Source of the DNA: Pseudomonadota bacterium
GTDB taxonomy: Bacteria; Pseudomonadota; Alphaproteobacteria; Rhizobiales; Aestuariivirgaceae
Assembly: GCA_963205315.1 (NCBI GenBank)
Contig: CAUJIO010000069.1
Coordinates: 62,001-126,000 of the forward strand
Length of the DNA stretch: 64,000 bases
Direction: 5' to 3'
In this document: positions 1-64,000 of the stretch, piece by piece
Numbering within the stretch: the stretch's first letter is position 1
Layout: each line of letters begins with the position of its first letter
Notes under the pieces: model-generated
Seen by the model: the letters and a program-made list of their open reading frames with translations, nothing else
Databases searched by the model: none
Told to the model about the DNA's origin: nothing
Position numbers and translations under genes: made by a program

Positions 1-355
1 CCACCAGCGACAAGCCGGGGACGGCCCGATTACCTTCACGCAGCCGATATGATGTCTTGGAGTGACGATCAGATCCGAAGCTCAGATCAAGCAAATGCTC
101 GATCGCTTCGTGATCGCAAGAATGGGATTCTTCGCAGACGGACGTGCCGCACATGGACGTGAACTCGTGATGGAGGGCTTTAAAAGGGACCCGGAGCCCC
201 GAAGCACATCACGCAGCGTATGTGACAACTGGATAACCGGACGCAGAGCAAGGCGCACTGTCGCGCCAGATTCACGCTCGTCGTCGCAGGTTCAGCTTGT
301 CAACAGATGTCATGTGGAACGCATTAGCTTTCCGCCGGGTGAACGTCAAGCGCTT
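1..355. other. No supportable gene at left edge
   Basis: An open frame runs through this stretch into the downstream acetyltransferase-like gene, but its translation has low-complexity Arg/Ser-rich character and no recognisable motif. It also continues antisense through the Nudix gene, so I treat it as a chance extension. No RNA gene, repeat or convincing promoter was seen. It could hold the degraded end of a gene lying left of the window. Confidence 0.5.
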
Positions 356-826
356 CTACCAATGCCGGCTGGGAGCCGCCCCCTTCAAGACTTCATCGAT
401 CCGCCGCAGCGTGCCCCCGGTTGTGCCAGCCGGGAGCTGGTCGAGAGGAAAGAACTTCGCTTCCTTGATTTCAAGATTTGGACGGAATGGTACGGCGGTA
501 AATCTCCGCAAGACGAAACAGGCAACATGGTCGCCCGGGAAATTCTTGTCGTTGAGATACATACCGTGCAGCTCGGGTTCCTCTGCGGCAGTGATGGCAG
601 CCTCCTCCTGGACCTCGCGTACTGCCGCTTCATAAATCGTCTCGCGCCGTTCCACCCCGCCGCCTGGCATGAGCCAGCCCGGCGCATAGGTATGCCGCAC
701 AAGCAAAATCTCGGAATTGTCACGCAGCACCATGGTGCGCGTACCGAGAGTGAGGCTTCTGAACTGGCGGTAGAGCGGCTGAACCACCAGCAGTTGCGCC
801 GTCTTGAACAGGGTCTTTGTGATCAT
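356..826 (-). CDS. Nudix hydrolase
   Basis: This is a 156-residue protein with a Nudix box at residues 56-78 (G56, E62, R70-E71, E74-E75). The box follows GX5EX7REUXEEXGU except that the last glycine is alanine (A77). Nudix enzymes cleave nucleoside diphosphates linked to another moiety using a divalent metal at this helix; the substrate cannot be read from sequence. An N-terminal stretch of about 25 residues with a hydrophobic patch precedes the fold. ATG at 826 was chosen because the Nudix fold begins soon after; the open frame extends to 1909 but that part is antisense to the next gene. It is divergent from the ceramide-synthase candidate with 72 bp between starts, so the two may share a promoter region. 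Confidence 0.85.
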   Translation of the reverse strand: MITKTLFKTAQLLVVQPLYRQFRSLTLGTRTMVLRDNSEILLVRHTYAPGWLMPGGGVERRETIYEAAVREVQEEAAITAAEEPELHGMYLNDKNFPGDHVACFVLRRFTAVPFRPNLEIKEAKFFPLDQLPAGTTGGTLRRIDEVLKGAAPSRHW

Positions 827-898
827 GCCTCTGGTTACCGCGCCGCGCCCACGGCGCCAAGCTTGAGTTCCGGCCCTGCCGGGACTATGCCGGACCCC

Positions 899-2041
899 AT
901 GAGCACAGATGTCACTGTCAGGCCGGTTCGCGACAAGTCCGGCACCCGCGCATTTCTGGATGTGCCGTTCTCGATCTATGGCGATGACCCCAACTGGGTG
1001 GCGCCTCTCTATCTCGAGCGCTTCGAGCACCTGGACCCGAAGAAGAACCCCTATTTCCAGCATGCCGACGTCGAACTCTTCGTCGCCGAGAAAGATGGCA
1101 AGTCCGTCGGCCGCATCTCCGCACAGCTCTGCAAGCTGCGAAGCGAAAGATACAAGGACGGGGTGGGCCAGTTCGGATTCCTGGAAGCAGTCGACGATCC
1201 TGCCGTCTTTGGCGCACTCTTCGAAGCTGCAATGTCCTGGCTGAAGCAACGCGGCGCCACGCGAATCCAGGGGCCGTTCAGCTTCTCCATCAATGATGAG
1301 ATGGGACTGTTGATCGACGGCTTCGACACGCCGCCAAGCATGATGATGGGGCACGGGAAGCGCTATTATCAGCCTCGCGTCGAACAGCAGGGTTTTGCCA
1401 AGGCCAAGGACGTGATTGCCTATGACTATTTCGATGACGGCAACATTCCCCGTGCGATAAAGGCCGCCCATGACAAGGCGGCTGCCAATCCTGATGTCAT
1501 CATCCGCCCGCTGAACAAGAAGAAGCTGATGGACGAACTGGAAGTCATCGTATCGATTTCCAACGACGCGTGGTCGGATAACTGGGGTTTCGTGCCCTGG
1601 ACCCAGGCGGAGATGGTGGCGCTTGGCAATAATCTCAAAATGCTCGTCACCGGAGATTATATCGCCATTGCGGAATATCGCGGCGAGCCGGTGGCCATGG
1701 CCGTGTCGCTCCCCAACATCAACGAATGGATCGCCGGGTTGAATGGCCGGCTTCTGCCGTTCGGCTGGGCCAAACTGGCCTGGAGCATGTTCGCCCGCCC
1801 CCCCGGCTCGGTCCGCATGCCGCTGATGGGGCTGCGCAAGCGCTATCACGGTTCGGCACTCGGTGCTGCCTGCGCCATGGCGGCGATTGCCCATGTGCGG
1901 AAATATCACGCCTCGCGCGGCACGTTACGGGGCGAACTGTCGTGGATCCTCGAAGACAATCTGCCGGTGCGCCGGATGATCGAATCCTTCGGCGGCAAAC
2001 CCTACAAGACATACCGTATCTATGAGAAGGCGATCACCTGA
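899..2041 (+). CDS. GNAT-fold protein, probable bacterial ceramide synthase
   Basis: This 380-residue protein has the look of a large GNAT-like acyltransferase, including an MMGHGKRYYQPRVEQQGF segment near the middle and a C-terminal GELSWILEDN block. In Caulobacter, bacterial ceramide synthase (bCerS/CerS) is a protein of about this size and type that N-acylates the sphingoid base. It belongs to a gene set with serine palmitoyltransferase, an ACP, an acyl-ACP synthetase and a reductase, all of which lie within 9 kb here. ATG at 899 begins the conserved domain; the upstream frame is unsupported. The family call is from sequence style and context; the ceramide role is inferred. It is followed at 95 bp by a metallophosphoesterase and then lptF-lptG-like genes. 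Confidence 0.72.
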   Translation: MSTDVTVRPVRDKSGTRAFLDVPFSIYGDDPNWVAPLYLERFEHLDPKKNPYFQHADVELFVAEKDGKSVGRISAQLCKLRSERYKDGVGQFGFLEAVDDPAVFGALFEAAMSWLKQRGATRIQGPFSFSINDEMGLLIDGFDTPPSMMMGHGKRYYQPRVEQQGFAKAKDVIAYDYFDDGNIPRAIKAAHDKAAANPDVIIRPLNKKKLMDELEVIVSISNDAWSDNWGFVPWTQAEMVALGNNLKMLVTGDYIAIAEYRGEPVAMAVSLPNINEWIAGLNGRLLPFGWAKLAWSMFARPPGSVRMPLMGLRKRYHGSALGAACAMAAIAHVRKYHASRGTLRGELSWILEDNLPVRRMIESFGGKPYKTYRIYEKAIT

Positions 2042-2136
2042 CCTCAAACCTTTGCGCGCGACGCGTTAAGCTCCTCACCGCGAACACCCGGCCATGATCC
2101 GCAGTCACTCACGCCCACATCTGTAGAATCCAGATT

Positions 2137-3057
2137 TTGTTCAGCATCGCCCACCTCTCCGACGTTCATCTTGGCCCCATGCCGCATGGCGCGGCCCGCC
2201 GCCATTTCGCCCTGAAGCGCGCCATCGGAGTGACCAATTGGCGTATCAACCGCCACCGCACCCACAGTACCGCAATCGCCGACGCAATTGCCCGCGACAT
2301 CGCCGGACATTCGCCCGACCATGTGGCCTTGACCGGCGATATCGTGAATGTTGCCGCCCGCGCCGAATTCCCTGCCGCCGCCCGTTGGTTGGAGGAATTT
2401 GGTGATCCAAAGTGGATCAGCTTTGTGCCCGGCAATCATGACACTTACGTTCGGTGTGACTGGAGCCATGGACTGGAACACCTCGCGCCATACATGCAGG
2501 GCGACATGCGGGTGAAGCTCACGCAATCGACACCGCAGATCACCACGCCGTTTCCCTACGTCCGCCTCCGCCGCAATATCGCATTGATCGGCATTTCAAC
2601 CGCCGTCCCGCAACCCCTGCACAGTGCCGCAGGGATCGTGGGGCCGGCACAGCTGGAATCGCTGGCCCAGCTTCTGTCGGATCTGCGCGAGCGCGGTTAT
2701 GCACGCATCGTCATGCTGCATCACCCGCCCCTGCCAGGATTGGCCAGCAAGCGCCGCGGCCTTATCGATGCACCTGCCTTGCGCGACATTCTTGTGGATC
2801 AGGGTGCCGAGCTGGTCCTGCACGGCCACAACCACGAGCACATGATGAACAGCCTGAACTCACGCTTCGGCATGGTCCATGTCTTCGGCGTTCCCTCGGC
2901 GTCGTTGATCCAGAGCAAGCACCATCCGCTCGCCGCCTGGAACCTCTACCGTATCCAGCGTCAGGGTGGAAAATGGCTGATGAACATCACGACCCGCAGC
3001 CTCGATGCCGAAACCCGTGCGATCACCACAATTGCCGATTTCCCGCTTTCAACCTGA
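2137..3057 (+). CDS. Calcineurin-like metallophosphoesterase
   Basis: This 306-residue protein carries the full metallophosphoesterase set: D9-x-H11 in HLSDVHLG, TGDIVN, GNHDT, MLHHPP and LHGHNHEH. These motifs coordinate the two metals of the family. No signal peptide or membrane segment is visible, so it is probably cytoplasmic or peripheral. The frame opens with TTG (an ATT two codons earlier is also possible), which places the first motif at the extreme N terminus, as is usual. It lies between the ceramide-synthase candidate and the LptF/LptG-like permeases on the same strand. A lipid-phosphate or pyrophosphate substrate is plausible (LpxH and similar enzymes belong to this superfamily), but that is inference. 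Confidence 0.85.
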   Translation: MFSIAHLSDVHLGPMPHGAARRHFALKRAIGVTNWRINRHRTHSTAIADAIARDIAGHSPDHVALTGDIVNVAARAEFPAAARWLEEFGDPKWISFVPGNHDTYVRCDWSHGLEHLAPYMQGDMRVKLTQSTPQITTPFPYVRLRRNIALIGISTAVPQPLHSAAGIVGPAQLESLAQLLSDLRERGYARIVMLHHPPLPGLASKRRGLIDAPALRDILVDQGAELVLHGHNHEHMMNSLNSRFGMVHVFGVPSASLIQSKHHPLAAWNLYRIQRQGGKWLMNITTRSLDAETRAITTIADFPLST

Positions 3058-3159
3058 AGGATGGTTGCGGTAAAAGACCGGGCATGTCACCCAACTGGCG
3101 CCGCGGCGGCCACATCGCCTGCGCCCAGCAAATGCCGGATTCTCCAAGCATGAAACGCC

Positions 3160-4377
3160 GTGCTATCAATCCTTGACCGCCACGTTCTGAGGCAGGTGTC
3201 TCTGCCGCTGGCAGGCGCCCTCGTGATCGGCTTGCTCATGCTTCTCGCTGACCGCATGGTGAGCCTGCTCGACACGACGCTTGGCAAGAAGAATTCCTTC
3301 ACCGTCGTTTTCGAGATGCTGGCCTATCTGGTGCCGCACTATCTCGGCACGGCCATTCCTGCAGCCTTGTTTCTCGGTCTGCTGCTGGGGTTTGGAAAAA
3401 TGTCGGCCAATTCCGAGATCGACGCTTTCATGGCCTCCGGCATCGGCCTGAACCGGCTGGCAAGACCGGTTGTCCTGCTCGGCCTTGCCATGAGCATGCT
3501 GTCCTTTGCCATTCAGGGCTGGGTTCAACCATACGCGCGATACGCGTTCCGGTCTGTCGTCTTCGAGGTGAAGAACGTCGATGTCTTCTATCTGGCGGAG
3601 GAAGGCGTTTTCATGCAGGCCGGTGACCGCACGTTCATCATCGACAAACTCGACCGCAATGCCAACGCGTTCCAGCGCGCCTTCATCTTTCAGGACAAGG
3701 GCAAGGATGGATCAGACACGGTGACCGCCGCGCGTGGCTTGCTGATCGAGAATGACGGTGGCAAGCGTCCGACGCTGCATCTCGAGGACGGCCACCGCCT
3801 CACGCTCAAGCAGCGCCCGGTTCCCGGCGAGACAGCACCCACAGCCAGCCAGGCAACGGAATTTTCCCTCGCCGACACGCCGCTTGGCCGGATCAGCAAG
3901 GACATTTTCCGTCCTCGCGGTGATGATGAACGGGAAATGACGATCCCCGAACTCCTCCGGAATCTCGACACGCCGCCAAAGGAATCCTCACCCAGTGAAA
4001 TGGTGGCCGAACTGAGCGAGCGGCTTGTCAACGGCATCAGCATTCTCATTCTTCCATTCCTTGCCATTCCCTTTGCCGTCGGCTCGCGCCGCAGTCAGCG
4101 CAGCATGCGCACCGTCTTCGCTCTGGCCCTCATCGTCATCTATCACGAGATCATTCAGCAAGGCGCCAACATTGCCGGCAAGGGCACGGCCTCGCACTGG
4201 TTGACGCTGTGGCTTCCCTGTGCGCTTCTCGCCCTCTTCGCCGGATGGCGCTACTACGCTATGTGTTTCACCGTTTCAGGCGATCCGCTGGGAACCGCCA
4301 TCGACCGTTTTGGCGACCGCATCAGCGGCTTGAAGAACTGGCTATTCCGCCGATTTGGCTGGGAACAACCAGCATGA
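3160..4377 (+). CDS. lptF: LptF/YjgP-family lipid export permease
   Basis: This is a 405-residue inner-membrane protein with the LptF plan: N-terminal ILDRHVLRQ, three membrane helices, a periplasmic beta-jellyroll domain (about 130-290) and three C-terminal helices starting at LVNGISILILPFLAIPFAVG. LptF and LptG form the membrane part of the LptB2FG ABC transporter, which extracts lipids to a periplasmic bridge. The start is GTG at 3160; a nearby ATG at 3150 opens only a nine-codon frame. It overlaps the next gene by ATGA. In many Proteobacteria lptF-lptG sits by lptD or leucyl aminopeptidase; here it is embedded in sphingolipid genes, so it may be a paralogue. The symbol denotes family, not proven LPS function. 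Confidence 0.85.
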   Translation: MLSILDRHVLRQVSLPLAGALVIGLLMLLADRMVSLLDTTLGKKNSFTVVFEMLAYLVPHYLGTAIPAALFLGLLLGFGKMSANSEIDAFMASGIGLNRLARPVVLLGLAMSMLSFAIQGWVQPYARYAFRSVVFEVKNVDVFYLAEEGVFMQAGDRTFIIDKLDRNANAFQRAFIFQDKGKDGSDTVTAARGLLIENDGGKRPTLHLEDGHRLTLKQRPVPGETAPTASQATEFSLADTPLGRISKDIFRPRGDDEREMTIPELLRNLDTPPKESSPSEMVAELSERLVNGISILILPFLAIPFAVGSRRSQRSMRTVFALALIVIYHEIIQQGANIAGKGTASHWLTLWLPCALLALFAGWRYYAMCFTVSGDPLGTAIDRFGDRISGLKNWLFRRFGWEQPA

Positions 4378-5447
4378 AGATCGTCGCCTGGATGCTGATC
4401 CGCATGATTGGCCTGCGCTTTATCGGCATCCTCATCGGAATTTCGCTGTTCGCCCTGTCGATCGACGTACTCAACAATATCAAGGATATTCAAGCCCTGC
4501 GGCCGGGCAGTGCATGGATCATGGCCGAATACTCCATCATCCGCGCGCCGACAGTCTTCGCCAATTACCTCGGCCTCAGCATTCTGCTCGCCACGCTGCT
4601 ATCACTGACCGAACTGAGCTACCGCAATGAACTGGTGGCACTGTGGGGCATCGGCGTTTCGCCGGCCCGTCTTTGCATCATGCTTCTTCCCCTCGCCTTT
4701 GTGGCTGGCGGCCTGCAATTCATTCTCAACGATTCTGCCATTCCCGCCACAACGCCTCAGCTGCGCGACTGGGGTGTGGGAGACTATGGCCGTGACAAAC
4801 TCAAGGTCGGCGAAAAGGATCCTATCTGGATGCGGTCAGGTCCTGACATCCTGCGCGCCGGAAGCGCCAATACGGATTCAACCAAGCTGAGCGACGTGAT
4901 CATCTTCCGACGCGATGCCAACGGCCTGCTGCGAGAACAGATCTATGCCCATTCCGCCACACTCGCTGGCGACCGTTGGACGCTGACCGACGTCCAGGTC
5001 TACTATCGTGATAATCTGCAACCGAACCAGCTCGCCACACTGGTCTATTCCGGTGCAATGAAACCGGCCCAGGCGGGTGCCCGGTCGGGCGCCCCGGAGG
5101 AAATGTCCTTCCTCGACCTCAGCTATTTCATCGATAATGCCGGGTTTGGTATTCGTCCCGTCTGGGTATACGAGACATGGCGTCACAAGCGCGTCGCGGT
5201 CTTCTTCAACAGCCTCGTCATGATTGCGCTTTGCATTCCGCTTGCCATGCGCTTCCGGCGCGGCGGTGGGCTGGGTGCCCTGTTTGCCATTGGCGTCGGT
5301 CTGGGCTTTCTCTATTTCATTCTTGATGGCTTGGCTCTCACCATGGGAGAACTGGGCTTTGTCGCACCCTGGCTGGCCGCATGGCTATCGCCACTGCTCT
5401 TTGGCCTGATCGCAGTGCTAATGGCGCTCAAGGCCGAAAACGTCTGA
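4374..5447 (+). CDS. lptG: LptG/YjgQ-family lipid export permease
   Basis: This 357-residue partner of the preceding permease starts at the ATG that overlaps its stop codon (ATGA), so translation is probably coupled. It shows LptG features: IGLRFIGILIGISLFALSID as first helix, LSLTELSYRNELVALWGIGVSP as the cytoplasmic coupling-helix region, a periplasmic jellyroll domain (about 120-270) and three C-terminal helices. A cytoplasmic LptB-like ATPase would be needed; none is adjacent, so the pair would have to borrow one. The position between the metallophosphoesterase and the lipid kinase, with serine palmitoyltransferase beyond, suggests ceramide-derived lipid rather than LPS as possible cargo. 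That is inference from context. Confidence 0.85.
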   Translation: MKIVAWMLIRMIGLRFIGILIGISLFALSIDVLNNIKDIQALRPGSAWIMAEYSIIRAPTVFANYLGLSILLATLLSLTELSYRNELVALWGIGVSPARLCIMLLPLAFVAGGLQFILNDSAIPATTPQLRDWGVGDYGRDKLKVGEKDPIWMRSGPDILRAGSANTDSTKLSDVIIFRRDANGLLREQIYAHSATLAGDRWTLTDVQVYYRDNLQPNQLATLVYSGAMKPAQAGARSGAPEEMSFLDLSYFIDNAGFGIRPVWVYETWRHKRVAVFFNSLVMIALCIPLAMRFRRGGGLGALFAIGVGLGFLYFILDGLALTMGELGFVAPWLAAWLSPLLFGLIAVLMALKAENV

Positions 5448-5550
5448 TTCATACTGACAGAAATTTAAGTGGTGCGATCTAGGATCGGCTGCCACTCATC
5501 AGGCTGCATGCCTGTTGCATTCGCTTGTCTCGACTGAAAGGACCTACTCC

Positions 5551-6639
5551 ATGGCCGAAGCCCGCATTCATTCCAATCCGGCGTGGGATCGTGTTTCAGT
5601 TGCCAGCCAGGACATCGGCCGCAAGGTCATGCGCAACGCAATGGACACAAGCATGGAGCCGAGGCGCGCCGCGTTTCGTCCGGTCAGCCGAGCAGGCCTT
5701 ATCGTCAATCCGAGCTCTGGCAAGAATAGTGGCAAGGGTCTGGCACTGGCCGACAGGATCCGCCACGATCCGTCGATCACCGTGCGTATTCTGGAGCGCT
5801 TCGATCAGATCACGGGGTTCATCGACGACATGGCACGCGACGATGTCTCTGACCTGTTCATCAGCTCAGGCGACGGTACGATCCAGGAAATCCTGACCCA
5901 GATTGCCGAGCGAAAGCCGTTTCGGCTGTTTCCACGCTTGTCCCTGTTGCCGCATGGCACCACCAACCTGACGGCCGCGGATCTGGGGCTGCGCCACCGT
6001 TCGATCACGGCACAGGCCGAGTTCATTCGGGACGTCAGACTGAATACGATGCGCGACCGGCCGACCATCCGTTGCGCCAATCCGGGCGACGGCAGGCCGC
6101 GCCACGGCATGTTCGTCGGCACCGGCGCCGTTGCCGCGGCCACGCAATTCTGTCAGGAGGCCTTCAATTCCAAGGGCGTGAAGGGCAACTGGGCAACGTT
6201 CGCAACGCTTGCGAGTGCCGTATCGAAAACAGCATTCTCGAAACCAGACCCGACAGACCACACCCGCCTCGACCGGCCTTTCGATATTGCCATTGATGCC
6301 GATGGTCAGCGATATGCAGATGGTCAGCAATTGCTTCAGATGTCGACAACGCTCGACACGCTGATCCTTAACACGAAACCATTCTGGGGCGGAAAGACGG
6401 GCCCGATCCGCACAACCGTGTTTCCCTATCCGGTTCCATCGGTCTTCCGTTGGCTGCTGCCGATGATGTATGGCGCCGAAACACGCAAGGCACCGGAAGG
6501 TGCCATGAGCTTCTGTTCGGAAAAGCTGCAGATCACGTCGAGTTCGATGTTCGTCATCGACGGTGAGTTTTTTGCTCCGCCTGCAGACGAACCGCTTGAA
6601 CTGCAGACGGGTCCGGTCTTCACGTATCTTTGCGGGTAA
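5551..6639 (+). CDS. Diacylglycerol-kinase-family lipid kinase (ceramide kinase candidate)
   Basis: This 362-residue protein has the DAGK/sphingosine-kinase catalytic fold: GLIVNPSSGKNSGKG near residue 50 as the nucleotide-binding opening, then SSGDGTIQE, a variant of the GGDGT signature with serine for the first glycine, then LLPHGTTNLTA and a C-terminal FVIDGEFF block. Such enzymes phosphorylate a lipid hydroxyl using ATP. ATG at 5551 is chosen because GAAAGGA lies just upstream; the frame opens 12 codons earlier. It ends 6 bp from the end of the convergent serine palmitoyltransferase gene. With ceramide biosynthesis on both sides, ceramide or sphingoid base is a reasonable substrate, and diacylglycerol is the main alternative. 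Confidence 0.78.
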   Translation: MAEARIHSNPAWDRVSVASQDIGRKVMRNAMDTSMEPRRAAFRPVSRAGLIVNPSSGKNSGKGLALADRIRHDPSITVRILERFDQITGFIDDMARDDVSDLFISSGDGTIQEILTQIAERKPFRLFPRLSLLPHGTTNLTAADLGLRHRSITAQAEFIRDVRLNTMRDRPTIRCANPGDGRPRHGMFVGTGAVAAATQFCQEAFNSKGVKGNWATFATLASAVSKTAFSKPDPTDHTRLDRPFDIAIDADGQRYADGQQLLQMSTTLDTLILNTKPFWGGKTGPIRTTVFPYPVPSVFRWLLPMMYGAETRKAPEGAMSFCSEKLQITSSSMFVIDGEFFAPPADEPLELQTGPVFTYLCG

Positions 6640-6645
6640 TCTGAT

Positions 6646-7854
6646 TTAAACGTTTGCAGCCGTCTGGCCGTGGCCCTGCGCCACGACCGTGCCGAAGAGC
6701 TCAATGATGCGGTCGATGTCGGCATCGCTATGCGCAGCCGACACAGAGCATCGCAACAGGCACAACTTGTTGGGTGTGCCTGGCGGCAGAGCGATATTGA
6801 CGTAAACCCCCGACCTCAGCAGCGCGTTCCACATCGCGATGGTCGAAGGCTCGTCCTTGCACTTCACGGCGATTACCGGACTGACCTGGTCACAGCCAAG
6901 GTCGAGGCCAAGCTGCCTGAAGCCATGGAAAAGCCGCGCCGAGTTGTCCCGCAAACGCGTGCGGCGCTGCGGCTCGGCCGCCAGTTTACGGATGGCGGCC
7001 AACGAGGTGGCAATCGATGCCGGCGACGACGACGCGGTGAACATATAGGGACGCATCGCATAGCGCAGGTATTCGAACAGCGGATGATTTCCGGCACCGA
7101 AACCACCGATGGCGCCAACACTCTTCGAGAACGTCCCGACGACAAAATCGACATCGTCCTCGAGCCCGGCCTCATCCGCCAGTCCTCGTCCATGCGGTCC
7201 AAGCACGCCGAAGGAATGCGCTTCGTCGCAGAGCAGTTGAAAGCCGTGCTTTTTCTTCACTTCCACGAAGTCGGCGAGTGGCGCCCGATCTCCCATCATG
7301 GAGTAGATGCCTTCAAGCACCACAAGCTTGCCGCCTTCATCGCCCTCGCCGCGTGTCAGCCGCCTGTCGAGATCGGCAGCATCGTTGTGACGGAAGCGCA
7401 CCAACTTGGCGCCGGACAATGTGCAGCCATCATAGATCGAGGAATGGGAGTCCGCATCGAGATAGATCGTGTCGCGTGGGCCCGCGAGCCCCGACATCAT
7501 GCCGAGGTTGGCCTGATAACCTGTCGTGAAGACGATGCAATGCTTGCGATCGAGAAAGCGGGCGAACTCCTGTTCCAACTCGACATGCAACGAGAATGAA
7601 CCGTTGGCGATGCGTGAGCCAGTGGTACCGGTGCCGAACTCCTCAAGTGCCCGCTTGCCGGCTTCGATGCAGTCGGGATCGAACGTGATTCCCATGTAGT
7701 TGTTGGTCCCTGCAAGAATGGTCTCGCGGCCCTCGATCATCGCACGGGTTGGCGAGATGATCCGGTCGTTCGTAATGCCGATGGCATTGACCCCCATCGA
7801 CATCATGCGCTGATGGCGGTCGGCAATACCTTGCAGCTTCGCGAGGAGGTCCAT
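6646..7854 (-). CDS. spt: Serine palmitoyltransferase (alpha-oxoamine synthase)
   Basis: This 402-residue PLP enzyme belongs to the alpha-oxoamine synthase family (Spt, Kbl, BioF, HemA). The Schiff-base lysine is K244 in GTFSKSVGAIGGFGAG; D210 and H213 in LLCDEAHSFGVLGPHGRG and H136 in DADSHSSIYDG are the expected cofactor contacts. Spt condenses serine with an acyl thioester to give 3-ketosphinganine. The choice of Spt over BioF or Kbl rests on context: an ACP gene ends 9 bp upstream, then a reductase and an acyl-ACP synthetase, the same order as the Caulobacter ceramide operon. It is the last gene of its operon and converges on the lipid kinase. Confidence 0.88.
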   Translation of the reverse strand: MDLLAKLQGIADRHQRMMSMGVNAIGITNDRIISPTRAMIEGRETILAGTNNYMGITFDPDCIEAGKRALEEFGTGTTGSRIANGSFSLHVELEQEFARFLDRKHCIVFTTGYQANLGMMSGLAGPRDTIYLDADSHSSIYDGCTLSGAKLVRFRHNDAADLDRRLTRGEGDEGGKLVVLEGIYSMMGDRAPLADFVEVKKKHGFQLLCDEAHSFGVLGPHGRGLADEAGLEDDVDFVVGTFSKSVGAIGGFGAGNHPLFEYLRYAMRPYMFTASSSPASIATSLAAIRKLAAEPQRRTRLRDNSARLFHGFRQLGLDLGCDQVSPVIAVKCKDEPSTIAMWNALLRSGVYVNIALPPGTPNKLCLLRCSVSAAHSDADIDRIIELFGTVVAQGHGQTAANV

Positions 7855-7863
7855 GTTGAATCG

Positions 7864-8103
7864 TCAGCCTTTCTTCGTTCGTGCCTCGACGACCTGTGCG
7901 AGATCGCCAATCGTGCGGGTCTCGGACAGAAGATTGAGGGGAATTTCGATGTCGAAGTGATCCTCGACCTCCATGACGAAGTCCATCACTGTGACGGAAT
8001 CGATGTTGAGGTCGCTGGAAATATCCGTCCTTGCGCTGAGCGTAGTTCCATTGCTGTTGAAGGGTTCCAGCAGTGTGCAGATCTGTTCAACGGTCGCTGT
8101 CAT
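7864..8103 (-). CDS. acpR: Acyl carrier protein of the ceramide operon
   Basis: This 79-residue acidic protein has the carrier fold: DLNIDSVTVMDFVMEVEDHF with S36 in DSV as the expected phosphopantetheine site, then FDIEIP and a C-terminal helix. It would carry the acyl chain made by the upstream acyl-ACP synthetase to serine palmitoyltransferase. Its ATG overlaps the stop of the reductase gene (ATGA) and its stop is 9 bp before the spt start, so the three are co-translated. The symbol follows the Caulobacter naming for the ACP in this cluster; it is not the housekeeping AcpP, which usually sits between fabG and fabF. Confidence 0.88.
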   Translation of the reverse strand: MTATVEQICTLLEPFNSNGTTLSARTDISSDLNIDSVTVMDFVMEVEDHFDIEIPLNLLSETRTIGDLAQVVEARTKKG

Positions 8104-9077
8104 GTTCGGCCCGGTCCTTGTTCAGTCGGGCCCGTTCTATCGGCCCGGGACGACTGAGGCAACCATCCCGCGGCCCGGTACCAGGCAATCGTCTCTGCCA
8201 ACCCATCGTCAAATCGTTTGGGATCTGACAACCGCAGACTTCCCTCATGACTGACCCAATCCGGATGATAAAGTTCCCGCACTTTTCCACGATTCACCAT
8301 GCCGGGCTTGCCGGTGAAACGGGACAAGCCCTCGGCGGCAAGAGCCACAGCCGCTGGAACCGCTTTCGGCAGAAACACGGGGCGGATGCGTCCGCCACGC
8401 AAGGTCTGACCAGCAGCGATCAAATCCATCCATGCATATCCGCCCGCGCGCCCGTCACTGACCTCGTGCAAACCACGCAGTTGGCTCACGGCCGACAGCG
8501 TGACCAGCCGCGCCAGATCACGCACGTGAATGAGCGAGAAGCGCGCATCGCTGCGCCCTGGAATCACGGCGACTGGCCGGGTCAACTCCTTGATCAACGG
8601 CAATGTGCCGCGATCCCCCGGCCCATAGACGGCGGGTGGCCGGATGATGATGGCATTGAGCCGATCTTGCAGACTGGCAATGGCATCCTCACCCGCCCGT
8701 TTGCTGGCGCCGTAGGGCGAGAGATGCGGCTCGCGTGCCGCCAGTGACGAAACGTGTACAAAGCGCGCGACGCCCATGCGCAAGGCGGCTTCCGCCAGCG
8801 CCACGGTGGCTTGGGCATTGACGCGGAAATAGTCGTGCACCCGCAATCCTGCCAGAAGCCCGGCCAGGTGCACGATTGCATCGGCCCCTTCAAGCAGCCG
8901 CGAGAGTGCATCATCCGTATGCAGATCACCGGCGATGACCTCGACGCCCGCCGGCATCGCAGCCCGCTGCGGAGCGCGCACCAGCGCCTTCACCCTGTAC
9001 CCCTCGGCAAGGAGCGCAGTCAGCGTATGGCGGCCGGCGAATCCGGTCGCTCCGGTGATGGCAATCGTCCGGCTCAT
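8100..9077 (-). CDS. cerR: NAD(P)-dependent epimerase/dehydratase-type reductase, probable CerR
   Basis: This 325-residue extended-SDR protein has a Rossmann signature TGATGFAG at residues 9-16 and the catalytic pair Y122-x3-K126 in PYGASK, with VHVSSLAA supplying the serine. In the Caulobacter pathway CerR, a protein of this family in the same operon, reduces the keto group of the oxidised ceramide made after N-acylation. The adjacent acp, spt and acyl-ACP synthetase genes support that role. Alternative activities of the family, such as sugar epimerase, cannot be excluded from motifs alone. It starts 31 bp after the end of the acyl-ACP synthetase gene. Confidence 0.8.
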   Translation of the reverse strand: MSRTIAITGATGFAGRHTLTALLAEGYRVKALVRAPQRAAMPAGVEVIAGDLHTDDALSRLLEGADAIVHLAGLLAGLRVHDYFRVNAQATVALAEAALRMGVARFVHVSSLAAREPHLSPYGASKRAGEDAIASLQDRLNAIIIRPPAVYGPGDRGTLPLIKELTRPVAVIPGRSDARFSLIHVRDLARLVTLSAVSQLRGLHEVSDGRAGGYAWMDLIAAGQTLRGGRIRPVFLPKAVPAAVALAAEGLSRFTGKPGMVNRGKVRELYHPDWVSHEGSLRLSDPKRFDDGLAETIAWYRAAGWLPQSSRADRTGPTEQGPGRT

Positions 9078-9108
9078 GCGTATTGTACGTTGGGGCTTTG
9101 AGTTTGGC

Positions 9109-10902
9109 CTACTGAGCCGCCTGGAGGAACACCGAAGGCATCAACTCGGCAATCTCGCCGCTCTGGAATTTCTGCTTGGCGCCGGACCGCGACAGTTTGC
9201 CCGACGACGTGAAGGGCAGACTCTTGGGCGGCACCATCACCACCTTGCACTCGACGCCGGCGCTGCGATGAACAGCGGCCGACACGGCATGGCGCAATGC
9301 TTCGATATCAGCCTCGTTCTGCAAGCGGCACTGCACCAGCACCACAACATCGTCGTCATCGTCATCGCCTTCAACGGCGAACGCGGCGACATCGCCGGAG
9401 CGCAGCGGCTCGATCTGTTCAGCCACCCATTCGATGTCTTGTGGCCATATGTTGCGGCCATTGTGCAGGATCAGATCCTTGGCACGGCCGGTGATGACGA
9501 TCTCGCCATCCAGCCAATACCCCATGTCGCCGGTATCGAGGAAGCCATCGGCACCAATTGCCGCCTCGGTCGCCTCAGGATTGTTGTAGTAACCGGCCAT
9601 CAGGCTGGGCGATTTCACGAAGATGCGGCCAACGTCACGGTCCATCAGCACGTCACCGGTTTCGCTGCGGATCTCGACTTCAGAATCCGACATTGGACGT
9701 CCACAGACCACGAGGCTCCGGGCACCCTTTTCAGAGGAGGCAACGGCGCGGCCCTCGTTCTTCAACGCAAGGCGGTCGATGCGGTCAACGCGCACCGGTT
9801 GATCGCAATCGGCAAAGGAAATCGCCAGTGTCGTCTCGGCCATGCCGTAGCTGGGCAGGAAGGCGGCAGGCTTGAAGCCGGCCACCGACAGGGTCGACGC
9901 GAAATGGTCCAGAACGTCCGAACGCACCATGTCACCGCCGATGCCGGCAACCCGGAGCGATGAAAGGTCGAGCGCCGCGGCATCACCATTGACGCGGCGG
10001 GCCGCAAGATCAAATCCGAAGCTCGGCGAATAGGTTATGGTCGACTTGTTGTCGGACATCAGCTTGAGCCATAGCGCCGGCCGTCTTGCGAAGGACGTCG
10101 TCGCCAGAAAATCAACCGTCACCTGCCCCATCATCGGCGACAGGCAAAAGCCCACCAGGCCCATGTCATGATAAAGTGGCAGCCACGAGAAGGCGCGGTC
10201 ATGCGGTGTGAGCTTCAATCCCTCACGCAGGATTCCGCGCGCATTGGCCGTGATCGCCTTCTGAGTGATCAGCACGCCCTTGGGGCTTGACGTCGAGCCG
10301 GAGGAATACTGGATATAGGCGTCCTCGTCCGGTCCGAAAGACTCCAGCTTGCAATGCGCTTCGGGTTGGTCTTGCAGCTCTGCATGGGTCAAAACCCGTG
10401 ATACGCCGGCCTTGGCTGCGCCTTGCGCAATGTGGCCATACAAATCGTCACTCGCGATCGCGATTTGCGCACGCGCGGCCGCGAGCATCCCGGCGACGCG
10501 ATCGATGTAAGAGTCCTTCCCGCCAATATACATTGTGTAAGGCATCGGACACGGAATGAGTCCGGCATACTGGCAGCCGAAGAACACCGACATGAAGTCA
10601 GGCCCGGTCTCAGCAACGACGGCAACGCGGTCGCCCCGCCTCAAGCCGAGGGACAGGAGCTTGCGGCCCGTAGACAGTGCCCGGCAGCGCAATTCCGCAT
10701 ATGTGAGGACGTGCTGCAAGGCACCGCGCGGTGAATAGAAATTGAAACCCGTTACGCCTTGGGCTGCATAATCAAGGCCCTCGGCCAGCGTTCCGAAAGC
10801 CGCCAGCACCTGCGGAAGGGCGCGGTTGTTTCGCGGTGTCCGAACCAACCCTTCGACCCCGCCTTTTTCACGCAATAAGGCAACACTCTGCATTCCAGAC
10901 AC
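9109..10902 (-). CDS. aasR: Fatty-acyl-AMP ligase / acyl-ACP synthetase
   Basis: This 597-residue ANL-superfamily enzyme has the adenylation P-loop YIQYSSGSTSSPKGV at residues 196-210, WLPLYHDMGLVG typical of FAAL-type ligases, PSYGMAETT and LDTGDMGYWLDGEIVITGRAKD near the C terminus. FAAL-like enzymes activate fatty acids as acyl adenylates and load them on a carrier protein. Here the partner would be the ACP encoded two genes downstream. It is the first gene of the aasR-cerR-acpR-spt operon. ATG at 10902 is used; another ATG three codons in is possible. A perfect inverted repeat lies 19 bp upstream. Confidence 0.85.
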   Translation of the reverse strand: MSGMQSVALLREKGGVEGLVRTPRNNRALPQVLAAFGTLAEGLDYAAQGVTGFNFYSPRGALQHVLTYAELRCRALSTGRKLLSLGLRRGDRVAVVAETGPDFMSVFFGCQYAGLIPCPMPYTMYIGGKDSYIDRVAGMLAAARAQIAIASDDLYGHIAQGAAKAGVSRVLTHAELQDQPEAHCKLESFGPDEDAYIQYSSGSTSSPKGVLITQKAITANARGILREGLKLTPHDRAFSWLPLYHDMGLVGFCLSPMMGQVTVDFLATTSFARRPALWLKLMSDNKSTITYSPSFGFDLAARRVNGDAAALDLSSLRVAGIGGDMVRSDVLDHFASTLSVAGFKPAAFLPSYGMAETTLAISFADCDQPVRVDRIDRLALKNEGRAVASSEKGARSLVVCGRPMSDSEVEIRSETGDVLMDRDVGRIFVKSPSLMAGYYNNPEATEAAIGADGFLDTGDMGYWLDGEIVITGRAKDLILHNGRNIWPQDIEWVAEQIEPLRSGDVAAFAVEGDDDDDDVVVLVQCRLQNEADIEALRHAVSAAVHRSAGVECKVVMVPPKSLPFTSSGKLSRSGAKQKFQSGEIAELMPSVFLQAAQ

Positions 10903-10920
10903 TCAACCTCGGCCACTGAT

Positions 10921-10941
10921 TTAATTCGAAAGCCGAATTAA
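10921..10941. promoter_or_regulatory. Perfect inverted repeat upstream of the ceramide operon
   Basis: TTAATTCG and CGAATTAA form an exact 8-bp inverted repeat around AAAGC, followed by a run of seven A. It lies 19 bp before the aasR start. It is not placed as a terminator for the gene at 11041, because on that strand the T-run comes before the hairpin. A dimeric regulator binding site is the simplest reading; the regulator is unknown. Confidence 0.55.
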
Positions 10942-11040
10942 AAAAATCAACGGGACTCGACTGGCCCCGTATCTACCTATCAATGCTGAGCGGGCAATTA
11001 AAATCAAATGCTGTTTCAGAATGTAACCGCAGTCTGAAAG

Positions 11041-11574
11041 CTAAAACCTCAATATTTCCATATAGATGGCCAACCCGAGCAAAAGCAGGGCGCCGAACGC
11101 GAAGCCTGACGTCCAGGCAAGAATGAGGGACCCGGTGGAATAACCGGTCACCGGCTGGGGCAGCGCGGCAGTGGCAGCCTGGCGTTCGCGGGCGATCAAA
11201 CGGTGTGCCATGTAACGGCGGATGTGGTCCGCCATCGCCGCGCGGTCGTCACTTTCGAACTGGATCTCGCGCTCGTCCTGCCGGTCACGGACCAGGCGAT
11301 AGGTGCGGTGGTCCGGCTCCATGACGACCGAGGAAATCATGTCGATCCACAGGCGAGGCGGCTCGCCTGGCGCCAACGCGAGATCGAATACTTCGGATGC
11401 AGGTGGCCCGGCGACGGCAGGCTGCAGGTCATCCTTGAGCAGTTGTAGCCGGATGGATTTGGCATCCCGCAGGTTCAGAGCCGCCTCGAAATGTGCCGCT
11501 TCCGCAACGCGCGCCTCACGCAGGGCTTCGGTAAGCCCTCCGGTCTCACGGCGCATGTGTGCGGCATTGGCCAA
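11041..11574 (-). CDS. Tail-anchored membrane protein of unknown function
   Basis: This 177-residue protein has one clear membrane segment at the C terminus (SLILAWTSGFAFGALLLLGL followed by AIYMEILRF). The cytoplasmic N-terminal part is charged and helical. I recognise no domain. The start is TTG at 11574, supported by GGGAGGA about nine bases upstream; the ATG six codons later has no good ribosome site. It lies 110 bp downstream of the fatty-acid-hydroxylase-family gene and 138 bp upstream of the ceramide operon on the same strand, so it may belong to either transcript. No function is proposed. Confidence 0.65.
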   Translation of the reverse strand: MANAAHMRRETGGLTEALREARVAEAAHFEAALNLRDAKSIRLQLLKDDLQPAVAGPPASEVFDLALAPGEPPRLWIDMISSVVMEPDHRTYRLVRDRQDEREIQFESDDRAAMADHIRRYMAHRLIARERQAATAALPQPVTGYSTGSLILAWTSGFAFGALLLLGLAIYMEILRF

Positions 11575-11685
11575 ACTCTCGATCCTCCCGAACCAGCCAT
11601 GTATCAGAACGATACGGATGGCCGGCGTAGACTGACTCTGGCTTTGATCAGTGCAGTACCCGTGCCAGAGATCGGACCTACCTGT

Positions 11686-12453
11686 TCAGCGAGGAGTGAA
11701 CGGCCGCTTCAGGAGCTCCAGCAGTCCCCGATCCCCAAGTCCCTCCACACCGATCGGCATGGCGGGCGTGCGGTCCGTGGCACTGCGGCTGTTGAACACC
11801 CGGTCCCAGACCGACAGCACGGTGGCATAGTTCGAATCCGTATCCTGCCGCAAGGCGTGATGATGAACCCAATGGATGGAGGGTGTCACGATGACATAGG
11901 ACAGCGGGCGCTCCAGCCAGCGGGGAAGCCTGACATTCGAATGCTGGAACATTGAAACCACCGCCAACACGGTCTCAAAGGCGATCACACTGGCCAGGGG
12001 AACACCGAGCAGAAAGATCACCAGCGCCCGGACCAATGACGACAACACCACTTCGCCAAAGTGAAAGCGCAGCGCGGAACTGGCGTCGAGGAAGGTGTCG
12101 AGATGGTGCACCTCGTGAAAACGCCACAGCATCGGCACCACATGATTGGCCCGGTGCCAAAAATAGATCCAGCAATCGAGCAGCAGCATATCGAGCAGCA
12201 GTCCCTGCCCGCCACTCCACCATGCGGGCCGCCAGTCGAGTGCGTGGCTGGCGGCAATGGCCGACACGGGTACGACGATGGCCCAGGACAGAACCGCATT
12301 GACCCCGGCAAGCGACAGGTTCTTCGCGACGCGCATCAGGCCACCCCTCACCTTTGCCACGGGTACCAGCCGGTCGAGCAGCAGGAAACCCGCGAGGGCC
12401 GTCAACACCAACGCTCCCTTATAGGGCAAGAGCCATGCAAGAATGTCCATCAT
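11686..12453 (-). CDS. Sterol desaturase / fatty acid hydroxylase family protein
   Basis: This 255-residue membrane protein has the histidine clusters of the di-iron fatty acid hydroxylase superfamily: HRANH at 100-104, HEVHH at 113-117, H171 and HWVHHH at 194-199. Several hydrophobic helices surround them. Members hydroxylate or desaturate lipid chains, including sphingolipids and sterols. It overlaps the upstream AbrB-like gene by four bases and lies just upstream of the ceramide operon on the same strand. A role in hydroxylating a ceramide chain is attractive but unproven; membership of the BKACE operon is the competing context. Confidence 0.82.
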   Translation of the reverse strand: MMDILAWLLPYKGALVLTALAGFLLLDRLVPVAKVRGGLMRVAKNLSLAGVNAVLSWAIVVPVSAIAASHALDWRPAWWSGGQGLLLDMLLLDCWIYFWHRANHVVPMLWRFHEVHHLDTFLDASSALRFHFGEVVLSSLVRALVIFLLGVPLASVIAFETVLAVVSMFQHSNVRLPRWLERPLSYVIVTPSIHWVHHHALRQDTDSNYATVLSVWDRVFNSRSATDRTPAMPIGVEGLGDRGLLELLKRPFTPR

Positions 12454-13532
12454 GGTTCTTCTAGCCTGGTGGCAACGCCGCCCGAACTGACATTGCCGTG
12501 AGCGGATCCATGTCCGATGCGCGACAACACGTAGGTGGTCACCATCGGCATCAGCAGAGCGAGCGCCAGATATCGCGCCATTTGGTGCGCCCCGACATAG
12601 GCCGGGTCAAGATCGAGCGAAAAGGCAATGATGGTCATGGCATCCAGGCCGCCTGGCGAAAACGCCAGCAGCGTCAAGGCGTAGGGCAGACCGGCAACGG
12701 CGCTGGCCATCCCCGCGCCAACCATTGCAATCGCCAACGCGATGCAGAAGCCGGAGAATCCCTCGCGCAATGCCTCCCGGAATTCGCCAAAGGTGAAGCC
12801 GGCAAAGCGCGAGGCGATCATCACGCCCAGCACGATATTCGCCGGAATGAGGATGCTGTTGGGCGCCGCGCCATTGATGATGCCGGACAATTCCAACCCC
12901 GCACTCGCCAGCATCGGACCGAGCATGAGACCGGCCGGGACCTTGAGCCATTCGAGTCCATACCCCGCCGCCGTGGACACGGCGATGACGATCAGGATAT
13001 CGACAAGATTTCCCATGACCGGCGCACCACCATGAAAGGCCTCGGGCGGCGACAGCCACACGATGACTGATGGCAGGGCCGCGACCAGAAAGAACAGCCG
13101 GATGCATTGTGCAATTGTCACCCGCCGCATGTCGGCATTCGCTTCGCTCGCCAGCAAAAGCACCAGCGACAGCGCACCCGGCAGGCTTGCGAACAGCGCC
13201 GTTGCGGCGTCCCATTTGCTGACTTTCACATAATACCAGACGCAGGCCCAGGTAACGCCGATCACTGTCACCCCGAGGAAGGCAATTGAAAGCGGCCAGT
13301 TCGCGGCACGGTCGACGGTCTCCCATGTCACCGATGTGCCTGTCTGAATGCCAAGAAAGATAAAGGACAGGGCCTTCAGCCAGTTGGGCATGCCGGGCTT
13401 GACGCCGGAAAAAATCGCGATGACGCCTGCAATCATGCTGCCAGCCAGCCAGGGCGCCGGGATGCCGGCCAGCCAGAACAGCACCCCTCCGGCTGCGCCG
13501 ATAAGCAGTCCTGTCAGCGTGTCGCGGATCAT
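12450..13532 (-). CDS. AbrB-family membrane protein
   Basis: This 360-residue polytopic protein has about ten membrane helices in two similar halves, matching the AbrB duplication family (unrelated to the Bacillus AbrB regulator). Typical segments are AGIPAPWLAGSMIAGVIAI in the first half and LPYALTLLAFSPGGLDAMTI near the end. Family members are often labelled putative ammonia monooxygenase or transporter, without firm function. It overlaps the HAD phosphatase gene upstream and the hydroxylase gene downstream by four bases each, so it is translated as part of the 16.4-11.7 kb operon and may move that pathway's substrate. Confidence 0.85.
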   Translation of the reverse strand: MIRDTLTGLLIGAAGGVLFWLAGIPAPWLAGSMIAGVIAIFSGVKPGMPNWLKALSFIFLGIQTGTSVTWETVDRAANWPLSIAFLGVTVIGVTWACVWYYVKVSKWDAATALFASLPGALSLVLLLASEANADMRRVTIAQCIRLFFLVAALPSVIVWLSPPEAFHGGAPVMGNLVDILIVIAVSTAAGYGLEWLKVPAGLMLGPMLASAGLELSGIINGAAPNSILIPANIVLGVMIASRFAGFTFGEFREALREGFSGFCIALAIAMVGAGMASAVAGLPYALTLLAFSPGGLDAMTIIAFSLDLDPAYVGAHQMARYLALALLMPMVTTYVLSRIGHGSAHGNVSSGGVATRLEEP

Positions 13533-14335
13533 GTCATCCGTGCACGGATCACTGCATCGGCAAACTCGGCAAAGCCATGTCCGCCCTCGCCATCGGTAAC
13601 ATATCGCGGCAGATGTGCCATGAGCTTGCTGTAAGGCCGGATATTGGCGACGCCAATGCTCGTCGGAAAGCCCGCAAACATCGGTGCGTCATTGGGGGAA
13701 TCGCCGCAATAGGCGATGGCCCCGCCTTCTTTTTCGATTCTGATATCAAAGGCTTCAGCCAGAAACCTGCGGCTCATTGTGAGCTTGTCATGAGTGCCGA
13801 ACCAGGCGTTCACGTGGATGGAACTGACTTTCGCTGCGGCGCCTTCGGCATGGAAGGCTTCGGCAATCTCTTGCGCCGTCGCCAGCGGCAGTGGCGGCAC
13901 GTCCTCGCAGAAATCGATCGCCACATCGATCTCGCGATAGGCCTGGTCCGAGGCAATCGCTGTGCCCGGAAATTCCTTCAGAACACGCTTCGCGACCGTC
14001 CAGAGTTTGCCGGTATTGGCACGGCGCTCCTCGGCACTCTGCGCGTAGACGCGGATCATCTTCCGCAAGTCTTCGTCATAGCGGAAATAGAACGCCCCGT
14101 TCTCGCCCACCACGCCATCGACGGGCCATTGCCGCGCAATGAGATCGCACCAGCCGGCGGGCCGGCCGGTGATCGGCACTACCTTGATGCCCGCGCGCTT
14201 CAGTGACCACAGCGCCGCGAAGGCTTCCGCCGGAAGCCGTCCGTGCAGGGTCAGCGTGTCGTCGATATCAGTCAGAACGGCGATCACTCCGGCGAGCAAT
14301 TCGCGCGGAGCCTTGGAGAGCGGCAGCATGGTCAT
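13529..14335 (-). CDS. HAD-superfamily (type IIB) phosphatase
   Basis: This 268-residue HAD hydrolase shows motif I in LTDIDDTLTLHG, motif II in VVPITGRPAG and motif IV in AIAYCGDSPNDAPMF, with a cap of the IIB type between. The family includes sugar-phosphate phosphatases such as trehalose- and mannosyl-3-phosphoglycerate phosphatase. The substrate cannot be read from sequence. It overlaps both neighbours by four bases (the oxidase upstream, AbrB-like downstream), indicating a shared pathway or at least co-translation. Confidence 0.85.
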   Translation of the reverse strand: MTMLPLSKAPRELLAGVIAVLTDIDDTLTLHGRLPAEAFAALWSLKRAGIKVVPITGRPAGWCDLIARQWPVDGVVGENGAFYFRYDEDLRKMIRVYAQSAEERRANTGKLWTVAKRVLKEFPGTAIASDQAYREIDVAIDFCEDVPPLPLATAQEIAEAFHAEGAAAKVSSIHVNAWFGTHDKLTMSRRFLAEAFDIRIEKEGGAIAYCGDSPNDAPMFAGFPTSIGVANIRPYSKLMAHLPRYVTDGEGGHGFAEFADAVIRARMT

Positions 14336-15405
14336 TGGAGCGCAGGCCTGTCTGGATGGAATGTTGAGATGAGCGCATCGCGTCCGCCACCAAGGATTTC
14401 TTCCGCAGCGAAAAGACCGAGTGCGGGTGCGAGGGTCACGCCGGAATGGGTGACGACAGTATAAAGTCCCGGCCGGTCACGTGGCCGGCCGATGGCAGAA
14501 AACCCGTCGGCGGGCGTTGGCCGAAAGCCGAGCGTGTGGAAATCGAGAGGCAGGACTTCCGCCCCCTTCACCATAGCTTGAACCCTGGACTGCAAATCGG
14601 CGGCCAATCCCTCCGGGTCGCCGTCGGGATCCGCACCGGCGAAATCGGTTCCCGCCACGATCCGTCCCTCCGCTGTCTGGCGCAGATGCAGGCCCGGCGT
14701 CATCACCAGGCCATGGAGAAGCGGCGGCGCCGGTTTCGAATGGCTGAGCAATCCTGCCGGTGTGGACATCTTGAGTGTAATGCCGATACTGTCGAGAAGG
14801 CGTGCCGAACCGGCACCAGCTGCAACGACAATCTCGTCGGCATGAATGGCGCCAACGTCGGTCATCACGCCGCTGACCTTGCCATCCTCCTCGACCAGCC
14901 ACTTGATCGGCGTGTTGACGAGCAATTCGGCTCCCAGCTGCTGTGCTGCGGCAAGGAGTGCGAGTGTGGCCTGCAAGGGCTCCACGACGCCCTCGCCCGC
15001 CACGTGATAGGCGCGCGCGGGCACGTCCCTCAGATTGGGTTCAAGTCGAAGGATTTCGGCGTGATCGACAGGCCGAACCGGATGGCCCCAGGCGGCGCGC
15101 TGCGCTGCATAGGCGTCCAGTTCATTCGACGGCAGGTCCCAGATCAGCCCGCCGCACCAGTTGACGATGAGGCCCGGTACGGCGGCTGCAAGCCGATGCC
15201 ACTCTTCAATCGAGCGCATGCGCAGCCGGAAATATGGTTCAGGATTGCCCCAGCTGGCATTGATCCATGCCCAGGAGTTGCGTGTCGCAACGCCACCCGC
15301 CTCGGCCTCATCGACAACCGTCACGGCGGCACCGGCTTTGGCCAGGTGCCAGGCCACCGAAGCACCGATGATTCCGGACCCGACGATGATCACACGCTTG
15401 GGCAT
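14332..15405 (-). CDS. FAD-dependent oxidoreductase, DadA/glycine oxidase-like
   Basis: This 357-residue flavoprotein has an N-terminal dinucleotide fold VIIVGSGIIGASVAWHLAKAG and a second FAD contact in DEIVVAAGAGS. The C-terminal LGFRPTPADGFSAIG and VVTHSGVTLAPALG blocks are typical of the DAO family (D-amino acid, glycine or sarcosine oxidases and dehydrogenases). Substrates are usually secondary amines or D-amino acids. It starts 30 bp after the BKACE gene and overlaps the HAD gene, suggesting it acts on an amine or amino acid related to the BKACE substrate. Confidence 0.85.
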   Translation of the reverse strand: MPKRVIIVGSGIIGASVAWHLAKAGAAVTVVDEAEAGGVATRNSWAWINASWGNPEPYFRLRMRSIEEWHRLAAAVPGLIVNWCGGLIWDLPSNELDAYAAQRAAWGHPVRPVDHAEILRLEPNLRDVPARAYHVAGEGVVEPLQATLALLAAAQQLGAELLVNTPIKWLVEEDGKVSGVMTDVGAIHADEIVVAAGAGSARLLDSIGITLKMSTPAGLLSHSKPAPPLLHGLVMTPGLHLRQTAEGRIVAGTDFAGADPDGDPEGLAADLQSRVQAMVKGAEVLPLDFHTLGFRPTPADGFSAIGRPRDRPGLYTVVTHSGVTLAPALGLFAAEEILGGGRDALISTFHPDRPALQ

Positions 15406-15435
15406 GGGTCTTGTCCTCCTTGCTTTGACGCCGGC

Positions 15436-16389
15436 TCAGAACTTCACGTTGGCAGCGCCCTTGGTGTCCAGCATCGCGCGGGCTTCGTCAGCCGTCGCGA
15501 TGTCGATCGACAGTTCCTCGAGAATGTGGCGGATCTTGCCAACCAGTGCCGCGTTGGACGGCGCAAGCTGTCCCTTGCCAAGATAAAGATTGTCCTCGAG
15601 TCCAACCCGCACATTGGCGCCCATCGTCGCCGCCATCGTCGTGAAAGGCAGCTGGAACCGTCCCGCCGCCAGGACCGACCAGTGATACTGGTCGCCAAAC
15701 AGCCGCTCCGCCGTCTCACGCATTGTCATGACATTCTGCGGGTCAGGGCCAATGCCGCCGAGAATGCCGAAAATCGTCTGCACAAACAGCGGCGGCTTCA
15801 CCAGCTTGCGATCGAGGAAATGCGCCAGCGTATAGAGGTGGCCGACATCATAGCATTCGAACTCGAAACGCACGCCGTGGCCCTCTCCCAGGCGCTTCAG
15901 GATCTTCTCGATGTCGCCGAAGGTGTTCCGGAAGATATAGTCTTTGGAACCTTCAAGGTGTGTGCGCTCCCAATCATGCTTGAAGTCGCTGTAGCGGTTC
16001 AACATCGGGAACAATCCAAAATTCATCGATCCCATGTTGAGCGACGTCATCTCCGGCGAGAAGGCCTCAGCCGCCGCAATCCTGTCATCGATCGACATGC
16101 CCTGGCCGCCACCCGTGGTGATGTTCACGATGGCATCGCAGGCCTGCTTGATCCGCGGCAGGAAGCGGTTGTACGTGTCGGGCGCCGCCGTCGGCTTGCC
16201 ATTCTCCGGGTCACGCGCATGCAGATGCAGGATCGAGGCGCCCGCTTCCGCGGCATCGATCGCCTGCGCGGCAATGTCGTCCGGGGTTACCGGCAAATGT
16301 GGCGACATCGACGGCGTATGGATTGACCCGGTAATGGCGCAGGTGATGATGGTCTTGGATTTCTTGCGCAAAATTGTCTCCTTCGGCAT
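15436..16389 (-). CDS. BKACE-family beta-keto acid cleavage enzyme
   Basis: This 317-residue protein belongs to the BKACE (DUF849) family, TIM-barrel zinc enzymes that split a beta-keto acid with acetyl-CoA to give acetoacetate and a new CoA ester. Visible signatures are IITCAITGSIHTPSMSPHLP, the metal site HLHARD, and NITTGGGQGMS. The founding member cleaves 3-keto-5-aminohexanoate in lysine fermentation; other members use dehydrocarnitine and further substrates. It heads an operon with a DadA-like oxidase, HAD phosphatase and AbrB-like permease. ATG at 16389 is followed by a basic stretch before the fold. The exact substrate is unknown. Confidence 0.87.
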   Translation of the reverse strand: MPKETILRKKSKTIITCAITGSIHTPSMSPHLPVTPDDIAAQAIDAAEAGASILHLHARDPENGKPTAAPDTYNRFLPRIKQACDAIVNITTGGGQGMSIDDRIAAAEAFSPEMTSLNMGSMNFGLFPMLNRYSDFKHDWERTHLEGSKDYIFRNTFGDIEKILKRLGEGHGVRFEFECYDVGHLYTLAHFLDRKLVKPPLFVQTIFGILGGIGPDPQNVMTMRETAERLFGDQYHWSVLAAGRFQLPFTTMAATMGANVRVGLEDNLYLGKGQLAPSNAALVGKIRHILEELSIDIATADEARAMLDTKGAANVKF

Positions 16390-16512
16390 TCGTCAGGAGC
16401 CTAACCAGACCGCCAACCTCCGTCACGCAGAAGTTTTGGGCAGCCGCCATGCAAGTTTGCGGCAAGCCGCCGGCACTACGGTGCAGCGGCCTTAACCATC
16501 ACGCTGTGACAC

Positions 16513-17499
16513 ATGAAGCCTGCTCTCCGCCTGACCATGGCGGTCATTTCCGGCCTTGCCGGGCTTTACGCGATATTGCTGGTCTTGCAGCCAGCCATTG
16601 TGGGATCGCCACAAGCCTGGCTGCTGGGAAGCATCTCGCTTCTGATCGCCACGAACCTTGTCGCCACGGTGACTGACGCAGTGGTCCAGCACCAGGCCTC
16701 ATTGGCGGGCGCCGGCCCGCCGCCCGCCACCAGTGCCGACCGCGAGGTCCATGGCGAAGTGGCCAAGATTGTCGGATTGTTGCAGAAGCAGGTTGATGCC
16801 AACGCCACCTTTTCGGTGGCATTGAGCAAGGCGAAGGAACAGCTTCCCGATGCTTTGAAGCCTGATCAGGTACGCCTCGTCGTCTCATATCTGATGATCG
16901 AGAACGAGAATATGCGAAGCCGCACTGCTGAATTGCAGGGCAACCTCGAGAAGTCGCAGCGCCAGATCGAACGTTTGAAGTCAAATCTCGCCGCTGCCGA
17001 GGCACAGGGGTTGAGTGATCCGCTGACTGGGCTGAAGAATCGCCGCAGCTTCGACATCACGTTGGCGGCCGAGATTGCCGCCGCCCGAACCTCCTCGAAG
17101 CCCATGTGCCTGATCATGGCCGACATCGACCACTTCAAGTCCATCAACGACCGTTATGGCCATCCCGCCGGCGACGATGTGTTGAGGTGGTTCTCGAAAA
17201 TTCTGCAGAACAACATGAAAGGGCGAGACACCGTCGCCCGCTACGGCGGCGAAGAATTTGCCATCATACTGCCCCAGACGGCATTGGAACACGCCGTCAT
17301 CCTGGCAGGCCAGATCAGACAGCAGCTTGAGGCACAATTCTGGAAGAAGCCCGGGGCACCCAATACCATGCTGCGGGTGACAGCCTCCTTTGGCGTCGCC
17401 CAGCTCATCGACGGCGAAGGCACGAGCGGCATCATCCAGCGAACCGATGCGAAGCTTTATGAATCGAAATCCGGTGGCCGCAACCGCGTGGCAGCCTGA
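16513..17499 (+). CDS. Membrane-anchored GGDEF diguanylate cyclase
   Basis: This 328-residue protein begins with two membrane helices (about 5-27 and 34-56), has a charged helical linker (about 120-165) and ends in a GGDEF domain. The domain opens at DPLTGLKNRRSFD, has MADIDHFKSINDRYGHPAGDD and an intact RYGGEEF active site. It should make cyclic di-GMP. The usual inhibitory RxxD site five residues upstream reads KGRD, so product inhibition may be weak or absent. It is monocistronic, divergent from the BKACE operon by 123 bp. Confidence 0.9.
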   Translation: MKPALRLTMAVISGLAGLYAILLVLQPAIVGSPQAWLLGSISLLIATNLVATVTDAVVQHQASLAGAGPPPATSADREVHGEVAKIVGLLQKQVDANATFSVALSKAKEQLPDALKPDQVRLVVSYLMIENENMRSRTAELQGNLEKSQRQIERLKSNLAAAEAQGLSDPLTGLKNRRSFDITLAAEIAAARTSSKPMCLIMADIDHFKSINDRYGHPAGDDVLRWFSKILQNNMKGRDTVARYGGEEFAIILPQTALEHAVILAGQIRQQLEAQFWKKPGAPNTMLRVTASFGVAQLIDGEGTSGIIQRTDAKLYESKSGGRNRVAA

Positions 17500-17723
17500 A
17501 TGCCCGGCATCATGCGGGCCTAAATCGCCTGACGCAGCGTCCAGGTTTGGCGCGCAACCAGAGACCTCGGCAGCATGGAGCCAGTTCCACTACCCCATTG
17601 CCACTCCGTCATATGACCGTCATACTGCACTGAAATGAAATCAGAAGCCGGTCGAGCCGGACGCATAGTGTTGGGTTACCCCTGGGCATGCTGCCCCAAA
17701 ATGATCTTGGAGGATCGTCGAAC

Positions 17724-18890
17724 ATGAAGAAGACCATTCTGACATCAACGCAGGAAATCGTTTCGGCTGCCGCCCTGTCGCGCCGCACCCTGCTGAAGTC
17801 GGCCGCCGCCATTGGCGCTGTGGGCCTTACCAGCCCGCTCTACATCAAGCGCGCACTGTCATCCTCGGGCGAACTGAACCTGCTGATGTGGTCGGACGAA
17901 TATCCGGGCGACGTCATCCCGAACTTCGAGAAGGCTTCGGGCATCAAGGTCAACCAGACCCCGTTCTCGCAGAACGAAGAACAGATTAACAAGCTGCAGG
18001 CCACCGGTGGCGAAGGCTTCGACATTTGCTCGCCCACCCAGAACCGTGCGCCGCAGTACAAGGACCTCGCCGTCCTCGCCCCCTTCGACACCAACAAGCT
18101 GAAGAACACCGGCAAGCTCATTCCCTCGATGCTTGAAGGCGCCCAGAAGCTCTGGACCTGGGAAGACGGGCTCTATTACCTGCCGCATTGCTGGGGCTCG
18201 GAAGCGCTCTCCTACCGCACCGACTTGTGGAAGGGTGATCCGGCGACCATCAGCTATGGTTCGCTGTGGGAAGACAGCGTCAAGGGCCACACCCAGGGCC
18301 GCGGCCATTCGTTCCTGCTCGGCATCGGCCTGTGGTGGGACGCCTCTGGCAAGATGCCTTCGAACCGCATGCTTGACGGCTACAAGGACGAAGAGAACTT
18401 CAAGAAGCTCTGGGATCCGATCCTGGCCTTCGCCATCGAGCACAAGAGCTGGGTCAAGCAGTTCTGGGATTCGGCCGACAACACCAAGTCGGGCCTGATG
18501 GAGAACGACGTGTGGATCGGCCAGACCTGGGACGGCCCCGCCCTGTCGCTCAAGAAGGACGGCAAGCCGGTGAACTATACGGCACCGAAGGAAGGCGCCA
18601 TCGCCTGGGTCGACGGCATGTCGCTCATGAAGGCCGCCAAGAATCTCGACCAGGTCTATGAGTTCATCAACTACATGCACTCCCCGGAAGTATCGGCAAT
18701 GGTCGCCGAAGGCTCGGGCTACAACCCGGTCGTGACCGGCGCCGACGCGCTGCTGTCGGATTCCGCCAAGAAGAACTTCCAGGAAGCCTTCCCGGGCGAC
18801 GCCCTGAAGAACCTCTGGCCCTGGCCGGCAGAACCCACCTGGTACGCGGAAATCCGCAGCCAGTACGTCGACAAGTTCAAGGCCGCCTGA
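17724..18890 (+). CDS. PotD-type ABC substrate-binding protein
   Basis: This 388-residue periplasmic binding protein has a Tat-type leader (SRRTLLKSAAAIGAVGL, residues about 17-33) before the mature start near ELNLLMWSDEYP. The WSDEYPGDVIPNFEKASGIKV opening and GMSLMKAAKN region match the spermidine/putrescine group. ATG at 17724 is supported by GGAGGA 10 bases upstream; the frame extends 12 codons further. It is followed by a strong terminator and then the ATPase and two permeases, so the binding protein is likely made in excess. Ligand is not certain: the group also includes sugar-acid and thiamine binders, and hexuronate genes follow. Confidence 0.87.
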   Translation: MKKTILTSTQEIVSAAALSRRTLLKSAAAIGAVGLTSPLYIKRALSSSGELNLLMWSDEYPGDVIPNFEKASGIKVNQTPFSQNEEQINKLQATGGEGFDICSPTQNRAPQYKDLAVLAPFDTNKLKNTGKLIPSMLEGAQKLWTWEDGLYYLPHCWGSEALSYRTDLWKGDPATISYGSLWEDSVKGHTQGRGHSFLLGIGLWWDASGKMPSNRMLDGYKDEENFKKLWDPILAFAIEHKSWVKQFWDSADNTKSGLMENDVWIGQTWDGPALSLKKDGKPVNYTAPKEGAIAWVDGMSLMKAAKNLDQVYEFINYMHSPEVSAMVAEGSGYNPVVTGADALLSDSAKKNFQEAFPGDALKNLWPWPAEPTWYAEIRSQYVDKFKAA

Positions 18891-18910
18891 TCGGCTTGGA
18901 TTTTCGTCTT

Positions 18911-18929
18911 GGCCGGGCTTGTCCCGGCC
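18911..18929. repeat. Short palindrome, REP-like
   Basis: GGCCGGG and CCCGGCC form a 7-bp stem around CTTGT just after the binding-protein gene. Palindromes of this kind recur between genes in rhizobial genomes. Only one copy is obvious here, so calling it a genomic repeat rests on general knowledge. Confidence 0.4.
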
Positions 18930-18933
18930 ATCT

Positions 18934-18971
18934 CCAGCCCCGGTTATCACCAGCCGGGGCTGGTTGTTTTT
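18934..18971 (+). terminator. Intrinsic terminator after the ABC binding-protein gene
   Basis: CCAGCCCCGG and CCGGGGCTGG make an exact 10-bp stem with a 10-base loop, followed by TTGTTTTT. It lies between the binding-protein gene and the ATPase gene and would limit read-through into the transporter subunits. Confidence 0.85.
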
Positions 18972-19069
18972 CAGGCATCATTTGGTTCTACTTGATCTCT
19001 GTGCGCGTTCAGTAGAATGTCCGGTGAGTAGCTGCACAAGACAGCAAGAAACAGGGGCATCAGGGGCGC

Positions 19070-20155
19070 ATGAGCGCAGGCGTAGAGCTTGATCACGTAA
19101 CCGTCCGGTTTGGACATTTCACCGCCGTCGACAACGCGACGCTCGACATCAAGGGCGGCGAGTTCTTCTCCTTCCTCGGACCCTCGGGCTGCGGCAAGAC
19201 GACGATCCTGCGCACGGTCTCGGGCTTCCTCGATCCGTCCGAAGGAAGTGTACGCATCGGCGGACAGGACATGTCCGGCATCGGCCCCAACAAGCGCCCC
19301 ACCGCGCTGATCTTCCAGAACCTCGCCCTCTTCCCGCTGATGACGGTGGCCGACAACATCACCTACGGCCTGCGCGTTCGCGGCGTGTCGCGCGCCGAAC
19401 GTGACCGGAAAGCCCAGGAACTTCTCGACCTAATCGCCCTGCCGGACCAGGGAAAGAAACTCGTAAGCGAACTCTCCGGCGGCCAGAATCAGCGCGTCGC
19501 CATTGCCCGCGCACTTGCCGTGCAGCCCAAGGTGCTGCTGCTCGACGAACCGCTCTCGGCCCTTGATCTCAAACTGCGCCAGCACATGCGCAACGAATTG
19601 CGCGCCATCCAGAAGCAGGTCGGCATCACCTTCATCTACATCACGCATGACCAGGGCGAAGCCCTCACTATGTCGGACCGCATCGCGGTGATGTCCGACG
19701 GCGTCATCCAGCAAGTGGCCGACGGCAAGACAGTCTATGACAATCCGGATACGCCCTTCGTGGCCTCCTTCGTCGGCGAAAACAATCCTTTCATCGGCAA
19801 GGTCAGCAAAGCCGACGCAACAGGTGCCGTGATTGAAACGCCGTTCGGTCCCCTGCGCGGCCGCAACCCCAAGAACCTCAAGTCTGGCGACAAGGCCATC
19901 CTCTTCGTCCGCCCGGAATCCTTCGCACTGGGCAAGGGTGCGCCAGACGCGACCCTCACCGCCGAAACTATCTCTTCGGCCTTCGAAGGCAATGCCACCC
20001 ACGTCTTCCTGAAGGGGGCGGCCGTCAAGAACATCACCATGACGGTCGGCCGTCACGGCGGCGCGAAGATTCCAGGACCGGGCGACAAGGCTACCATCTC
20101 CTACGACCCCGCCATGGGCGTGGTCCTTGCGGAAGGGAAGATGGCCCGTGAGTAG
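19070..20155 (+). CDS. PotA-type ABC transporter ATPase
   Basis: This 361-residue ATPase has Walker A GPSGCGKTT near residue 40, signature [15 protein letters not shown] (GQNQR rather than the usual GQQQR), Walker B VLLLDEPLSALD, and the H-loop ITHDQGEAL. The C-terminal third is a TOBE-type regulatory domain, as in PotA and other CUT1/polyamine importers. It overlaps the first permease gene by eight bases. It would power import of the ligand bound by the protein encoded at 17.7 kb. Confidence 0.92.
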   Translation: MSAGVELDHVTVRFGHFTAVDNATLDIKGGEFFSFLGPSGCGKTTILRTVSGFLDPSEGSVRIGGQDMSGIGPNKRPTALIFQNLALFPLMTVADNITYGLRVRGVSRAERDRKAQELLDLIALPDQGKKLVSELSGGQNQRVAIARALAVQPKVLLLDEPLSALDLKLRQHMRNELRAIQKQVGITFIYITHDQGEALTMSDRIAVMSDGVIQQVADGKTVYDNPDTPFVASFVGENNPFIGKVSKADATGAVIETPFGPLRGRNPKNLKSGDKAILFVRPESFALGKGAPDATLTAETISSAFEGNATHVFLKGAAVKNITMTVGRHGGAKIPGPGDKATISYDPAMGVVLAEGKMARE

Positions 20156-21152
20156 CCGCCTCTTCGTCTTCATCCTGCCGGTCGTGGTCATCGCCATTTT
20201 CTGGGCGATGGCGCGGCGCGAATCGAAGCTGGCGCATGACCCGACGCACAAGAGCTTCTTCGAGCGCAACGGCACGTCGCTCGGCATCGTCTTCATATTG
20301 CTCGTCGCCTTCTGGGCGCTGTTCCTCGTGACGCTGCCCTATCTTTACATGGTGGTCGAAAGCTTCCACCCGAAGCTGCCGCCGGCCCAGCGCGGCGGGC
20401 CGACTGATGTCCTCACCATCGCCCAATACAAGTCGTTCTTCGTCAATCCCATCGACAATGAAGTGAACGGCACGCACATCTACGCTTTCGTCTTCTCGAT
20501 CCTCGCGTCGGTGGCGGTGACGGCGCTGAACTTCGCCATCTGCTACCCCATCGCCTATTACATGGCGCAGGCCGGAACGGCGCAGAAGGTGCGCCTCCTC
20601 ATGCTGGGCCTCATCGTCCCCTATTGGGTGAACGAGATCTTGCGCGCCTTCGCGCTCCGCCTGCTGCTGGCGTCCAAGGGCCTCATCAACCAGATGCTGA
20701 TGGGCATCGGCCTCACCGAAACGCCCATCGATTTTCTCGGCAACAACACCGGCCTCTACGTCGGCCTGTCCTATGCCTATCTGCTGGTCATGGTCTTCCC
20801 GCTCTACAATGCCATTGAAAGCCTCGACAAGAACCAGATCGAGGCGGCCCGCGATCTCGGCGCCCCCTGGTGGAAGATCCACCGCGACGTGGTGATGCCC
20901 TATGCCAAGCCCGGCATCGCGTCGGGCTGCACCATGGTCTTCATGCTCTCGGCCGGTTCGCTCGCCGCACCGCAGTTCTTAGGAGGTCCCTCGACGCTGT
21001 GGTTCACCTCGATCGTCTATGATTTCTTCTTCCAGTCCTTCAACTGGCCGCGCGGTGCGGCTTACGCCTTCATCCTGCTCGCCGCCTGCATCGCCTTCGT
21101 CATGCTGATGCTCAGGCTCTTCAAGGTCTCGCTCGGGGAGACGATCCGATGA
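20148..21152 (+). CDS. PotB-type ABC transporter permease
   Basis: This 334-residue inner-membrane protein has an extended N terminus, about six core helices, and the EAA coupling loop ESLDKNQIEAARDLGAPWWK. GTG at 20148 is chosen because GGAAGGGA lies eight or nine bases upstream; a TTG at 20127 sits inside the ATPase gene without such a site. Its stop overlaps the next ATG. It pairs with the following permease to form the membrane channel. Confidence 0.9.
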   Translation: MSSRLFVFILPVVVIAIFWAMARRESKLAHDPTHKSFFERNGTSLGIVFILLVAFWALFLVTLPYLYMVVESFHPKLPPAQRGGPTDVLTIAQYKSFFVNPIDNEVNGTHIYAFVFSILASVAVTALNFAICYPIAYYMAQAGTAQKVRLLMLGLIVPYWVNEILRAFALRLLLASKGLINQMLMGIGLTETPIDFLGNNTGLYVGLSYAYLLVMVFPLYNAIESLDKNQIEAARDLGAPWWKIHRDVVMPYAKPGIASGCTMVFMLSAGSLAAPQFLGGPSTLWFTSIVYDFFFQSFNWPRGAAYAFILLAACIAFVMLMLRLFKVSLGETIR

Positions 21153-22033
21153 GCTCGAAACTGGTCATGAAGTCGATGATCGGCTTCTACATCTTCCTGT
21201 TCTTCCTCTATCTCTTCGGGCCGCTGCTGGTGATGAGCGTCACCGCCTTCAACACGCCCAACTATCCGACCGCCCTGCCCTTCGAGGGCTTCACGCTCGG
21301 CTGGTTCCCCAAGCTCTGGAACGACCGCCAGATGATGGACGGCCTCTGGAACTCCTTCATCATCGGGTTTGGCGTCGTGGCGATCTCGGTGCCCGTGGGC
21401 TTGGCCGCCGCGATCATCATGGGCCAGATCTATCACCGCGCCCGCAGCCTCTTCTATCTCGTCACCATCTCGCCCGTGCTGACGCCGGGCGTCATCATCG
21501 GTATCTCGACGGTGATCTTCTGGAAGGACGTGCTCTCGGTGACGGATGTCACCAAGGCCGTCTTCTACAAGGGCATTGTGCTGTCGATCTTCGGCCAGTC
21601 GAGCTTCGTCGCCGCCTATTGCCTGCTGATCATCATGGCCCGCCTGCAGCGCTTCGACCGCGCCCAGGAGGAAGCAGCTCTCGACCTCGGCGCCTCCTAC
21701 CCGCAGGTCTTCTGGCACATCCTGTTGCCCTTCCTCAAACCAGCGCTGATCTCGGCATCCGTCATCGCCTTCCTCTCGAGCTTCGAAAACTACAACACCA
21801 CGACCTTCGCCATCCTCGCCGACAAGACGCTGGTGACCGTCCTCGCAGGCCAGGTGCGCCAGGGCACCACGCCCGCCTTGTCAGCTCTCGCCGTCATCAT
21901 CATCGGCATCTCGCTGGCCGGCGCCATCATTTACGAAGTGATGAAACGGAGAGAGGAAGCGATGGCCGAGAAGGCCAAGGAACGCGCGAAAATGGCGGAG
22001 CGGGGTGAGGTGGGCATGGCTGTAGGGGCTTGA
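21149..22033 (+). CDS. PotC-type ABC transporter permease
   Basis: This 294-residue second permease starts at an ATG overlapping the previous stop. It has six helices and the coupling loop RAQEEAALDLGASYPQVFWH. The C terminus carries a charged tail (MKRREEAMAEKAKERAKMAE) longer than usual. It ends the binding protein-ATPase-permease set and converges on the toxin-antitoxin pair 9 bp later. Confidence 0.9.
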   Translation: MSSKLVMKSMIGFYIFLFFLYLFGPLLVMSVTAFNTPNYPTALPFEGFTLGWFPKLWNDRQMMDGLWNSFIIGFGVVAISVPVGLAAAIIMGQIYHRARSLFYLVTISPVLTPGVIIGISTVIFWKDVLSVTDVTKAVFYKGIVLSIFGQSSFVAAYCLLIIMARLQRFDRAQEEAALDLGASYPQVFWHILLPFLKPALISASVIAFLSSFENYNTTTFAILADKTLVTVLAGQVRQGTTPALSALAVIIIGISLAGAIIYEVMKRREEAMAEKAKERAKMAERGEVGMAVGA

Positions 22034-22042
22034 AGCGCCGGA

Positions 22043-22369
22043 TTATCGAACTTCGATGATCTTCTCGCCTGACGCCAGAGCTCTAACGACCTGATCGATT
22101 ACCTTCTCAAGGTGAATGATCAGGTCCTTGCGCTTCAGGTTTCCATTTCTGATCCAAACAACTTGGGCGGCAGGCCCTTTCCGATCTATCGCCACAAAGT
22201 CTTCGTCCTTGGTGACGATAACTGCGTTCCGTCGGATGGCTTCGATCCAGATTGCGGTATCACTCGCCCCTTCCAATCCAAGGTCATGGACGTGATCTGA
22301 ATGATGTCCCTTGGTGCTGAGCCAACGAGCTAACGCAATTGGTAGCTGCGCATCGACAAGGAAATACAA
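22043..22369 (-). CDS. DUF5615 PIN-like toxin
   Basis: This 108-residue protein matches DUF5615, a compact PIN-like nuclease group: acidic residue in FLVDAQLP at the N terminus, GHHSDHVHDLGL, then IVTKDEDF carrying the metal-binding acids. It is predicted to act as an RNase toxin. It begins with TTG two bases after the stop of the DUF433 gene, so the two are co-translated, antitoxin first. It converges on the ABC permease. Confidence 0.8.
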   Translation of the reverse strand: MYFLVDAQLPIALARWLSTKGHHSDHVHDLGLEGASDTAIWIEAIRRNAVIVTKDEDFVAIDRKGPAAQVVWIRNGNLKRKDLIIHLEKVIDQVVRALASGEKIIEVR

Positions 22370-22371
22370 TG

Positions 22372-22599
22372 CTACTCCGCTGCGATAACGCGATGCGACG
22401 CAGCAGCCGAGGCATACTCAAGCGCAGCCGTGATATCCGCATCCTCAAGATAGGGATAGTCCACAAGAATGGACTCGCGGCTCTCTCCAGCAGCCAGAAG
22501 ATCAAGCACGTCGGAGACGCGAATTCGCAAATTGCGGATGACGGGACGCCCACCACAAATATCGGGACTTGTCGTAATGCGGGAAATCTCGCTGCTCAT
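22372..22599 (-). CDS. DUF433 antitoxin
   Basis: This 75-residue protein has the DUF433 pattern: RITTSPDICGGRPVIRNLRI at the N terminus followed by a helix-turn-helix (VSDVLDLLAAGESRESILVDYP and LEDADITAALEYA). DUF433 proteins are commonly found directly upstream of DUF5615 or PIN proteins and are thought to bind DNA and neutralise the partner. It is the first gene of the pair. Confidence 0.82.
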   Translation of the reverse strand: MSSEISRITTSPDICGGRPVIRNLRIRVSDVLDLLAAGESRESILVDYPYLEDADITAALEYASAAASHRVIAAE

Positions 22600-22720
22600 G
22601 TTTTTAATCTAACAGATCACCATCCAAATTTCCATGCCGTCACCTTTCACGCCCGGAAGTCTGGACAAATCCCGCACAACACCCGAAACATACGAGCCGC
22701 AACCCTATTTCAGGCTCCCC

Positions 22721-24175
22721 ATGCCCCGCCTCTCCCGTACCACCTGCCCGCCCCTCGCCTATGATCCGGCAGCGCTTGAAACCGGCATCGTCCACCTTGG
22801 CGTCGGTGCCTTTCACCGTGCCCATATGGCGGACTACACCGATCAGGCCATCGCAGCGGGGGACCTCCGCTGGGGCATCCTCGGCGCGTCACTCCGCTCG
22901 CCCGAGACACGCAACGCGCTGAAACCGCAGGATTGGCTCTATACGATTACCGAAAGTGACGAGACCGGCGAGCGCTTCCGCGTCATCGCCTGCCTGAAGG
23001 ACATTCTCGTCGCGCCCGAGAACCCGCAGGCCCTGATCGCAGCGATGGCCTTGCCCTCGGTGAAGATCGTGTCGCTCACCGTCACCGAGAAGGGCTATGC
23101 CCATGACCCGGCCACCGGCGAGCTGAACGAGCAGCACCCCGACATCGTCCACGACCTTGCGAACCCGCAGGCCCCGCGCTCCGCCCCCGGCTTCCTCGTC
23201 GCGGCACTTCGCGAGCGCCGCGCGCGTGGCCTGCCGCCCTTCACCGTGCTCACCTGCGACAACCTCCCCGCCAATGGCCGCACCGTCGCCAAGGTCGTCA
23301 CACGGCTTGCGACGCTCGTCGAGCCGGCCCTCGGTGCCTGGGTGGCCGAACATGTCGCCTTCCCCGCCACCATGGTCGACCGCATCGTGCCGGCCACGAC
23401 CGAGTCTGACCGCGCCCGCGTCGCCGCCGCCACCGGCCTCGACGACGCCTGGCCGGTCGTCACCGAGATCTACAACAACTGGGTGGTCGAGGACGTCTTC
23501 CCGCAAGGCCGGCCCGCCTGGGGCGCGACCTTCGTCAGCGACATCGCGCCCTTCGAGCTGATGAAGCTGCGGCTCTTGAACGGCGCACACTCCACCATGT
23601 CCTACCTCGGCTATCTGGCGGGCCGCGAGACCATTGCCGCCTGCATGGGGGACGATGCACTGGCTGGCCTCGTCGCCTATCTCATGCACCGCGAAGTGAC
23701 GTCGACTCTGCCCGTGCCGCCCGGCGCTGACATCGAAAGCTACAAGGCCGCACTTCTCCGACGCTTCCGCAACCCGGCGCTCAAACACCGCACCTGGCAG
23801 ATCGCCATGGACGGCTCGCAGAAACTGCCGCAGCGCCTGCTCGGCACCATCCGCGACCGGTTGAGGGCGGGTGCGCCCATTGATGCTCTGGCCTTGGGGG
23901 TCGCCGCCTGGATGCGCTACGTCACCGGCATCGACGAGAAAGGCAACGCCATCGACGTGCGCGATCCGCTGTCCGCCGGCCTGCGCGCCAGGGCCGATGC
24001 GGCGGGACGCGATGCCGGCAAGCTCGCATCCTCCCTCCTGTCGATGGAACAGATCTTCGGCCGCGACCTGCCCGCCAACCCGGTCTTCAGCGCCGCCGTC
24101 ACCGCGGCCCTCGCCAGCCTGTTCCACAATGGCGCGCAGAAGACCTATGAAGACTTCATGAGGACGCACCAATGA
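22721..24175 (+). CDS. uxuB: Mannitol dehydrogenase family, D-mannonate oxidoreductase (UxuB)
   Basis: This 484-residue long-chain dehydrogenase has the family opening IVHLGVGAFHRAHMADYTD and catalytic-domain blocks including EIYNNWVVEDVFPQGRP and KLRLLNGAHSTMSYLGYLAG (the lysine and HST are active-site elements). It would interconvert fructuronate and mannonate with NAD(H). The pairing with uxuA downstream, overlapping by ATGA, favours UxuB over mannitol dehydrogenase. ATG at 22721 starts just before the dinucleotide domain; an upstream ATG at 22634 is possible but has an unrelated leader. Neither has a good ribosome site. Confidence 0.87.
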   Translation: MPRLSRTTCPPLAYDPAALETGIVHLGVGAFHRAHMADYTDQAIAAGDLRWGILGASLRSPETRNALKPQDWLYTITESDETGERFRVIACLKDILVAPENPQALIAAMALPSVKIVSLTVTEKGYAHDPATGELNEQHPDIVHDLANPQAPRSAPGFLVAALRERRARGLPPFTVLTCDNLPANGRTVAKVVTRLATLVEPALGAWVAEHVAFPATMVDRIVPATTESDRARVAAATGLDDAWPVVTEIYNNWVVEDVFPQGRPAWGATFVSDIAPFELMKLRLLNGAHSTMSYLGYLAGRETIAACMGDDALAGLVAYLMHREVTSTLPVPPGADIESYKAALLRRFRNPALKHRTWQIAMDGSQKLPQRLLGTIRDRLRAGAPIDALALGVAAWMRYVTGIDEKGNAIDVRDPLSAGLRARADAAGRDAGKLASSLLSMEQIFGRDLPANPVFSAAVTAALASLFHNGAQKTYEDFMRTHQ

Positions 24176-25344
24176 GACAGACCTGGCGCTGGTTCGGCCC
24201 CGACGATCCGGTCACGCTCGCCCACGTACGGCAGGCAGGAGCCGTTGGTATCGTCTCGGCACTTCATCACATGAATCGCGGCCAGGCCTGGACCGATGAC
24301 GAGATGATGAAGCGGAAAGCCATGATCGAGGGCGCGGGCCTCACCTGGGACGTGGTCGAGTCGATTGCCGTTCCGGAAGCCATCAAGACCCGCACCGGTG
24401 ATTTCCGCCAGAAGATCGATAATCACAAGCAGTCGCTGCGCGCCGTCGCCCGCGCCGGCATCAAGGTCTGCTGCTACAACTTCATGGCCATCACCGACTG
24501 GACGCGCACCGATCTCGACTGGCCCCTACCCAATGGTGGCACGGCGCTGCGCTTCGACATGGTCGATCTCTGCGCCTATGACGTCTTCGTGTTGAAGCGC
24601 CGCCATGCCGAGGCCGATCATCCGCCTGAACGCATCGCCGAAGCGAAGAGACGCATGGCCTCATGGCCCGAAGGCAAGCTCGCCGAGATCGAGCGCAACA
24701 TGATCGAATGGGTGCCGGCGCGCGAGGCGACTTACGACCGCCAGAGCTTCCTGCGCCAGCTCGATGAATACCGCGACATCACCGTTGAAGGCCTGCGCGA
24801 CCACCTCTTCCAGTTTGTCAGAGAGATCGCCGAAGTGGCTGAAGAGACTCAGATAAAACTTGCCATCCATCCCGACGATCCGCCCTTCCCGCTGTTCGGC
24901 CTGCCGCGCGTGAACTCAACGCAGGCCGATACGCAGAAGCTCTTCGGTGCCGTGCCGAGCCCCGCCAATGGCGTGACACTCTGTACCGGTTCCTATGGCG
25001 CCAACCCGTCCAACGATCTGGTGAAGATGGCGAAAGCTTTTGGCCCTCGCATTCACTTCGCACATCTGCGCAATACGACGCGCGAGGCCGATGGCTCCTT
25101 CTACGAGGCCGAACACCTCGATGGCGACACCGACATGATCGGCGTCGTCGCGGCATTGCGCGACGTCGAGACCAAAGAGGGCCGCACCATTCCGATGCGG
25201 CCCGATCACGGTCATCTGATTGTCGATGACATCGGCAAGAAAGTGAACCCCGGCTATTCCTGCATCGGCCGCCTGAAGGGCCTCGCCGAACTGCGCGGCG
25301 TCATGCGTACGGTGGACGCCTTCCGCGCCGGCCGGGTGAACTAG
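24172..25344 (+). CDS. uxuA: Mannonate dehydratase
   Basis: This 390-residue TIM-barrel enzyme has the UxuA opening MRQTWRWFGPDDPVTL, the middle block IHPDDPPFPLFGLPRV, and MRPDHGHLI near the end with its metal-binding His. It dehydrates D-mannonate to 2-keto-3-deoxygluconate in glucuronate catabolism. Its ATG overlaps the uxuB stop. No kdgK or kdgA follows in this window, so the later steps are encoded elsewhere. Confidence 0.93.
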   Translation: MRQTWRWFGPDDPVTLAHVRQAGAVGIVSALHHMNRGQAWTDDEMMKRKAMIEGAGLTWDVVESIAVPEAIKTRTGDFRQKIDNHKQSLRAVARAGIKVCCYNFMAITDWTRTDLDWPLPNGGTALRFDMVDLCAYDVFVLKRRHAEADHPPERIAEAKRRMASWPEGKLAEIERNMIEWVPAREATYDRQSFLRQLDEYRDITVEGLRDHLFQFVREIAEVAEETQIKLAIHPDDPPFPLFGLPRVNSTQADTQKLFGAVPSPANGVTLCTGSYGANPSNDLVKMAKAFGPRIHFAHLRNTTREADGSFYEAEHLDGDTDMIGVVAALRDVETKEGRTIPMRPDHGHLIVDDIGKKVNPGYSCIGRLKGLAELRGVMRTVDAFRAGRVN

Positions 25345-25763
25345 CCGCGGACAGCACCCTGCAGCCGGTCATTGGCCACGATCGTCTTGCCGATCGGCCA
25401 CAAAGCCAGGCCTGCGAGCTTCAGATGCGCCCACGCGAACGGGATGCCGATGATGCTGACCGCCAGCATGACGGCCGTGATGACATGGCCGAGCGCCAGC
25501 CACCAGCCGGCGAACACCAGCCAGATGATGTTGCCGATGACACCCAGGGCACCCGTGCCGATGTCGTCCTGCCCCGTCACCTTGTCACGCGGCACCGCCG
25601 TGAACCCGAAGGGTGCAAATGTATAGAGCGCGTTGTTGAACGCCGCCCGCGCCCACGGGATGCCAACGATGGTCACCGCCATGATCACCGACGCGATCAG
25701 CCAGCCCAGCGCCATCCACGCGCCACCAAAGATGATCCAGAGGATATTCAAGAGCAGTGACAT
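25341..25763 (-). CDS. yccF: YccF-domain inner membrane protein
   Basis: This 140-residue protein is built of two similar YccF halves, each a pair of helices followed by the VGIPWARAAF / IGIPFAWAHLKL motif. The first motif ends in APFGFT, the second in LWPIGK. Function is unknown. ATG at 25763 was chosen; the open frame runs to 26357 but that part is antisense to the nuclease gene. It converges on uxuA with a four-base overlap of the gene ends. Confidence 0.88.
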   Translation of the reverse strand: MSLLLNILWIIFGGAWMALGWLIASVIMAVTIVGIPWARAAFNNALYTFAPFGFTAVPRDKVTGQDDIGTGALGVIGNIIWLVFAGWWLALGHVITAVMLAVSIIGIPFAWAHLKLAGLALWPIGKTIVANDRLQGAVRG

Positions 25764-25880
25764 GTGTGCCGTCTCCTTTTCGCGCCAAGATATGGGAACG
25801 GTTTCGCCGCTGCACCAGTGTTTTTGCAGCGATCCGCCGGGCCGCTTGACGCCTCCGCCGCAAGCTTGCATCTCTGGGTG

Positions 25881-27005
25881 ATGAAATTCATCCATACGGC
25901 CGACTGGCAGATCGGCAAGCCCTTCAAGAATTTCGGCGACAAGGAAAGCGTGCTGCGGCAGGCCCGCCTCGCCGCCATTGAAACCATCGGCCAACTGGCA
26001 AAGCGCGAAGGCGTGGCGCATGTGCTGGTCGCCGGCGATCTCTATGACACCGAAAGTCCGGCAATGAAGACGATGCTGGAACCGCTGGAACGCATGCGGC
26101 AGTCGCCCGGCGTCTCCTGGCACATCATTCCCGGCAACCATGATCCGCATCGCGGCCAGGGCCTGTGGGACCGGCTTCTGGCACATGGGCTGCCCGCGAA
26201 CGTCTTGCCCCACCTGACGCCCGAACCGGTGATGATCGGGACAGAGGCCGTGCTGCTGCCCGCCCCGATGCGCCGGAAATCCGAAGTCAACGACCTGACC
26301 CAGTGGATGGATGAGGCGGCCAGCCCTGCCGGCGTGATCCGTCTGGGCCTCGCGCACGGCTCGATCACCGGATTCGACTCAGGCGGCGAGGCGAACAACC
26401 CGATTGCCCCCGACCGCGCCAGGCGCGCCGGACTGGACTATCTGGCGCTTGGCGACTGGCACCGCACGCTGCAGGCCGGACCCGCCACCTGGTATGCCGG
26501 AACGCCCGAGGCCGACCGCTTCAACAGCCAGGAACGCGGACAGATTCTGCTCGTCGACATCCCCGCTGCACGCGCACCCGTCAGCGTCGTGCCTCTGACC
26601 ACCGGTGCCTACCAGTGGCAGTCAGCAACGCTGACTGTGACCTCGGCCGAAGACTTCGACGCGGCGGAGTCAAGGCTGCGGTCACGTCCCGATCTCTCCG
26701 TCCTGCTGCTTCGGCTGGATATCAAGGGCGCCCTGCCGCTGGCGGCACGGGCCGAACTTGAGCAGCGCCTCACTCGGCTTGAGGCCGCTCTGTTCTGGCT
26801 CGAGACAGACGTGTCCGGCCTGCTGGTGAGACCCACGCTGGAGGATTTTGAACGCATCGATTTTCAGGGCGTGTTGCGCGAGGTCGCCGAAACATTGAAG
26901 GCCATGGCGGAAGACGAGGGCCAGAATGCCTTCGTCCGGCGCCGCGCCGAAGAGGCGCTGGTACAGATGTTCCTCATGTCGCAGCAATCGGGGAGCACGG
27001 CATGA
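25881..27005 (+). CDS. YhaO/SbcD-like DNA repair metallophosphoesterase
   Basis: This 374-residue protein has the Mre11/SbcD phosphodiesterase motifs: HTADWQIGKPF, VAGDLYD, IPGNHDPHRGQG, LAHGSI and LGDWHRT. The N-terminal 250 residues are the nuclease; the rest is a helical capping region. It overlaps the ATPase gene downstream by four bases, giving a nuclease-ATPase pair like SbcD-SbcC or YhaO-YhaN. It likely works on DNA ends. ATG at 25881 starts immediately before the first motif. Confidence 0.87.
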   Translation: MKFIHTADWQIGKPFKNFGDKESVLRQARLAAIETIGQLAKREGVAHVLVAGDLYDTESPAMKTMLEPLERMRQSPGVSWHIIPGNHDPHRGQGLWDRLLAHGLPANVLPHLTPEPVMIGTEAVLLPAPMRRKSEVNDLTQWMDEAASPAGVIRLGLAHGSITGFDSGGEANNPIAPDRARRAGLDYLALGDWHRTLQAGPATWYAGTPEADRFNSQERGQILLVDIPAARAPVSVVPLTTGAYQWQSATLTVTSAEDFDAAESRLRSRPDLSVLLLRLDIKGALPLAARAELEQRLTRLEAALFWLETDVSGLLVRPTLEDFERIDFQGVLREVAETLKAMAEDEGQNAFVRRRAEEALVQMFLMSQQSGSTA

Positions 27006-29665
27006 GGCTGCTGCACGTCACCATCGAGGGCGTCGGCCGCTTCGGCACGCAAGCAAGGCTTGAAGGCCTGGGCGCGGGTGTCAATATCCTGTCCGCCCAC
27101 AACGAGGCCGGCAAGTCGACAATGTTCCGCGCCATCCGCGCCTGCCTGTTCGAACGCCACAATACCACTCGCGACGAGGTCAGGCAGCTCGCGACAGAAG
27201 GCCTGGCATTGCCCGTCAAGGTGACGCTCGGCTTCGAACATCAGGGCGAAACCTACCAACTCGAGAAATCCTTTCTCCGCAGTCCCTCGGCCACGCTGGC
27301 GCGCAACGGAATCGAGATCGCCCGCAACCGCGAGGCTGACGAAACGGTGTGGGAACTGTTTGGCATATCGCCCGGCAAGACGGTCGATCTTTCCACATAT
27401 GGGGTGCTGTGGGTCGAACAGGGGCAATCCTTCAAGGTTCCAGAACCGTCGGAAGCAGCCGCCCTGGTCCTGAACAATGTCATTCAGCAGGAAGTCGGAA
27501 CTCTTGTTGGTGGCGAGCGGGCGCGGCAATTGCTGAAGGATGTGAAAGAGGCACTTGGCAAACTCCTCACCGACACCGGCAAGCCAAAAGCCAAGGGCCC
27601 CATTGATACCGCACAACGTCATCACGAAGCCATCGAACTGCAGCGGATCGAGGCCGAAAAGCGTCTCAACGATCTCGATGCCAATCTCGAGAAGCTCGGC
27701 AGCCTGCGGACCGAATTCATCCGGCTGAATGATCCTGCCGAGGCCCAGCGCCTCGCAGCGGAATTGCGGGACGCCGAAACCGCTTTCAAGGCTGCCGATG
27801 AGGCGGCCCAGTCACTGATACGTCTTGAAAGCGATGAGCGCCAGGCTTTCAAGCTCTTGACGGCCCAGCAAGAGGCGCTGGCCGCGCTTCAGGAGAGAGC
27901 CGTAAACATCGACAAAGACCGCACTCGTTTCAATGGTTTGAGTGCTGACCTTGATTCGCTTTATGAAGCGTCGGAGGAGACGGCGTCAGCCCTCGCAAAG
28001 GCCAGCAGCCACAAGACCATGCTGGACCGCGAGGCCGATCTGATGGATGCGGAAGATCTCAAACTGCAACGCATGTCCGCACTGTCACACAAGGCAGCCA
28101 CGCGGGACATATTGCAGACCCGGCTTGCCCTGCTCCGGTCATTCGACGCGCGACAGTTGGAGAATGAGCAGGCACTGAAATCCGCCAATGTCGGCGATGC
28201 GGCACTGAAGGCTCTGGTGGATATCGAGCGCGACATCGAATCCATCAGTACACGGATGGAATCCGCCGCGGCCCGCCTCACGATCGACGTCAAGGGCGGG
28301 ACCACTGTCCGGCTCAACGGCAATGCAATCTCGTCCCACCTGTCGCGCGCCATCACCGAGCCACTCACCGTCACCATCAATGACGACGTCACGATGACCA
28401 TTTCTCCTCCCGCCTCATCGCTTGCAACGGCCGACGCGGCACAGCGCGAGCAGCAGGCCAGGCTTCGCGCGTTGTTTTCGCGCCACGGCGTATCTTCCGC
28501 TTCGGAATTGCGCCAGCTCCGCGCCGAACGCGCGGATCTCGAAGAGGCCGCACGCACGCTCAAGGCCGAGCAGACGGCTCTGGGGTTGAAGGACGCAAGC
28601 GCCGCGACCGAGATCATGCGCCTGCAGATCGAAATCCGTCAGCTTGACAGCGAAACACAGAAGGCGCTGGCCGAATTGGGATCGGACACCCTGCCCTCTC
28701 CCGACGCACTCGCGCAGCAGCGTGAGCTTCTTCAGGACGCACGCGCCGAACTGAAGGCCAAACGCGCCGAGGCCGCAGCCATCGTCGAAAGCCTCTCAGC
28801 AACCGCCAACCGCAATGCCCAGGCCCGCGCCGCCCTGACAGGCCAGATCAGGGAACTCGAGGCGCGCATCGCTGCCGATCTGCTGCTGCTGCCCGATGAC
28901 AGGCGCCAGCATCGGCTGGACGCGGCCGGACAGGAAGTCGAACGTCACGGCTCCATTCACCGCACCTGCGCAGCACTTCTGGCCGAAAGGCGCCAGACCA
29001 CGCCAGGTTCTGACGATCTCGACCGCTTGCGCCTGCGCGCCGAGCGTTTGAAGCGGGCTTCGGAAAACCGCGCGAGGGATATCGGCGACCTGCGCGAGCG
29101 CATCGCCACGCTCACGGGGCAAGTGCAGACGGCGGGCGGTGACGGGCTTGGCGAGCGCGTCGCCGAGCTGCAGGCGGAGAGCGCCTTGGCGCTGAGCGAG
29201 GCCGAACGCCAGATCGAACGCGCGAATGTGCTGCAACTGCTGCGCAATGTGGTGGAAACAGCCTATGAGAAGCGGCGCGAACAGTTGAACGCACCCCTCT
29301 ACCGCCATCTGCGGCCATTCCTGCAGGATGTCTTTCCGCAGGCCGAGATCGCGCTGGGCGATGGTTTCAGCGTCGAAGGCCTGAAGCGCTCAGGCCCGGG
29401 AAGCGAGATCTTCGGCCGGCTGTCTTCGGGAACGCAGGAGCAGATTGCCGTACTCGTCCGTCTCGCCATGGGCGCCATGATCGCCGAGAAGGGCCACGAC
29501 GTGCCGATCATCCTTGATGATGCTCTCGTCTTTTCGGATGACGCCCGCATCGAGCAGATGTTCGATGCCATCAATCGCGCCGGACGCAATCAGCAAGTGA
29601 TCGTCCTGACCTGCAGAGCCCGTTCATTTGCATCACTCGGCGGCAATCAGCTCCGCATCACCTGA
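27002..29665 (+). CDS. YhaN-like SMC/Rad50-type ATPase
   Basis: This 887-residue AAA protein has an N-terminal Walker A, AHNEAGKSTMFR, near residue 35, a long coiled-coil middle (about 180-750) and a C-terminal head with signature FGRLSSGTQEQIAVLVRLAM and Walker B PIILDDALVFSDDARI. The layout is Rad50/SbcC-like but there is no CxxC zinc hook, which matches the YhaN group. A beta-rich insert (about 410-460) splits the coil. With the upstream metallophosphoesterase it should form a DNA-end processing complex. Confidence 0.87.
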   Translation: MRLLHVTIEGVGRFGTQARLEGLGAGVNILSAHNEAGKSTMFRAIRACLFERHNTTRDEVRQLATEGLALPVKVTLGFEHQGETYQLEKSFLRSPSATLARNGIEIARNREADETVWELFGISPGKTVDLSTYGVLWVEQGQSFKVPEPSEAAALVLNNVIQQEVGTLVGGERARQLLKDVKEALGKLLTDTGKPKAKGPIDTAQRHHEAIELQRIEAEKRLNDLDANLEKLGSLRTEFIRLNDPAEAQRLAAELRDAETAFKAADEAAQSLIRLESDERQAFKLLTAQQEALAALQERAVNIDKDRTRFNGLSADLDSLYEASEETASALAKASSHKTMLDREADLMDAEDLKLQRMSALSHKAATRDILQTRLALLRSFDARQLENEQALKSANVGDAALKALVDIERDIESISTRMESAAARLTIDVKGGTTVRLNGNAISSHLSRAITEPLTVTINDDVTMTISPPASSLATADAAQREQQARLRALFSRHGVSSASELRQLRAERADLEEAARTLKAEQTALGLKDASAATEIMRLQIEIRQLDSETQKALAELGSDTLPSPDALAQQRELLQDARAELKAKRAEAAAIVESLSATANRNAQARAALTGQIRELEARIAADLLLLPDDRRQHRLDAAGQEVERHGSIHRTCAALLAERRQTTPGSDDLDRLRLRAERLKRASENRARDIGDLRERIATLTGQVQTAGGDGLGERVAELQAESALALSEAERQIERANVLQLLRNVVETAYEKRREQLNAPLYRHLRPFLQDVFPQAEIALGDGFSVEGLKRSGPGSEIFGRLSSGTQEQIAVLVRLAMGAMIAEKGHDVPIILDDALVFSDDARIEQMFDAINRAGRNQQVIVLTCRARSFASLGGNQLRIT

Positions 29666-30421
29666 TCACAGCGTCGCGGCACCTGAAGCCACACTCTCTG
29701 CACCATCCAGCGTGAAAACACCGCCCGAAGCATAGGCCGCCTCATCGGAGGCCAGATAGACGTAAAGCGAGGCCAATTCCTCCGGCCTCGCATGTCGTCC
29801 CATCGGGATGATGCCGTTTACACGTGCCAGCATCTCCGGCGAATACTCCGCCTCCTGCATCGGCGTCATCGTATAGCCGGGGTTCACCGCGTTGACACGA
29901 ATCTTCGGCGCCAGCTCGATCGCCATCGTCCGCATCATCGCCAGCAACGCGCCCTTGCTGGCGTTGTAGTCGGCATAATGGCGATAGGCAGTGACGGCAG
30001 AGGTGGAGGCAGTCATCAGGATCGCCCCACCCTTGTCCTGGGCGAGCATGTGGCGCGCCGCCAGCTGGCTGACATAGAACACGCCATGCACATTCACCTT
30101 CATCACCCGGTCGAATTCCTCGCGGTCGATGTCGACGAAGTTCCGGCGGATTGAAATTCCGGCATTGCAAATCAGCGTGTCGATCCCGCCCATCGCAGAC
30201 ACGGATTGGGCGAAGGCCAGATCGACACCCGGGGCATCCGCCACATCGACCGCCGCGACATGTGAGAGCGCTGGCAAATCGGCCGCAATTGCCTCGGCGT
30301 TCTTGGGATTGCGGCACCACACGGAAACCCTGGCCCCCTCCGCGAGGAACCGCTCGGCCACGGCCGCTCCAATGCCGGTGGAACCACCGGTAACAATTGC
30401 CCGCTTGCCCGTCAGCCGCAT
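29666..30421 (-). CDS. SDR-family oxidoreductase
   Basis: This 251-residue classical short-chain dehydrogenase has the cofactor motif TGGSTGIGAAVAERF at about 10-24, NAGISIR, the catalytic serine in MTASTSAV and YADYNASKGAL with the Tyr-x3-Lys pair. It ends at the family's usual length. It begins 12 bp after the end of the VOC gene and both are in line with an alcohol dehydrogenase upstream, so a small catabolic operon is likely. The proximity of uxuB-uxuA makes a sugar-acid substrate possible. Confidence 0.87.
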   Translation of the reverse strand: MRLTGKRAIVTGGSTGIGAAVAERFLAEGARVSVWCRNPKNAEAIAADLPALSHVAAVDVADAPGVDLAFAQSVSAMGGIDTLICNAGISIRRNFVDIDREEFDRVMKVNVHGVFYVSQLAARHMLAQDKGGAILMTASTSAVTAYRHYADYNASKGALLAMMRTMAIELAPKIRVNAVNPGYTMTPMQEAEYSPEMLARVNGIIPMGRHARPEELASLYVYLASDEAAYASGGVFTLDGAESVASGAATL

Positions 30422-30433
30422 TCGAATGTCCCT

Positions 30434-31081
30434 CTAGATCACGTAACCACGCGGCACCGGCTGGAAGGAACTGAGTTCCAGTCGTCCCTTGCTGCTTTCC
30501 AGAACGGCAACGACACGGGGAGTTTCCGCTTCCTTTACCATGATCTCAAGTTCCAGCGCTTGAAACACCTGACGGAGCTCGTCGGCTTTCGGAGAATGAA
30601 CCTCCAATGATACGAGCGCTCCGCCAAATGGAGCGGATTTCGCCGGATGCTCGCTGTCCATCCAGTCGATGAAGAATGGAAGCAGTGACCCGAAGCCATG
30701 GCCGCGCAATCCCCAGCATGTCCAGCCAAGCCAGCTGCCATCCGGCTTTGTGCGTCCGCCCGGCACCAGCGCCCCGCCCTCAAGGCCCGCCGCCTTTGCA
30801 CGGCCTGCCAGATCGGACAGGTCGACGCCCCCGACCGCCCAGTGATAAAGCCCTGAACCAGATAGGCTTTTCACTTCCGGATCGAGAGCGGCCTCAGCCT
30901 GGGCGGGATCGCGTCCGAGAATCTCCAGATAGGTCGCGTCCCCGAGGCCCAGCACGGCATTGGCTGTCCCTTCGCCCGGATGAACGCCGCCATAGCGAGG
31001 CTCGCAGTCCATGCGTTCAGCAAACAGGCTGCGGCCGGCGGCAAGATCGGCAGTGTACCAAACGAGATGATCGATCCTCAT
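30434..31081 (-). CDS. VOC-superfamily glyoxalase-like protein
   Basis: This 215-residue protein begins MRIDHLVWYTADLAAGRSLF, the start of a VOC metal-binding half, and continues GGVHPGEGTANAVLGLGDATYLEILG, the pattern of the Glyoxalase_3-type group. It probably binds a divalent metal, but the reaction is unknown. ATG at 31081 begins directly at the fold and has GAGGAGCG upstream; an ATG at 31192 would add a leader with an unrelated sequence. It sits upstream of the SDR gene and downstream of a structured regulatory region. Confidence 0.8.
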   Translation of the reverse strand: MRIDHLVWYTADLAAGRSLFAERMDCEPRYGGVHPGEGTANAVLGLGDATYLEILGRDPAQAEAALDPEVKSLSGSGLYHWAVGGVDLSDLAGRAKAAGLEGGALVPGGRTKPDGSWLGWTCWGLRGHGFGSLLPFFIDWMDSEHPAKSAPFGGALVSLEVHSPKADELRQVFQALELEIMVKEAETPRVVAVLESSKGRLELSSFQPVPRGYVI

Positions 31082-31152
31082 CGCGCGTATCCAAACCCAG
31101 ATATCGCTCCTCGTCCAGTATCCCGCTTCAATTTGCGGGATCCACATCCATA

Positions 31153-31170
31153 AATCCTTACGTAAGGATT
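31153..31170. promoter_or_regulatory. Perfect 18-bp palindrome upstream of the VOC-SDR genes
   Basis: AATCCTTACGTAAGGATT is its own reverse complement across all 18 bases. It lies about 70-90 bp before the VOC start. A second short inverted repeat, TCCCGC...GCGGGA, is at 31121-31140. Such symmetry is typical of an operator for a dimeric repressor, for example a GntR- or TetR-type protein; no regulator gene is adjacent. Confidence 0.55.
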
Positions 31171-31242
31171 GTATGTCATATTGAGTTCGCATCCCTGCAT
31201 GGACAAATTGCTCCGTGCCCGGATGTTTCCTCCCTGGACTTG

Positions 31243-31274
31243 GGCCGCCGCGGTCGAACCGGCGGCCTCTTTTT
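31243..31274 (+). terminator. Plus-strand intrinsic terminator without an upstream gene
   Basis: GGCCGCCG and CGGCGGCC form an exact 8-bp stem around a nine-base loop, followed by TCTTTTT. It is oriented for plus-strand transcription, yet all neighbouring genes are on the minus strand. A short RNA from about 31,100 would end here. Confidence 0.55.
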
Positions 31275-31294
31275 GGTCAAGCCCTCGCCGCGGC

Positions 31295-32317
31295 TCAGAG
31301 TTCCAGTAGCGCCTTGATGGTTCCGGCTTCGGGCCTGATCCACTCCGGCATGCGCGCTGCAACCTCAAACAGGGGGGCGCGGTGTGTCTTGATCGCTGCT
31401 GTTGGCACAAGCCCGTTCCGCATCGCCGAGATGACGGTGTCGAAATCCTTCAGCGTGGCGTTGCGACTGGACAACAGCGTCGTTTCGCGCTTGTGAAACT
31501 CCGGATCGCTGAAGCTGATGTTGCCCTGAACCAGAGAAACCAGCACGTAGGTTCCGCCGTGAGCGACCAGCGAAAAGCCTCGCTCCATCGCCTTGGGACT
31601 ACCCGTCGCATCGAAGACGTGATGGAAAAATTCGCCGTTGCTGATCGTCCTCAACTCTTCGAGATCATCCGGACCAACTGTCACGGCGTGATTGATGCCA
31701 AGCTTCGAGGTGCAAAAAGATAGACGTTCAGCCCGTCCGTCGATCACCGTCACGTCGGCACCACCAAGCTTCGCAAACAACGTCACACCCACGCCGATGG
31801 GACCGGTGCCGACGACCAGAGCCCGCTGCCCCGGCCTGATTTGCGCGCGTGCCACTGCGTGCGCACCGATGGCAAGAAACTCCACCATCGCCGCCTCGTC
31901 GAGCGTGATCCCTTCGGCCTTGAACAAGGCGCTCTCGGGCAGCGCCAGATACTCACACATGCCACCATCGATGTGAACGCCCAGCACCTTCAGTGTCGTG
32001 CAGCAGTTGGTACGTCCCGCGCGGCAGGCCACACAGTCCCCGCAGTTGAGATAGGGCACGATATAGACCGGGTCTCCCGGTTTCAGGGCAGACCCGCTTG
32101 CAACTTCGACCACCTCGGCCGCGAGCTCGTGGCCCATCACGCGCGGATAGACAAAATACGGCTGGTTGCCCTGATAGATATGCATGTCGGTGCCGCAAAC
32201 GCCGATCCGCCTGATACGCACCAGCGCCTCGCCGGCCTGACGGCGCGGCAGCGGCCGCTCGACGATGTCCAGCTTGCCAGGTTCAGTGCACACCACGGCA
32301 CGCATCATCTCGGTCAT
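31295..32317 (-). CDS. Zinc-dependent alcohol dehydrogenase, RspB/LgoD-like
   Basis: This 340-residue medium-chain dehydrogenase has the catalytic-zinc set (RIGVCGTDMHIY, GHELAAEVVEV), the structural-zinc cysteines in YLNCGDCVACRAGRTNCC, and the NAD fold VVGTGPIGVGVTLFAKLGG. The pattern, VERPLPRRQAGEALVRIRRI then YPRVMGHE, resembles E. coli RspB and L-galactonate/L-gulonate 5-dehydrogenases. ATG at 32317 was chosen; the frame extends 49 codons upstream without homology-like content. With uxuB-uxuA nearby a sugar-acid substrate is likely, but the inference is loose. Confidence 0.85.
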   Translation of the reverse strand: MTEMMRAVVCTEPGKLDIVERPLPRRQAGEALVRIRRIGVCGTDMHIYQGNQPYFVYPRVMGHELAAEVVEVASGSALKPGDPVYIVPYLNCGDCVACRAGRTNCCTTLKVLGVHIDGGMCEYLALPESALFKAEGITLDEAAMVEFLAIGAHAVARAQIRPGQRALVVGTGPIGVGVTLFAKLGGADVTVIDGRAERLSFCTSKLGINHAVTVGPDDLEELRTISNGEFFHHVFDATGSPKAMERGFSLVAHGGTYVLVSLVQGNISFSDPEFHKRETTLLSSRNATLKDFDTVISAMRNGLVPTAAIKTHRAPLFEVAARMPEWIRPEAGTIKALLEL

Positions 32318-32583
32318 TTGTAAAACCGCCCTCTTGCCAAATTCGGCTGGCAGGCTCCCGTTCAACCCGGATCGCAAGTCACTGCCTGCAGCTATCTGCC
32401 GTCTCTCCATGTTGATGGTCAAGAGCTTGATCTGCGATAGTTCAGACCTCGCACCTCGCGTCACATCCGCACCACATCGAAGCGCACGCGCCTCACGGCG
32501 ATGCTCTCACTCCGCGCTCGAACCTGACGCAGCACATGCCAAGGCATGCGCGATTCCAGCTTCCACCCGTCGTCAGATGAGCA

Positions 32584-34284
32584 TCAGGCCAGCACACCGG
32601 CATATTTCAGCATGTTGGCGATGTCGTCGATCGGTGCACCATTCGCCAGCTTCAAGGGACTGGCGGATGGCGTCCACTCACCATGCTCGGCATGGAGCAT
32701 GGAACTCCTGTCTGCGAGCAGGAGCCCCAGAAGGGTCTCGGCGACGATGGCACCCGCCGTCGGCCCGAGCGCCTGCCCATCAGACCTCAACCGCGCTTCG
32801 CACAGGAAATAGAACCAGGCAGGCGTCCGCTCAAACAGTTCGGAGTTATCTGCCACCAGCTCCGGCCCAAGTCCGCTGATCCCGGGGCGGTAGTCACCAT
32901 CGCCCATGAAAATGGATTGCAGTTCCGTCTTTTCCAACCGCGGAATGCCGAGCGCCTTTGCCAGTTCCTGCCCGCTCGCGATGAAGCGGTGATAGCCTCG
33001 CCGCAGATTGCGATAGGCGATCGCCTTAAGTCCGGCATCAACCTTCATGTCCGGAATTCTGCCGGGCAACGACGACATCTCGGCTGAAATGACCGGATCG
33101 ATCTTGTCCGCGGCCGTGGCTTGCGGACCAACAGCGATGAAGCGGCGCCAGTCGATCACCCAGGTCTCGGGCAACTGCTCCGGCGGGACCGTCCGCGGAA
33201 AATCCAGCGGATCCATGCCCATGCCGCCGGGCGACGTGAAATTGAAAAGCTGTGTGAGGGTAGCAGGACCTTCCCTGCCGCCAGTTGAGAATATCTCGTT
33301 ATAATTGTAGCGCTTGCTCACCATCGAATGGCCAAACCGGAACGCCGCCGATGTGAATTCCAGCGGCACTTTGCCAGGTTCGATCAGGAAGCCCTTTGGT
33401 GCCGATGGCGCATGGGGTGCAATTTTCGGCAGGTAGTCCTTCAGGATGCACCATTGATAGTGCCAGCGCACCAGATCGCGAGCTGCCGCAAACGTCTGCT
33501 CCGGAGTTGCGCAACGTGGGCGCAGAACGTCGACCACCCTGTTGTGGAAGAGCATCAACGCCAGATGCAACTGGCTGAGGATCAGGTTTTCATCATTGCG
33601 GCGGTCGGCGATGAATGTGATGCCGTTCTTGGTGTCACGCTGAAGATCGAAGGGCAAGGCGCCGCGCGCGGCGAAGCTGCGGCGTTCTGCGTCCGTCATG
33701 TTCTCGACCGGCGAGACTCTGGCCAGCGCGAATTTCATTCCGTCTGCGGCATAAATCGGCTTTCCACCGGCTCGCTGCTCCGCTGGTCCACCGCCATAGA
33801 GACTGTTCAGCTGCATTGGCAAGGGATGCAGATTGATCAGGCTTTTCACTACAAGCTCGCTGCTTGGCGCCCGCTGTACTGACATCAGCGCAACGAGATC
33901 GGGGTTGTTTTCGATGACCGATGGCTCGATCAAGGCGCGGTCTTCGATCTTGTCGATGCTCATTTTGGTGAGCGAGCGAAACCCAGGCGTACCGGCCGGC
34001 GCCGATATGTCATGATTCAGGAATTGTCCGAAATAGGTATAGATCGCGGGAAGGCGTGATGGACGGGCCGTTTCGAATGCCGAGGCAACGTGATCCATCG
34101 CTGCAGCGAGGCTATTCAGCATCGCAAAGCTTGCACGGTCCTTCTCTTCGCCGCGCACGGCTTCTGCGCGCGCGAGATGCGGCAGCATGTAGCAATATTT
34201 GCTTGTGGTCACCGCGTGGGGTGCATCCTCAGCAAAGCCGACGGTGCCGTGATCCAGATTGATGTTGCTCACGAGAGGTTCCAA
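32584..34284 (-). CDS. Animal-type haem peroxidase
   Basis: This 566-residue protein has hallmarks of the peroxidase-cyclooxygenase (animal haem peroxidase) family: the distal histidine in YFGQFLNHDIS (about residue 108), HNRVVDVLRP, VRWHYQWCILKDYLPKI and the proximal histidine in AFRFGHSMVSKRYNYNEIF. No signal peptide is visible, unusual for secreted peroxidases. Members oxidise halides, phenols or fatty acids with peroxide. It starts 9 bp after the end of the YcaO gene, so the two are one transcript. In this setting the substrate may be a peptide or protein (inference). Confidence 0.87.
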   Translation of the reverse strand: MEPLVSNINLDHGTVGFAEDAPHAVTTSKYCYMLPHLARAEAVRGEEKDRASFAMLNSLAAAMDHVASAFETARPSRLPAIYTYFGQFLNHDISAPAGTPGFRSLTKMSIDKIEDRALIEPSVIENNPDLVALMSVQRAPSSELVVKSLINLHPLPMQLNSLYGGGPAEQRAGGKPIYAADGMKFALARVSPVENMTDAERRSFAARGALPFDLQRDTKNGITFIADRRNDENLILSQLHLALMLFHNRVVDVLRPRCATPEQTFAAARDLVRWHYQWCILKDYLPKIAPHAPSAPKGFLIEPGKVPLEFTSAAFRFGHSMVSKRYNYNEIFSTGGREGPATLTQLFNFTSPGGMGMDPLDFPRTVPPEQLPETWVIDWRRFIAVGPQATAADKIDPVISAEMSSLPGRIPDMKVDAGLKAIAYRNLRRGYHRFIASGQELAKALGIPRLEKTELQSIFMGDGDYRPGISGLGPELVADNSELFERTPAWFYFLCEARLRSDGQALGPTAGAIVAETLLGLLLADRSSMLHAEHGEWTPSASPLKLANGAPIDDIANMLKYAGVLA

Positions 34285-34293
34285 GTCTGATGG

Positions 34294-35388
34294 TTAAAAT
34301 GGTTCGAGCTTCTCGAAATCAGCGACTTCTCGAGAACCGCCGAACTCCGGGTGAAGAGATGCGAAGTCGAGTATGCGGGAAGCGTTGAACCGGCCTTGCA
34401 TGGCGCTGTAGCCGGGAACGATCACGCGCATGACATGCAACCAGTTTTGCTGCCGTGTGATATCCGCGACAAGCACACTGTGCCCGGCTTGGGCGACACG
34501 CTCCAGCGCATGCACACGCGGAAGCCCGTGCAAATCGCTTCGTCCGGCAGGTTGAAATTGGACCATGTCCAAAGAAGCGCCGTCGATCCAGGTTGTGAAG
34601 TCCTGATCGGAATGTGTCGAAGCGGAGTCCATTGCGACTTCGGTCTGGATCATTTCCGTGATGGCCCTGATGGCCGCACCCCGCAATGATGAACCTGCCG
34701 CCGAGCCGATAGCGATGTGCCGTCCGGCTGAATTCGCTGATACAGCTGCAACGACGTACGCCGCTGCCGAAGGCGAGACATCAACCAATAGTGTCCGGCG
34801 ATCGCGGCCTGAAAGCCACCACGACAGCCGCGGCTCGACGTCATCGAGAATCGCCAGAGGAAGATGTGGCCTCCGCTGCCGGCCGTACCACCAGGTCGCC
34901 AGGGCATCGCGCTCGACAATTTCCAAGAGCGCCTGGAGCATCGCACTTTGCTGCGTCAGACCGGCGGCACAGCCGTTGCTGTTGGCGTCGACGACGGGCC
35001 GTTCGCCATGAACTGCCGCCCAGTCGAGATAAACGTCCTGCGCCGGAATGAATATCCTCTGCCCCGTTATCGCATTCCCGAGTGCGACATGCGCAAGTCC
35101 ATCGCGCATTTCCAGGTCATTGGCCTCCGGCGCCGCGTTTTGCGCAAGGCTTGCGGTCAGTTCCACCGCCTCGCCGACCGCCGATGACATCGCCAAGGCC
35201 GGCGACAGGCCACGCCCCGAAGGAATTCGCGGCTTCAAACCAGTGGCATGGGCATCACGCGGCAGAGCAACTGTCAGAAAGACCGGACAATCCGTCAGAT
35301 CAACAGGATGAAAAACAAACTCGGTTTCGAGACTGCGCTGCGCAAATCTAAGATTTTCTGTCCAATCCGCCATGTTGGAAGTGAACAT
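34294..35388 (-). CDS. YcaO-domain protein
   Basis: This protein of about 364 residues is a stand-alone YcaO domain. GRGLSPALAMSSAVGEAVE matches the first ATP/Mg motif except that the usual ER ends as EL; DANSNGCAAG then ALLEIVERDALATWWYGR match the second; AAIRAITEMIQTEVAM matches the third, keeping Q but not the following arginine. YcaO enzymes use ATP to activate backbone amides for azoline, thioamide or amidine formation. No E1-like partner or dehydrogenase is present; a haem peroxidase follows instead. The frame opens with GTG at 35418; ATG at 35388 or 35373 is also possible. Confidence 0.82.
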   Translation of the reverse strand: MFTSNMADWTENLRFAQRSLETEFVFHPVDLTDCPVFLTVALPRDAHATGLKPRIPSGRGLSPALAMSSAVGEAVELTASLAQNAAPEANDLEMRDGLAHVALGNAITGQRIFIPAQDVYLDWAAVHGERPVVDANSNGCAAGLTQQSAMLQALLEIVERDALATWWYGRQRRPHLPLAILDDVEPRLSWWLSGRDRRTLLVDVSPSAAAYVVAAVSANSAGRHIAIGSAAGSSLRGAAIRAITEMIQTEVAMDSASTHSDQDFTTWIDGASLDMVQFQPAGRSDLHGLPRVHALERVAQAGHSVLVADITRQQNWLHVMRVIVPGYSAMQGRFNASRILDFASLHPEFGGSREVADFEKLEPF

Positions 35389-35497
35389 CACGCCCGCGCC
35401 CCATTCAAGCACGTTCACGCGGCTCGCAAACTCGTTTCACGCTGAAATCACGATAGCCGGGCCATCATCATGTTGCAGCGAATGGAGAGGAGACATC

Positions 35498-35875
35498 ATG
35501 GCGTTCATCAAGCTCGCATCGAGCAACCCGATGGAACAGAATGAAACCGGAATCAAGATCATCCAGGTGAGCGAAACGGCCTTCAGCGACCAGCCGGGTT
35601 GCGAATGGGCGAAATTCGAGAGCGACCGCCGCGGCTGGCTCTATGCCCACGGTTATCGTTGGTGCAATGCGGATGGCGACTGGATTGGCGACGGCCACAT
35701 CCCGGCGGAGATAGAGATCGTGCCGGTCTACGACACTCCGACCCGCATGCATGTGCGCATCCCATGGAAGGGCGACATCGCGCAGATAAAGGGCAAGCCT
35801 GTCGAGAACGAGCCGTCCTACGAACACAAGTTTCCAATCCTCCTCGCCCGGTATTTCATGCGGAAATGCCGCTGA
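35498..35875 (+). CDS. 125-residue protein of unknown family beside YcaO
   Basis: This small protein starts at ATG 35498 with GGAGAGGA eight bases upstream, a strong site. It has five tryptophans, three cysteines (35, 56, 124) and a central aromatic- and glycine-rich block RRGWLYAHGYRWCNADGDW followed by IGDGHIPAEIEIVPVYD. I recognise no family. It is divergent from ycaO (about 110 bp apart), so co-regulation is likely, and its end overlaps the BTAD regulator's end by 20 bases. It could be the YcaO substrate, an immunity-type partner or an accessory protein. Confidence 0.7.
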   Translation: MAFIKLASSNPMEQNETGIKIIQVSETAFSDQPGCEWAKFESDRRGWLYAHGYRWCNADGDWIGDGHIPAEIEIVPVYDTPTRMHVRIPWKGDIAQIKGKPVENEPSYEHKFPILLARYFMRKCR

Positions 35876-37925
35876 TATCCCCCTGCAGTCCGGCGGCGTG
35901 ATGCCAGGCTTTTGCCCTCTCAAGTCCTGCATCGAGCACAGCCTTACCGGGCTGCCACCTGATGGGAACGGCCATTTCGAGCCAAATGCGGATTTTCTCC
36001 CAATCCGGCGTCGAAATGCCTTCCCATCTTTTTTTGATCAATGAAAGAAAGCCGTCGAAAGCCTTCACCGCTTCGTCGCGATGTCCCAGCATTGCATGTG
36101 CAGCGGCGGCCCAGGCCCGCATTTCCGGAAACACATCGCCCGATCGCGCCAGCGCTGAAAGCGTGCCTGCATAGTCTCCATGCAAATAGCGGATCGCCGC
36201 CAGATAGCCCGAAAAATAATCCGGATGCAGCGGATTGAGCTGCAGGGCCGTTTCGGCCCATTTCCGCGCTTGATCGAGCTGTCCCAGGAATGCGGATTCC
36301 ATCGCGCTAGCGATGAGCGATTCGGAATCGAACGGATTGAGCTCGACGGCAAGTTTGAAATGCGAGTCAGCCCGTTCCGGCGAATTGTGCATCAGCCAAC
36401 TCCAGGCGAGGCTGAGATGATTGCGTGAATCGAAGGGATCGAGCGCCAATGCCTTCTGCGCCAGTTCGAAGCCTTTCTGGATATCCTCGTCCATCGGGCG
36501 CCCCGGCCGCACCATGCCTTGCGTCATCACCAACGAGGCGAGACTGGCATAGGCGCAGGCCAGTGACGGATCACGATCGATGGCAAGCTGGAACAGGCGG
36601 CGGGCCTCGATGTCGTCGGTACTCGACCACGCGCGCGACAGTTGATGCCCTTTCAGCCAGTAGTCATAGGCTTCGCTATCCGCAGGCTTCTTGCGGGCGA
36701 AGCGCAGGAGTGTGATGTGGTTGATGCGCGAAGCCAGTTTGGAGGAAATGGCGCCCGCCACCGAACTGCTCATTGATTGCAGTTCGAGGTCGGACACGCT
36801 GAACACATCCGACCAGACTTGACTGCCGTCAGTGCAATCGATGAGAGACACAAACAGCTTGCCCTGCGTGTCCCGCCAGTCGAGCACTGTATCGATGGTA
36901 TAGTCGGCGCCGACCGCTGCCTTGAGTGCGGAGTAGTCAATGCGGATGTTGGAATCAAAACCGCTGCTGGGCCATGACAGCATGATCCAGCAGCGAAATC
37001 GCGACATGCAGACCTTCAGCAGATTGGCGAAGCCTTCCGACAGATATTCGCGGCTTTCATCGGCGGACCGTGTCAGCGGCGGGCGGATGGCGAGGCGCGG
37101 CACCCCGCCTTGCGGGATGGGCAGCACCACCGGCATTTCCGCCGTCAGGGGCATAACCTCTGCTGCAACCGCTGGCGATGCGGTCAGCAAATCACCTCGC
37201 TTGATGGCGACAAGCAGATCAATTGATTCCTGTGAGGGATCGCTGTCCAGCTCATCGGCAAGCTGCTTGCTCAGTTGCGCATACTGCCGCAGAGCGCCCG
37301 CCATGTCTCCCCTCGCGGCGTGGAACCGCATGAGATACTGATGGGCAAGCTCATGACTTGGCTCGATGCGCACCAGCTCTTCCGCGATATCGGGAGAAAA
37401 ATAATCGGCCTTCCGCAGCATGAACTGGAGATGATCGGTCAGCAGGTTGGAGACCTTGCTACGGACGTGGAGCCGTTCGACCTGAACCCAGGCTTCGAAC
37501 ACGGGTGCCGAAGGTACGGCATCGCCGAACAATTCGCCTTGCCACAGCCGCGCCGCCGCAACCGCGGCATTTCGGTCGGCTTTTGCCGCGGCCACCAGGT
37601 TCAGCAGAGTTCTTGCGTCGATCTCAAGATTTTCCAGACCAACTGTCACATCAAGGCGGGACGCAGAAATCAGCTCCTCGGCCTGTTCGCCCAATATGTC
37701 ACGGATTTCCTTGAGGCATTGGCGAAGCGAAGTGCGCGCCATTTCCTCCGGTGCCGGGTCCCACAGGAAAGAAGCCAGCTTCTCGCGGCTGATCTTTCCA
37801 TCCGGTGACAACGCCACCAGGCCAATCAGGCACCGCGCCTTGCGGGACCGGAAATTCACCTCTTCCCCGGACCCGCCATGGAACAGCCGGCAGCCACCCA
37901 GAAGATTCAACTTGAAGCGTGCCAA
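35856..37925 (-). CDS. BTAD/SARP-like transcriptional regulator with TPR repeats
   Basis: This 689-residue protein has an N-terminal winged-helix region (FRSRKARCLIGLVALSPDGK, about 25-90), a BTAD-type helical domain (about 100-240), then a TolB/adenylate-cyclase-type alpha-beta segment (PRLAIRPPLT to SLIDCTDGSQVWSD) and about five C-terminal TPR-like repeats. Proteins of this shape activate specialised loci in actinobacteria (SARPs) and occur in rhizobia. The start is TTG at 37925. It is adjacent to the YcaO locus and is the obvious candidate regulator. No kinase or ligand domain was recognised beyond these. Confidence 0.8.
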   Translation of the reverse strand: MARFKLNLLGGCRLFHGGSGEEVNFRSRKARCLIGLVALSPDGKISREKLASFLWDPAPEEMARTSLRQCLKEIRDILGEQAEELISASRLDVTVGLENLEIDARTLLNLVAAAKADRNAAVAAARLWQGELFGDAVPSAPVFEAWVQVERLHVRSKVSNLLTDHLQFMLRKADYFSPDIAEELVRIEPSHELAHQYLMRFHAARGDMAGALRQYAQLSKQLADELDSDPSQESIDLLVAIKRGDLLTASPAVAAEVMPLTAEMPVVLPIPQGGVPRLAIRPPLTRSADESREYLSEGFANLLKVCMSRFRCWIMLSWPSSGFDSNIRIDYSALKAAVGADYTIDTVLDWRDTQGKLFVSLIDCTDGSQVWSDVFSVSDLELQSMSSSVAGAISSKLASRINHITLLRFARKKPADSEAYDYWLKGHQLSRAWSSTDDIEARRLFQLAIDRDPSLACAYASLASLVMTQGMVRPGRPMDEDIQKGFELAQKALALDPFDSRNHLSLAWSWLMHNSPERADSHFKLAVELNPFDSESLIASAMESAFLGQLDQARKWAETALQLNPLHPDYFSGYLAAIRYLHGDYAGTLSALARSGDVFPEMRAWAAAAHAMLGHRDEAVKAFDGFLSLIKKRWEGISTPDWEKIRIWLEMAVPIRWQPGKAVLDAGLERAKAWHHAAGLQGDISGISA

Positions 37926-38014
37926 ACCCTTCGCCCACGAATTGCCGGAAGGTCAGGCTGCATCAAATCCTTGCGCTTTTCAATCTGTACTCCCAGCCCG
38001 GTGTGGCGTCACCC

Positions 38015-38118
38015 TCAATATGTCTTCTTCCGGTCGGCGGCAAATTTCGTCGCGCCGTCGACTCGCACCATGGCTGCGACGTATCGCGGGCGGCGCGTGT
38101 CAATCCATCTCTGTGTCA
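38015..38118 (-). pseudogene. Severed 3' end of the EamA transporter gene
   Basis: Joining 40968 to 38110 across the mobile element restores the minus-strand reading frame of the EamA gene. After its Thr-Gln it would read RWIDTRRPRY and continue to a TGA at 38015, a basic hydrophilic tail of about 32 residues. It now has no start of its own. This supports insertion into an intact gene. Confidence 0.75.
38111..38118. repeat. Left 8-bp target site duplication
   Basis: CTGTGTCA directly abuts the left inverted repeat and is found again at 40968-40975 directly outside the right repeat. The 8-bp length fits IS1-type transposition. Confidence 0.85.
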
Positions 38119-38137
38119 GGTAGTGTCTCAGTTTGAA
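38119..38137. repeat. Left terminal inverted repeat (19 bp)
   Basis: Exact reverse complement of 40949-40967. The stop codon of the 55-residue passenger protein lies inside it at 38128-38130. Confidence 0.92.
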
Positions 38138-38295
38138 TATCTCGCGCAAGCTATTTGGGCGTCATACCGGTGGATAGTCCCGCCGTCCATTCTGGCGCGA
38201 ACACAGGACTGGTACGGTGAAAAATAGATATACGCTGCAGCGGCGATCACGATCGCCGCTGCAATAATCAGCCCCATCTTAACTTGCTCGCTCAT
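38128..38295 (-). CDS. 55-residue membrane microprotein in the transposon
   Basis: A frame starting MSEQVKMGLIIAAAIVIAAA has one membrane helix (about 7-25), then YFSPYQSCVRA and a C-terminal AQIACARYSN. Its ATG overlaps the transposase stop (ATGA), so it is translationally coupled to it, and its stop falls in the terminal repeat. Two cysteines lie on the far side of the helix. Function is unknown; the coupling and its fit to the element end argue that it is a real part of the transposon. Confidence 0.6.
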   Translation of the reverse strand: MSEQVKMGLIIAAAIVIAAAAYIYFSPYQSCVRARMDGGTIHRYDAQIACARYSN

Positions 38296-39176
38296 GCCGC
38301 AGATCCCTTTTTCTTGTATGTCTTAGGGCGGCCTGGCTTAGGCGCAATCTCATCCATCGCCGCGATGATTTCTTCCCACGTCCAAAGGCGGTCGGTCAAT
38401 CCAGTCGCTATCGCAGGCGTAACGCGAAGGCTCTTGTGAATGCGGACCCAGTTATACCAGACGGTCCATATCGCCACCATGTGAACGTGGCTCTCGAACT
38501 TCTTTGAGAAGGCGTTCGTCAGGCGGGTGAAGCGGCGATTATGCATCCGCATGGTGAGGTTGGACCGCTCCACGTAGGACGTGCTGACGTGCTTGGGGTC
38601 CGGCTCCCCCTCAATACGGTGCTTCTGTGTGCCGATGCACTCAGCCGGGCTATACTTGCCCTTGGCGCTCTCCGGGGCGGCGCCGTACACCTTGTGAAGC
38701 ACGGCATAGTCAACATCACCCCCGAACGCGCCCTCGACGGCCTGTAGGTAAGCCTTGTGGCCGTCTGTCGTCAGTTGAACCCGGTTCTCAATCCGCGACC
38801 GCAGGTCATCCATGAATGCGATGGCATATTCGCCGTCACGGTCACCCACCAGCCATGAGACAATGAGCTTCGTGTCGGCCTCGATGCCCGTCCAGGTCCA
38901 TGTGTCGCCCGCCCCATAGACAGGGTTCTTCATGGCGGCAACGTTCTTCTGCTTGGCAGCGGTGAAGCTCCAGATTTCGTCACACTGCACCCGGTTCACC
39001 TTCACACCGCGCACCTTGTCGTCATGGAATGCAGCGCAGAACTTGCCCGCGTCGATTAGCAGCTTGGCGACGGTGTTGATGCTCACATCTGCTAGCCGGG
39101 AAACCGACCGCATGGACGATCCCTCGCAGAGCATGTTGAGCATTTGGGCGCGAACTTTTGGGGGCAACTTGTTCAT
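38292..39176 (-). CDS. IS1-family transposase
   Basis: This 294-residue transposase has an N-terminal helix-turn-helix (GSSMRSVSRLADVSINTVAKLL) and a DDE domain: D in VQCDEIWSF, D in TTDGHKAYLQ and E in YVERSNLTMRMHNRRF. The C terminus is basic (RPKTYKKKG). These features fit the IS1-type group common in Alphaproteobacteria. ATG at 39176 is preferred because the upstream 13 codons look spurious. Frame and catalytic residues are intact, so the element could still be active. Confidence 0.88.
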   Translation of the reverse strand: MNKLPPKVRAQMLNMLCEGSSMRSVSRLADVSINTVAKLLIDAGKFCAAFHDDKVRGVKVNRVQCDEIWSFTAAKQKNVAAMKNPVYGAGDTWTWTGIEADTKLIVSWLVGDRDGEYAIAFMDDLRSRIENRVQLTTDGHKAYLQAVEGAFGGDVDYAVLHKVYGAAPESAKGKYSPAECIGTQKHRIEGEPDPKHVSTSYVERSNLTMRMHNRRFTRLTNAFSKKFESHVHMVAIWTVWYNWVRIHKSLRVTPAIATGLTDRLWTWEEIIAAMDEIAPKPGRPKTYKKKGSAA

Positions 39177-39274
39177 GCCCATAATATATGAACTTAAATG
39201 CTTGCTAGCAAGCATTATTTTCGGTCTTTATTTGTTAACAATTCATACATAAATGGAAAAAGGGAGTATCGCTC

Positions 39275-39499
39275 ATGACCGATTTGCCAGTTACCAAGAT
39301 GTTTTTGGAAATGATCGCACAGGGCCATTTCAAGCCCGTGGTGCATATGGAAGAAATGCGCCTTCCAGGCGAATTTGTCGCCACTCCGGCCATTACCACC
39401 TATGGTACCCCTGACATTCCGATTCGTAATGGGGTTTACGGTAATGCCAAATTGGGACAGCGTTCTGAAGGAAATTTCTCAGTTACAGATTACTTCTAA
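39275..39499 (+). CDS. Possible 74-residue passenger protein
   Basis: A frame beginning MTDLPVTKMFLEMIAQGHF has a good ribosome site (AAAGGGAG, about 10 bases upstream) and an ordinary composition. Its last 56 bases overlap the protease gene in another frame. It could be a small leader protein coupled to the protease. No family was recognised. Confidence 0.4.
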   Translation: MTDLPVTKMFLEMIAQGHFKPVVHMEEMRLPGEFVATPAITTYGTPDIPIRNGVYGNAKLGQRSEGNFSVTDYF

Positions 39500-40394
39500 C
39501 GAATCTGCTTTCGATAAAGCTCGGCGGAAATATCTTAAGCGGCTCTACAGCCATACAGGCAGAAACGTTATTGCCTACTACTCAGGATTTCTAAGTAAGC
39601 CGCGTTTAGAAGGCATAGAAATCAATGATGAAGACAAGAATGGCTTCATGCTCTGCATTCACGGTCTAGACCGCAGTAAAGGTCTAGATGTGATTCTTCA
39701 TACTCCAGGCGGTGATGGTCAAGCCACAATTTCATTGGTCGAATATCTTAGAAGCATGTTTGGAAATGACATGCGAGCGATAATCCCACAAATCGCAATG
39801 TCGGCGGGAACAATGATTGCGTGCTCATGTAAAGAGATTGTCATGGGGAAGCAATCAAGCTTGGGGCCAGTCGATCCGCAGTTCGGCGTAATCGGCGCAG
39901 CAAATCTTCTTGAAGAAGTTAAAAAGGCCAAGGCAGACATAGCCTCCAACCCTAACCTTGCAATGTTTTGGGGGCCTATTCTGCAAAAAATTACGCCATC
40001 TTTTCTTGAGCGCTGCGAATGGGCAGTAGCAGATTCAAACGAGTTTCTGGACACAACACTTCGGCAAAATATGTTCGCAAATCTTAGCGAAGAATTGAGG
40101 AATCAGAGAACTGAAAGTGTGAAATCTAGCTTTGCAAACAACGAAGGCAGGGCTCACAATACCCATATTCAGTATGCGAAATGCCTTGAGGCAGGACTAA
40201 ATGTTGCGCGTCTTGAGAACGATCCCACATTGCAAGACTTGGTGCTAACAATCCACCACTGCTACATGCACACTCTGAGCAACACAGCGGCTTTTAAGGT
40301 CATTGAAAATCATTTGGGCAAGGCAATGGTCAGGCAGCAGCAAGTGCAATACATGGCCGCTCCAATGTCACTTAGTGCGGGCGGCCCATCGTAA
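39444..40394 (+). CDS. SDH-family Clp-fold serine protease (transposon passenger)
   Basis: This 316-residue protein belongs to the SDH/SppA-related Clp-fold proteases. MPNWDSVLKEI then ARRKYLKRLYSHTGRNVIAYYSGFL is the family N terminus; ILHTPGGDGQATISLVEYLR forms the oxyanion region; the expected nucleophile is Ser in IPQIAMSAGTMIACS, and QSSLGPVDPQFG follows. There is no signal peptide, and a single soluble domain is predicted. ATG at 39444 was chosen because the family pattern starts there, although the frame opens at 39375. Codon use is AT-rich compared with the chromosome. Confidence 0.82.
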   Translation: MPNWDSVLKEISQLQITSNESAFDKARRKYLKRLYSHTGRNVIAYYSGFLSKPRLEGIEINDEDKNGFMLCIHGLDRSKGLDVILHTPGGDGQATISLVEYLRSMFGNDMRAIIPQIAMSAGTMIACSCKEIVMGKQSSLGPVDPQFGVIGAANLLEEVKKAKADIASNPNLAMFWGPILQKITPSFLERCEWAVADSNEFLDTTLRQNMFANLSEELRNQRTESVKSSFANNEGRAHNTHIQYAKCLEAGLNVARLENDPTLQDLVLTIHHCYMHTLSNTAAFKVIENHLGKAMVRQQQVQYMAAPMSLSAGGPS

Positions 40395-40607
40395 AGAGGC
40401 AGCGACCTTTGCAATACGCGAACGTTCTTCTTTCGTGAGTGATTTGGCACGAGCTTGCCCGCCAAGCGAGGAAACGCTTGTATTGTCTTTCTTTGCGTCC
40501 TGCACTTCCGTAGTATCCGACTCCTCGCCCACGGCAATCTTCATCACCTTGACGGCATTGCCGATCACATCGGCGGGGCGTTTTTCGCCTGTAGGACCGC
40601 GTGGCAT
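40368..40607 (-). CDS. Small basic protein with RPADVIGNAVKVMKIA motif
   Basis: This 79-residue protein starts MPRGPTGEKRPADVIGNAV and ends with GGQARAKSLTKEERSRIAKV then AASLRWAARTK. The C-terminal block resembles small basic alphaproteobacterial proteins that are often labelled RNA-binding. Its ATG overlaps the stop of the upstream membrane protein gene (TGATG), so the pair is coupled. Its end overlaps the protease end by 27 bases. Role in the element is unknown; nucleic-acid binding is plausible from the basic helix. Confidence 0.65.
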   Translation of the reverse strand: MPRGPTGEKRPADVIGNAVKVMKIAVGEESDTTEVQDAKKDNTSVSSLGGQARAKSLTKEERSRIAKVAASLRWAARTK

Positions 40608-40873
40608 CACGTATCAGCCTTTCCGGTTGGCTTGTCGGTCTTCCCGAAAGCATAGCCCATGGCTCCGGCGATAATTGTCGCAGCCTCTCCAGAAAGGGCG
40701 TTGTTGAGCGCCAAAACGCCTGTCACCGGTATAGCCATGCACAAGACCGAGTATCGGATAAACTGCCACCCTATGCCCTTTGCATCGTCATATGCATTCC
40801 CCTTTCGGTTCAGATAACCGACTAGGAGCACACCCGGCACCGCAGATGCCAAAATTGCCGAAACCCAGACCAT
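40607..40873 (-). CDS. 88-residue membrane protein (transposon passenger)
   Basis: The protein has two or three hydrophobic segments (VSAILASAVPGVLLVGYL, VLCMAIPVTGVLALN, AATIIAGAMGYAFG) with a charged loop between the first two. ATG at 40873 has GGGAG seven bases upstream and is better than the TTG one codon earlier. It is the first of two coupled genes at the right end of the element. I do not recognise the family. Confidence 0.6.
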   Translation of the reverse strand: MVWVSAILASAVPGVLLVGYLNRKGNAYDDAKGIGWQFIRYSVLCMAIPVTGVLALNNALSGEAATIIAGAMGYAFGKTDKPTGKADT

Positions 40874-40948
40874 CAAAACTCCCTATGCTTGTCGGAAAGC
40901 ATATAGGAAACCATGGCCGGAAGCGATAGCATGTCAAGAGCCGCCGAT

Positions 40949-40967
40949 TTCAAACTGAGACACTACC
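40949..40967. repeat. Right terminal inverted repeat (19 bp)
   Basis: Exact reverse complement of 38119-38137. It now supplies the last five codons and stop (GSVSV, TGA at 40950-40952) of the interrupted EamA gene. Confidence 0.92.
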
Positions 40968-41834
40968 CTGTGTCAGGATCTGGAGAAACACGACACTCAG
41001 CATGATGAGGCTTGCCCCGGCAATTGCCATGCCCGGCATGGTTTCGCCGAGAAAATAGGCGGCACTGCACGCGCCGAATATGCCCTCCGCACTGGCGATG
41101 ATCGCTGTTGCGGTGGCAGATGTGTGCTGCTGTGCAAAGGCCATGAGGAAATAGGGTAGCGCCTTGGATATGAGGCCCATCATCAAGAGCTCCGGCCAGG
41201 CCATGATGATTGATCCGATGCTGTTGCGTTCAAAGATCAGGGCCATGGCGAAGCACAGGGCGGCGCTGATCAGAAATTGGACGACCGTCATCCGGCTCGG
41301 ACGGCCGTAGCGCAGCACCAGCCGGCTGTTGAGCGAAATGCTGAACGCGAACAGCACTGCCGCCAAAAGGCAAAACCCATCGCCCCACGCCAGCGCAGTC
41401 AGCGAGGCCCCGCCCATCAACCAAACGCCACCCAGCACCAGCAGGATGGACGGCAGCACCGCCGCTGATGGCCGTTCGCTCAGGATGGCCCACGCTGCAA
41501 GCGGGGTTATCACCGTGCAGGTGTTGACGAGGAAGCCGGCGTTCGACACCGAAGTGCCGCCATAGCCGATCTGCATCGAGGCGACCGACGCACCGAACAT
41601 CAGGGCGCCAAAGATGATTTCTCGGCCGCTCGGCCCAGGCACACCTTTCTCGACGTGCGCTGCCGGACCCTCGAGCCTCACCAGCGGGGCAAGAGCGAAA
41701 GCCCCCAGCGCCAGCGTCAGCGCCGTCGCCATCAACGGTCCCATGTGTTCGAGAATTGTCGTCTGAGCGACATTGCCAAGCCCCCACAGGGCGGCGGCCA
41801 GCAAGACGATCAAATGCGCCCGCTGGCAGGTCAT
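40950..41834 (-). CDS. EamA/DMT-family transporter, C terminus replaced by the transposon
   Basis: This 294-residue inner-membrane protein has ten predicted helices in two EamA repeats, opening LIVLLAAALWGLGNVAQTT and with SEGIFGACSAAYFLGETM in the second repeat. DMT transporters usually export metabolites. The last helix (GMAIAGASLIMLSVVFLQIL) is intact; the next residues, TQ then GSVSV, come from the host gene and the terminal repeat. The original tail of about 32 residues is stranded at 38015-38118. Because all helices remain, function may persist. ATG at 41834 is preferred over 41885. Confidence 0.82.
   Translation of the reverse strand: MTCQRAHLIVLLAAALWGLGNVAQTTILEHMGPLMATALTLALGAFALAPLVRLEGPAAHVEKGVPGPSGREIIFGALMFGASVASMQIGYGGTSVSNAGFLVNTCTVITPLAAWAILSERPSAAVLPSILLVLGGVWLMGGASLTALAWGDGFCLLAAVLFAFSISLNSRLVLRYGRPSRMTVVQFLISAALCFAMALIFERNSIGSIIMAWPELLMMGLISKALPYFLMAFAQQHTSATATAIIASAEGIFGACSAAYFLGETMPGMAIAGASLIMLSVVFLQILTQGSVSV
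40968..40975. repeat. Right 8-bp target site duplication
   Basis: CTGTGTCA, identical to 38111-38118, directly outside the right inverted repeat. Confidence 0.85.
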
Positions 41835-42072
41835 GTCTGTCCACCCCGCGACAGATGCAGAACAACAGTGGCCAGCGCCTTGCACATGATCGAACCCCGC
41901 CTCTCACATCAACCCACACGGGAGCAGAGCCCAGCAGGCGTGAGGGCGGCGTGACGAACGCGTGAATTCGACAGTCTCCGCGCGAACGCGCCCGGAAACT
42001 TGTCGGACGCCGAGTTTGCTGCGGTATGTGAAGATCGGCCGGCGGCCGGGAGAAAAGCGCTGACCGACGGTA

Positions 42073-43053
42073 TCAGGGCAAGGTCGACAGACGCTCCAGC
42101 ATCAGGGCAAAGAAGCCGTCGGAATCGATTCGCCCGAGGACGTTGCAGTTTTTCCGCCGTCCGGTGACATGCCACCAGTCGACCACTGTCATGCCGATCG
42201 TCTCGGGCGACATCAATTCGATGGAGACGTTGCAAAGTCTCTGTTGGAACAGATGCGGGGCCAACAGAAATCCTGTGACGCAAGCATCGTGAATGGGCCG
42301 GGCTTCAGTCGGAAACTTGTGCGACCCGTAGCGGCGGAAGAAATCTGCCATGTTGGCGGCCTGTACGGCGCTGCGCGTTCCAACTGCGCGCAACGTGTTG
42401 ATCCATTCCGGCGTCATCTGTGCGGTGTAGGTGCAGTCGATCGACGCCATGGTCAGCGGCACGCCGCTTTCAAACACGACATGGGCCGCATGGGGATCGA
42501 CGAAGATATTGAATTCCGCCGCCGGTGTCGCATTGCCGCCCTGGAAAAAGCCGCCTCCCATCAATACGACTTCGCGGATACGCGGGATGATGCGCGGTTC
42601 CATCGCCATGGCCATGCCGAGATTTGTCATCGGCCCCAGCGTGCACACTGTCAAATCGCCCTCGGGCTCCGCCATGATCTTGTCGACGAGATAATTGACT
42701 GCATGCTGCGGCTGAAGCGGCGTCACCGGGTCGGGAGCCTCGAGTCCGTCGATTCCGGTCGGTCCATGCACATACTCTGCGGTTTTCAGTTTCTTGACCA
42801 TCGGCCCCGGACAACCTGCATAAACGGGTATGTCCGAACGGCCTGCAAGCTCGACGATCTGCAATGCGTTGCGCGACGTGAGGGCGAGCGGAACGTTGCC
42901 GCCAACGGTGGTGATGCCGATCACATCGAGTTCTGCCGGCGAACCCAGCGCAAACAGAAGCGCAAAAGCATCGTCCTGGCCCGGGTCTGTATCGATGATG
43001 ATCTTGCGCGCAGCCAAGGTGGTCCCCCGTCGATAACATGATGGCAGGAACAT
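42073..43053 (-). CDS. Inosine-uridine-preferring nucleoside hydrolase
   Basis: This 326-residue protein has the calcium-binding signature IIIDTDPGQDDAFALLFAL at the N terminus, TTVGGNVPL, LGPMTNLGMAMAMEP, VLMGGGFFQGGNATP and EFNIFVDPHAAHVVF, all typical of IUNH-family enzymes that split ribonucleosides into base and ribose. ATG at 43053 is used, but a TTG just before AARKIIIDTD, preceded by GGGGG, would give a more usual N terminus. It is divergent from the oxygenase gene with about 156 bp between them. Confidence 0.88.
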   Translation of the reverse strand: MFLPSCYRRGTTLAARKIIIDTDPGQDDAFALLFALGSPAELDVIGITTVGGNVPLALTSRNALQIVELAGRSDIPVYAGCPGPMVKKLKTAEYVHGPTGIDGLEAPDPVTPLQPQHAVNYLVDKIMAEPEGDLTVCTLGPMTNLGMAMAMEPRIIPRIREVVLMGGGFFQGGNATPAAEFNIFVDPHAAHVVFESGVPLTMASIDCTYTAQMTPEWINTLRAVGTRSAVQAANMADFFRRYGSHKFPTEARPIHDACVTGFLLAPHLFQQRLCNVSIELMSPETIGMTVVDWWHVTGRRKNCNVLGRIDSDGFFALMLERLSTLP

Positions 43054-43209
43054 CCGTTCGTTGCCGAGGACGGGGAACCTGACAGGTGTCCGGCCCCTGT
43101 TCAAGTCTGCGTCATGCAAGATGAGCAGGCACGCTATGCCCTTGTCAAACGATTGATGTTCCGCGCAACATTGCCTCCGTTTGTATTTGTTCCGGACGAG
43201 GATATTCCC

Positions 43210-44211
43210 ATGACGACCCAGCATCGCGATTTCAATGCCATTCCGATTCTCGATGTATCGAAGCTTCGTGACGGCAGCCTCGCGGGTGTAACCTCCGTTG
43301 CAGCAGAATTGCGCGACTATCTCGAGAATGTCGGCTTTCTTTATATCAAGGGCCATGACGTGCCGCGCCAGAGCGTCGAGGCCGTGCGTGAGGCGGGCAA
43401 GCGTTTCCACGCTTTGCCGCTTGAGGAAAAGCTCAAGATCAAGATGGACAAGAATTTCCGCGGTTACATTCCCATCAACACGTCCACCATCGTAACGTCC
43501 TCGGTGGCCAAAGTGACGAAGCCCAACCAGAGCGAGTCGCTGATGTTGATGCATGAAGTCGCCGCCGATGATCCGGCTGCTCTCGCGGAGAAGCCACTGC
43601 AGGGCCCGAACCAGTGGCCGGACGAAGCAGCGGTCCCGGGTTTCCGCGCGACCATCGAAACCTATGTGGCGCAGATGAACGCGCTCGGCCGCCAGATGCT
43701 GGACGCCATCACGCTGGCACTCGGCATGCCGCGCGGATCCATCGCACCGCACTTCGAAAAGCCGACGACATTTCTCCGTCTCCTGCACTATCCCACGCAA
43801 CGCGAGGAAGACGGCCTGTTCGGCTCGGCCCCGCACACCGACTACGGCTTCATCACGCTACTCGCCCAGGACGATGTTGGCGGTCTGGAAGTCAAGAACA
43901 AGGCCGGCGACTGGATCGCAGCACCACCCATCGCAGATACGTTTGTCATGAACGTCGGCGACATTCTCGCCCGCTGGTCGAATGACCGGTTTGTTTCGAC
44001 ACCGCATCGCGTCATCAACCGCTCGGGCCGCGAGCGCTATTCACAGCCTTTCTTCTTCGACCCGAACATGGAGACGAACATCGAGGTTTTGCCCTCCTGC
44101 ATCAGCCCTGGCGGGAAGGCAAAATACGAACCCGTCGTCTATGGCGACTATTTGATGGAGCGCATCGACAAGAACTATCAGGGCCGCAAAAAATCTGCGC
44201 CAGCCGCCTGA
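43210..44211 (+). CDS. 2OG-Fe(II) oxygenase, isopenicillin N synthase family
   Basis: This 333-residue dioxygenase has the non-haem N-terminal domain (AIPILDVSKL, VGFLYIKGHDVP) and the jelly-roll core with iron ligands H and D in SAPHTDYGFITLLAQDD and the distal H in VSTPHRVINRSG, plus RYSQPFFFDPN binding 2-oxoglutarate. ATG at 43210 starts at the family boundary; the frame opens 32 codons earlier. It precedes an amino-acid-type ABC importer. Divergence from a nucleoside hydrolase suggests a role in nucleoside or modified-base use, although this is only context. Confidence 0.87.
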   Translation: MTTQHRDFNAIPILDVSKLRDGSLAGVTSVAAELRDYLENVGFLYIKGHDVPRQSVEAVREAGKRFHALPLEEKLKIKMDKNFRGYIPINTSTIVTSSVAKVTKPNQSESLMLMHEVAADDPAALAEKPLQGPNQWPDEAAVPGFRATIETYVAQMNALGRQMLDAITLALGMPRGSIAPHFEKPTTFLRLLHYPTQREEDGLFGSAPHTDYGFITLLAQDDVGGLEVKNKAGDWIAAPPIADTFVMNVGDILARWSNDRFVSTPHRVINRSGRERYSQPFFFDPNMETNIEVLPSCISPGGKAKYEPVVYGDYLMERIDKNYQGRKKSAPAA

Positions 44212-44228
44212 CAAGGACGCCGGCAAGA

Positions 44229-44242
44229 TTGACATTCGTCAA
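44229..44242. promoter_or_regulatory. FNR/FixK-type box upstream of ABC importer
   Basis: TTGAC-ATTC-GTCAA is an exact match to the symmetric FNR/FixK/Anr core with a four-base spacer. It lies about 100 bp upstream of the binding-protein start and 18 bp after the oxygenase stop. The position suits activation of a promoter for the importer. Confidence 0.6.
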
Positions 44243-44340
44243 ATGGAAGAAATACAGTCCGCAGCGAATTGCGGCGCGTGACAGCGAAACGAGAACCCGG
44301 CGCACGGACGGCGGGCCATTTTCATAACAGGAGGACGCAC

Positions 44341-45192
44341 ATGAAACGATTTGGATTGACACTGGGGTCGGCGGCTGCCGCCGTTCTTGCCTTCGCAACG
44401 ATGGTATCCGCGGCCGAAGTGAAGAAGTCTCCCGAGGTTGCAGAGACGGGAAAGCTGACGATCGCCAACACGCTCGAATATGCCCCGTTCGAATTCACGT
44501 CCGAGGATGGCAAGGCTGTCGGCATCAACATCGAACTGGCAGAGGAAACTGCAAAACTCGTCGGTGCTGAACTCGATATTCTGCGCATTCCCTTTCCCTC
44601 GATGATACCCGGCCTTTCGGCGGGCAAGTTCAAGGTCGCGTGGGAGACGTTCTCCGCCACCGAAGATCGCTTGAAGTCGGTCGATTTCGTCATGTTCATC
44701 AAGTCCGGGATCGTGGCCTCCACGACACCCGACAAGGCGGCCAATTTCCAGTCTGAAAACAATCTCTGCGGCAAGCGTGTCGGTGTTATCGCAGGTGCGG
44801 TCTCGGAACAGATCGCTGACCGCCTGAACGAAGATTGCAAGACCAAATCCCTGCCCGAACTGACCAAGCAAATCTTCCCGGAAGGCAAGGACATCATCCA
44901 GGCCCTGCTGTCCGATCGTCTCGATGCAAAACTCGATGACGCAACGGCGTCTGGCTATTTCGAAGTGACGAGCGGCGGCAAGCTGGTTGTTGTACCCGGC
45001 CTCTATGACGTGGCACCGCTTGGTGTCGCCATCCCGAAGGGCGACGCGGCAACCGCCGAGATGTTGCGCGGTGCGCTTCAAACCCTGATCGAGAATGGCA
45101 CCTACAAGACCATCATGGCAAAGTACGGGATGACCAGCGCGATGATCGAAGAGGCCTATGTCGTCGACAGCATCGACAAGATCCGCAAGTAA
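44341..45192 (+). CDS. Polar amino-acid-type ABC substrate-binding protein
   Basis: This 283-residue periplasmic protein has a Sec signal (KRFGLTLGSAAAAVLAFATMV then SAA at about 22-25) and the SBP_bac_3 opening GKLTIANTLEYAPFEFTSED with VGINIELAEETAKLVG. ATG at 44341 has AGGAGG seven bases upstream. The ligand is probably an amino acid or related polar compound. A hairpin separates it from the permease and ATPase genes downstream. Confidence 0.88.
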   Translation: MKRFGLTLGSAAAAVLAFATMVSAAEVKKSPEVAETGKLTIANTLEYAPFEFTSEDGKAVGINIELAEETAKLVGAELDILRIPFPSMIPGLSAGKFKVAWETFSATEDRLKSVDFVMFIKSGIVASTTPDKAANFQSENNLCGKRVGVIAGAVSEQIADRLNEDCKTKSLPELTKQIFPEGKDIIQALLSDRLDAKLDDATASGYFEVTSGGKLVVVPGLYDVAPLGVAIPKGDAATAEMLRGALQTLIENGTYKTIMAKYGMTSAMIEEAYVVDSIDKIRK

Positions 45193-45207
45193 CCGCGCGT
45201 TGGTGCG

Positions 45208-45242
45208 GCGGGGCACGTGAAAGCCCCGCTGCCCTGCTTTTT
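45208..45242 (+). terminator. Hairpin after the amino-acid binding-protein gene
   Basis: GCGGGGC and GCCCCGC pair exactly over 7 bp around an eight-base loop, followed after nine bases by a T-run (CTTTTT). It may work as a partial terminator or mRNA-stabilising hairpin, raising binding protein relative to the membrane subunits. Confidence 0.55.
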
Positions 45243-45265
45243 CAACATTCATAACAGGGAGCGGC

Positions 45266-46186
45266 ATGAGCCTTCCGAATGCCAGAGTCCCGATTGAACG
45301 GCTTGTTGTCGTTCCACGGCGTCAATACGGGCTATGGATCGGGACCGCCCTCGCCCTTCTCGTCTTGTTCCTCGTGGTCAAGGCGTTGGCAACCAACCCC
45401 GCCTTCGGATGGTCGATTGCCGGGGGCTATCTGTTCCATCCATCCATTCTGCGAGGTCTCGGCCAGACGCTGATCCTGACCGTGACCATCATGATCGCGT
45501 CGATCGTCATCGGCGGCATCATTGCCATCATGCGGCTCTCGCCCAGCCGCATCCTCAATGCATTTGCCAGTGCCTATATCTGGTTCTTCCGCGGCGCTCC
45601 CGCTCTCATCCAGCTCATTTTCTGGTTCAATCTGTCGCTGGTGGTGCGCGAGATCTCAATCACCCTTCCGCTCCTCGGCACGATCTTCTCGGTCAAGACG
45701 AATGACTTCATGACGCCCTTTGTCTCGGCCGTGATCGCGCTCTCATTGCATGAAGCGGGCTATATGGCTGAAATCATCCGTGCCGGAATCAAATCCGTGC
45801 CGAGCGGACAGACAGAAGCCGCCGGCAGTCTGGGGATGAGCCACCGCACGATCCTGCGGCGCATCACCATGCCTCAGGCCATGCGCTTCATCGTGCCTCC
45901 CACCGGCAACGAAACCATCAACCTGCTGAAGATGACGTCACTGGTGACCTTCATCGCCGTCGATGATTTGCTCTACGCGGCACAAGCCATCTATGCCCGC
46001 ACCTTCGAAACCATTCCACTCCTGATCGTGGTGGCCTTCTGGTACCTGTCGGTGGTGACCGTGCTGTCGGTCGCCCAGCATTTCATTGAAAAATACTATG
46101 GCCGCAGCGACCTTCACCAGACGCAGGCGGAGAACGGCTTCTTCAGGCGCGCCTTCCTGTGGCGCCGCGAGGTGGCCGGCACGTGA
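45266..46186 (+). CDS. Polar amino-acid-type ABC permease
   Basis: This 306-residue protein has a hydrophobic first helix ([18 protein letters not shown]), HisM/GlnP-type core helices starting [20 protein letters not shown], and the coupling loop [20 protein letters not shown]. Only one permease gene is present, so it would act as a homodimer. The stop overlaps the ATPase GTG. Confidence 0.9.
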
Positions 46187-46986
46187 CAACAAAATCCGAA
46201 AATCAAACGTTGTTTGGCGTTCCCGCGGACTCGATGGTCTTCGCCCGCCAGGTCCGGAAATCTTTCGGCTCGACGGAGGTTCTGAAGGGCATCGACCTGA
46301 ACGTTCCGACCGGTTCGGTCGCCTGCATCATTGGCCCATCGGGGTCCGGCAAGAGCACGTTCCTGCGCTGCATCAATCATCTCGAAGAGGTCAACGGCGG
46401 CGTTCTCCTCGTGGATGGCGAGTTCATCGGCTACGACTACCGGAACGGCAAACTCTACGCCGTGAAGGACAGCCTGCTCTGCAAGCGCCGCGCCGACATC
46501 GGCATGGTGTTCCAGTCCTTCAACCTGTTCTCCCACATGACCGCACTGGAGAACCTCATTGAGGCACCAATGGTGGTGAAGGGCGTATCCCGCAAGGAAG
46601 CGTGCGAAGCAGCACTTGCATTGCTCGAGCGCGTGGGGCTGGCCGAGAAGGCCAATGCCTATCCGCGCCAGCTCTCCGGCGGCCAGCAACAGCGCGTCGC
46701 CATTGCGCGCGCCCTGGCGATGAAGCCGAAGGTCCTGCTCTTCGACGAACCCACCTCGGCACTGGACCCGGAGTTGGTCGGCGAAGTGCTGGTGGTCATG
46801 CGCAACCTGGCGCAGAGCGGCATGACCATGGTCGTGGTCACCCATGAGATCGGTTTTGCGCGGGAAGTCGGCGACCAGCTGATTTTCATGGATCAGGGTG
46901 TCGTGGCCGAACAGGGCGACCCACGCGAAATGATTGCGAATCCCCAGTCGCCGCGCACCAGGGATTTCCTGTCACGCGTACTATAG
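46183..46986 (+). CDS. Polar amino-acid-type ABC ATPase
   Basis: This 267-residue ATPase has Walker [15 protein letters not shown], signature [15 protein letters not shown], Walker [15 protein letters not shown] and switch histidine VVVTHE, all in the order of the HisP/GlnQ group. GTG at 46183 overlaps the permease stop and is preferred to the upstream ATG at 46159 inside the permease gene. The insertion [18 protein letters not shown] after Walker A is somewhat longer than in GlnQ. Confidence 0.92.
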
Positions 46987-47014
46987 AAAGCCGAGTATTT
47001 CCGCAGAAGACCGA

Positions 47015-47091
47015 TGGTAGCGGGAGAGGGAGTTGAACCCCCGACCCCAGGATTATGATTCCCGTGCTCTAACCAACTGAGCTACCCCGCC
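47015..47091 (-). tRNA. tRNA-Met (CAU)
   Basis: Folds as a cloverleaf of 77 nt with encoded CCA: acceptor GGCGGGG pairs with TCCCGCT, D stem GCTC/GAGC, anticodon stem CGGGA/TCCTG with loop ATCATAA (anticodon CAU at 47055-47057), and a T stem of GGGGG/CCCTC around TTCAACT. The body fits elongator methionine tRNA; an Ile2 identity (lysidine-modified CAU) is the alternative and cannot be decided without modification determinants. Confidence 0.93.
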
Positions 47092-47129
47092 ATCGGTGCC
47101 GGGCTTATAATGAAAGCCGAAGCGGGAAG

Positions 47130-47936
47130 TCAAGCCGCCTGACCGGGCTCTTCGCCGCTTTCTCCATCCTTTTTGAGGAACGTGCGCCAGACCGAGATGA
47201 AGACGAAATACAGGCTGGCGGCCACCCACACCCAGAGCTGAATATCCTCCACCCGGCCCCAGTCGGTGCGATCCTTGGCCTGAATGATCAGGCTGAGCGA
47301 CAGGGCCGCCCACAGCACCGTCATGGGGATGGTGATTTCGCGCCAGTCCGTCACCCTCAAGGGGTGCACGAACTTGATTGGCACGAAGGTCAGAACGCAG
47401 AGAAACGCCACGGTGACGAAATTGGCGATGGGACCCGATTGCAGCACGAAGAAATACAGCACCACCACATTCCACAATGCCGGAAAACCGACGAAATAGT
47501 AATCGTCCGACTTCATGCCGACATTGGCGAATGTATAGCAGGAAACCGCCATGATCGCCGCTGCCGAGACCAGGCTCCAGGTTTGACCGGAGAAATAGAA
47601 ATCCACAGGCGTCATGTTGAACCAGTAGACCATCAGCGCCGGCACGGCCACATAGGTGAAGAAGTCGATGACGTTGTCGAGGGTGCGGCCGTCAACGTTG
47701 GGCGTGTATTCAAGCACCCTCGCCTTGCGCGCCAGCGTGCCATCGACACCGTCGACGAACAGGGCGAGCCCCAGCCACATGAAAGCCGCGACCGGGTCAT
47801 TCTTCAGCACGGCGACCAGTGCCAGAAAGCCCAGCACGATGCCGCAGGTGGTAAAGGCGTGGACGGCCCAGGCGACACCGCGTTTCACATCCCGGTCGAT
47901 ATTGGGATGAAGATTGATCTTGGCCACGATGCGCAT
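47130..47936 (-). CDS. pcs: Phosphatidylcholine synthase
   Basis: This 268-residue membrane protein has the CDP-alcohol phosphotransferase motif DG-x2-AR-x8-G-x3-D-x3-D: DGVDGTLARKAR, then DGRTLDNVIDFFTY. About eight helices follow. Pcs condenses CDP-diacylglycerol directly with choline, a pathway found in rhizobia and relatives. ATG at 47936 is preferred; the frame opens 16 codons earlier. Together with ceramide genes it points to an unusual membrane lipid mix. Confidence 0.92.
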   Translation of the reverse strand: MRIVAKINLHPNIDRDVKRGVAWAVHAFTTCGIVLGFLALVAVLKNDPVAAFMWLGLALFVDGVDGTLARKARVLEYTPNVDGRTLDNVIDFFTYVAVPALMVYWFNMTPVDFYFSGQTWSLVSAAAIMAVSCYTFANVGMKSDDYYFVGFPALWNVVVLYFFVLQSGPIANFVTVAFLCVLTFVPIKFVHPLRVTDWREITIPMTVLWAALSLSLIIQAKDRTDWGRVEDIQLWVWVAASLYFVFISVWRTFLKKDGESGEEPGQAA

Positions 47937-48031
47937 ACTCCCACTCTGTGCATCGACTATAGGAAAGCCCGGGGCCCGTGGCAAATGATGGAGATCAATC
48001 TCTCCACATGACGGGGCTGCCGTGCGGACCT

Positions 48032-49192
48032 TTAGTCCCGGGAGCGGGCAATCGTGCCGCCACCCAGCACCCGCGCGCCCACCCCATCGGAATCGTAGAG
48101 AACACAGGCCTGTCCGGGTGACACACCGAATTCCCCCGCCGCAATTCGCACCATTGGCCCCTGCTCATCCCTCCAGATTTCGCCGGGGACCGGTGGGCGG
48201 GCCGAGCGGATCTTGACAAAGACCGGTTGCGGCGTCCCGTCCACATCGGCGTCACCCAGCCAGTTGAGGCCGAAAACACGAATGTCGGTCTGCCTCTGGG
48301 CGTCGCGCGGGCCGACGATCACCCGCCGCGCCGGGGCGTCGATCTTCACCACATAAAGCGGTTCAGCCCCGGCAATGCCGAGGCCGCGGCGCTGGCCGAT
48401 GGTGAAATGCACGATACCGTCGTGCCGGCCCAGTTGGCGTCCATCCATGTGCACGATATCGCCCGGCTCCGCGGCATCGGGCCGGAGCTTGAGGATCAGG
48501 TCGGCATAGCGCCCATCGGGCACGAAGCAGATGTCCTGGCTGTCAGGCTTGTCGGCCACTGCCAGGTTGAGGCTGGCGGCGATCGCCCGCGTCTCGGGCT
48601 TGGTCAGCGTACCGAGCGGAAAGCGCAGATAGTCGAGTTGCGCCTGCGTCGTGCCGAACAGGAAATAGCTCTGGTCACGCGCCAGATCGGCAGGCGTGAA
48701 CATGTCGCGGCGATGTGGCTCGCCTGGCCTTGCACGGCTTTCGACATAGTGCCCTGTCGCCATGGCCGCGGCATCAAGCTCGCGCGAGCGCTGCAGCAGG
48801 TCGGCGAATTTCACCGTTCTGTTGCAGGTCACGCACGGGATCGGCGTTTCTCCCGCCAGATAGGACTTCACGAACTCGTCGATGACCGCTTCGCGGAACC
48901 GCGACTCGAAATCGAGCACATAGTGCGGCATTCCAATGGCCGCGGCAGCCCGCCTGGCGTCGTGAATATCCTGCCCGGCGCAACAGGCACCCTTGCGCCG
49001 CACGGCTTCGCCATGATCGTAAAGCTGCAGCGTGATGCCAACCGTATCGAAGCCGGCGGTCTTCAGCAGCGCCGCTGTCACCGTCGAGTCAACGCCGCCC
49101 GACATGGCGCAGACGACGCGGATTCCAGCGGGATCGCCCGTCAGTCCCACGGTCGCACGTACCTTGTCGATGAGGCCCTGCCCGATGTTCAT
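48032..49192 (-). CDS. mnmA: tRNA-specific 2-thiouridylase MnmA
   Basis: This 386-residue enzyme thiolates U34 of Lys, Glu and Gln tRNAs. It has the PP-loop [14 protein letters not shown], the catalytic cysteine region [24 protein letters not shown], a second cysteine in [11 protein letters not shown] and the C-terminal beta-barrel. ATG at 49192 is preferred over a TTG nine codons earlier. It lies close to pcs but 95 bp separate them, and it is divergent from sciP. Confidence 0.94.
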
Positions 49193-49299
49193 TCGGCCTA
49201 GATGGGCGATCAGGGGCAAAAAGTAAACCGCTTCGGCAGCCCTTCTGTTCTGAAATGGACCACCGGAGCCAAGGCCATTTGGGAAATCTTCATCTGTAC

Positions 49300-49314
49300 T
49301 TAGGTGAATTTTAA
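49300..49314. promoter_or_regulatory. Near-consensus CtrA box upstream of sciP
   Basis: TTAG-GTGAATT-TTAA differs by one base from the CtrA site TTAA-N7-TTAA and lies about 60 bp before the sciP start. In Caulobacter sciP is a CtrA target, so this placement is sensible. A similar TTAG-rich element occurs at 49355-49367. Confidence 0.5.
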
Positions 49315-49373
49315 GGCCGCACCCGTAGTGTGAACCCCAGTGAGTACCTGCGTATTAGGTTGAGTTAGTATCA

Positions 49374-49649
49374 ATGAACGGTCAGTTGCGTCCACGCGTA
49401 AACTACGTCATCGGGCCCGATGGCAGTCCGCTGACGGTTGCCGATCTACCCCCGCCGGGCAACCAGCGCTGGGTTATTCGCCGCAAGGCGGAGGTCGTTG
49501 CAGCCGTTCGCGGTGGTTTGTTGAGTTTGGAAGAGGCCTGCGAACGCTATGTCCTCACGGTCGAGGAATATCTGAGCTGGCAGCGGTCGATAGACCGCCA
49601 CGGCCTGGCCGGATTGCGGACAACCCGCATCCAGGACTATCGCCAGTAA
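49374..49649 (+). CDS. sciP: DUF1153 protein, CtrA inhibitor SciP
   Basis: This 91-residue protein matches SciP/DUF1153: PRVNYVIGPDGSPLTVADLP, then a helix-turn-helix with RWVIRRKAEVVAAVRGG and LSLEEACERYVLTVEEYLSW, ending in a basic tail. In Caulobacter SciP binds CtrA on DNA and blocks activation of its targets, producing a wave of CtrA activity during the cell cycle. It is monocistronic, divergent from mnmA and about 8 kb from ctrA. Confidence 0.9.
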   Translation: MNGQLRPRVNYVIGPDGSPLTVADLPPPGNQRWVIRRKAEVVAAVRGGLLSLEEACERYVLTVEEYLSWQRSIDRHGLAGLRTTRIQDYRQ

Positions 49650-49769
49650 GCGGCATCTTCGAGTTTCTGCGTCATCCGGGGCTGGACCTGACAAGGGGCC
49701 GGCCCCATTCTTTTCCAGCCTCGTTGTGGGCCGTTGCTCTGCGCCGGAACTCTGGCACAATGGCGCCCC

Positions 49770-50372
49770 ATGAAGATCCTTATCCTCTTTGCCCATCCGC
49801 GGCTGAAGACCTCGGTCGTCCAAGCCGCAATGCTGAAAGCCATCGGCGGTATCGAGGGCGTCACCATTCGCGATCTCTATGCCCTCTATCCGGATTTCAA
49901 CATCGATATCGCGGTCGAGCAGCAGGCCCTCCTCGCCCACGACCTGATCATTTTGCAGCACCCGTTTTACTGGTATTCCGCGCCAGCCATCATCAAGGAA
50001 TGGCAGGATCTCGTGCTGGAGAATGGCTGGGCCTATGGTCCGGGCGGCAGCCGCCTTGCCGGACGCTTCTTGCTCTCGGCAATTTCCACGGGCGGTGCGG
50101 AGCAGGCCTACCATCCCCAGGGCCGCAACCGGTTTGAAGTCGAGGACCTGCTGGCCCCCTTCAACCAGACCACCCATCTGTGCAGCATGGCCTACCTTAC
50201 ACCCTTCGTCATCCATGCCGGACGGCGGGCATCACCGGAGGCCCTGAGCACATCCGTCGAGTCATACCGCGACCTCGTCATCGGCCTGCGTGATGGTTCG
50301 ATCGACCCTCTGGAGCGATTAGCCCACGGCTACGTCTTGCCGCCGGGTTTTGCGGCAAAGGCGGCCGCCTGA
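49770..50372 (+). CDS. kefF: KefF-like flavodoxin-fold NAD(P)H oxidoreductase
   Basis: This 200-residue flavodoxin-like quinone reductase has ILILFAHPRLKTSVV at the N terminus, LIILQHPFYWYSAPAIIKEW and FLLSAISTGGAEQAYHPQGRN, all typical of KefF/KefG and MdaB. These bind FMN and activate KefC/KefB potassium efflux. The stop overlaps the ATG of a KefC-type gene by one base, supporting this role. Confidence 0.87.
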   Translation: MKILILFAHPRLKTSVVQAAMLKAIGGIEGVTIRDLYALYPDFNIDIAVEQQALLAHDLIILQHPFYWYSAPAIIKEWQDLVLENGWAYGPGGSRLAGRFLLSAISTGGAEQAYHPQGRNRFEVEDLLAPFNQTTHLCSMAYLTPFVIHAGRRASPEALSTSVESYRDLVIGLRDGSIDPLERLAHGYVLPPGFAAKAAA

Positions 50373-52228
50373 TGCATCTCTCGGATTTTCTTCTCGGCGC
50401 ATTTGTCTATCTGACGGCCGCCGTCATTGCCGCCCCGCTGGCCACCCGCCTCGGTCTCGGATCCGTGCTGGGCTATCTCATCGCCGGCATCGTCATCGGC
50501 CCCGCGGTGCTGGGTCTCGTCGGCAGGGAGGGGGCCGACGTCATGCATTTCGCCGAGTTCGGCGTCATCGTCATGCTGTTCCTCGTCGGGCTCGAACTGC
50601 AGCCGTCCAAGCTCTGGGAATTGCGCAAGCCGATCCTTGGCCTGGGCGGCCTGCAAGTGACTCTCACGGCCGGTGTCATCGCATTGGCGTCCTGGTTGTT
50701 TGGCACAACCTGGCAACCGGCCATTGCCGTCGGCCTCGTCCTCGCCATGTCGTCCACAGCCATCGTGCTGCAAAGTCTCGGTGAGAGGGGACTTCTCAAG
50801 ACAGCCGCCGGTCAGTCGAGTTTCTCCGTGCTGTTGTTTCAGGACATCGCCGTCATCCCCATTCTCGCACTACTGCCGCTCATCGCGGTGGCGCACGGCG
50901 CGGAGGACCACAATTCCAGCCTGATCGCCGATCTGCCGGCCTGGGCCCAAGGCCTGTTGGTCCTGGCAGCCGTCGCCGTGATCATTCTCGCCGGCCGCTA
51001 TTTGATGCGGCCACTGTTTCGCCTGGTGGCGGGCTCCGGTATCCGTGAGATCTTCGTCGCCTTCGCTCTGCTGATTGTGGTCGGCATCACCCTGCTGATG
51101 CAGTTCGTTGGACTTTCCGCCGCCCTCGGCACCTTCCTCGCGGGTGTCGTGCTGGCCGAAAGCGAATACCGCCACGAACTCGAAATGGACCTCGATCCCT
51201 TCAAGGGCCTTCTGCTGGCCGTGTTCTTCATGGCAGTGGGCGCCGGAATTGATTTCTCGCTGCTGGCCAGCCAGCCTCTCACCATTGCCGGTCTGGTGCT
51301 CGGCTTTGTCGCCATCAAGCTGGCAGTGCTCTATGGGCTTGGCCGTGCCTTCCGGATGAGCCTGCCGGATGCGTCCCGGTTCTCGTTTTCGTTGGCACAG
51401 GGCGGCGAATTTGCCTTCGTCCTCATCTCCTTTGCCGCGGGCCTCGGGCTTCTGGCCGCCACGCAATCCGGAATGCTCGTTGCCGCCGTCGCCATTTCCA
51501 TGGCGCTCGCCCCCCTGCTGATGCTCCTTGACGAGAATGTCCTGCAGCCCCGCTTCGTCAAGAACGGGAACACGCGCGAGGCCGACATCATCGACGGCGG
51601 CGGAGCCAGGGTCATCATTGCCGGACACGGCCGCTATGGCATGACAGTCAACCGCCTGCTCGGCGCCTCGGGCATCTCGTCCGTCGTGCTCGATCATGAT
51701 GTCGAGCAGATCGATGCGCTGCGCAAGTTCGGCTACAAGGTCTATTATGGTGATGCTTCACGCCTCGACTTGCTGGAGGCCGCAGGTGCGAAGGACGCGC
51801 AGATCCTGGTGGTGGCGGTGGATGACCGCGCCAAGATCAACGAGATCGTCGAAATCGCCAAACAGCATTTTCCGCACCTCAAGCTCTTCGCGCGTGCCTG
51901 GGACCGGGTGCATGCCTATGAACTCATCAACCTGGGCGTCATGGGCGTGCATCGCGAGTTGTTCGCGTCGTCCGTCGAAATGGGCAAGGATGTCATGAGG
52001 GCATTGGGACAACACCCGTTCGAAGCACATCGTGCGTCACGCATTTTCATGGCGCATGACGAGCAGTTGATCCGCAAGGCCGCCCAACATGTCGATGACG
52101 AGGCAGCCCTCGTCGACATCGCCCGCAAGGGCCGGGCGGAAATCGAGAACGTGATCGGCGAGGACGTGCGGCAGAAGGAAGTGCCCCGCGACCACGGCTG
52201 GGAAGCGCCCGACAAAACGCGGGAATAG
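50372..52228 (+). CDS. kefC: KefB/KefC-type potassium-proton antiporter
   Basis: This 618-residue protein has about 12 helices of a CPA2 exchanger (RLGLGSVLGYLIAGIVIGP, FGVIVMLFLVGLELQPSKLW) followed by a TrkA-N/RCK NAD-binding domain starting RVIIAGHGRYGMTVNRLLGA near residue 410. The family expels K+ to acidify the cytoplasm when electrophiles react with glutathione, gated by the RCK domain and a KefF-type subunit. The upstream gene supplies that subunit. KefB and KefC cannot be told apart here. Confidence 0.88.
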   Translation: MHLSDFLLGAFVYLTAAVIAAPLATRLGLGSVLGYLIAGIVIGPAVLGLVGREGADVMHFAEFGVIVMLFLVGLELQPSKLWELRKPILGLGGLQVTLTAGVIALASWLFGTTWQPAIAVGLVLAMSSTAIVLQSLGERGLLKTAAGQSSFSVLLFQDIAVIPILALLPLIAVAHGAEDHNSSLIADLPAWAQGLLVLAAVAVIILAGRYLMRPLFRLVAGSGIREIFVAFALLIVVGITLLMQFVGLSAALGTFLAGVVLAESEYRHELEMDLDPFKGLLLAVFFMAVGAGIDFSLLASQPLTIAGLVLGFVAIKLAVLYGLGRAFRMSLPDASRFSFSLAQGGEFAFVLISFAAGLGLLAATQSGMLVAAVAISMALAPLLMLLDENVLQPRFVKNGNTREADIIDGGGARVIIAGHGRYGMTVNRLLGASGISSVVLDHDVEQIDALRKFGYKVYYGDASRLDLLEAAGAKDAQILVVAVDDRAKINEIVEIAKQHFPHLKLFARAWDRVHAYELINLGVMGVHRELFASSVEMGKDVMRALGQHPFEAHRASRIFMAHDEQLIRKAAQHVDDEAALVDIARKGRAEIENVIGEDVRQKEVPRDHGWEAPDKTRE

Positions 52229-52267
52229 GCCCCTTCAATTCACACGGCCACGAGGTTATACGGCGTC

Positions 52268-53215
52268 ATGCAACAGACTAATATTCACGACATCAAGATC
52301 GATCCGCGCAACCACGACATCCTCATTTCCGTGAACGGCGAACTCGTGCCCCGGGCGCTCGCCATGGTCTCGGTTTTTGATTCCGGCTTCATTCTCGGCG
52401 ATGGCGTGTGGGAGGGCCTGAGGTTGGTCAAGGGCGGCGTGCCATTCCTGCGCGAGCATATCGAGCGTCTTTACGAAGGTGCCAAGGCCATCTTCATGGA
52501 CATCGGCCTGAAGCCGGAGGAGCTGGTGCGCCGCGTGTTCGAATGCCTTGATGCCAACAAGATGAGCGACGGCGTACATATCCGCCTGATGGTCACGCGA
52601 GGCGTGAAGGCAACGCCCTATCAGGATCCGCGCGTCACCATCGGCAAGCCCACCATCGTCATCATTCCCGAATACAAGACGCCGAACCCGGAGAAGTTCG
52701 AACACGGCCTGACGCTGCATACCGTGAACGTCAGGCGCGGCTATCCCGATGTGCAGGATCAGAAGCTTAATTCACATTCCAAGCTGAATTGCATAACTGC
52801 TTGTATTCAGGCCGCAAATGCCGGTGCTGATGAAGCCCTCATGCTTGACCCGCACGGCTTCGTCGCCACCTGCAACTCGACGCATTTCTTCATCGTGCGG
52901 CGTGGCGAACTCTGGACCTCGACTGGCCAGTATTGCATTCCCGGTATCACGCGGGGCAACATGATCAGGCTTGCAAAGGAGCTGGGCATTCCGGTCTTCG
53001 AGAAACCCTTCTCGCTCTATGATGTCTACGGCGCCGACGAGGCCTTCGTCACCGGAACCTTCGCCGGCCTCATCCCGGTGCGCGAGATCGACGGCCGCGC
53101 GGTCCGACATCCTCTGTCTACTGATGATTGGGCCGGTGCCGGCCCGATATCCAGGCGGCTCTCGTCCGCCTACAAGGAACTCTGCGTGAGGGACGCCTCC
53201 AGGAGTCTCGCATGA
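52268..53215 (+). CDS. Class IV PLP aminotransferase
   Basis: This 315-residue enzyme has the fold-type IV pattern: VFDSGFILGDGVWEGLR, the PLP lysine in LNSHSKLNCI, DEALMLDPHGFVATCNSTHFF and CIPGITRGNMIRLA. The family includes branched-chain and D-amino-acid aminotransferases and aminodeoxychorismate lyase; the motif pattern fits BCAT/DAAT. The downstream sulfotransferase-like gene overlaps by ATGA, so the enzymes are coupled, but the substrate is unknown. Confidence 0.85.
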   Translation: MQQTNIHDIKIDPRNHDILISVNGELVPRALAMVSVFDSGFILGDGVWEGLRLVKGGVPFLREHIERLYEGAKAIFMDIGLKPEELVRRVFECLDANKMSDGVHIRLMVTRGVKATPYQDPRVTIGKPTIVIIPEYKTPNPEKFEHGLTLHTVNVRRGYPDVQDQKLNSHSKLNCITACIQAANAGADEALMLDPHGFVATCNSTHFFIVRRGELWTSTGQYCIPGITRGNMIRLAKELGIPVFEKPFSLYDVYGADEAFVTGTFAGLIPVREIDGRAVRHPLSTDDWAGAGPISRRLSSAYKELCVRDASRSLA

Positions 53216-53928
53216 CCAACATTGCCATGTGGTCGGGGCCTCGCAACATCTCGACGGCGATGATGTATGCCTTCGGCAACCGGCCCGACTGCACCGCCTG
53301 GGATGAACCCTTCTATGCCTTCTCCCTCGTCCATCACGGCAATGACCATCCCATGCGGGACGAGATCATCGCCGCCAATGACAGCGACTGGGACAGGCTG
53401 GTCGCACGCTGCCTCGCCCCCGCCGCGACACCGATATTCTACCAGAAGCATATGACCCACCACATGCTGAAGGGCTTCGACCGCGGCTGGATCAAGGGAC
53501 TGACAAATGCGTTCCTGATCCGTACGCCGGAGCGCGTGCTGGCCAGCTACACCAAGAAATGGTCAGACGTCACCTTGCGCGACATTGGCTTTGTCGAGCA
53601 GGCGGAGATCTTTGACATGGTCGCCGATCACCTGGGGCATGCACCCCCGGTCGTCGATGCCGACGACATCCTGGCCAACCCGAGGTCCGTCCTGACGAAA
53701 CTATGCGAGGCTTGCGGCATCCCATTTGACGACGCGATGCTGTCATGGCCCCCCGGCCCCAAGCCCTTCGACGGCGTCTGGGCGCCGCATTGGTACAATG
53801 CCGTGTGGGCCTCGACGGGGCTATCGAAGCCCGAAACGAAGCCCATCGAACTGCCCAAACCGCTTCAGGACATTGCCGAAACGGCCCGGCCCTATTACGA
53901 GAAGATGCGGCCCTATCGCCTCACATAG
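53212..53928 (+). CDS. Sulfotransferase-like protein
   Basis: This 238-residue protein opens IAMWSGPRNISTAMMYAFGNR, a PAPS-type phosphate-binding loop, with LIRTPERVLASYTKKWSD as the 3'-phosphate region. It belongs to a P-loop sulfotransferase-like group. The C terminus is KPETKPIELPKPLQDIAETA followed by RPYYEKMRPYRLT. Its ATG overlaps the aminotransferase stop. A decayed copy of the last 32 residues occurs at 56.5 kb. Acceptor substrate is unknown; coupling to an aminotransferase hints at an amino-acid-derived acceptor. Confidence 0.78.
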   Translation: MTNIAMWSGPRNISTAMMYAFGNRPDCTAWDEPFYAFSLVHHGNDHPMRDEIIAANDSDWDRLVARCLAPAATPIFYQKHMTHHMLKGFDRGWIKGLTNAFLIRTPERVLASYTKKWSDVTLRDIGFVEQAEIFDMVADHLGHAPPVVDADDILANPRSVLTKLCEACGIPFDDAMLSWPPGPKPFDGVWAPHWYNAVWASTGLSKPETKPIELPKPLQDIAETARPYYEKMRPYRLT

Positions 53929-54847
53929 CGGCCGTCGCGGACTTGCCGCCGAAGCTCCACGCCGTACCGGCGCGGCGATGCAGGAAGCCGTCGGCGAAGG
54001 CATCGCCCTCGCGTGCCGCCTTGACGCGCGCCAAGGCCTCTTCTGCATCGATCCGGCCATCAAGCCGGTCGCGCAGCGCGGCGGCTACGGCCGTAACGTC
54101 GCGGCTGTCGGGCGAGATGCGGAAGCGGCTGACGCCCAAGGCGCAAAGCGCATCGGTTGCCGGGATGAGATTGAGATATTTCGACGACATGGTCTGAATG
54201 CCGTTGATCGTCAGGAACGGCGCGCCGTCGAGCGTCTTGATATCCATGCCGTCCGGGTCCTTTTCACACACGAACAGGCAACCGTCCTTGGTGAGGCCAT
54301 GGGCGCGGGCGTGATAGCAGCGCGCCGACAACGCCAAGGGAATGCGCCCGAACACTTGCATCTCGACCGCCGCACCATGTTCCGTTGCAGCCTTGCACAT
54401 AACCGCAATCGACCGGCCCGGCAGTTCGTATGGCATGGTGAATACCGTGGCGCCCCGGTGCGACAGGTAGCACAACGTTTCTTCATTATACGCATTGAGG
54501 AACGGCCCCACCGCATGCGGCTTGCCTGCGACGGCTGCCAATTGCGACGCGTCGTTGACTTCGAACATCAGACCTACGAGGTCCAGCATGCCGGACACCA
54601 GGCGGCGGTCGACCTTGCTCATCACTTCCGCCAGCAGCGAGACGATGACCTGCTTTCCGCCCTGCTGCAGCCGTTCCACCACCTCTTCGAAATGCGGCTC
54701 GATGAACGGCGCGCGCTTCGAACACACGACTTCGCCGACATAGACGGCGTCGGCCGGCACTTCGTCGGCGATCCTGAAATGATAATCCCGCCAGACTTCG
54801 GGTGTCCAGTTGAACATCACCGGGCCGATCGTGATCTCTCGCTTCAT
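53921..54847 (-). CDS. ubiV: U32-family protein UbiV
   Basis: This 308-residue protein has a U32 peptidase-type TIM barrel with four cysteines placed as in UbiV for a [4Fe-4S] cluster: one in GEVVCSKRAPF, then ARCYHARAHGL, DGCLFVCEKD. UbiU and UbiV form a complex that hydroxylates the ubiquinone ring without oxygen. It begins 8 bp after ubiU ends. The end overlaps the convergent sulfotransferase end by eight bases. Confidence 0.88.
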   Translation of the reverse strand: MKREITIGPVMFNWTPEVWRDYHFRIADEVPADAVYVGEVVCSKRAPFIEPHFEEVVERLQQGGKQVIVSLLAEVMSKVDRRLVSGMLDLVGLMFEVNDASQLAAVAGKPHAVGPFLNAYNEETLCYLSHRGATVFTMPYELPGRSIAVMCKAATEHGAAVEMQVFGRIPLALSARCYHARAHGLTKDGCLFVCEKDPDGMDIKTLDGAPFLTINGIQTMSSKYLNLIPATDALCALGVSRFRISPDSRDVTAVAAALRDRLDGRIDAEEALARVKAAREGDAFADGFLHRRAGTAWSFGGKSATAAM

Positions 54848-54855
54848 CGCTCTAC

Positions 54856-55869
54856 CTATCGCCACTTCTTGCTGGCAAATGCGCCTTCGGTCTGCTTGTG
54901 GCCTTCGGTGAGCGCCACGAGATCGGCGAGCTTCGGCTCGCGGCCCGCCAGGCAATCGTCCACCGCTTCCCGGAACGCGGAGACCACCGCCTTCACATAA
55001 GCGCGGCTGCGCTGGCGGCCTTCGATCTTGAAGGCCGTGACACCGGCCTTGATGAGATCAGGCAGCAGCATGGACAGATTGAGGCTGACCGGCTCCTCGA
55101 ACGCGTAATAGGGCTTGCCTGCCGGCGAATTGTAACGGCCTTTGCAGATCGTCGGATAGCCGGCCGGTTCTCCCTTGGCGAAGCGATCCATGGTGAACCC
55201 GCCCATGCTGGCGGTCATCACCTGGTTCTGGTCCTGGCTGTAGTTCACTTCGCTGGCCGGCGAACAGACGCCGTCCATGTTGGTCGAAATGCCGGTGACG
55301 TAGTTGGTGAGGCTGCAGCGGCCTTCCGCCATCATCCCGATATTGCCGAAGACGAAGGCCTCGATCTCGCACGGCACCTCGTCCTTAACCTCCTTGATTT
55401 CGGCGACGGTCAAAATGCGCGGCAGCACCACACGACGTACATTGAACGCCTCGCAATAATAGCGGATCGCTTCGGGCGAGGCCGCGCCGGCCTGAACCGA
55501 CAGATGCAGGCGCAGGTCAGGATGACGCTTGGCGGCGTAACGGGCGACACCGATGTCGGCGACGATGATGGCATCCACGCCGAAGCGCGCCGCGTCATCG
55601 GTAGCCGTCTTCCAGATGTCCATCTGTCCTGCGGGCGGAAAAGTATTGAGCGCCACCAGCACCTTGGCACCACGTTGATGCGCCCAGCCGATGCTTTCTT
55701 CCATCTCCTTGCGGCTGAAATTGAGACCGGGAAAATTGCGCGCATTGCTGGCATCCTGAAAACCGCAATAAACGGCATCGGCGCCAGCCTCGACGGCGGT
55801 GCGCAAGCCGCCCGGCGTTCCGGCCGGACATACGAGTTCCGGCCGCTGCGTTGCTGATTCAGCGAACAT
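54856..55869 (-). CDS. ubiU: U32-family protein UbiU
   Basis: This 337-residue partner of UbiV has the U32 opening ELVCPAGTPGGLRTAVEAGA and cysteines in AEGRCSLTNYVTG, DGVCSPAS and TICKGRYN, expected to hold the iron-sulfur cluster. EAFVFGNIGMMAEGRCSL is the core signature. Its start overlaps the ubiT end by 11 bases. It works in oxygen-independent ubiquinone hydroxylation, letting the cell respire with nitrate or other acceptors. Confidence 0.9.
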   Translation of the reverse strand: MFAESATQRPELVCPAGTPGGLRTAVEAGADAVYCGFQDASNARNFPGLNFSRKEMEESIGWAHQRGAKVLVALNTFPPAGQMDIWKTATDDAARFGVDAIIVADIGVARYAAKRHPDLRLHLSVQAGAASPEAIRYYCEAFNVRRVVLPRILTVAEIKEVKDEVPCEIEAFVFGNIGMMAEGRCSLTNYVTGISTNMDGVCSPASEVNYSQDQNQVMTASMGGFTMDRFAKGEPAGYPTICKGRYNSPAGKPYYAFEEPVSLNLSMLLPDLIKAGVTAFKIEGRQRSRAYVKAVVSAFREAVDDCLAGREPKLADLVALTEGHKQTEGAFASKKWR

Positions 55870-56338
55870 GATGCACCTCCCGGGTCTGATTGCCACGCAT
55901 GACACGCAACACAGCCTCGAGAGGCCCGCGCAGCGGCCCGGACGCCGATAGGATGTCTTCCACGAGCGTCACGTCTAGATCGTCGAGTGCGTTGCGCAGC
56001 GTGACGACCGCGTCGATATTGCCTTCCACCGTCAGGTCGCGCGAAAAGAACGAGGCATCGCCGTCACCACGGCCATCGACAAGTGCCAGCAGCGTCTGCA
56101 GAGTTCCGGCAATGCGGCAGTCCGCTGGCGGTGACCTTCCGCGCCACGCCGCGCGCAATAGCGGATTGGCGCGATCAGGCTTGAGGATCAGGACGATCGG
56201 CAAATTGACCGGATCGATGAGATATGTGGTGTAGCAATGCGACCCGAGCCGCTCGAATACGGCACTTTGCCGGCGCGCCACGCCGCAGACGATCTGCTGC
56301 AGAACGGCCTGAAGCGGAAGAAGGACTAGATCGCGCAT
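55859..56338 (-). CDS. ubiT: SCP2-domain lipid carrier UbiT
   Basis: This 159-residue protein has the SCP2 lipid-binding fold: VNLPIVLILKPDRANPLLRA, DCRIAGTLQTLLALVDG and REKNEASP-type charged region replaced here by DASFFSRDLTVEGN. The last block (FFSRDLTVEGN) is a recognisable UbiT/YhbT motif. UbiT binds ubiquinone precursors for UbiU-UbiV. It is first in ubiT-ubiU-ubiV and is preceded by an FNR/FixK-type site 35 bp upstream. Confidence 0.85.
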   Translation of the reverse strand: MRDLVLLPLQAVLQQIVCGVARRQSAVFERLGSHCYTTYLIDPVNLPIVLILKPDRANPLLRAAWRGRSPPADCRIAGTLQTLLALVDGRGDGDASFFSRDLTVEGNIDAVVTLRNALDDLDVTLVEDILSASGPLRGPLEAVLRVMRGNQTREVHHVR

Positions 56339-56372
56339 GGCGCTGGCTTAATACATCTCCGGTCCGATCCGC

Positions 56373-56386
56373 TTGACGGAAGTCAA
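56373..56386. promoter_or_regulatory. FNR/FixK-type box upstream of ubiTUV
   Basis: TTGAC-GGAA-GTCAA is an exact symmetric FNR/FixK core with a four-base spacer, 35 bp before the ubiT ATG. The operon makes ubiquinone without oxygen, so control by an oxygen-responsive regulator is expected. The short distance to the start means the promoter leader must be short, or the site might repress. Confidence 0.75.
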
Positions 56387-56513
56387 GGCGATCAGCTCGC
56401 TTTGCCGGACGCGCTGCCGGAGCATCCGAAACGCGTTGCAAAGCCAAACCAAAAGCCTAAGCGGCGCATGCGGTACCTAGTGCAATCGCGGATGGGCTTC
56501 GCCTGGACCGGCC

Positions 56514-56609
56514 AGGCCCGAGACGAAACCCAATACGCTGCCGCACAAATTGGCCGGGATCGCCAAAACCGCCCGGCCCTATTTAAAACAGATGAGGCGC
56601 TTCCGCCTC
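56514..56609 (+). pseudogene. Decayed copy of the sulfotransferase 3' end
   Basis: Read in one frame, this stretch gives RPETKPNTLPHKLAGIAKTA then RPYLKQMRRFRL. It aligns without gaps to the C terminus of the sulfotransferase at 53.2-53.9 kb (KPETKPIELPKPLQDIAETA then RPYYEKMRPYRL). DNA identity over the last 46 bases is roughly three in four by eye. Weaker similarity extends upstream with a frameshift. There is no intact gene around it. Confidence 0.65.
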
Positions 56610-56612
56610 GTC
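56582..56612 (-). terminator. Probable terminator after fliJ
   Basis: On the minus strand GACGAGGCG and CGCCTCATC pair over 9 bp (one G-U) around GAAG, followed by TGTTTT. It lies 9 bp beyond the fliJ stop. It overlaps the decayed sulfotransferase end, so the hairpin may have been recruited from that sequence. Confidence 0.6.
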
Positions 56613-56620
56613 GAATGGTA

Positions 56621-57004
56621 TCAGCGGATTCCCTGGGCCGCCATGCCTTGCGAAATCATGAGAGCGGGTGACCCGCCCTCTTTTTCAGCCAGCATCTCGG
56701 CGCGTCGCAGTTCCTGCGTTTCTTCCTCAAGAGCAGCCTCGGCATCGGCAAGCTGATCCCTCAGCTCGGCGATCGACCGCATCAGATTGTCGCGGCGTCC
56801 GCGCGCAGCCTTTGCCGAAAGCGAATAATTGAAATGGGTTGGATCGGTGACGCCGTTGCGGCTTTCCTCGAATTTCACTTGCGCGTCCAGCTCATCATAC
56901 TTGCGCATGAAGTCCTGAATCATGCTGTCGATATCAGCGACCTGCCTGCGCTTGTCCTCGGTGCGGAACCGATGTAGCCGCAGTAGCGTCTCGCGTGAAC
57001 GCAT
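56621..57004 (-). CDS. fliJ: Flagellar export chaperone FliJ
   Basis: This 127-residue protein is almost entirely coiled coil. It opens MRSRETLLRLHRFRTEDKRR and has heptad-rich segments to the end, matching FliJ, which forms the central stalk of the flagellar export ATPase FliI. It is divergent from ctrA, the arrangement seen in several Alphaproteobacteria. ATG at 57004 is preferred to 57028. No fliI follows; the gene is isolated and ends at a terminator. Confidence 0.78.
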   Translation of the reverse strand: MRSRETLLRLHRFRTEDKRRQVADIDSMIQDFMRKYDELDAQVKFEESRNGVTDPTHFNYSLSAKAARGRRDNLMRSIAELRDQLADAEAALEEETQELRRAEMLAEKEGGSPALMISQGMAAQGIR

Positions 57005-57394
57005 TGTGCCCCTCACTCTACTCAACATACTACGAGGACTTGGACTGTCCCCCTTTTCACGATTCCACGAATCAACTACGCAGAAGATTCCGGTGGTCGC
57101 TCGCGTATTATGATGTACCGGTAAGCTTAAGGGTGGGTAAACCGGCAGGGGCAGCCGGTTCTGGGCAACTTGTCGGCCAGTTCGGCACGAGGGAAACCAG
57201 ATATAGGGCTACGACTCAGTATTCCCTACATCTCGGTTTCTTTGTCAATAAGTTGCGGCGGGAGGATTAGGTTTTGTTAACCTTTCCCGGCTTATCTTAA
57301 GTGGCAACGTTAACGGTTCGTTGTGCGCGATCCTGGTCGGATGCGCAGGACAGAAAGGGCTCCACGGCGGAGTCCGGACCATAGGGGATTCGAG
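57005..57394. promoter_or_regulatory. fliJ-ctrA divergent control region
   Basis: This 390-bp gap has no gene. It holds TTAA elements at 57277, 57297 and 57310, including a TTAACC half-site, consistent with CtrA autoregulation although no exact TTAA-N7-TTAA was found. GANTC sites, the target of the CcrM methylase, are at 57061, 57069, 57213 and 57387, the last just before the ctrA start. In Caulobacter the ctrA P1 promoter is controlled by CcrM methylation. Confidence 0.5.
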
Positions 57395-58108
<714 letters not shown>

Positions 58109-58170
58109 GCACTCACATCAGACCAAACAGTTTGGGTTAAATTGCCGGGGCAGTTGCGGCGTGCCCCGCC

Positions 58171-58299
58171 CTATCTCGACGCTTTGGAACGAACGCGCAC
58201 CGCGCTTGGGGCCGTCTGCGACATCGAAACGTGTCTGGCCACAATGCCTATTCCGGCCGAAAGTAAAATCGCTATCGCGATGCCGAGCGATATGGTCAT
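58171..58299 (-). CDS. Possible 42-residue membrane peptide
   Basis: A frame beginning MTISLGIAIAILLSAGIGIV has one membrane helix and a basic tail (ending SKASR). It has GAAGGA eight bases upstream. It sits alone in the 414-bp gap between ctrA and chpT; the rest of the gap shows nothing clear. No family was recognised and it may be spurious. Confidence 0.4.
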   Translation of the reverse strand: MTISLGIAIAILLSAGIGIVARHVSMSQTAPSAVRVRSKASR

Positions 58300-58522
58300 G
58301 TCCAGATCCTTCGTCTCTGCCTGATTGTGTCCTATCATTGCGGCCCCACCGGTCACGTGGTGCTGAACGCGTTCAGTCAAACTCTACCAAACGGCTCGCG
58401 CACGACTAATGACGGGTTAACGAACCGGCGTTTGTGGCAGGTCCGCAAGGCGCGATGACCGGAACACATGATTCGACACCGGCGCAGCCGGCCACCGGCG
58501 ATGTCCTGGATCAGTCGGGCCT

Positions 58523-59152
58523 TCAGGCGGCTGCCTTCACCAGCACGTCGGCCTCGTCCATCGCCATAGTCAGCGTCAGCCCGGCCGATTGCGCAAGCTG
58601 CTTGGCATAATAGGGCTGCACCAGACGGGCATCGAGGGTGGAAAGCTCGGCCGTGCCGTCGACCACCTGGGCAATGGCTTCTGGCACCTTGGCGCGGTCA
58701 CCCTGGGCGCGAGCCGTGAAGACATCGCCGTCGACGGCAATGGTGACGACTCCGCCACGCGGAATGCCGGCCATCGCCATCAGCATCATGTTGAGAACCA
58801 GTTTCACCTGCTGCTTGGGCCGGTTTTCGCGCGGCGCCAGCCAGTCGAGCTTCACCTTCTCCTCGCCGACAAAGGCCTTGGCGATCTCGCCCGCTTCTCC
58901 CATGTCGATCAAGGCACCGGCGGAACCTGCGGCGCCGAATGCGATCCGGCAGAACTTCAGCTTGGCCGAAGCCGTGCGGGCCGACGAGCGCACCATGGCG
59001 AGTGCCGTCTCTTTGGTTTCCTCGTCCATTTCCGGATCGTCGATCAGTTCGAGACCGTTGGCGATGGCGCCCACCGGTGAAATCACGTCATGGCAAACGC
59101 GGCTGCACAGCAATGCTGCGAGGTCGAGATCGGAAAGCTTGAGTTCGGACAT
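58523..59152 (-). CDS. chpT: Histidine phosphotransferase ChpT
   Basis: This 209-residue protein has a histidine-kinase-like dimerisation helix with H21 in CSRVCHDVISPVGAIANGLEL as phospho-site, and a degenerate ATPase-like domain without N/G boxes. ChpT passes phosphate from CckA to CtrA and CpdR. ATG at 59152 is preferred because the conserved ELKLSDLDLAALLCSR starts immediately; the frame extends 27 codons further. It is convergent with ctrA. Confidence 0.92.
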   Translation of the reverse strand: MSELKLSDLDLAALLCSRVCHDVISPVGAIANGLELIDDPEMDEETKETALAMVRSSARTASAKLKFCRIAFGAAGSAGALIDMGEAGEIAKAFVGEEKVKLDWLAPRENRPKQQVKLVLNMMLMAMAGIPRGGVVTIAVDGDVFTARAQGDRAKVPEAIAQVVDGTAELSTLDARLVQPYYAKQLAQSAGLTLTMAMDEADVLVKAAA

Positions 59153-59273
59153 GATTGTTCCCGGAGTGTGATTCGCTTCTACACTTGTAGCATTTGAAGC
59201 GGGGAAATTCCGCATTGACGGCGCAGGCCACAACCGACAAAAGGCGCCTCAACCGACCGGAGTACAGCAGCAA

Positions 59274-60053
59274 ATGACCATCGCCCCGTCCAGCCTCGTG
59301 CAATCCTTGATCGATATCTCGATTGTCGCGGGCCGTGAGATCATGGCTATCTACGCCACGGATTTCTCCGCCAAGGAAAAGGGCGACTTGACCCCGGTGA
59401 CCGAGGCCGACGAGGCAGCCGAGCGCATCATCCTGTCTGGCCTCGCCCGGCTGGATTCCGGCATTCCCGTGATTTCGGAGGAAGCCGCCGCCGCCGGCAA
59501 GATCCCGGAAGTCTCGGAGCGCTTCTTCCTCGTTGACCCGCTTGACGGCACCAAGGAATTCATTTCGAAAAATGGTGAGTTCACCGTCAACATCGCCTTG
59601 GTCGAGCACGGCATTCCCGTCGCTGGCGTTGTTTATGCCCCGGCTCTGAAGCGCATCTTCTGGGGCGAGAGAGGCCGGGGCGCGGCCCAGGGCAACATCG
59701 AAAACGATGTAGCTTCGGGCTGGACCAGCCTTGCCGTGCGCCAGCTTCCGGCAGAAGGTGCCACCGTCGTCGCGAGCCGCTCGCACCGCGACCAGGCGAC
59801 GGAAGACTTTCTCAAGACCGTAAAAGTGAAATCGCTGTGTTCGGCCGGATCCTCGCTGAAATTCTGTCTTGTCGCCGCAGCCGAAGCCGATCTCTATCCC
59901 CGCTTCGGCCGTACCATGGAATGGGATACGGCGGCTGGCCACGCCGTGCTGCTTGCCGCCGGTGGCAAAGTGCTGACCGTCGACGGCCCTGCCCTCGCCT
60001 ATGGCAAGCGGGCGCGCGGCTACGACAATCCGGGCTTCATTGCCAGCGCCTGA
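59274..60053 (+). CDS. cysQ: 3'(2'),5'-bisphosphate nucleotidase CysQ
   Basis: This 259-residue inositol-monophosphatase-family enzyme has ISEEAAAAG, the metal site FLVDPLDGTKEFI and EWDTAAGHAVLLAAGG. It hydrolyses PAP (3'-phosphoadenosine 5'-phosphate), a by-product of sulfate activation and sulfotransfer. A PAPS-dependent sulfotransferase-like gene 5 kb away would produce PAP. It is divergent from chpT and monocistronic. Confidence 0.92.
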   Translation: MTIAPSSLVQSLIDISIVAGREIMAIYATDFSAKEKGDLTPVTEADEAAERIILSGLARLDSGIPVISEEAAAAGKIPEVSERFFLVDPLDGTKEFISKNGEFTVNIALVEHGIPVAGVVYAPALKRIFWGERGRGAAQGNIENDVASGWTSLAVRQLPAEGATVVASRSHRDQATEDFLKTVKVKSLCSAGSSLKFCLVAAAEADLYPRFGRTMEWDTAAGHAVLLAAGGKVLTVDGPALAYGKRARGYDNPGFIASA

Positions 60054-60204
60054 GTTTCTGCTGGTGAGTTTCCCGCTGGTTTGACGAAGCATTAACCATC
60101 CCGCAATCACCCGCTGCTAGTCTCCCTGCCATGGTCTGTGCGGGCCACGGAGTTGCCATGACTTCATGGAACTCTCAGGCCTCGCCGAAGCAATGGGGAC
60201 AGGA

Positions 60205-60798
60205 ATGATGAAGAAGCTGATTGCACCACTGGGCCTGGGATTGGCGTTGGCCATTTCCCAACCGGTTTTCGCACAGACGACCGGTTCAGTCTCCAAATCG
60301 GAGCAGACGAGTTCCGCCACCTACACCAACGAGGAAGTTCTGGCCGTCGGTCACCAGTTCTTCGGCAAAACCACGCGTGGCCTGGCCAAGGCCGTCGAAT
60401 ACGTATTCCAGCGTGAAGGTGAACCCACCGCTTATATTGTCGGTGAGGAAGGAGCGGCGGCCTTCATCGGCGGTCTGCGCTATGGCGAAGGCACCATCTA
60501 CTACAAGGATGGAACGAAGCAGCGCATCTACTGGCAAGGTCCCTCCGTGGGCTTTGACTTCGGCGGCAATGGTTCGCGAAGCCTGGTGCTCGTCTACAAT
60601 TCCACAACCCCTTCGGATCTGTATGACCGTTTCGCCGGTGTCGAGGGCTCCGCATACATGATCGGCGGCGTCGGCGTGAATTTCCAGCGCCATGACGACG
60701 TCATCCTGGCGCCCATCCGCACCGGCGTCGGTGCAAGACTCGGCGCCAATGTCGGCTATCTGAAGTATTCCAAGCGGCCGAACTGGAATCCCTTCTAG
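60205..60798 (+). CDS. eipA: DUF1134 envelope protein (EipA-like)
   Basis: This 197-residue protein has a Sec signal (KKLIAPLGLGLALAISQPVF then AQ at about 20-25) and the DUF1134 core: TYTNEEVLAVGHQFFGKTTRGL, IYWQGPSVGFDFGGNGSR, and GVNFQRHDDVILAPIRTGVG near the end. In Brucella EipA is a periplasmic protein needed for envelope integrity. ATG at 60205 has GGGACAGGA upstream. Symbol used by family resemblance. Confidence 0.87.
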   Translation: MMKKLIAPLGLGLALAISQPVFAQTTGSVSKSEQTSSATYTNEEVLAVGHQFFGKTTRGLAKAVEYVFQREGEPTAYIVGEEGAAAFIGGLRYGEGTIYYKDGTKQRIYWQGPSVGFDFGGNGSRSLVLVYNSTTPSDLYDRFAGVEGSAYMIGGVGVNFQRHDDVILAPIRTGVGARLGANVGYLKYSKRPNWNPF

Positions 60799-60895
60799 AC
60801 CGAACGCCATCGATTTTCTGGCCGCGGCTCGCGCGGTGTGTCATGCTTTGGTCATGATTTTCCGGTTTCTGGCCGGAAATCAAAGGAGACATGAC

Positions 60896-61333
60896 ATGAA
60901 AAATGCTCTGACTCGGGCAATCGTGGCCTCATCCCTGCTTCTCCTTGCGGCACCCGGACACGCTGCGCCGGCCGGACCGGAAGGCGTATGGGCAATGACG
61001 AATGGCAAGGTGACCGTCAAGGTCGCCAATTGTGGCAGCAACCTGTGCGCCCGCATCGTCGGACTTGCCGAACCAATCAGCAAGATTGACGGCAAACCCA
61101 AGGTCGATCGCGAGAACCCCAATCCCTCCAAGCGCAATCGCCCACTTATGGGCCTGTCCATCCTCATCGGCATGAAGCCGGCGGGTGAGGGCCAATGGCA
61201 GGGCGCCATCTATAACCCGGACGACGGCAAGGTTTACAGCGCCAGCGTTCGCCAGAGCGGCAGCACGCTGAAAGTCAAAGGCTGCGTCGCCGGGGTGTTC
61301 TGCAAGACCAACACCTTCGTCAAGGCCAACTGA
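60896..61333 (+). CDS. DUF2147 exported protein
   Basis: This 145-residue protein has a signal peptide (KNALTRAIVASSLLLLAAPG, cleavage near AHA-AP) and the DUF2147 beta-barrel-like core GVWAMTNGKVTVKVANCG, NLCARIVGL, YNPDDGKVYSASV, and CVAGVFCKTNTFVK. Four cysteines may form two disulfides. AAGGAG lies nine bases before ATG 60896. It is probably periplasmic; function unknown. Confidence 0.88.
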   Translation: MKNALTRAIVASSLLLLAAPGHAAPAGPEGVWAMTNGKVTVKVANCGSNLCARIVGLAEPISKIDGKPKVDRENPNPSKRNRPLMGLSILIGMKPAGEGQWQGAIYNPDDGKVYSASVRQSGSTLKVKGCVAGVFCKTNTFVKAN

Positions 61334-61426
61334 TCTTCAGTGTTTCAACATTGCGCCACAGTCGATGGCCAATGTTTTGCATCGGCGGCAGAGATTGGTT
61401 ATTGATAAGTAACTGCCGGAGGTCGC

Positions 61427-62296
61427 ATGTCTCAAACAGAGACACTTTTGTTGGTCGTCCTGGGTTTTGCACTGGCAACACTCATAGCCCTGTTTTTGGG
61501 CCGCCTGCTGTGGGCGGCGGCCCTTAAGCTAGGGGCTAGGCGCATGCAGAAGCAGGTTCCGACCACGCTCGTCGGCCTGCAAACCGAACGTGACCGCCTT
61601 CGGGCCGAATATGCCATGCTGTCTCAACGGCTTGGTGTGAGACTCGAAAATGCCAAACTGCGGATGGCCGAACAGATGGCTGAAGTCAGCCGCCACCGCA
61701 ACCGGCTGGAAGCGCTAGAATCCGAGAAACAGATCAATATGGCCGAAATTGCCGGCCTCAAGGAACAGGTGAGCGCTCTCACCGCGCAATTGGCGGACTC
61801 GCAGGCTGTTCAGGCGCAACTGCAGCAGGCCCTGCGCGACCAGCAGGTTCGACGGCAGCATGAACTGACCCAAGACAGGCACCACCGCGAACTCGAGGCG
61901 GAATCGGCAAGTCTCTTGGCTGACGGAGAGCCAGAACGCCGTCTGCGCGGACGGATCGAGCGGCTGAACCTGATGGCACAGACCGTAGCTCTGGATCGCG
62001 CCGAGCCGCAAGATGACGACTTCGGCGACACGCACGAAGAACCGCCGGAACCGCTTATCGAGGCGCCATCCGATCCCCTGATCATCGCCAAGCTCAAGGA
62101 CGCAGAACAGGAGACCAACGATCTTCAGAAGGAACTCGAGAAGCTTGACGCAGAATGGTCAAGCCGCCTCGATCAGATGACCGGGCCAGAGGAGGCCAGC
62201 GGCGCGTCAAACGCCCAAAATCAGCCCCCCGTTGCCAATGTCATTTCTCTCGCCAACCGTATTCGCGATCTGAAGAAGGGACTTGGCACTATTTAG
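61427..62296 (+). CDS. Membrane-anchored coiled-coil protein
   Basis: This 289-residue protein has one N-terminal helix (LLLVVLGFALATLIALFLGR, about 6-25) followed by long coiled coil (about 45-165, rich in Glu, Gln, Arg), an acidic linker (EPQDDDFGDTHEEPPEP) and a second short coil. It would be anchored in the inner membrane with a cytoplasmic or periplasmic coil. I recognise no defined family; such proteins act as scaffolds or in division. GGAGGTCGC lies directly upstream of the ATG at 61427. Confidence 0.75.
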   Translation: MSQTETLLLVVLGFALATLIALFLGRLLWAAALKLGARRMQKQVPTTLVGLQTERDRLRAEYAMLSQRLGVRLENAKLRMAEQMAEVSRHRNRLEALESEKQINMAEIAGLKEQVSALTAQLADSQAVQAQLQQALRDQQVRRQHELTQDRHHRELEAESASLLADGEPERRLRGRIERLNLMAQTVALDRAEPQDDDFGDTHEEPPEPLIEAPSDPLIIAKLKDAEQETNDLQKELEKLDAEWSSRLDQMTGPEEASGASNAQNQPPVANVISLANRIRDLKKGLGTI

Positions 62297-62303
62297 CGCC
62301 AGC

Positions 62304-62723
62304 CTATTCCTCGCTGCTGCCGGAGGTTTCGGCATTGCGCAGGCTGAGCGCCTTGAGATCGGCGCCAGCACTGTCGAGGAGCAGCAACAGCGTGTGATCA
62401 ACTCTCACCGCCGCAACCTTGCTCAGGATGGTCAAAAAGTCCGACTCTTTCTGCATGGCGTCCGGCGCGCAGGCCATCTTGGTCGTGGCAAGCGGCGCGA
62501 TTGTCACGTGTTGATCATGCTGCTCATAGGTTCCGGTGAAGCGGTTGCAGCCGCCAAAGCCGAACAGCCGCCCCGAACCCGCGAAGCTGATATACCGCGC
62601 GCTGTCACCCTGATCACCGATAACGCCCCACTCACTCCCCTCGAGCTTCTGCTCGTGCGCCATCGCGGTGTTGCAGGCGAGAGCGGATATCACCACGAAA
62701 CATGTCAAACACATCGCACGCAA
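62304..62723 (-). CDS. META-domain (HslJ-like) exported protein
   Basis: This 139-residue protein has a signal peptide (MCLTCFVVISALACNTAMA) and a META domain: EGSEWGVIGD, FAGSGRLFGFGGCNRFTGTYE, APLATTKMACAP, and a C-terminal LLLLDSAGADL. The family includes the heat-shock protein HslJ. It is convergent with the coiled-coil gene, 7 bp apart. Confidence 0.85.
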   Translation of the reverse strand: MRAMCLTCFVVISALACNTAMAHEQKLEGSEWGVIGDQGDSARYISFAGSGRLFGFGGCNRFTGTYEQHDQHVTIAPLATTKMACAPDAMQKESDFLTILSKVAAVRVDHTLLLLLDSAGADLKALSLRNAETSGSSEE

Positions 62724-62832
62724 ATCGGCCTCCTTCGGATGAACCAGCGAATCGAACTACGGCCTTGATAGACCAATGCACCTCATGCGCGGAACACCCT
62801 TCGCGTGTGCGATGCCAACTGAAAGCACGAAC

Positions 62833-63357
62833 ATGAGAGCCAGGCCCGCAATGCTCACACTTCTCGCTGCACTGCTCACCGCCGGAATTCTGGTCTTCCT
62901 CTCAATCGTCATCTGGCCTGAACGGGTCTGGGGGCTTTTCGGGAACCCGGATCTCGGGCCTGTCGATTTCGCAACGCTCGAGCGCCGGTCAACGCCGAAT
63001 GATGCGCTCGTCTGCCCGCCCGATATCTGCACCGCTCCAAGCGACATCCCTGCCCCGGTCTATGACGTATCGCCACAACGGTTGCGGCAGGAGCTTGACG
63101 CCATCCTCGCAAGCGAGCCTCGCATGACGGTTGTGGAAAGCGATGCGGCGGCACTCACCGACCGCTATGTCCAGCGCAGCCGGGTGCTGGGGTTTCCCGA
63201 TACGATTGTCGTCCGCTTCATCGACAGACCCCAGGGACGATCGACCATTGCCCTCTACTCACGTTCGCAATTTGGACGCAGCGACTTCGGCGTCAACCGC
63301 AAGCGGCTTGAGCGATGGCTGGAAAAACTCGCAGTCCGTGTGCGGCCGCTATCCTAG
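62833..63357 (+). CDS. DUF1499 membrane-anchored protein
   Basis: This 174-residue protein has one membrane helix (AMLTLLAALLTAGILVFLSIV) and the DUF1499 core: CPPDICTA, VYDVSPQRLRQELDAIL, YVQRSRVLGFPDTIVVRF and YSRSQFGRSDFGVNRKRLERW. The start is uncertain: ATG at 62776 would add 19 residues that do not look like a leader. It is divergent from the META gene and converges on the EamA gene with a nine-base overlap. Confidence 0.85.
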   Translation: MRARPAMLTLLAALLTAGILVFLSIVIWPERVWGLFGNPDLGPVDFATLERRSTPNDALVCPPDICTAPSDIPAPVYDVSPQRLRQELDAILASEPRMTVVESDAAALTDRYVQRSRVLGFPDTIVVRFIDRPQGRSTIALYSRSQFGRSDFGVNRKRLERWLEKLAVRVRPLS

Positions 63358-64000
63358 CACCACACGCCGCTGATCCAGAAAAATGACCAGGAGACCCGCC
63401 AGCGCGACAAGCGCCATCCCGGCGATCGCCAATGGGTTCGGCACATCATCGAACAACAGCAGTCCGGCCAGCACCGCCCACAATGTGAGCGAATACATGA
63501 ACGGCGCCACCGTTCGCGCCGGAGCGATGCGGTAGGCCAGGTAAACACAGGCGTGGCCCCCCACCATCAATGCGCCGGCGAATAGCATCAGCCCCATCGT
63601 CCGCGGCTGCGGTACAACGGGCGTTTCGAACAGCAACATGCCAGCGACGCCCGCCAGCGTCAGCATGGCAAGAACCGTCAGCGCCACGACAAGAGCCGGA
63701 ATCTCGCCTGGAACTTTGCGGGTGATCAGATCGCGCACCGCCGCGGCGATGGCCGTGAAAAATCCAAGGACGGCATAGGGAGACGCGGCCGATGTGCCGG
63801 GCTGCGCCACCAGCAGCGCCCCGCACATGCCAAGACCGATCAGCAGCAGTTGCGGCGTTTGCAGGCGCTCTCCCCATATCAGCCACGCGCCGAGCAGCAC
63901 GAAGAGCGGGCAGGTCTGGGCAATGGCCGTCAGATCGGCGATGGCCATGTTGAACAGCGCCAGCGTGAAAGCGAAGTTGGCAACGACTTCGCAGGCACCA
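63349..64000 (-). CDS. EamA/DMT-family transporter (5' end outside window)
   Basis: The frame is open across the window edge; the visible 217 residues hold about seven helices, starting VVANFAFTLALFNMAIADLT and ending with a C-terminal helix (NPLAIAGMALVALAGLLVIF). LTAIAQTCPLFVLLGAWLIWGE is the typical EamA repeat boundary. Likely a metabolite exporter. It differs clearly from the other DMT protein at 41 kb. Confidence 0.85.
   Translation of the reverse strand, partial: GACEVVANFAFTLALFNMAIADLTAIAQTCPLFVLLGAWLIWGERLQTPQLLLIGLGMCGALLVAQPGTSAASPYAVLGFFTAIAAAVRDLITRKVPGEIPALVVALTVLAMLTLAGVAGMLLFETPVVPQPRTMGLMLFAGALMVGGHACVYLAYRIAPARTVAPFMYSLTLWAVLAGLLLFDDVPNPLAIAGMALVALAGLLVIFLDQRRVVLG

Follow-up and report, generated by a model that had tools for sequence, protein, structure and literature searches.

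Why Lpt genes persist in alphaproteobacteria that lack LPS is the question raised by a locus in which an LptF/LptG permease pair is encoded among genes of ceramide synthesis. The route of sphingolipids to the bacterial outer membrane has been stated to be unknown, and the LptF2/LptG2 pair of Caulobacter has already been proposed, without being tested, as the sphingolipid exporter (PMC11324152). Because Caulobacter has a pathway for LPS as well as one for sphingolipids and its Lpt permeases are duplicated, any test of export there is less clear-cut. The locus described here lies in a window of 64 000 nucleotides (the whole stretch of DNA analysed) from an Aestuariivirga-like alphaproteobacterium, whose assembly is 99.86% complete in 112 contigs. 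Since this bacterium appears to be without LPS, the lipid pumps of the locus probably build its outer membrane from sphingolipids. With a probability of about 0.72, we read the locus as a complete set of ceramide-backbone genes joined to the inner-membrane part of an export system for sphingolipids. The novelty lies in the proposed exchange of LptFG in an LPS-less lineage; no report of LPS-less Hyphomicrobiales with a sphingolipid-type LptFG was found in the open-licence literature.

Organization of the ceramide locus

Open reading frames and protein families place all five ceramide genes in a cluster at positions 899–10902, as the preliminary description had proposed for this 10-kb block. The cerS gene (+ strand) stands opposite an aasR–cerR–acpR–spt operon (− strand), with genes for a metallophosphoesterase, LptF/LptG and a lipid kinase in the middle. 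The features are listed below; Pfam matches at the locus are all far above chance and agree with the families first assigned to the genes lying between cerS and the spt operon.

899..2041, +, cerS, tandem-GNAT N-acyltransferase, ceramide synthase candidate
2137..3057, +, calcineurin-like metallophosphoesterase (PF00149 2e-14; start codon uncertain)
3160..4377, +, lptF, sphingolipid-type permease (PF03739 7e-69)
4374..5447, +, lptG, sphingolipid-type permease (PF03739 4e-56)
5515..6639, +, DAGK-family lipid kinase, ceramide kinase candidate (PF00781, DAGK_cat, 2e-13; start codon uncertain)
6646..7854, −, spt, serine palmitoyltransferase (NF047599; Aminotran_1_2 7e-46)
7864..8103, −, acpR, dedicated acyl carrier protein (PF00550, PP-binding, 4e-10)
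8100..9077, −, cerR, SDR/epimerase-family reductase (PF01370, Epimerase, 1e-30)
9109..10902, −, aasR, fatty-acyl-AMP ligase, acyl-ACP synthetase candidate (NF006624; AMP-binding 4e-57)
10950..10970, −, hairpin with T-run resembling a terminator, between aasR and the gene of the 177-aa protein (weak; consensus match only)
11041..11574, −, 177-aa protein with a single TM segment, at its C terminus (gene neighbouring aasR in related loci)
11686..12453, −, fatty-acid hydroxylase family protein, candidate ceramide hydroxylase (PF04116 6e-27)

The operon is tightly spaced (31, −4 and 9 bp), lptF and lptG overlap in an ATGA, and the kinase and spt units converge with 6 bp between them. The hairpin is considered weak because the region holds 9 terminator-like sites, compared with a shuffle mean of 9.3; promoter-like sites in the region are likewise not more frequent than in shuffles. 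The same gene set was found again in related loci, with CerS identities of 38–73%. Just beyond the 899–10902 block, the genes of the 177-aa protein and of the fatty-acid hydroxylase are both conserved.

Ceramide enzymes and accessory proteins

References for homology were the annotated ceramide locus of E. coli and the structures of sphingomonad Spt, while the likeness to Caulobacter refers to its published gene order. Spt, which is of the rhodobacterial type, passes the NCBIfam serine palmitoyltransferase equivalog NF047599 (583 bits, cut-off 500), has sphingomonad serine palmitoyltransferases as its best solved relatives (2x8u 5e-134, 2jg2 1e-125) and carries its PLP-lysine in the context GTFSKS. 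AcpR has the phosphopantetheine motif DSVT and stays under the cut-off of the ordinary ACP models of NCBIfam. CerR contains TGATGFAG and YGASK motifs and is 37% identical to its counterpart in the E. coli locus; for AasR, which scores 752 bits against NF006624 (cut-off 600), the corresponding identity is 44%.

CerS has no family match in Pfam or NCBIfam, and comparison with PDB sequences gave chance matches only, so its fold was modelled. The AlphaFold2 model (pLDDT 88), analysed with Foldseek and VIA-align, is a confident tandem GNAT, with a VIA-align Z of 24.1 to the tandem GNAT 7q3a. CerS is homologous to E. coli YghO over its full length as well, with 46% identity across 372 aa, and its gene is present in a single copy in the genome. 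The GNAT-fold candidate that the preliminary description had seen facing the operon is thereby upheld, and neither its best matches nor those of the reductase lie in unrelated families, the outcome named there as contrary. From fold, homology and context, CerS is a candidate ceramide synthase.

Among the accessory proteins, the metallophosphoesterase (motifs DVH, GNHD and GHNH) is a conserved partner of cerS–lptFG, its neighbours being shared with related loci as well as with Roseomonas. The lipid kinase has an SGDGT motif and falls under every cut-off of the NCBIfam kinase models. The hydroxylase scores 89 bits against the OlsE model (cut-off 475); its gene adjoins the ceramide locus in three related loci (L018, L021 and L023), and an FA_hydroxylase or sterol desaturase gene also adjoins cerS in Dongia and Roseomonas. 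The 177-aa protein, without a Pfam match, is encoded beside aasR in six related loci; its AlphaFold2 model (pLDDT 79.5, pTM 0.55) consists of long helices and a small sheet and its TM segment is C-terminal, so its assignment as LptC2 was rejected.

The locus had been called complete, which holds for the ceramide backbone and fails for the head group: a search of the entire source genome at 1e-5 revealed no CpgA-like CDP-alcohol phosphatidyltransferase, the query being a 419-aa homologue (from locus L012) that found relatives in 15 of 24 genomes. Within the locus, there are no homologues of CC_1161, CC_1152 or CC_1153.

LPS genes and Lpt machinery of the host

Neither LpxC nor LpxB was found in the host genome. 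Absence of LPS is judged here from these two genes. LpxC is absent from the source genome and from 19 of the 20 other CerS-bearing genomes, and LpxB from the same 20. LptC, LptA and LptD are all present in the host, in which the lptF and lptG of the locus are the only LptF/LptG genes. The two proteins score under the cut-offs of the equivalogs for LPS export (LptF, 221.5 bits against 230 for TIGR04407; LptG, 207.3 bits against 240 for TIGR04408). The arrangement pepA–lptF–lptG–lptD occurs in three LpxC-containing genomes of the same order, whereas pepA is followed directly by lptD in the host and four other LPS-less genomes; the gap in the host is 81 bp long and contains no lptFG. This lack of LPS genes and of any other LptF/LptG, which the preliminary description missed, is the main point of the present analysis.

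Aestuariivirga litoralis, a named isolate, has the same gene pattern and lacks LpxC and LpxB, so its Lpt system would be expected to carry no LPS, and the route of sphingolipids to the outer membrane can be tested there directly. A third LptF/LptG match was seen in its genome.

Distribution and phylogeny of LptF/LptG in Alphaproteobacteria

A fixed set of 290 Alphaproteobacteria, 44 with and 246 without CerS, was surveyed. LpxC is absent from 27/44 CerS-containing and 9/246 CerS-less genomes (Fisher p 4e-19, in a test that ignores shared descent), and a second LptFG pair accompanies 15 of the 17 genomes with both CerS and LpxC, compared with one of 237 with LpxC only (p 4e-21, shared descent again ignored). 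A rule of two LptFG genes per pathway fits exactly in 264 of the 290 genomes; exceptions include G044 and G077, which have CerS and LpxC and one LptFG pair. The LpxC-less CerS-containing genomes are spread over 12 family codes, and f22, f60 and f70 contain both states.

LptD is retained in 24 of the 27 genomes with CerS and without LpxC. G068, G226 and G286, all from the same genus, have CerS and lack LpxC, LptFG, LptC, LptA and LptD; sphingolipid makers can therefore live without Lpt, and this genus is a real exception. Among CerS-less genomes, LptD and LptFG are missing from all five that lack both LpxC and LpxB. The idea that every LpxC-less CerS-less genome is devoid of LPS does not hold, LpxB being present in four of the nine.

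In the Alphaproteobacteria, the cerS-linked and the LPS-type (lptD-linked) pairs form separate clades for LptF and LptG alike, the careful trees being built on reduced sets of sequences and without a mixture model. Both window proteins fall inside the cerS-linked clade, which includes cerS-linked pairs from LPS-making genomes. The trees do not support a common origin of the cerS-linked pairs throughout the Proteobacteria (see E. coli below).

Proposed pathway and alternative explanations

From these genes we infer enzyme activities, an Lpt cargo and an outer membrane make-up as follows. AasR would load a fatty acid onto AcpR, and Spt would condense the acyl-AcpR with serine; reduction by CerR and N-acylation by CerS would then give dihydroceramide, which the DAGK-type kinase could phosphorylate, the metallophosphoesterase and the fatty-acid hydroxylase possibly trimming or hydroxylating the product. 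The LptF/LptG of the locus would extract the sphingolipid and pass it to the ancestral LptC–LptA–LptD bridge, and the lipid would substitute for LPS on the outer face of the membrane. By extension, and with somewhat less assurance, we favour a scenario in which LPS was lost in the host's lineage and in several others of the Alphaproteobacteria: the LPS-type LptFG was deleted between pepA and lptD, the cerS-linked pair came to feed the old LptC–LptA–LptD and sphingolipid replaced LPS. If so, this would be a natural case of the exchange of an essential outer-membrane lipid, with a visible deletion beside lptD, and would give a reason for the persistence of Lpt genes.

That LptF/LptG is merely adjacent to an ordinary ceramide locus and acts as a general pair for some other outer-membrane lipid, such as another glycolipid, is unlikely. 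It would accord with this pair being the only one of the genome and with the Lpt systems of LPS-less Borrelia, Treponema, Thermus and Thermotoga, for which other glycolipids are the presumed cargo (PMC10353723), but the clade is also cerS-linked in LPS-making genomes having a separate LPS-type pair, and LPS-less genomes without CerS have kept neither LptFG nor LptD. We give very little credence to the idea that divergent or unassembled lpx genes still make LPS, its exporter having been relocated beside cerS. The fragmented assembly and the reliance on LpxC and LpxB leave some room for it; against it stand the high completeness, the joint absence of two independent lpx genes from 20 genomes, the position of the pair in the cerS-linked clade and the disappearance of the LPS-type pair from its site beside lptD.

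Least of all would we expect the product to be a 3-oxo-lipid or an N-acyl amino-lipid. Spt is an alpha-oxoamine synthase, a family with members acting on other substrates, and the activity of CerS is deduced from fold, homology and context, but Spt exceeds its equivalog cut-off, and the locus agrees in gene content and gene order with the dihydroceramide locus of Caulobacter (PMC11324152). Ceramide synthesis coupled to sphingolipid export remains the preferred reading.

Comparison with known systems

In Caulobacter crescentus (CC_1152–CC_1168), where five ceramide genes are required for dihydroceramide, the order aasR–cerR–acpR–spt (CC_1165–1162) is the one found here, confirming the first reading of the operon; cerS likewise forms a separate unit, and lptF2/lptG2 and a ceramide kinase lie nearby (PMC11324152). 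The window locus differs in its compactness, in the metallophosphoesterase that follows cerS and in a genome without a CpgA-like gene; moreover, Caulobacter has LpxC and LpxB (control rows), both absent from the window host. Few ceramide producers had been thought characterized outside Caulobacter and Sphingomonas, a view to be widened, as the studied rhodobacterial spt loci also include those of Zymomonas, Gluconobacter, Nitrosomonas and E. coli B (PMC9386255).

The E. coli ceramide locus (NZ_MG591698.1; E. coli B genes, PMC9386255) shares an lptF–lptG unit convergent with spt–acpR–cerR–aasR and an adjacent yghO, and its five ceramide proteins are 34–49% identical to those of the window. Unlike the window host, E. 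coli makes LPS and retains pepA–lptF–lptG, and the LptFG of its ceramide locus, unlike the window pair, groups with its own LPS pair, although two long branches meet in this grouping. At the pRo-1 locus of Roseomonas gilardii, genes for a metallophosphoesterase, LptF, LptG, a sterol desaturase-type hydroxylase and cerS also stand together with a lipid kinase nearby; in contrast to the window locus, CDP-alcohol phosphatidyltransferase and nucleotidyltransferase genes are present and the stretch does not contain the spt operon. Finally, LPS-less diderms of the Borrelia type resemble the window host in having retained the Lpt bridge, with another lipid as the proposed cargo (PMC10353723). There, the cargo is a glycolipid, proposed largely from modelling (PMC10353723), whereas the permease pair of the window is encoded inside the ceramide locus itself.

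Organization of the ceramide locus and its host

The nine open reading frames that the preliminary description had placed in the ceramide locus were found at the coordinates it gave, with family matches far above chance. They form two groups on opposite strands, and two further genes stand beside aasR both here and in related loci.

899-2041, plus strand: cerS, followed in outward order by a metallophosphoesterase gene
3160-4377, plus strand: lptF
4374-5447, plus strand: lptG, followed by a DAGK-type kinase gene
6646-10902, minus strand: spt (6646-7854), acpR, cerR and aasR (9109-10902), reading towards the kinase
11041-11574: tail-anchored 177-aa protein
11686-12453: fatty-acid hydroxylase

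The start of lptG overlaps the end of lptF (ATGA), and kinase and spt converge with 6 bp between them. Hydroxylases of the same family adjoin cerS in Dongia and Roseomonas; the hydroxylase and the 177-aa protein are likely further parts of the locus. The source genome (G000, the window being C69:62001-126000) comprises 4.67 Mb in 112 contigs and is 99.86% complete. By sequence relationship, the source is an Aestuariivirga-like alphaproteobacterium, neither sphingomonad nor Caulobacter, because the closest named relative by CerS is A. litoralis (73% identity), followed by other Aestuariivirga, Hyphomicrobiales, Dongia and Rhodospirillum records.

With 583 bits, Spt exceeds the cut-off (500) of NF047599, a serine palmitoyltransferase equivalog that NCBI labels as the betaproteobacterial type; on the alphaproteobacterial model NF047603 it scores 487, below the cut-off of 670. 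Its alignment with Spt structures from sphingomonads spans the full length, and the protein keeps the PLP-lysine context GTFSKS. AcpR carries DSVT, CerR carries TGATGFAG and YGASK, and AasR passes the fatty-acyl-AMP ligase model NF006624 (752, cut-off 600). CerS had no family match in Pfam and NCBIfam searches; the GNAT fold proposed for it is upheld by its AlphaFold2 model (pLDDT 88, pTM 0.87), predicted to be a tandem GNAT like 7q3a (Z 24.1, 304 residues aligned, rmsd 3.3). The Caulobacter operon order also stood, equalling CC_1165-1162, genes needed together with CC_1154 (cerS) for dihydroceramide in Caulobacter (PMC11324152).

Related loci show two layouts. In the larger (L011, L012, L014, L033), additional genes separate cerS from the metallophosphoesterase and lptG from the kinase; in L012, the member read, Pfam assigns them as a CDP-alcohol phosphatidyltransferase and two nucleotidyltransferases, resembling the Caulobacter head-group genes CC_1152/1153/1159. 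The compact layout (window, L009, L010) is without them. Since a whole-genome search that was positive in 15 of 24 genomes found no CpgA-like protein in G000, this organism is predicted not to use the Caulobacter route to ceramide phosphoglycerate.

Elsewhere in the window, 25764-29665 holds another metallophosphoesterase gene and, after it, one for an 887-aa AAA/SMC-type protein, together resembling an SbcD/SbcC-like exonuclease pair. An Rfam match to the suhB/MmgR small RNA at 31210-31282 scarcely exceeds the gathering score (41.2, gathering score 41), and an animal-haem-peroxidase-family gene adjoins a YcaO-domain gene (32584-35418, minus strand).

LPS genes and the Lpt bridge

LpxC (PF03331) was not found by genome search in G000 or in 19 of 20 other CerS-bearing genomes, the only positive being a planctomycete; the search for LpxB (PF02684) gave the same outcome in the same genomes, and Caulobacter and E. 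coli controls were positive in both. G000 has LptD, LptC and LptA (contigs C62 and C37) and carries no LptF/LptG genes besides the two of the ceramide locus. EipA, envelope integrity protein A, is encoded at 60166-60798 of the window, in this genome without LpxC and LpxB. A. litoralis has a third LptF/LptG-family match away from its ceramide locus (G002:C22:154962-156017). In the planctomycete Neorhodopirellula pilleata, a CerS homologue (L030:9998-11131, 42% identity) adjoins an epimerase-like gene, and nothing in the stretch L030 matches Spt; the genome has LpxC and LpxB and no LptD match.

In three LpxC-positive genomes of the same order (G229, G161, G289), pepA is followed by divergent lptF-lptG-lptD, and the pepA-lptF-lptG arrangement also occurs in E. 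coli K-12. In G000, A. litoralis, G005, G016 and G045, the last three also without LpxC, pepA is directly followed by lptD-surA, the pepA and lptD reading frames of G000 being 81 bp apart. Judging by gene order, it is precisely at the pepA-lptD site that the LPS-type permeases have been lost, with lptD retained.

Two kinds of LptF/LptG and their distribution

In a tree of 99 LptF and LptG sequences, the LPS-type members of each family form a clade of their own (SH-aLRT 100 for LptF and 99 for LptG), separate from cerS-linked pairs (LptF 99, LptG 81; three long rows are unsure). The window pair falls among the cerS-linked sequences, whose clades include pairs from LPS-making genomes keeping a second, LPS-type pair; LptF/LptG of G229, G161 and G289 are LPS-type. 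More careful trees (34 and 32 rows) gave the same split for Alphaproteobacteria, with supports of 100/100 for the LPS-type and 100/99 and 98/95 for the cerS-linked clades.

A fixed sample of 290 Alphaproteobacteria at least 95% complete was searched for CerS (positive in 44), LpxC (254) and LptF/LptG.

LptF/LptG (LptFG) genes per genome, as raw counts that ignore shared descent
CerS+ LpxC- (27): two in 22, none in 3, three in 1, four in 1
CerS+ LpxC+ (17): four in 14, five in 1, only two in 2
CerS- LpxC+ (237): two in 223
CerS- LpxC- (9): none in 5, two in 4

A simple rule that allots two LptFG genes to each LPS pathway and two to each ceramide pathway is exact in 264 of the 290. The four CerS- LpxC- genomes with two genes carry LpxB and therefore probably still make LPS. 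LptD is kept in 24 of the 27 CerS+ LpxC- genomes and lost in all five LPS-less genomes without CerS. Families f22, f60 and f70 each hold both LpxC+ CerS- and LpxC- CerS+ genomes, which argues for repeated change.

Proposed replacement of LPS and comparison with known systems

In the best-supported reading, for which activities and cargo are predicted, sphingolipid has taken the place of LPS in this lineage, and LptF/LptG of the ceramide locus would load the sphingolipid onto the ancestral LptC-LptA-LptD bridge. One genus (G068, G226, G286; locus L137) speaks against this reading: it has CerS and is without LpxC, LptF/G, LptC, LptA and LptD; the sphingolipid exporter there would therefore be something else, and sphingolipid makers may dispense with Lpt or rely on a different carrier. 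Near the ceramide genes of G068, an open reading frame at the margin of the stretch (L137:19123-19902) resembles, by eye, the beginning of a Cas9 protein.

The E. coli ceramide locus has a similar build: lptF-lptG converge on spt-acpR-cerR-aasR, and yghO, a homologue of cerS, adjoins as in the window (identities: spt 49%, acpR 34%, cerR 37%, aasR 44%, cerS 46%). Its LptF/LptG (L153:5343-7489) group with the LPS pair of E. coli itself, not with the alphaproteobacterial cerS-linked pairs, in a region where long branches meet, and are perhaps an independent recruitment. In the open-licence papers searched, no account was found of an LPS-less hyphomicrobial lineage with cerS-embedded LptFG as sole pair, of the pepA-lptD deletion or of the class-wide LptFG count rule. 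LptF2/LptG2/LptC2 have been proposed as sphingolipid movers in Caulobacter (PMC11324152), Lpt systems serving other lipids have been proposed for LPS-less diderms, Borrelia among others (PMC10353723), and LPS-less sphingolipid-forming bacteria such as Sphingomonas koreensis are already known (PMC11324152).

Follow-up and report, generated by a model that had tools for sequence, protein, structure and literature searches.

The 64,000-nucleotide stretch of DNA analysed here (the window) contains a block of genes in which a stand-alone YcaO and an animal-type haem peroxidase adjoin a small gene and a regulator, with a probable fifth gene, an exporter, beyond a transposase:

32584-34284, minus strand: animal-type haem peroxidase, 566 aa, TTG start; Pfam An_peroxidase, E = 1.5e-13
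34294-35418, minus strand: stand-alone YcaO, 374 aa; Pfam YcaO, E = 3.1e-40
35437-35452, minus strand: predicted SARP operator CGTGATTTCAGCGTGA, an 11-bp direct repeat within the promoter that precursor and YcaO share
35498-35875, plus strand: ORF of the 125-aa small protein, a predicted RiPP precursor; likely ATG at 35498
35831-35872, plus strand: predicted core FPILLARYFMRKCR, with Tyr119 (35852-35854) and the penultimate Cys124 (35867-35869)
35856-37925, minus strand: SARP-like regulator, BTAD + TPR, 689 aa; Pfam BTAD, E = 1.1e-12, and TPRs
38292-39215, minus strand: IS1-type transposase; Pfam DDE_Tnp_IS1, just at the cut-off
40950-41885, minus strand: EamA-family exporter, the probable fifth gene; Pfam EamA, likely ATG near 41834
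41939-41965, plus strand: triple CGTGA repeat with 11-bp spacing, upstream of the exporter

The preliminary description of this locus had reported a YcaO gene followed after 9 bp by a haem peroxidase, a divergent 125-residue protein without a known family, and an adjoining SARP-like regulator, and the ORF coordinates and Pfam matches bear this out. The peroxidase lies downstream, its start 9 bp from the YcaO stop; the small protein has no Pfam or NCBIfam match (a PDB search gave chance hits only); and BTAD and TPR matches identify the regulator. The small gene is divergent with respect to YcaO and convergent with respect to the regulator, which it overlaps by 20 bp (35856-35875). Homologues suggest that the likely ATG start of YcaO is at 35373. 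GC falls to 0.525 at the IS1-type transposase, which is an interruption between exporter and regulator and stands outside the pathway.

Conservation of the YcaO-peroxidase pairing

How general is the association between a YcaO and a haem peroxidase? Three other genomes carry the YcaO, peroxidase, small protein and regulator in identical order, at about 40-55% identity (regulator homologues in the same position are 49-55% identical), and mining for YcaO-peroxidase neighbours recovered the pairing at 33 loci in the Alphaproteobacteria. Conservation of the block in four genomes, together with pairing at 33 loci, shows that the linkage is not due to chance. Within an order sample, a peroxidase was present in 17 of the 40 neighbourhoods of YcaO relatives, and the distances among the YcaO proteins correlate with those among the peroxidases (Mantel r = 0.83, P = 2e-4, n = 14). 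The preliminary description would have been refuted had the linkage been absent from other genomes, and it is not absent; the conserved small gene that it had proposed to look for was found as well, at every one of the paired loci. Its term "undescribed" stands for the peroxidase partnership and for the precursor families, but not for YcaO RiPPs as such, because the system is part of a broad alphaproteobacterial YcaO-BTAD family, some members of which have recognisable NHLP precursors. We found no description of a YcaO plus haem peroxidase system in the literature, for which only open-licence papers were searched.

Could the two enzymes nonetheless be chance neighbours, with YcaO modifying a housekeeping protein and the peroxidase being an oxidative-stress or hypohalite enzyme with no connection to it? 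Peroxidase relatives often do stand alone, among them most of the matches in the class sample. Yet the 33 linked loci, the observed co-variation, the shared operators and a dedicated small gene that is always present oppose this non-biosynthetic explanation, and we regard it as very improbable. A plain YcaO housekeeping gene was also considered and rejected, given the conserved small gene and the operators.

The small protein and its C-terminal core

The 125-aa protein ends in ARYFMRKCR, and 10 of its last 14 residues do not vary among four homologues whose overall identity is 43-51%. All 33 peroxidase loci have an adjacent 115-200-aa ORF with a Cys within its last five residues, nearly always the penultimate one, and 27 of the 33 end in Tyr-x4-Cys-x-COOH; among 191 control proteins, a Cys fell within the last two residues in 4 and within the last five in 8. 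Nine loci (L037, L057, L068, L069, L073, L101, L117, L120 and L126) are not independent tests of the Cys rule, because the precursor there was picked by its C-terminal Cys. In five of the 33 loci, position -5 from the Cys has neither Tyr nor Phe and is occupied by an aliphatic residue or Thr (L037, L038 and L101) or by His (L069 and L073). The window family shares a Tyr five residues before the Cys with the DYT family, to which it looks unrelated. Plasmid searches found no relatives of the small protein, and a search for the type-A small protein in 385 genomes of the class returned the window itself as its sole match; by sequence search, the type-A precursors are rare, and at most peroxidase loci the DYT family takes their place.

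Sister YcaO-BTAD loci without a peroxidase have NHLP RiPP precursors in the slot held here by the small protein. These sister precursors match TIGR03793/NF038399 weakly to moderately (down to 7e-7); the window protein matches neither curated family. Aligned with the NHLP profile by hhalign, the window family scored 30.0, compared with at most 20.0 in 150 permutations, and single sequences gave mixed results (0-10 of 67 decoys scored as high). The putative NHLP link of the window family is thus a remote one and rests on sequence comparison and the shared genomic slot; the AlphaFold model of the 125-aa protein (pLDDT 37) was unusable for judging the leader fold. The RiPP-like or protein-modifying reading first offered for this locus gains support from the small gene with its C-terminal Cys core, from this remote NHLP similarity and from the shared operator.

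The two enzymes and their possible chemistry

The solved structures nearest to the YcaO are the azoline-forming TruD, LynD and MusD. Its best structural match is a TruD/LynD-type domain, the closest solved YcaO domain, at 95.6 bits, against 49 bits for the methanogen YcaO MJ1094, which puts it nearer the azoline clade than the methanogen enzyme. The ATP/Mg-binding residues E83, E86, E166, E169, R170 and E255 are kept in at least 30 of the 33 aligned sequences. The cyanobactin heterocyclases TruD and LynD carry E1-like/RRE domains. No E1-like C protein or RRE domain is encoded in the window cluster, which also lacks the PatA/PatG-type protease and ThcOx of cyanobactin systems, and a TOMM C protein encoded elsewhere in the genome was rejected, since the genome has no TIGR03882 match anywhere. 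Leader recognition is therefore left without an explanation, which counts against the RiPP reading. Stand-alone YcaO RiPPs do exist (PMC4603692), and the absence of an E1-like C protein is shared with bottromycin-type stand-alone YcaO and TfuA-YcaO thioamide systems. The window differs from these in having no bottromycin-like gene set and no TfuA in the block (none of the neighbours scanned has a TfuA Pfam name).

NHLP/proteusin azole RiPPs such as Mpr (MprC, MprD, MprE; PMC12455567) resemble the predicted system in their folded nitrile-hydratase-like leader, a YcaO heterocyclase acting on Cys of a C-terminal core, and a separate oxidase. In Mpr, however, the YcaO bears an RRE and the oxidase is a flavin enzyme, whereas the window has a short YcaO in which no RRE is seen, a haem peroxidase, and a core with a single near-terminal Cys.

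The peroxidase is related to human white-cell peroxidases. When aligned to peroxinectin A, its distal Q87, H91 and R229 and proximal H319 are invariant in 33/33 loci; this distal Gln/His/Arg and proximal His set is common to peroxinectin A (6erc), lactoperoxidase and myeloperoxidase. It departs from the mammalian enzymes in its linkage to YcaO and at the positions equivalent to the haem-ester residues, which are not conserved (N90 is mostly Ala and E232 mostly Asp). The AlphaFold model of the peroxidase (pLDDT 29) was too poor for a fold search.

What might this enzyme oxidise? One tentative answer is that a YcaO-made thiazoline is dehydrogenated to a thiazole, the role of ThcOx/SagB flavin enzymes. 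Oxidases of the latter type occur among the YcaO loci only in L040, L043, L044, L045 and L055 and in 0/33 peroxidase loci, so that the two are never together in the loci examined; the YcaO is nearest to azoline formers; and the loci without the Tyr would be accounted for. Against azoline oxidation, the ThcOx-bearing loci form one clade, at least eight YcaO-BTAD-NHLP loci have neither a ThcOx-type oxidase nor a peroxidase, and the open-licence papers searched held no precedent. No flavin azoline dehydrogenase, an optional feature of the YcaO RiPP (TOMM/azoline) class, was found at the window locus.

A possibility that we hold just as tentatively is that the target of the peroxidase is the conserved Tyr, whose tyrosyl radical would couple to the Cys or its heterocycle across four residues to give a Tyr-Cys macrocycle, with YcaO contributing only an azoline or other backbone change. 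Phenols are oxidised by animal-type peroxidases. In the 27 loci noted above, across the window and DYT families, the Tyr precedes the Cys by exactly five residues, and the NHLP precursors of peroxidase-free loci are without it. A macrocycle is harder to reconcile with the five loci that have no Tyr there, and with three YcaO-BTAD loci (L109, L110 and L113) that have a Tyr-x4-Cys precursor and no peroxidase in the neighbourhood examined. These three also indicate that the peroxidase is not obligatory. Moreover, the correlation between Tyr and peroxidase is confounded by common descent.

Regulation, export and the proposed pathway

CGTGA direct repeats with 11-bp spacing lie in the promoter that the two divergent transcripts share and recur throughout the family, with 28 repeat pairs at 11 bp and no more than 6 at any other spacing. 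This spacing is typical SARP operator geometry, and the window regulator has both it and the BTAD architecture in common with Streptomyces SARP/BTAD pathway regulators (PMC4393881), from which it differs in its CGTGA repeat, its long TPR C-terminal half and its alphaproteobacterial host. Its N-terminal DNA-binding domain matches Trans_reg_C weakly (15 bits, below the cut-off). In L031 and L036 an EamA orthologue, 42% identical, sits immediately upstream of the regulator, and the window exporter probably belongs to the cluster, separated from it by the IS insertion.

We consider it probable that the locus, which has no known product, mass shift or expression, is a RiPP-type or dedicated protein-modification cluster. 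The inferred substrate is the 125-aa protein, a putative ribosomal precursor with a folded NHLP-related leader and a short conserved core ending Tyr-x4-Cys-x. YcaO would phosphorylate a backbone amide that adjoins the penultimate Cys, most likely closing it to a thiazoline, and the haem peroxidase may serve as a second, oxidative enzyme that converts thiazoline to thiazole in place of a flavin oxidase; alternatively, its target may be the Tyr five residues upstream, possibly cross-linked toward the Cys. Both divergent transcripts would be activated by the BTAD/SARP protein through the 11-bp-spaced CGTGA repeats, and a small product would probably be released by the EamA exporter.

Whether these loci constitute a distinct, widespread alphaproteobacterial RiPP class, with a structured precursor ending Tyr-x4-Cys-x-COOH that is matured by YcaO and an animal-type haem peroxidase to an azole or a Tyr-Cys cross-link, is in our judgement evenly balanced. 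If so, the myeloperoxidase superfamily would gain its first haem peroxidase that acts as a dedicated peptide maturase, and the tailoring enzymes of ribosomal peptides would come to include a member of that superfamily. Genomes could then be mined simply for YcaO and peroxidase together with a C-terminal Cys protein and CGTGA repeats, and cell-free work would have a compact test system.

The exporter and the position of the Cys also bear on another, unlikely scheme, in which the peptide serves as a scaffold: its C-terminal dipeptide region would be elaborated, cleaved off as a small metabolite and exported by EamA, and most of the small protein would be a carrier that is recycled. The penultimate Cys does lie at the very end of a conserved core, and the exporter is of a type that moves metabolites, not a peptide ABC transporter; the block, however, has no protease, ligase or tRNA-dependent enzyme, and the exporter adjoins the regulator in only 2/4 type-A loci, being displaced in the window. 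If the RiPP-type or protein-modification reading that we favour is right, the fact that the core is conserved and not hypervariable is a hint that the product is less likely an arms-race antibiotic than something with a fixed role, such as a signal, a cofactor or a metal ligand.

The four-gene block and its predicted operators

How is the locus built, and is its arrangement kept elsewhere? Open reading frames and Pfam searches agree with the preliminary description, which had accurately reported a stand-alone YcaO gene, a haem peroxidase 9 bp on, a divergent 125-residue protein of unknown family and a SARP-like regulator.

32584-34284, minus strand: animal-type haem peroxidase (Pfam), starting 9 bp past the YcaO stop
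34294-35418, minus strand: stand-alone YcaO (Pfam)
35437-35452, minus strand: CGTGATTTCAGCGTGA, predicted SARP operator in the promoter shared by the small gene and YcaO
35498-35875, plus strand: 125-aa small gene (ORF), divergent from YcaO
35856-37925, minus strand: BTAD-TPR (SARP-like) regulator (Pfam)
40950-41885: EamA exporter
41939-41965: triple repeat upstream of the EamA exporter gene

The small gene overlaps the end of the regulator gene by 20 bp, and its product, a predicted RiPP precursor, had no Pfam family in the search that assigned the other three. When 84,980 species genomes were searched at the protein level, the one close locus to emerge was in a Pseudorhodobacter MAG (L031; L-numbers denote loci fetched for comparison); its four genes (regulator, 126-aa gene, YcaO, peroxidase) match the window in order and orientation. 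Within the window's genus, a profile of the small protein matched 3 of 37 genomes; besides the window itself, the matches are L035 and L036, and both loci carry the whole block. Because the same arrangement recurs in all three at pairwise tblastn identities of only 38-39% (peroxidase), 37-43% (YcaO), 42-48% (small protein) and 49-55% (regulator), we infer from sequence that the block is old, patchily distributed and kept intact.

The predicted operator CGTGATTTCAGCGTGA is kept in all four blocks, and its extended pattern was not found in shuffled windows. SARP regulators typically bind direct repeats spaced one helical turn (PMC4393881). Across 31 scanned loci, 28 CGTGA pairs had an 11 bp spacing versus at most 6 at any other tested spacing, and 24 of the 28 lie near starts of regulator, precursor, YcaO, peroxidase or exporter genes; the YcaO-peroxidase cluster accounts for three of the 11 pairs so spaced in the whole genome. 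L031 and L036 each have an EamA orthologue immediately upstream of their regulator gene; the window's two genes are separated by an IS insertion. An SDH-type, ClpP-like serine protease gene beside the IS insertion (39375-40394), within a low-GC stretch (38-40 kb, GC 0.525), is probably part of inserted DNA.

Recurrence of the YcaO-peroxidase pairing

Does the pairing extend beyond these blocks? Of 297 genomes searched in the order, 68 have YcaO relatives; among 40 such places whose surroundings were fetched, most have an adjoining BTAD-TPR regulator and 17 also a peroxidase of the same subfamily. Searching the class and phylum from the peroxidase side added loci which, with the order sample, the four blocks and plasmid CP023455 (L057), make 33 YcaO-peroxidase loci. 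The preliminary description had proposed mining for YcaO-peroxidase neighbours and for a conserved small gene, and both were found: the pairing recurs, and in every case the slot beside YcaO holds a protein, about 95-200 aa long, drawn from several precursor families. None of four peroxidase matches fetched from outside the class (L094-L097) was linked to a YcaO.

Among 14 linked loci, YcaO and peroxidase pairwise distances are correlated (r = 0.83, permutation p = 2e-4), and regulator distances correlate with those of either enzyme (r = 0.81). Linked loci form a few clades of the YcaO tree, not one, which implies repeated gain or loss of the peroxidase. One locus (L093) is a decaying copy of the cluster, with YcaO reduced to short fragments in different frames (10710-11133) and peroxidase, precursor and regulator apparently intact. 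In L091 the cluster is flanked by a second haem peroxidase gene (12011-13855).

Predicted precursor families

Some peroxidase-free loci carry a recognisable precursor of nitrile-hydratase-like leader peptide (NHLP) type in the small-protein slot (eight in a first batch, two in a second; best matches NF038399 at 7e-7 and TIGR03793 at 1e-6, both below curated cut-offs), and peroxidase loci a protein from one of several other families. The window's family ends in ...LLARYFMRKCR, the common DYT family in R-[VI]-[GA]-D-Y-[TS]-x-x-x-C-x, another in ...HLIRSCASC and further types in ...KRCR, ...TKCR, ...RRCR or ...TRCR. All precursor families of peroxidase loci have a Cys at the C-terminus or adjoining it; of 191 control proteins from the same loci, 4 have one within the final two residues and 8 within the final five. 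Nine precursors (L037, L057, L068, L069, L073, L101, L117, L120 and L126) were picked by a C-terminal Cys and, being chosen for such an end, illustrate this rule without testing it; those identified by body homology or the gene caller are real tests.

In profile comparison with NHLP, the window's family scored 30.0 (maximum 20.0 over 150 column permutations) and the DYT family 29.8 (permutations at most 17.0). The alignment pairs F-x-x-D-x-x-x-W-L-x-x-x-G...VYDT-x-x-x-MHVRIPW of the window with F-R-x-D-P-x-x-Y-L-x-x-A-G...HEDD-x-x-T-V-H-L-V-L-P of NHLP. Since single-sequence tests were less clear, the tie of the window's family to NHLP is only suggestive. Three peroxidase-free YcaO clusters have tandem NHLP-like genes (L056 9194-9957, L108 8445-9254, L115 9107-9847), and of these genes only the first keeps the internal GxC(Y/F) core in every one of the three; these are possibly two-component precursors.

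Enzymes and proposed chemistry

What reaction might the pair carry out? The closest solved structures to the YcaO are the YcaO domains of TruD (95.6 bits), LynD and MusD, with E. coli YcaO (51) and MJ1094 (49) more distant, a ranking that favours predicted azoline-type chemistry; ATP-site Glu and Arg residues are conserved across aligned loci. The peroxidase, whose closest solved structures are peroxinectin A and lactoperoxidase, retains distal Gln87, His91 and Arg229 and proximal His319 in all 33 sequences. Positions equivalent to the haem-ester acids of mammalian peroxidases are not constant (N90 mostly Ala, E232 mostly Asp). YcaO RiPPs, NHLP leaders and SARP regulators are already known; no description of a haem peroxidase as partner oxidase alongside these precursor families turned up in our literature search, which covered open-licence papers but neither subscription journals nor preprints.

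In our preferred model, YcaO would activate the amide preceding Cys124 of the precursor to give a thiazoline, and the peroxidase would then perform an oxidation; neither step has been shown. Two targets of that oxidation fit about equally. Conversion of thiazoline to thiazole is suggested by the exclusion of flavin azoline oxidases from peroxidase loci: a ThcOx-type enzyme occurs in none of the 33, and none of the five other loci where one adjoins YcaO has a peroxidase. Oxidation of Tyr119, five residues ahead of the Cys, fits a Tyr-x4-Cys spacing in 27 of 33 loci; six depart from it, with Phe (L057), His (L069, L073) or a non-aromatic residue (L037, L038, L101). The precursor core, unlike the majority of NHLP cores, is conserved across genera, and a fixed product is therefore likely. 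The window's genome has no TOMM E1-like protein.

As a contrast case, L040 is an ordinary TOMM cluster: beside its YcaO-ThcOx pair lies a 120-aa precursor (5611-5973) whose GCRGCRGCGG repeat core resembles linear azole peptides. Three loci (L109, L110, L113) have YcaO, BTAD regulator and a Tyr-x4-Cys precursor (DYTIAVCT) with no peroxidase within the fetched stretch; it has possibly been lost, or lies elsewhere in the genome. A Rieske-type ring-hydroxylating oxygenase, called by eye from sequence, adjoins YcaO in L051 (5663-6988) and L123 (8200-8832) and is possibly another tailoring enzyme of such clusters.

Follow-up and report, generated by a model that had tools for sequence, protein, structure and literature searches.

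The window analysed here, a 64,000-nucleotide stretch of DNA from an alphaproteobacterium of the family Aestuariivirgaceae, contains a 2849-bp element (positions 38119-40967) that encodes an IS1-like transposase, the small basic RPADVIG protein, a ClpP-fold serine protease with a 74-aa ORF upstream, and two small hydrophobic ORFs (Table 1). Its terminal repeats are complementary at 19 of 19 positions and the 8-bp flanks on both sides are identical, as claimed in the original prediction, which was also right in describing the element as IS1-like with exact ends and cargo. In the same genome the 19-mer end (up to 3 mismatches) occurs exclusively as facing pairs, with four forward and four reverse sites, and the backwards control of the 19-mer gave 0 of either; the four elements so delimited each have a duplication, and the cargo differs in each. 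A composite transposon or chance repeats are ruled out by these four pairs against none in the controls, and because a single transposase lies between a single pair of perfect ends flanked by a duplication. The joined flanks, searched as an empty site against 69 genomes of the family, matched the element's own genome only, as two halves, and the flanking DNA was homologous in 0 of 68 relatives.

Table 1. Features of the element and its target site (positions in the window).
Feature	Position	Strand	Remarks
Target-site duplication, left copy	38111..38118	none	8 bp, CTGTGTCA
Terminal inverted repeat, transposase side	38119..38137	+	19 bp
Slot C: candidate 55-aa hydrophobic ORF	38128..38295	-	overlaps transposase stop by 4 nt
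IS1-like transposase	38292..39176	-	conserved start at MNKL codon; ORF extends to 39215
Predicted transposase promoter	39183..39211	-	TTGCTA-N17-TATATT, 6 nt upstream of ATG (leaderless); predicted from sequence
Dyad 2	39198..39215	none	ATGCTT-N6-AAGCAT; over -35 box of predicted transposase promoter
Slot B, cargo gene 1: 74-aa ORF	39275..39499	+	overlaps protease gene by 56 nt
Slot B, cargo gene 2: 316-aa ClpP-fold SDH-type serine protease	39444..40394	+	PHROG 11747
RPADVIG protein, core gene	40368..40607	-	basic, pI 10.1
Slot A: ORF of about 88 aa	40607..40873	-	two hydrophobic segments; overlaps RPADVIG start
Dyad 1	40885..40902	none	66 bp from RPADVIG-side end, directly ahead of slot A gene
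Terminal inverted repeat, RPADVIG side	40949..40967	-	19 bp
Target-site duplication, right copy	40968..40975	none	8 bp, CTGTGTCA

Members of the IS1 family have inverted ends beginning with GG and generate duplications of 8-9 bp, and both features are present here. Classical IS1 is about 0.8 kb long with two overlapping frames fused by frameshift, a layout absent from the present 2849-bp element, whose transposase is a single frame of 295-307 aa. The transposase matches PF03400 exactly at the cut-off (24.1 bits, 5e-5) and reaches 58.8 bits against the NCBIfam IS1 equivalog, below the cut-off of 100, and is therefore filed as IS1-like and not as IS1 proper. Three acidic residues, D79, D151 and E216 (long-ORF numbering), are invariant across 72 transposase rows and form a putative DDE triad. 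The ISfinder subgroups of IS1 include long members such as ISMhu11. No mention of ISMhu11, and no description of the present element family, was found in the literature searched, coverage of which excluded most subscription journals and preprints. To the membrane proteins proposed in the original prediction correspond two hydrophobic ORFs, that of slot A and the candidate ORF of slot C (maximum KD19 2.19, counted as 89 aa, and 2.36, respectively). A promoter at the RPADVIG-side end was considered and set aside because its TTGACA and TATATG boxes lie about 26 bp apart.

A transposase search over the best 80 of 581 candidate loci, together with the plasmid and own copies, yielded 72 elements with both ends; 15 of the 80 loci had no end pair and were excluded, many of them at contig ends and two (L049 and L051) with one end only. 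That no other element might carry these ends, which would count against the original prediction, is dismissed because 72 were found, and their cargo, compared as that prediction proposed, is variable. The 72 elements span 2.1-4.3 kb with no bare insertion sequence among them, and an exact 8-bp duplication flanks 61 of the 65 end pairs from genome contigs. In 53 of the 72 a loose form of the transposase promoter layout is present. The family is widespread in alphaproteobacteria, and in the genome of one relative it has transposed as a whole unit, as two identical 3316-bp copies are found there with different duplications. Bare insertion sequences were also sought in a class survey, where 3 of the 10 end-pair loci fetched lack the transposase and RPADVIG genes; these are 809, 933 and 1917 bp long, the 809-bp pair alone has a duplication, and we read them as non-autonomous elements or chance pairs.

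The RPADVIG gene is present in 72 of 72 elements from this sample (the best 80 of 581 candidates plus the plasmid and own copies), which rules out the accidental pick-up of cargo by one copy. Searched in reverse, 10 of 12 loci fetched by the RPADVIG gene sit within an end pair, and the gene is found in 7 of 7 transposase-bearing pairs fetched by end sequence alone (one already among the 72). The original prediction was correct that this protein is basic, but its listing as cargo is ruled out by these counts: RPADVIG is a core gene. Its predicted structure is weak (pTM 0.37), and a PDB search with this weak model gave no match and no recognised DNA-binding fold, so that its regulatory role is putative. 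The fixed core of the family consists of the two ends, a transposase gene predicted to be leaderless, the RPADVIG protein and an 18-bp dyad present twice, with interchangeable passenger genes occupying the gaps between these blocks.

The dyad, in its exact form, occurs at 43 sites in the family, every time with a spacer of 6, against a chance expectation of 0.25 or less. When one mismatch is allowed (n=81), 50 sites lie 51-79 bp from an element end and 24 lie 39-40 bp upstream of the transposase start. The dyad is present in 55 of 68 elements with the RPADVIG type of protein, versus 0 of 4 with a divergent RPRD-type protein and 0 of 5 RPRD-type members of the reverse set. RPRD-type elements also form a distinct transposase group. 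In the favoured model the RPADVIG protein (or the transposase) would bind the dyads and repress both the transposase gene and the RPADVIG operon. A competing explanation, to which we give a little less than an even chance, is that the transposase itself binds the dyads, or that they function as RNA hairpins where ribosomes load on the RPADVIG operon transcript, with RPADVIG serving as a transposition accessory (a nucleoid-like or strand-transfer helper) and not as a repressor. The basic nature of the protein, its lack of a recognised DNA-binding fold, the presence of the transposase likewise in every element, and the position of dyad 1 immediately ahead of a Shine-Dalgarno-like AGGAG are compatible with this explanation, whereas dyad 2, lying over the -35 box, would stay untranscribed from that promoter, and the lack of the dyad alongside the RPRD-type protein, tempered by the separate RPRD transposase group, points towards RPADVIG.

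Cargo is almost unlinked to transposase phylogeny: on a tree of 73 rows (20 labelled "other") it changes label 42 times, against a shuffled mean of 45.7 and a minimum of 8, and a value as low was reached in 10 of 200 shuffles, placing swapping slightly below random. Elements with the closest transposases carry quite different cargo while keeping core and dyads, and what elements E1 and E2 have in common is limited to the ends, the start of RPADVIG and the transposase. Exchange would plausibly proceed through recombination in the core blocks.

Much of this cargo resembles defence or toxin-antitoxin genes. Among 94 cargo proteins no shorter than 150 aa (those of L086 and of the plasmid and own elements excluded), PADLOC matched RmrA 16 times and RmrT 7 times, counting the 25 most-matched of 96 families; neither was among the families listed (25 of 28) for 94 flanking proteins, a set taken from 113 flanking ORFs by dropping 19 (long ones and those at the tail of the list) to equalise numbers. 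Cargo that clusters as XRE-ImmA proteins is carried by 18 of the 72 elements (best 80 of 581 candidates plus plasmid and own copies), and P63C, NYN, Abi-like, AbiEii-like AAA, Fic, HigB and Panacea proteins occur as further cargo. Such passengers, often of toxin-antitoxin or abortive-infection type, could plausibly ensure that the cell retains the element and is guarded against phage.

The protease of the present copy passes the PF01972 (SDH_protease) cut-off with 71.9 bits against 31.3 (6e-20) and finds its best PDB match by fold in ClpP, which bears out the predicted Clp fold; it also matches PHROG 11747, of function unknown, at 1.5e-84. It retains a conserved MSxGT segment whose S120, invariant in 7 rows, is the putative active-site residue judging by sequence. 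Like other SDH-type ClpP-like proteases it satisfies the Pfam model, but it scores 81.1 bits against the NCBIfam Clp_like_SDH equivalog, under the cut-off of 250, and is linked to a small upstream ORF. A start at TTG 39375 was dropped in favour of ATG 39444 because homologues begin at the corresponding ATG. The small ORF and the protease gene are overlapping and co-directional, a type II toxin-antitoxin layout, and the pair occurs in five elements (from the best 80 of 581 candidates plus plasmid and own copies) and in phages whose hosts span three phyla; the protease family is also found in phage-like plasmids. A small upstream ORF is present at 15 of 15 protease loci against 5.5 expected, a count that excludes L104, for want of upstream DNA, L106-L111 and L113, which nearly duplicate L105, and a broken Enterobacter copy, and in which the start points of G049 and G200 are approximate. 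In shuffles, about a third contain a small upstream ORF by chance. Relative to the G266 homologue, the 74-aa ORF diverges faster (pN/pS 0.49) than the protease (0.21). The original prediction found the protease but missed its small partner, the shared dyads and the swapping of cargo.

We infer that the pair is a protease-based toxin-antitoxin or anti-phage module, in which the 74-aa protein would hold the ClpP-like protease inactive or present its substrate, and in which loss of the small protein, or sensing by it, during infection or element loss would unleash the protease. PADLOC matched the protease to 0 families at 0.001, so a defence role would be one by association. The suggestion in the original prediction of a functional module, maybe in stress response or defence, accordingly gains support at family level from the RosmerTA-type cargo compared with the flanks, but not from the protease of this copy, for which it is plausible.

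The unmatched protease could instead be a housekeeping-like quality-control or stress enzyme acquired by chance, the element being an insertion sequence whose passengers are arbitrary and unrelated to defence. Chromosomal SDH proteases fall under PF01972 too, and ParA-like, zinc ribbon and HARE-HTH proteins are among the less defence-like cargo of the family. We regard this as unlikely, given that the defence and toxin-antitoxin models have matches in cargo but none among the flanking genes (families listed, 25 of 28), that the protease family is shared with phages and phage-like plasmids, and that its five element copies all separate on the transposase tree. It is also conceivable, by analogy with ImmA in a conjugative element, that the 74-aa protein and protease would regulate transposition or prophage development and not host defence. 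Cassette and transposase are divergently oriented around a dyad, and one phage copy adjoins a late-transcription regulator. ImmA-type protease domains occur in other cargo as well, which would fit such a role. Core and dyads are nevertheless kept in elements with quite different cargo, therefore no one cargo is needed for control of transposition, and we consider this option quite improbable.

Having IS ends, a transposase and internal passenger genes, the element is a cargo-carrying IS1-like element, or tIS, as this class is defined in PMC7986276 and PMC9330008; cargo in an insertion sequence is thereby already in print. It is a known kind, in a variant for which we found no description: it shares with IS1-family tIS the IS1-like DDE-type transposase (at the Pfam cut-off), GG-starting ends and 8-bp duplication, and differs in the lack of any bare form among 72 elements, an accessory protein found in every element, the two dyads at fixed places and freely exchanged cargo. 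RosmerTA (RmrA/RmrT; PMC10440598) corresponds to cargo of sister elements (E2) and not to that of the present copy. According to PMC7157771, toxin-antitoxin pairs of Tn3-family transposons adjoin transposition genes and promoters and were acquired independently several times; the pairs here likewise lie beside transposition genes, but transposase family and size differ, what varies in each element is its cargo, which includes RosmerTA, P63C, Abi-like and protease modules, and neither a resolvase nor a res site was noticed. Very diverse defence cargo is also reported for Tn7-like transposons (PMC8649781), whereas the present elements have one transposase gene, 2-4 kb and one to few cassettes.

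Taken together, we favour, at a probability of roughly 60%, the reading that this is an intact IS1-related transposon acting as a carrier of interchangeable cassettes, often of toxin-antitoxin or abortive-infection type. The fuller proposal is tentative, with the odds somewhat against it: an IS1-derived shuttle of defence cassettes in which RPADVIG would be a universal regulator that acts at the dyads to silence both its own operon and the transposase, cassettes would be exchanged by core-block recombination, and the 74-aa ORF/protease pair would be an undescribed defence or toxin-antitoxin system common to transposons and phages. If true, transposons of very small size whose ends are exact and easy to find would shuttle toxin-antitoxin and anti-phage cassettes across alphaproteobacteria, and their uncharacterised cargo, delimited with single-base precision, would provide a list of candidate defence genes (P63C proteins, the protease pair and others). 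The family would also offer a simple system in which to ask how a single accessory protein, together with one operator, governs both transposition and cargo.

The window element, E1, has the exact ends and target duplication claimed for it in the original prediction: its 19-bp inverted repeats are 100% complementary, and CTGTGTCA flanks it on either side as an 8-bp duplication. The earlier description as IS1-like likewise stands, since by score the element is IS1-like and not IS1 proper. The conserved transposase start was placed at an ATG of MNKL because homologues share it and E2, a second copy in the same genome, has a stop upstream of it. With the 19-mer, four facing pairs were found in the own genome at up to 3 mismatches (0 in a backwards control), namely E1 and three further copies with different cargo, each of the four having a separate 8-bp duplication; the E1 protease occurs in this genome only once.

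Features of E1, in order from the RPADVIG side, and of related elements and loci
Feature	Position	Strand	Description
E1	38119-40967		2849 bp, in the window
Dyad 1			near the RPADVIG-side end
Slot A			about 88 aa, two hydrophobic segments; overlapped by RPADVIG gene
RPADVIG gene	40368-40607	-	small basic core protein
Slot B, protease	39444-40394	+	convergent to RPADVIG gene
Slot B, small ORF	39275-39499	+	74 aa; convergent to RPADVIG gene
Dyad 2			at the -35 box of the predicted transposase promoter
Transposase	open from 39215; conserved start 39176
Slot C			55 aa, hydrophobic; between transposase and end
EamA-type transporter gene	40950-41885		3' end entered by E1; rejoined flanks carry the frame past the insertion
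E2			3337 bp; transposase 94% identical to that of E1; XRE-ImmA protein and 181-aa partner
E3			2611 bp; transposase 63% identical; Panacea-domain protein and 130-aa hydrophobic protein
E4 (L014)			3251 bp, ends with 2 mismatches; transposase 63% identical; HigB-like toxin, XRE-ImmA protein, 163-aa protein
L112 (viral contig)	4001-5376		shortened protease gene, then IS1595-type transposase-like gene (by eye)
L009 (Acidiphilium plasmid)	2022-2860		protease element adjoining an annotated Xre/RES toxin-antitoxin pair
L121 (genome G292)	4192-5335		small ORF and protease alone, no element ends; neighbouring genes efflux-type (by eye)
L036	4882-6018		P63C cargo

A transposase search of genome contigs yielded 80 loci (the best 80 of 581 candidates), of which 65 were bounded by an end on either side; an exact 8-bp duplication flanked 61 of the 65. 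Together with three plasmid and four own-genome elements they make a set of 72, ranging from 2125 to 4251 bp (median 3220). None of the 72 is bare, and a profile search found the RPADVIG protein in every one. Two identical 3316-bp copies with different duplications on one Sphingopyxis chromosome (L084 and L086) indicate that the whole unit moves. In the reverse direction, the RPADVIG profile matched 15 of 398 genomes of the phylum, and an end pair surrounded the gene in 10 of 12 loci fetched from these matches (L146-L149, L151-L156). Seven of the ten are complete elements with a transposase, six of them bearing a duplication; in another the transposase is broken, and the remaining two are short pairs that lack it. 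No end pair was found at L145, and that of L150 was left out of the count because its second end is poor. A search of 385 genomes of the class with the end sequence alone gave matches in 39; ten end pairs fetched in this way included seven with a transposase, all seven carrying the RPADVIG gene and cargo (one, L162, appears to be L050 again, with the same length and duplication), and three with neither transposase nor RPADVIG gene.

The short pairs L146 (880 bp) and L151 (817 bp), each with an RPADVIG gene, and L157, an 809-bp pair with a duplication, no transposase and one 186-aa gene (DNA-glycosylase-like by eye), are probably non-autonomous derivatives. A second clan (L152-L156, L010, L093 and E4) lacks the ATGCTT dyad and has GGTAGTGGGTC-type ends and RPRD, a divergent form of the small protein; L092 is mixed, combining an RPRD protein with GTCTC ends.

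Between close pairs of elements, alignment is confined to blocks: the opening 80-100 bp, the RPADVIG gene (chiefly the first part of it), a stretch that starts near dyad 2 and takes in the transposase, and the final 20-26 bp. This arrangement defines three cargo slots: A between dyad 1 and the RPADVIG gene, B between that gene and the transposase, and C after the transposase. The slot A stop and the RPADVIG start are at most 12 nt apart for 43/54 slot A ORFs. A transposase tree with 73 rows and nine cargo labels (20 rows being 'other') required 42 label changes, against a shuffled mean of 45.7 and a least possible number of 8, and 10 of 200 shuffles went as low as 42. All five protease elements are separate on this tree, and the neighbour of each carries different cargo: E1 is next to E2 (RmrA), L009 to L083 (P63C), L041 to L031 (C5), L123 to L025 (RmrA) and L035 to L037 (other).

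The exact dyad ATGCTT-N6-AAGCAT occurs at 43 sites in 33 of the 72 elements (0.25 in shuffles), and among spacers of 0 to 11 none other than 6 was seen. Allowing one mismatch gives 81 sites in 55 elements (0.4 expected). Of these, 50 are at a distance of 51-79 bp from the RPADVIG-side end, and 24 precede the transposase start by exactly 39 or 40 bp. One has a different offset and six are elsewhere, although two of the six (L034, L040) resemble transposase sites for which the start was set wrongly. At the transposase site the dyad and a predicted promoter overlap at the promoter's TTGAC; this promoter has a spacing of 16-18 bp and the start codon close behind, a layout found in loose form in 53/72 elements. 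A single protein binding both dyads would act as a repressor, for which the only universal candidates are the RPADVIG protein and the transposase. The dyad is present in 0/4 elements with the RPRD form (and 0/5 in the reverse set) versus 55/68 others, and three of those four have GGTAGTGGGTC ends. This fits binding by the RPADVIG protein but is not proof of it, since the transposases of the RPRD elements also form a group.

According to PMC7986276 and PMC9330008, insertion sequences with passenger genes form a known class, tIS, to which the E1 family belongs, carrying such genes inside the element. Toxin-antitoxin pairs are known in Tn3 transposons, and their co-regulation with transposition has been proposed (PMC7157771). 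Our literature search found no account of an E1-type family, a universal RPADVIG protein, the dyads or the protease pair.

The E1 protease scores above the PF01972 cut-off and belongs to PHROG 11747 (function unknown; 1.5e-84); its model (pTM 0.76) best matches ClpP, weakly (TM about 0.3 by query). Homologues occur in five elements (E1, L009, L035, L041 with a broken frame, and L123), in phages of Porphyromonas, Shewanella and Gordonia, and in viral contigs and phage-like plasmids; on one Enterobacter plasmid the copy is flanked by genes for antitermination and for a holin. Across 397 genomes of the order a homologue is found in five, including the genome of E1 and that of L123, and the locus in G266 resembles a prophage (by eye). 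A same-strand ORF of 56-112 aa, whose end falls between 90 nt upstream and 75 nt downstream of the protease start, is present at 15/15 loci (5.5 expected from shuffles). In the comparison of E1 with G266 its pN/pS is 0.49, and four further pairs give 0.18-0.58; the protease gives 0.04-0.22 across all five pairs, so that the small ORF reads as a real, fast-changing protein. We conclude that protease and small ORF constitute a two-gene accessory module common to phages and transposons.

PADLOC scans compared 94 cargo proteins, each 150 aa or longer, with 94 flanking proteins. The cargo matched RmrA (16), RmrT (7) and HEC-04 (4) at 1e-10; among the flanking proteins, the 25 of 28 families listed include neither RmrA nor RmrT and have at most two members each. 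Other PADLOC models, namely PD-T4-5, HEC-09, a Fic candidate (PDC-S24) and a Bro-N candidate (PDC-S13), are matched by single proteins. Pfam domains among the 94 cargo proteins comprise Peptidase_M78 (18), P63C (11), NYN (6), AAA_21 (AbiEii-like; 4), Abi_2 (4) and SDH_protease (2). In P63C cargo (L036, L160 and other copies read), GG.ARA..L..E.R..IA..AA.RW lies near the N-terminus; it recurs in the C-terminal half of the RPADVIG protein, which also matches PHROG 2384, a P63C phage family.

RosmerTA (RmrA/RmrT) is described in PMC10440598 as a tested anti-phage toxin-antitoxin system. Judged by these matches, the cargo of the family is defence-like, which at family level supports the original prediction of a functional module, maybe in stress response or defence; for E1 itself what stands is the accessory module, and its company and layout give about even odds that the protease pair is a toxin-antitoxin or defence module.
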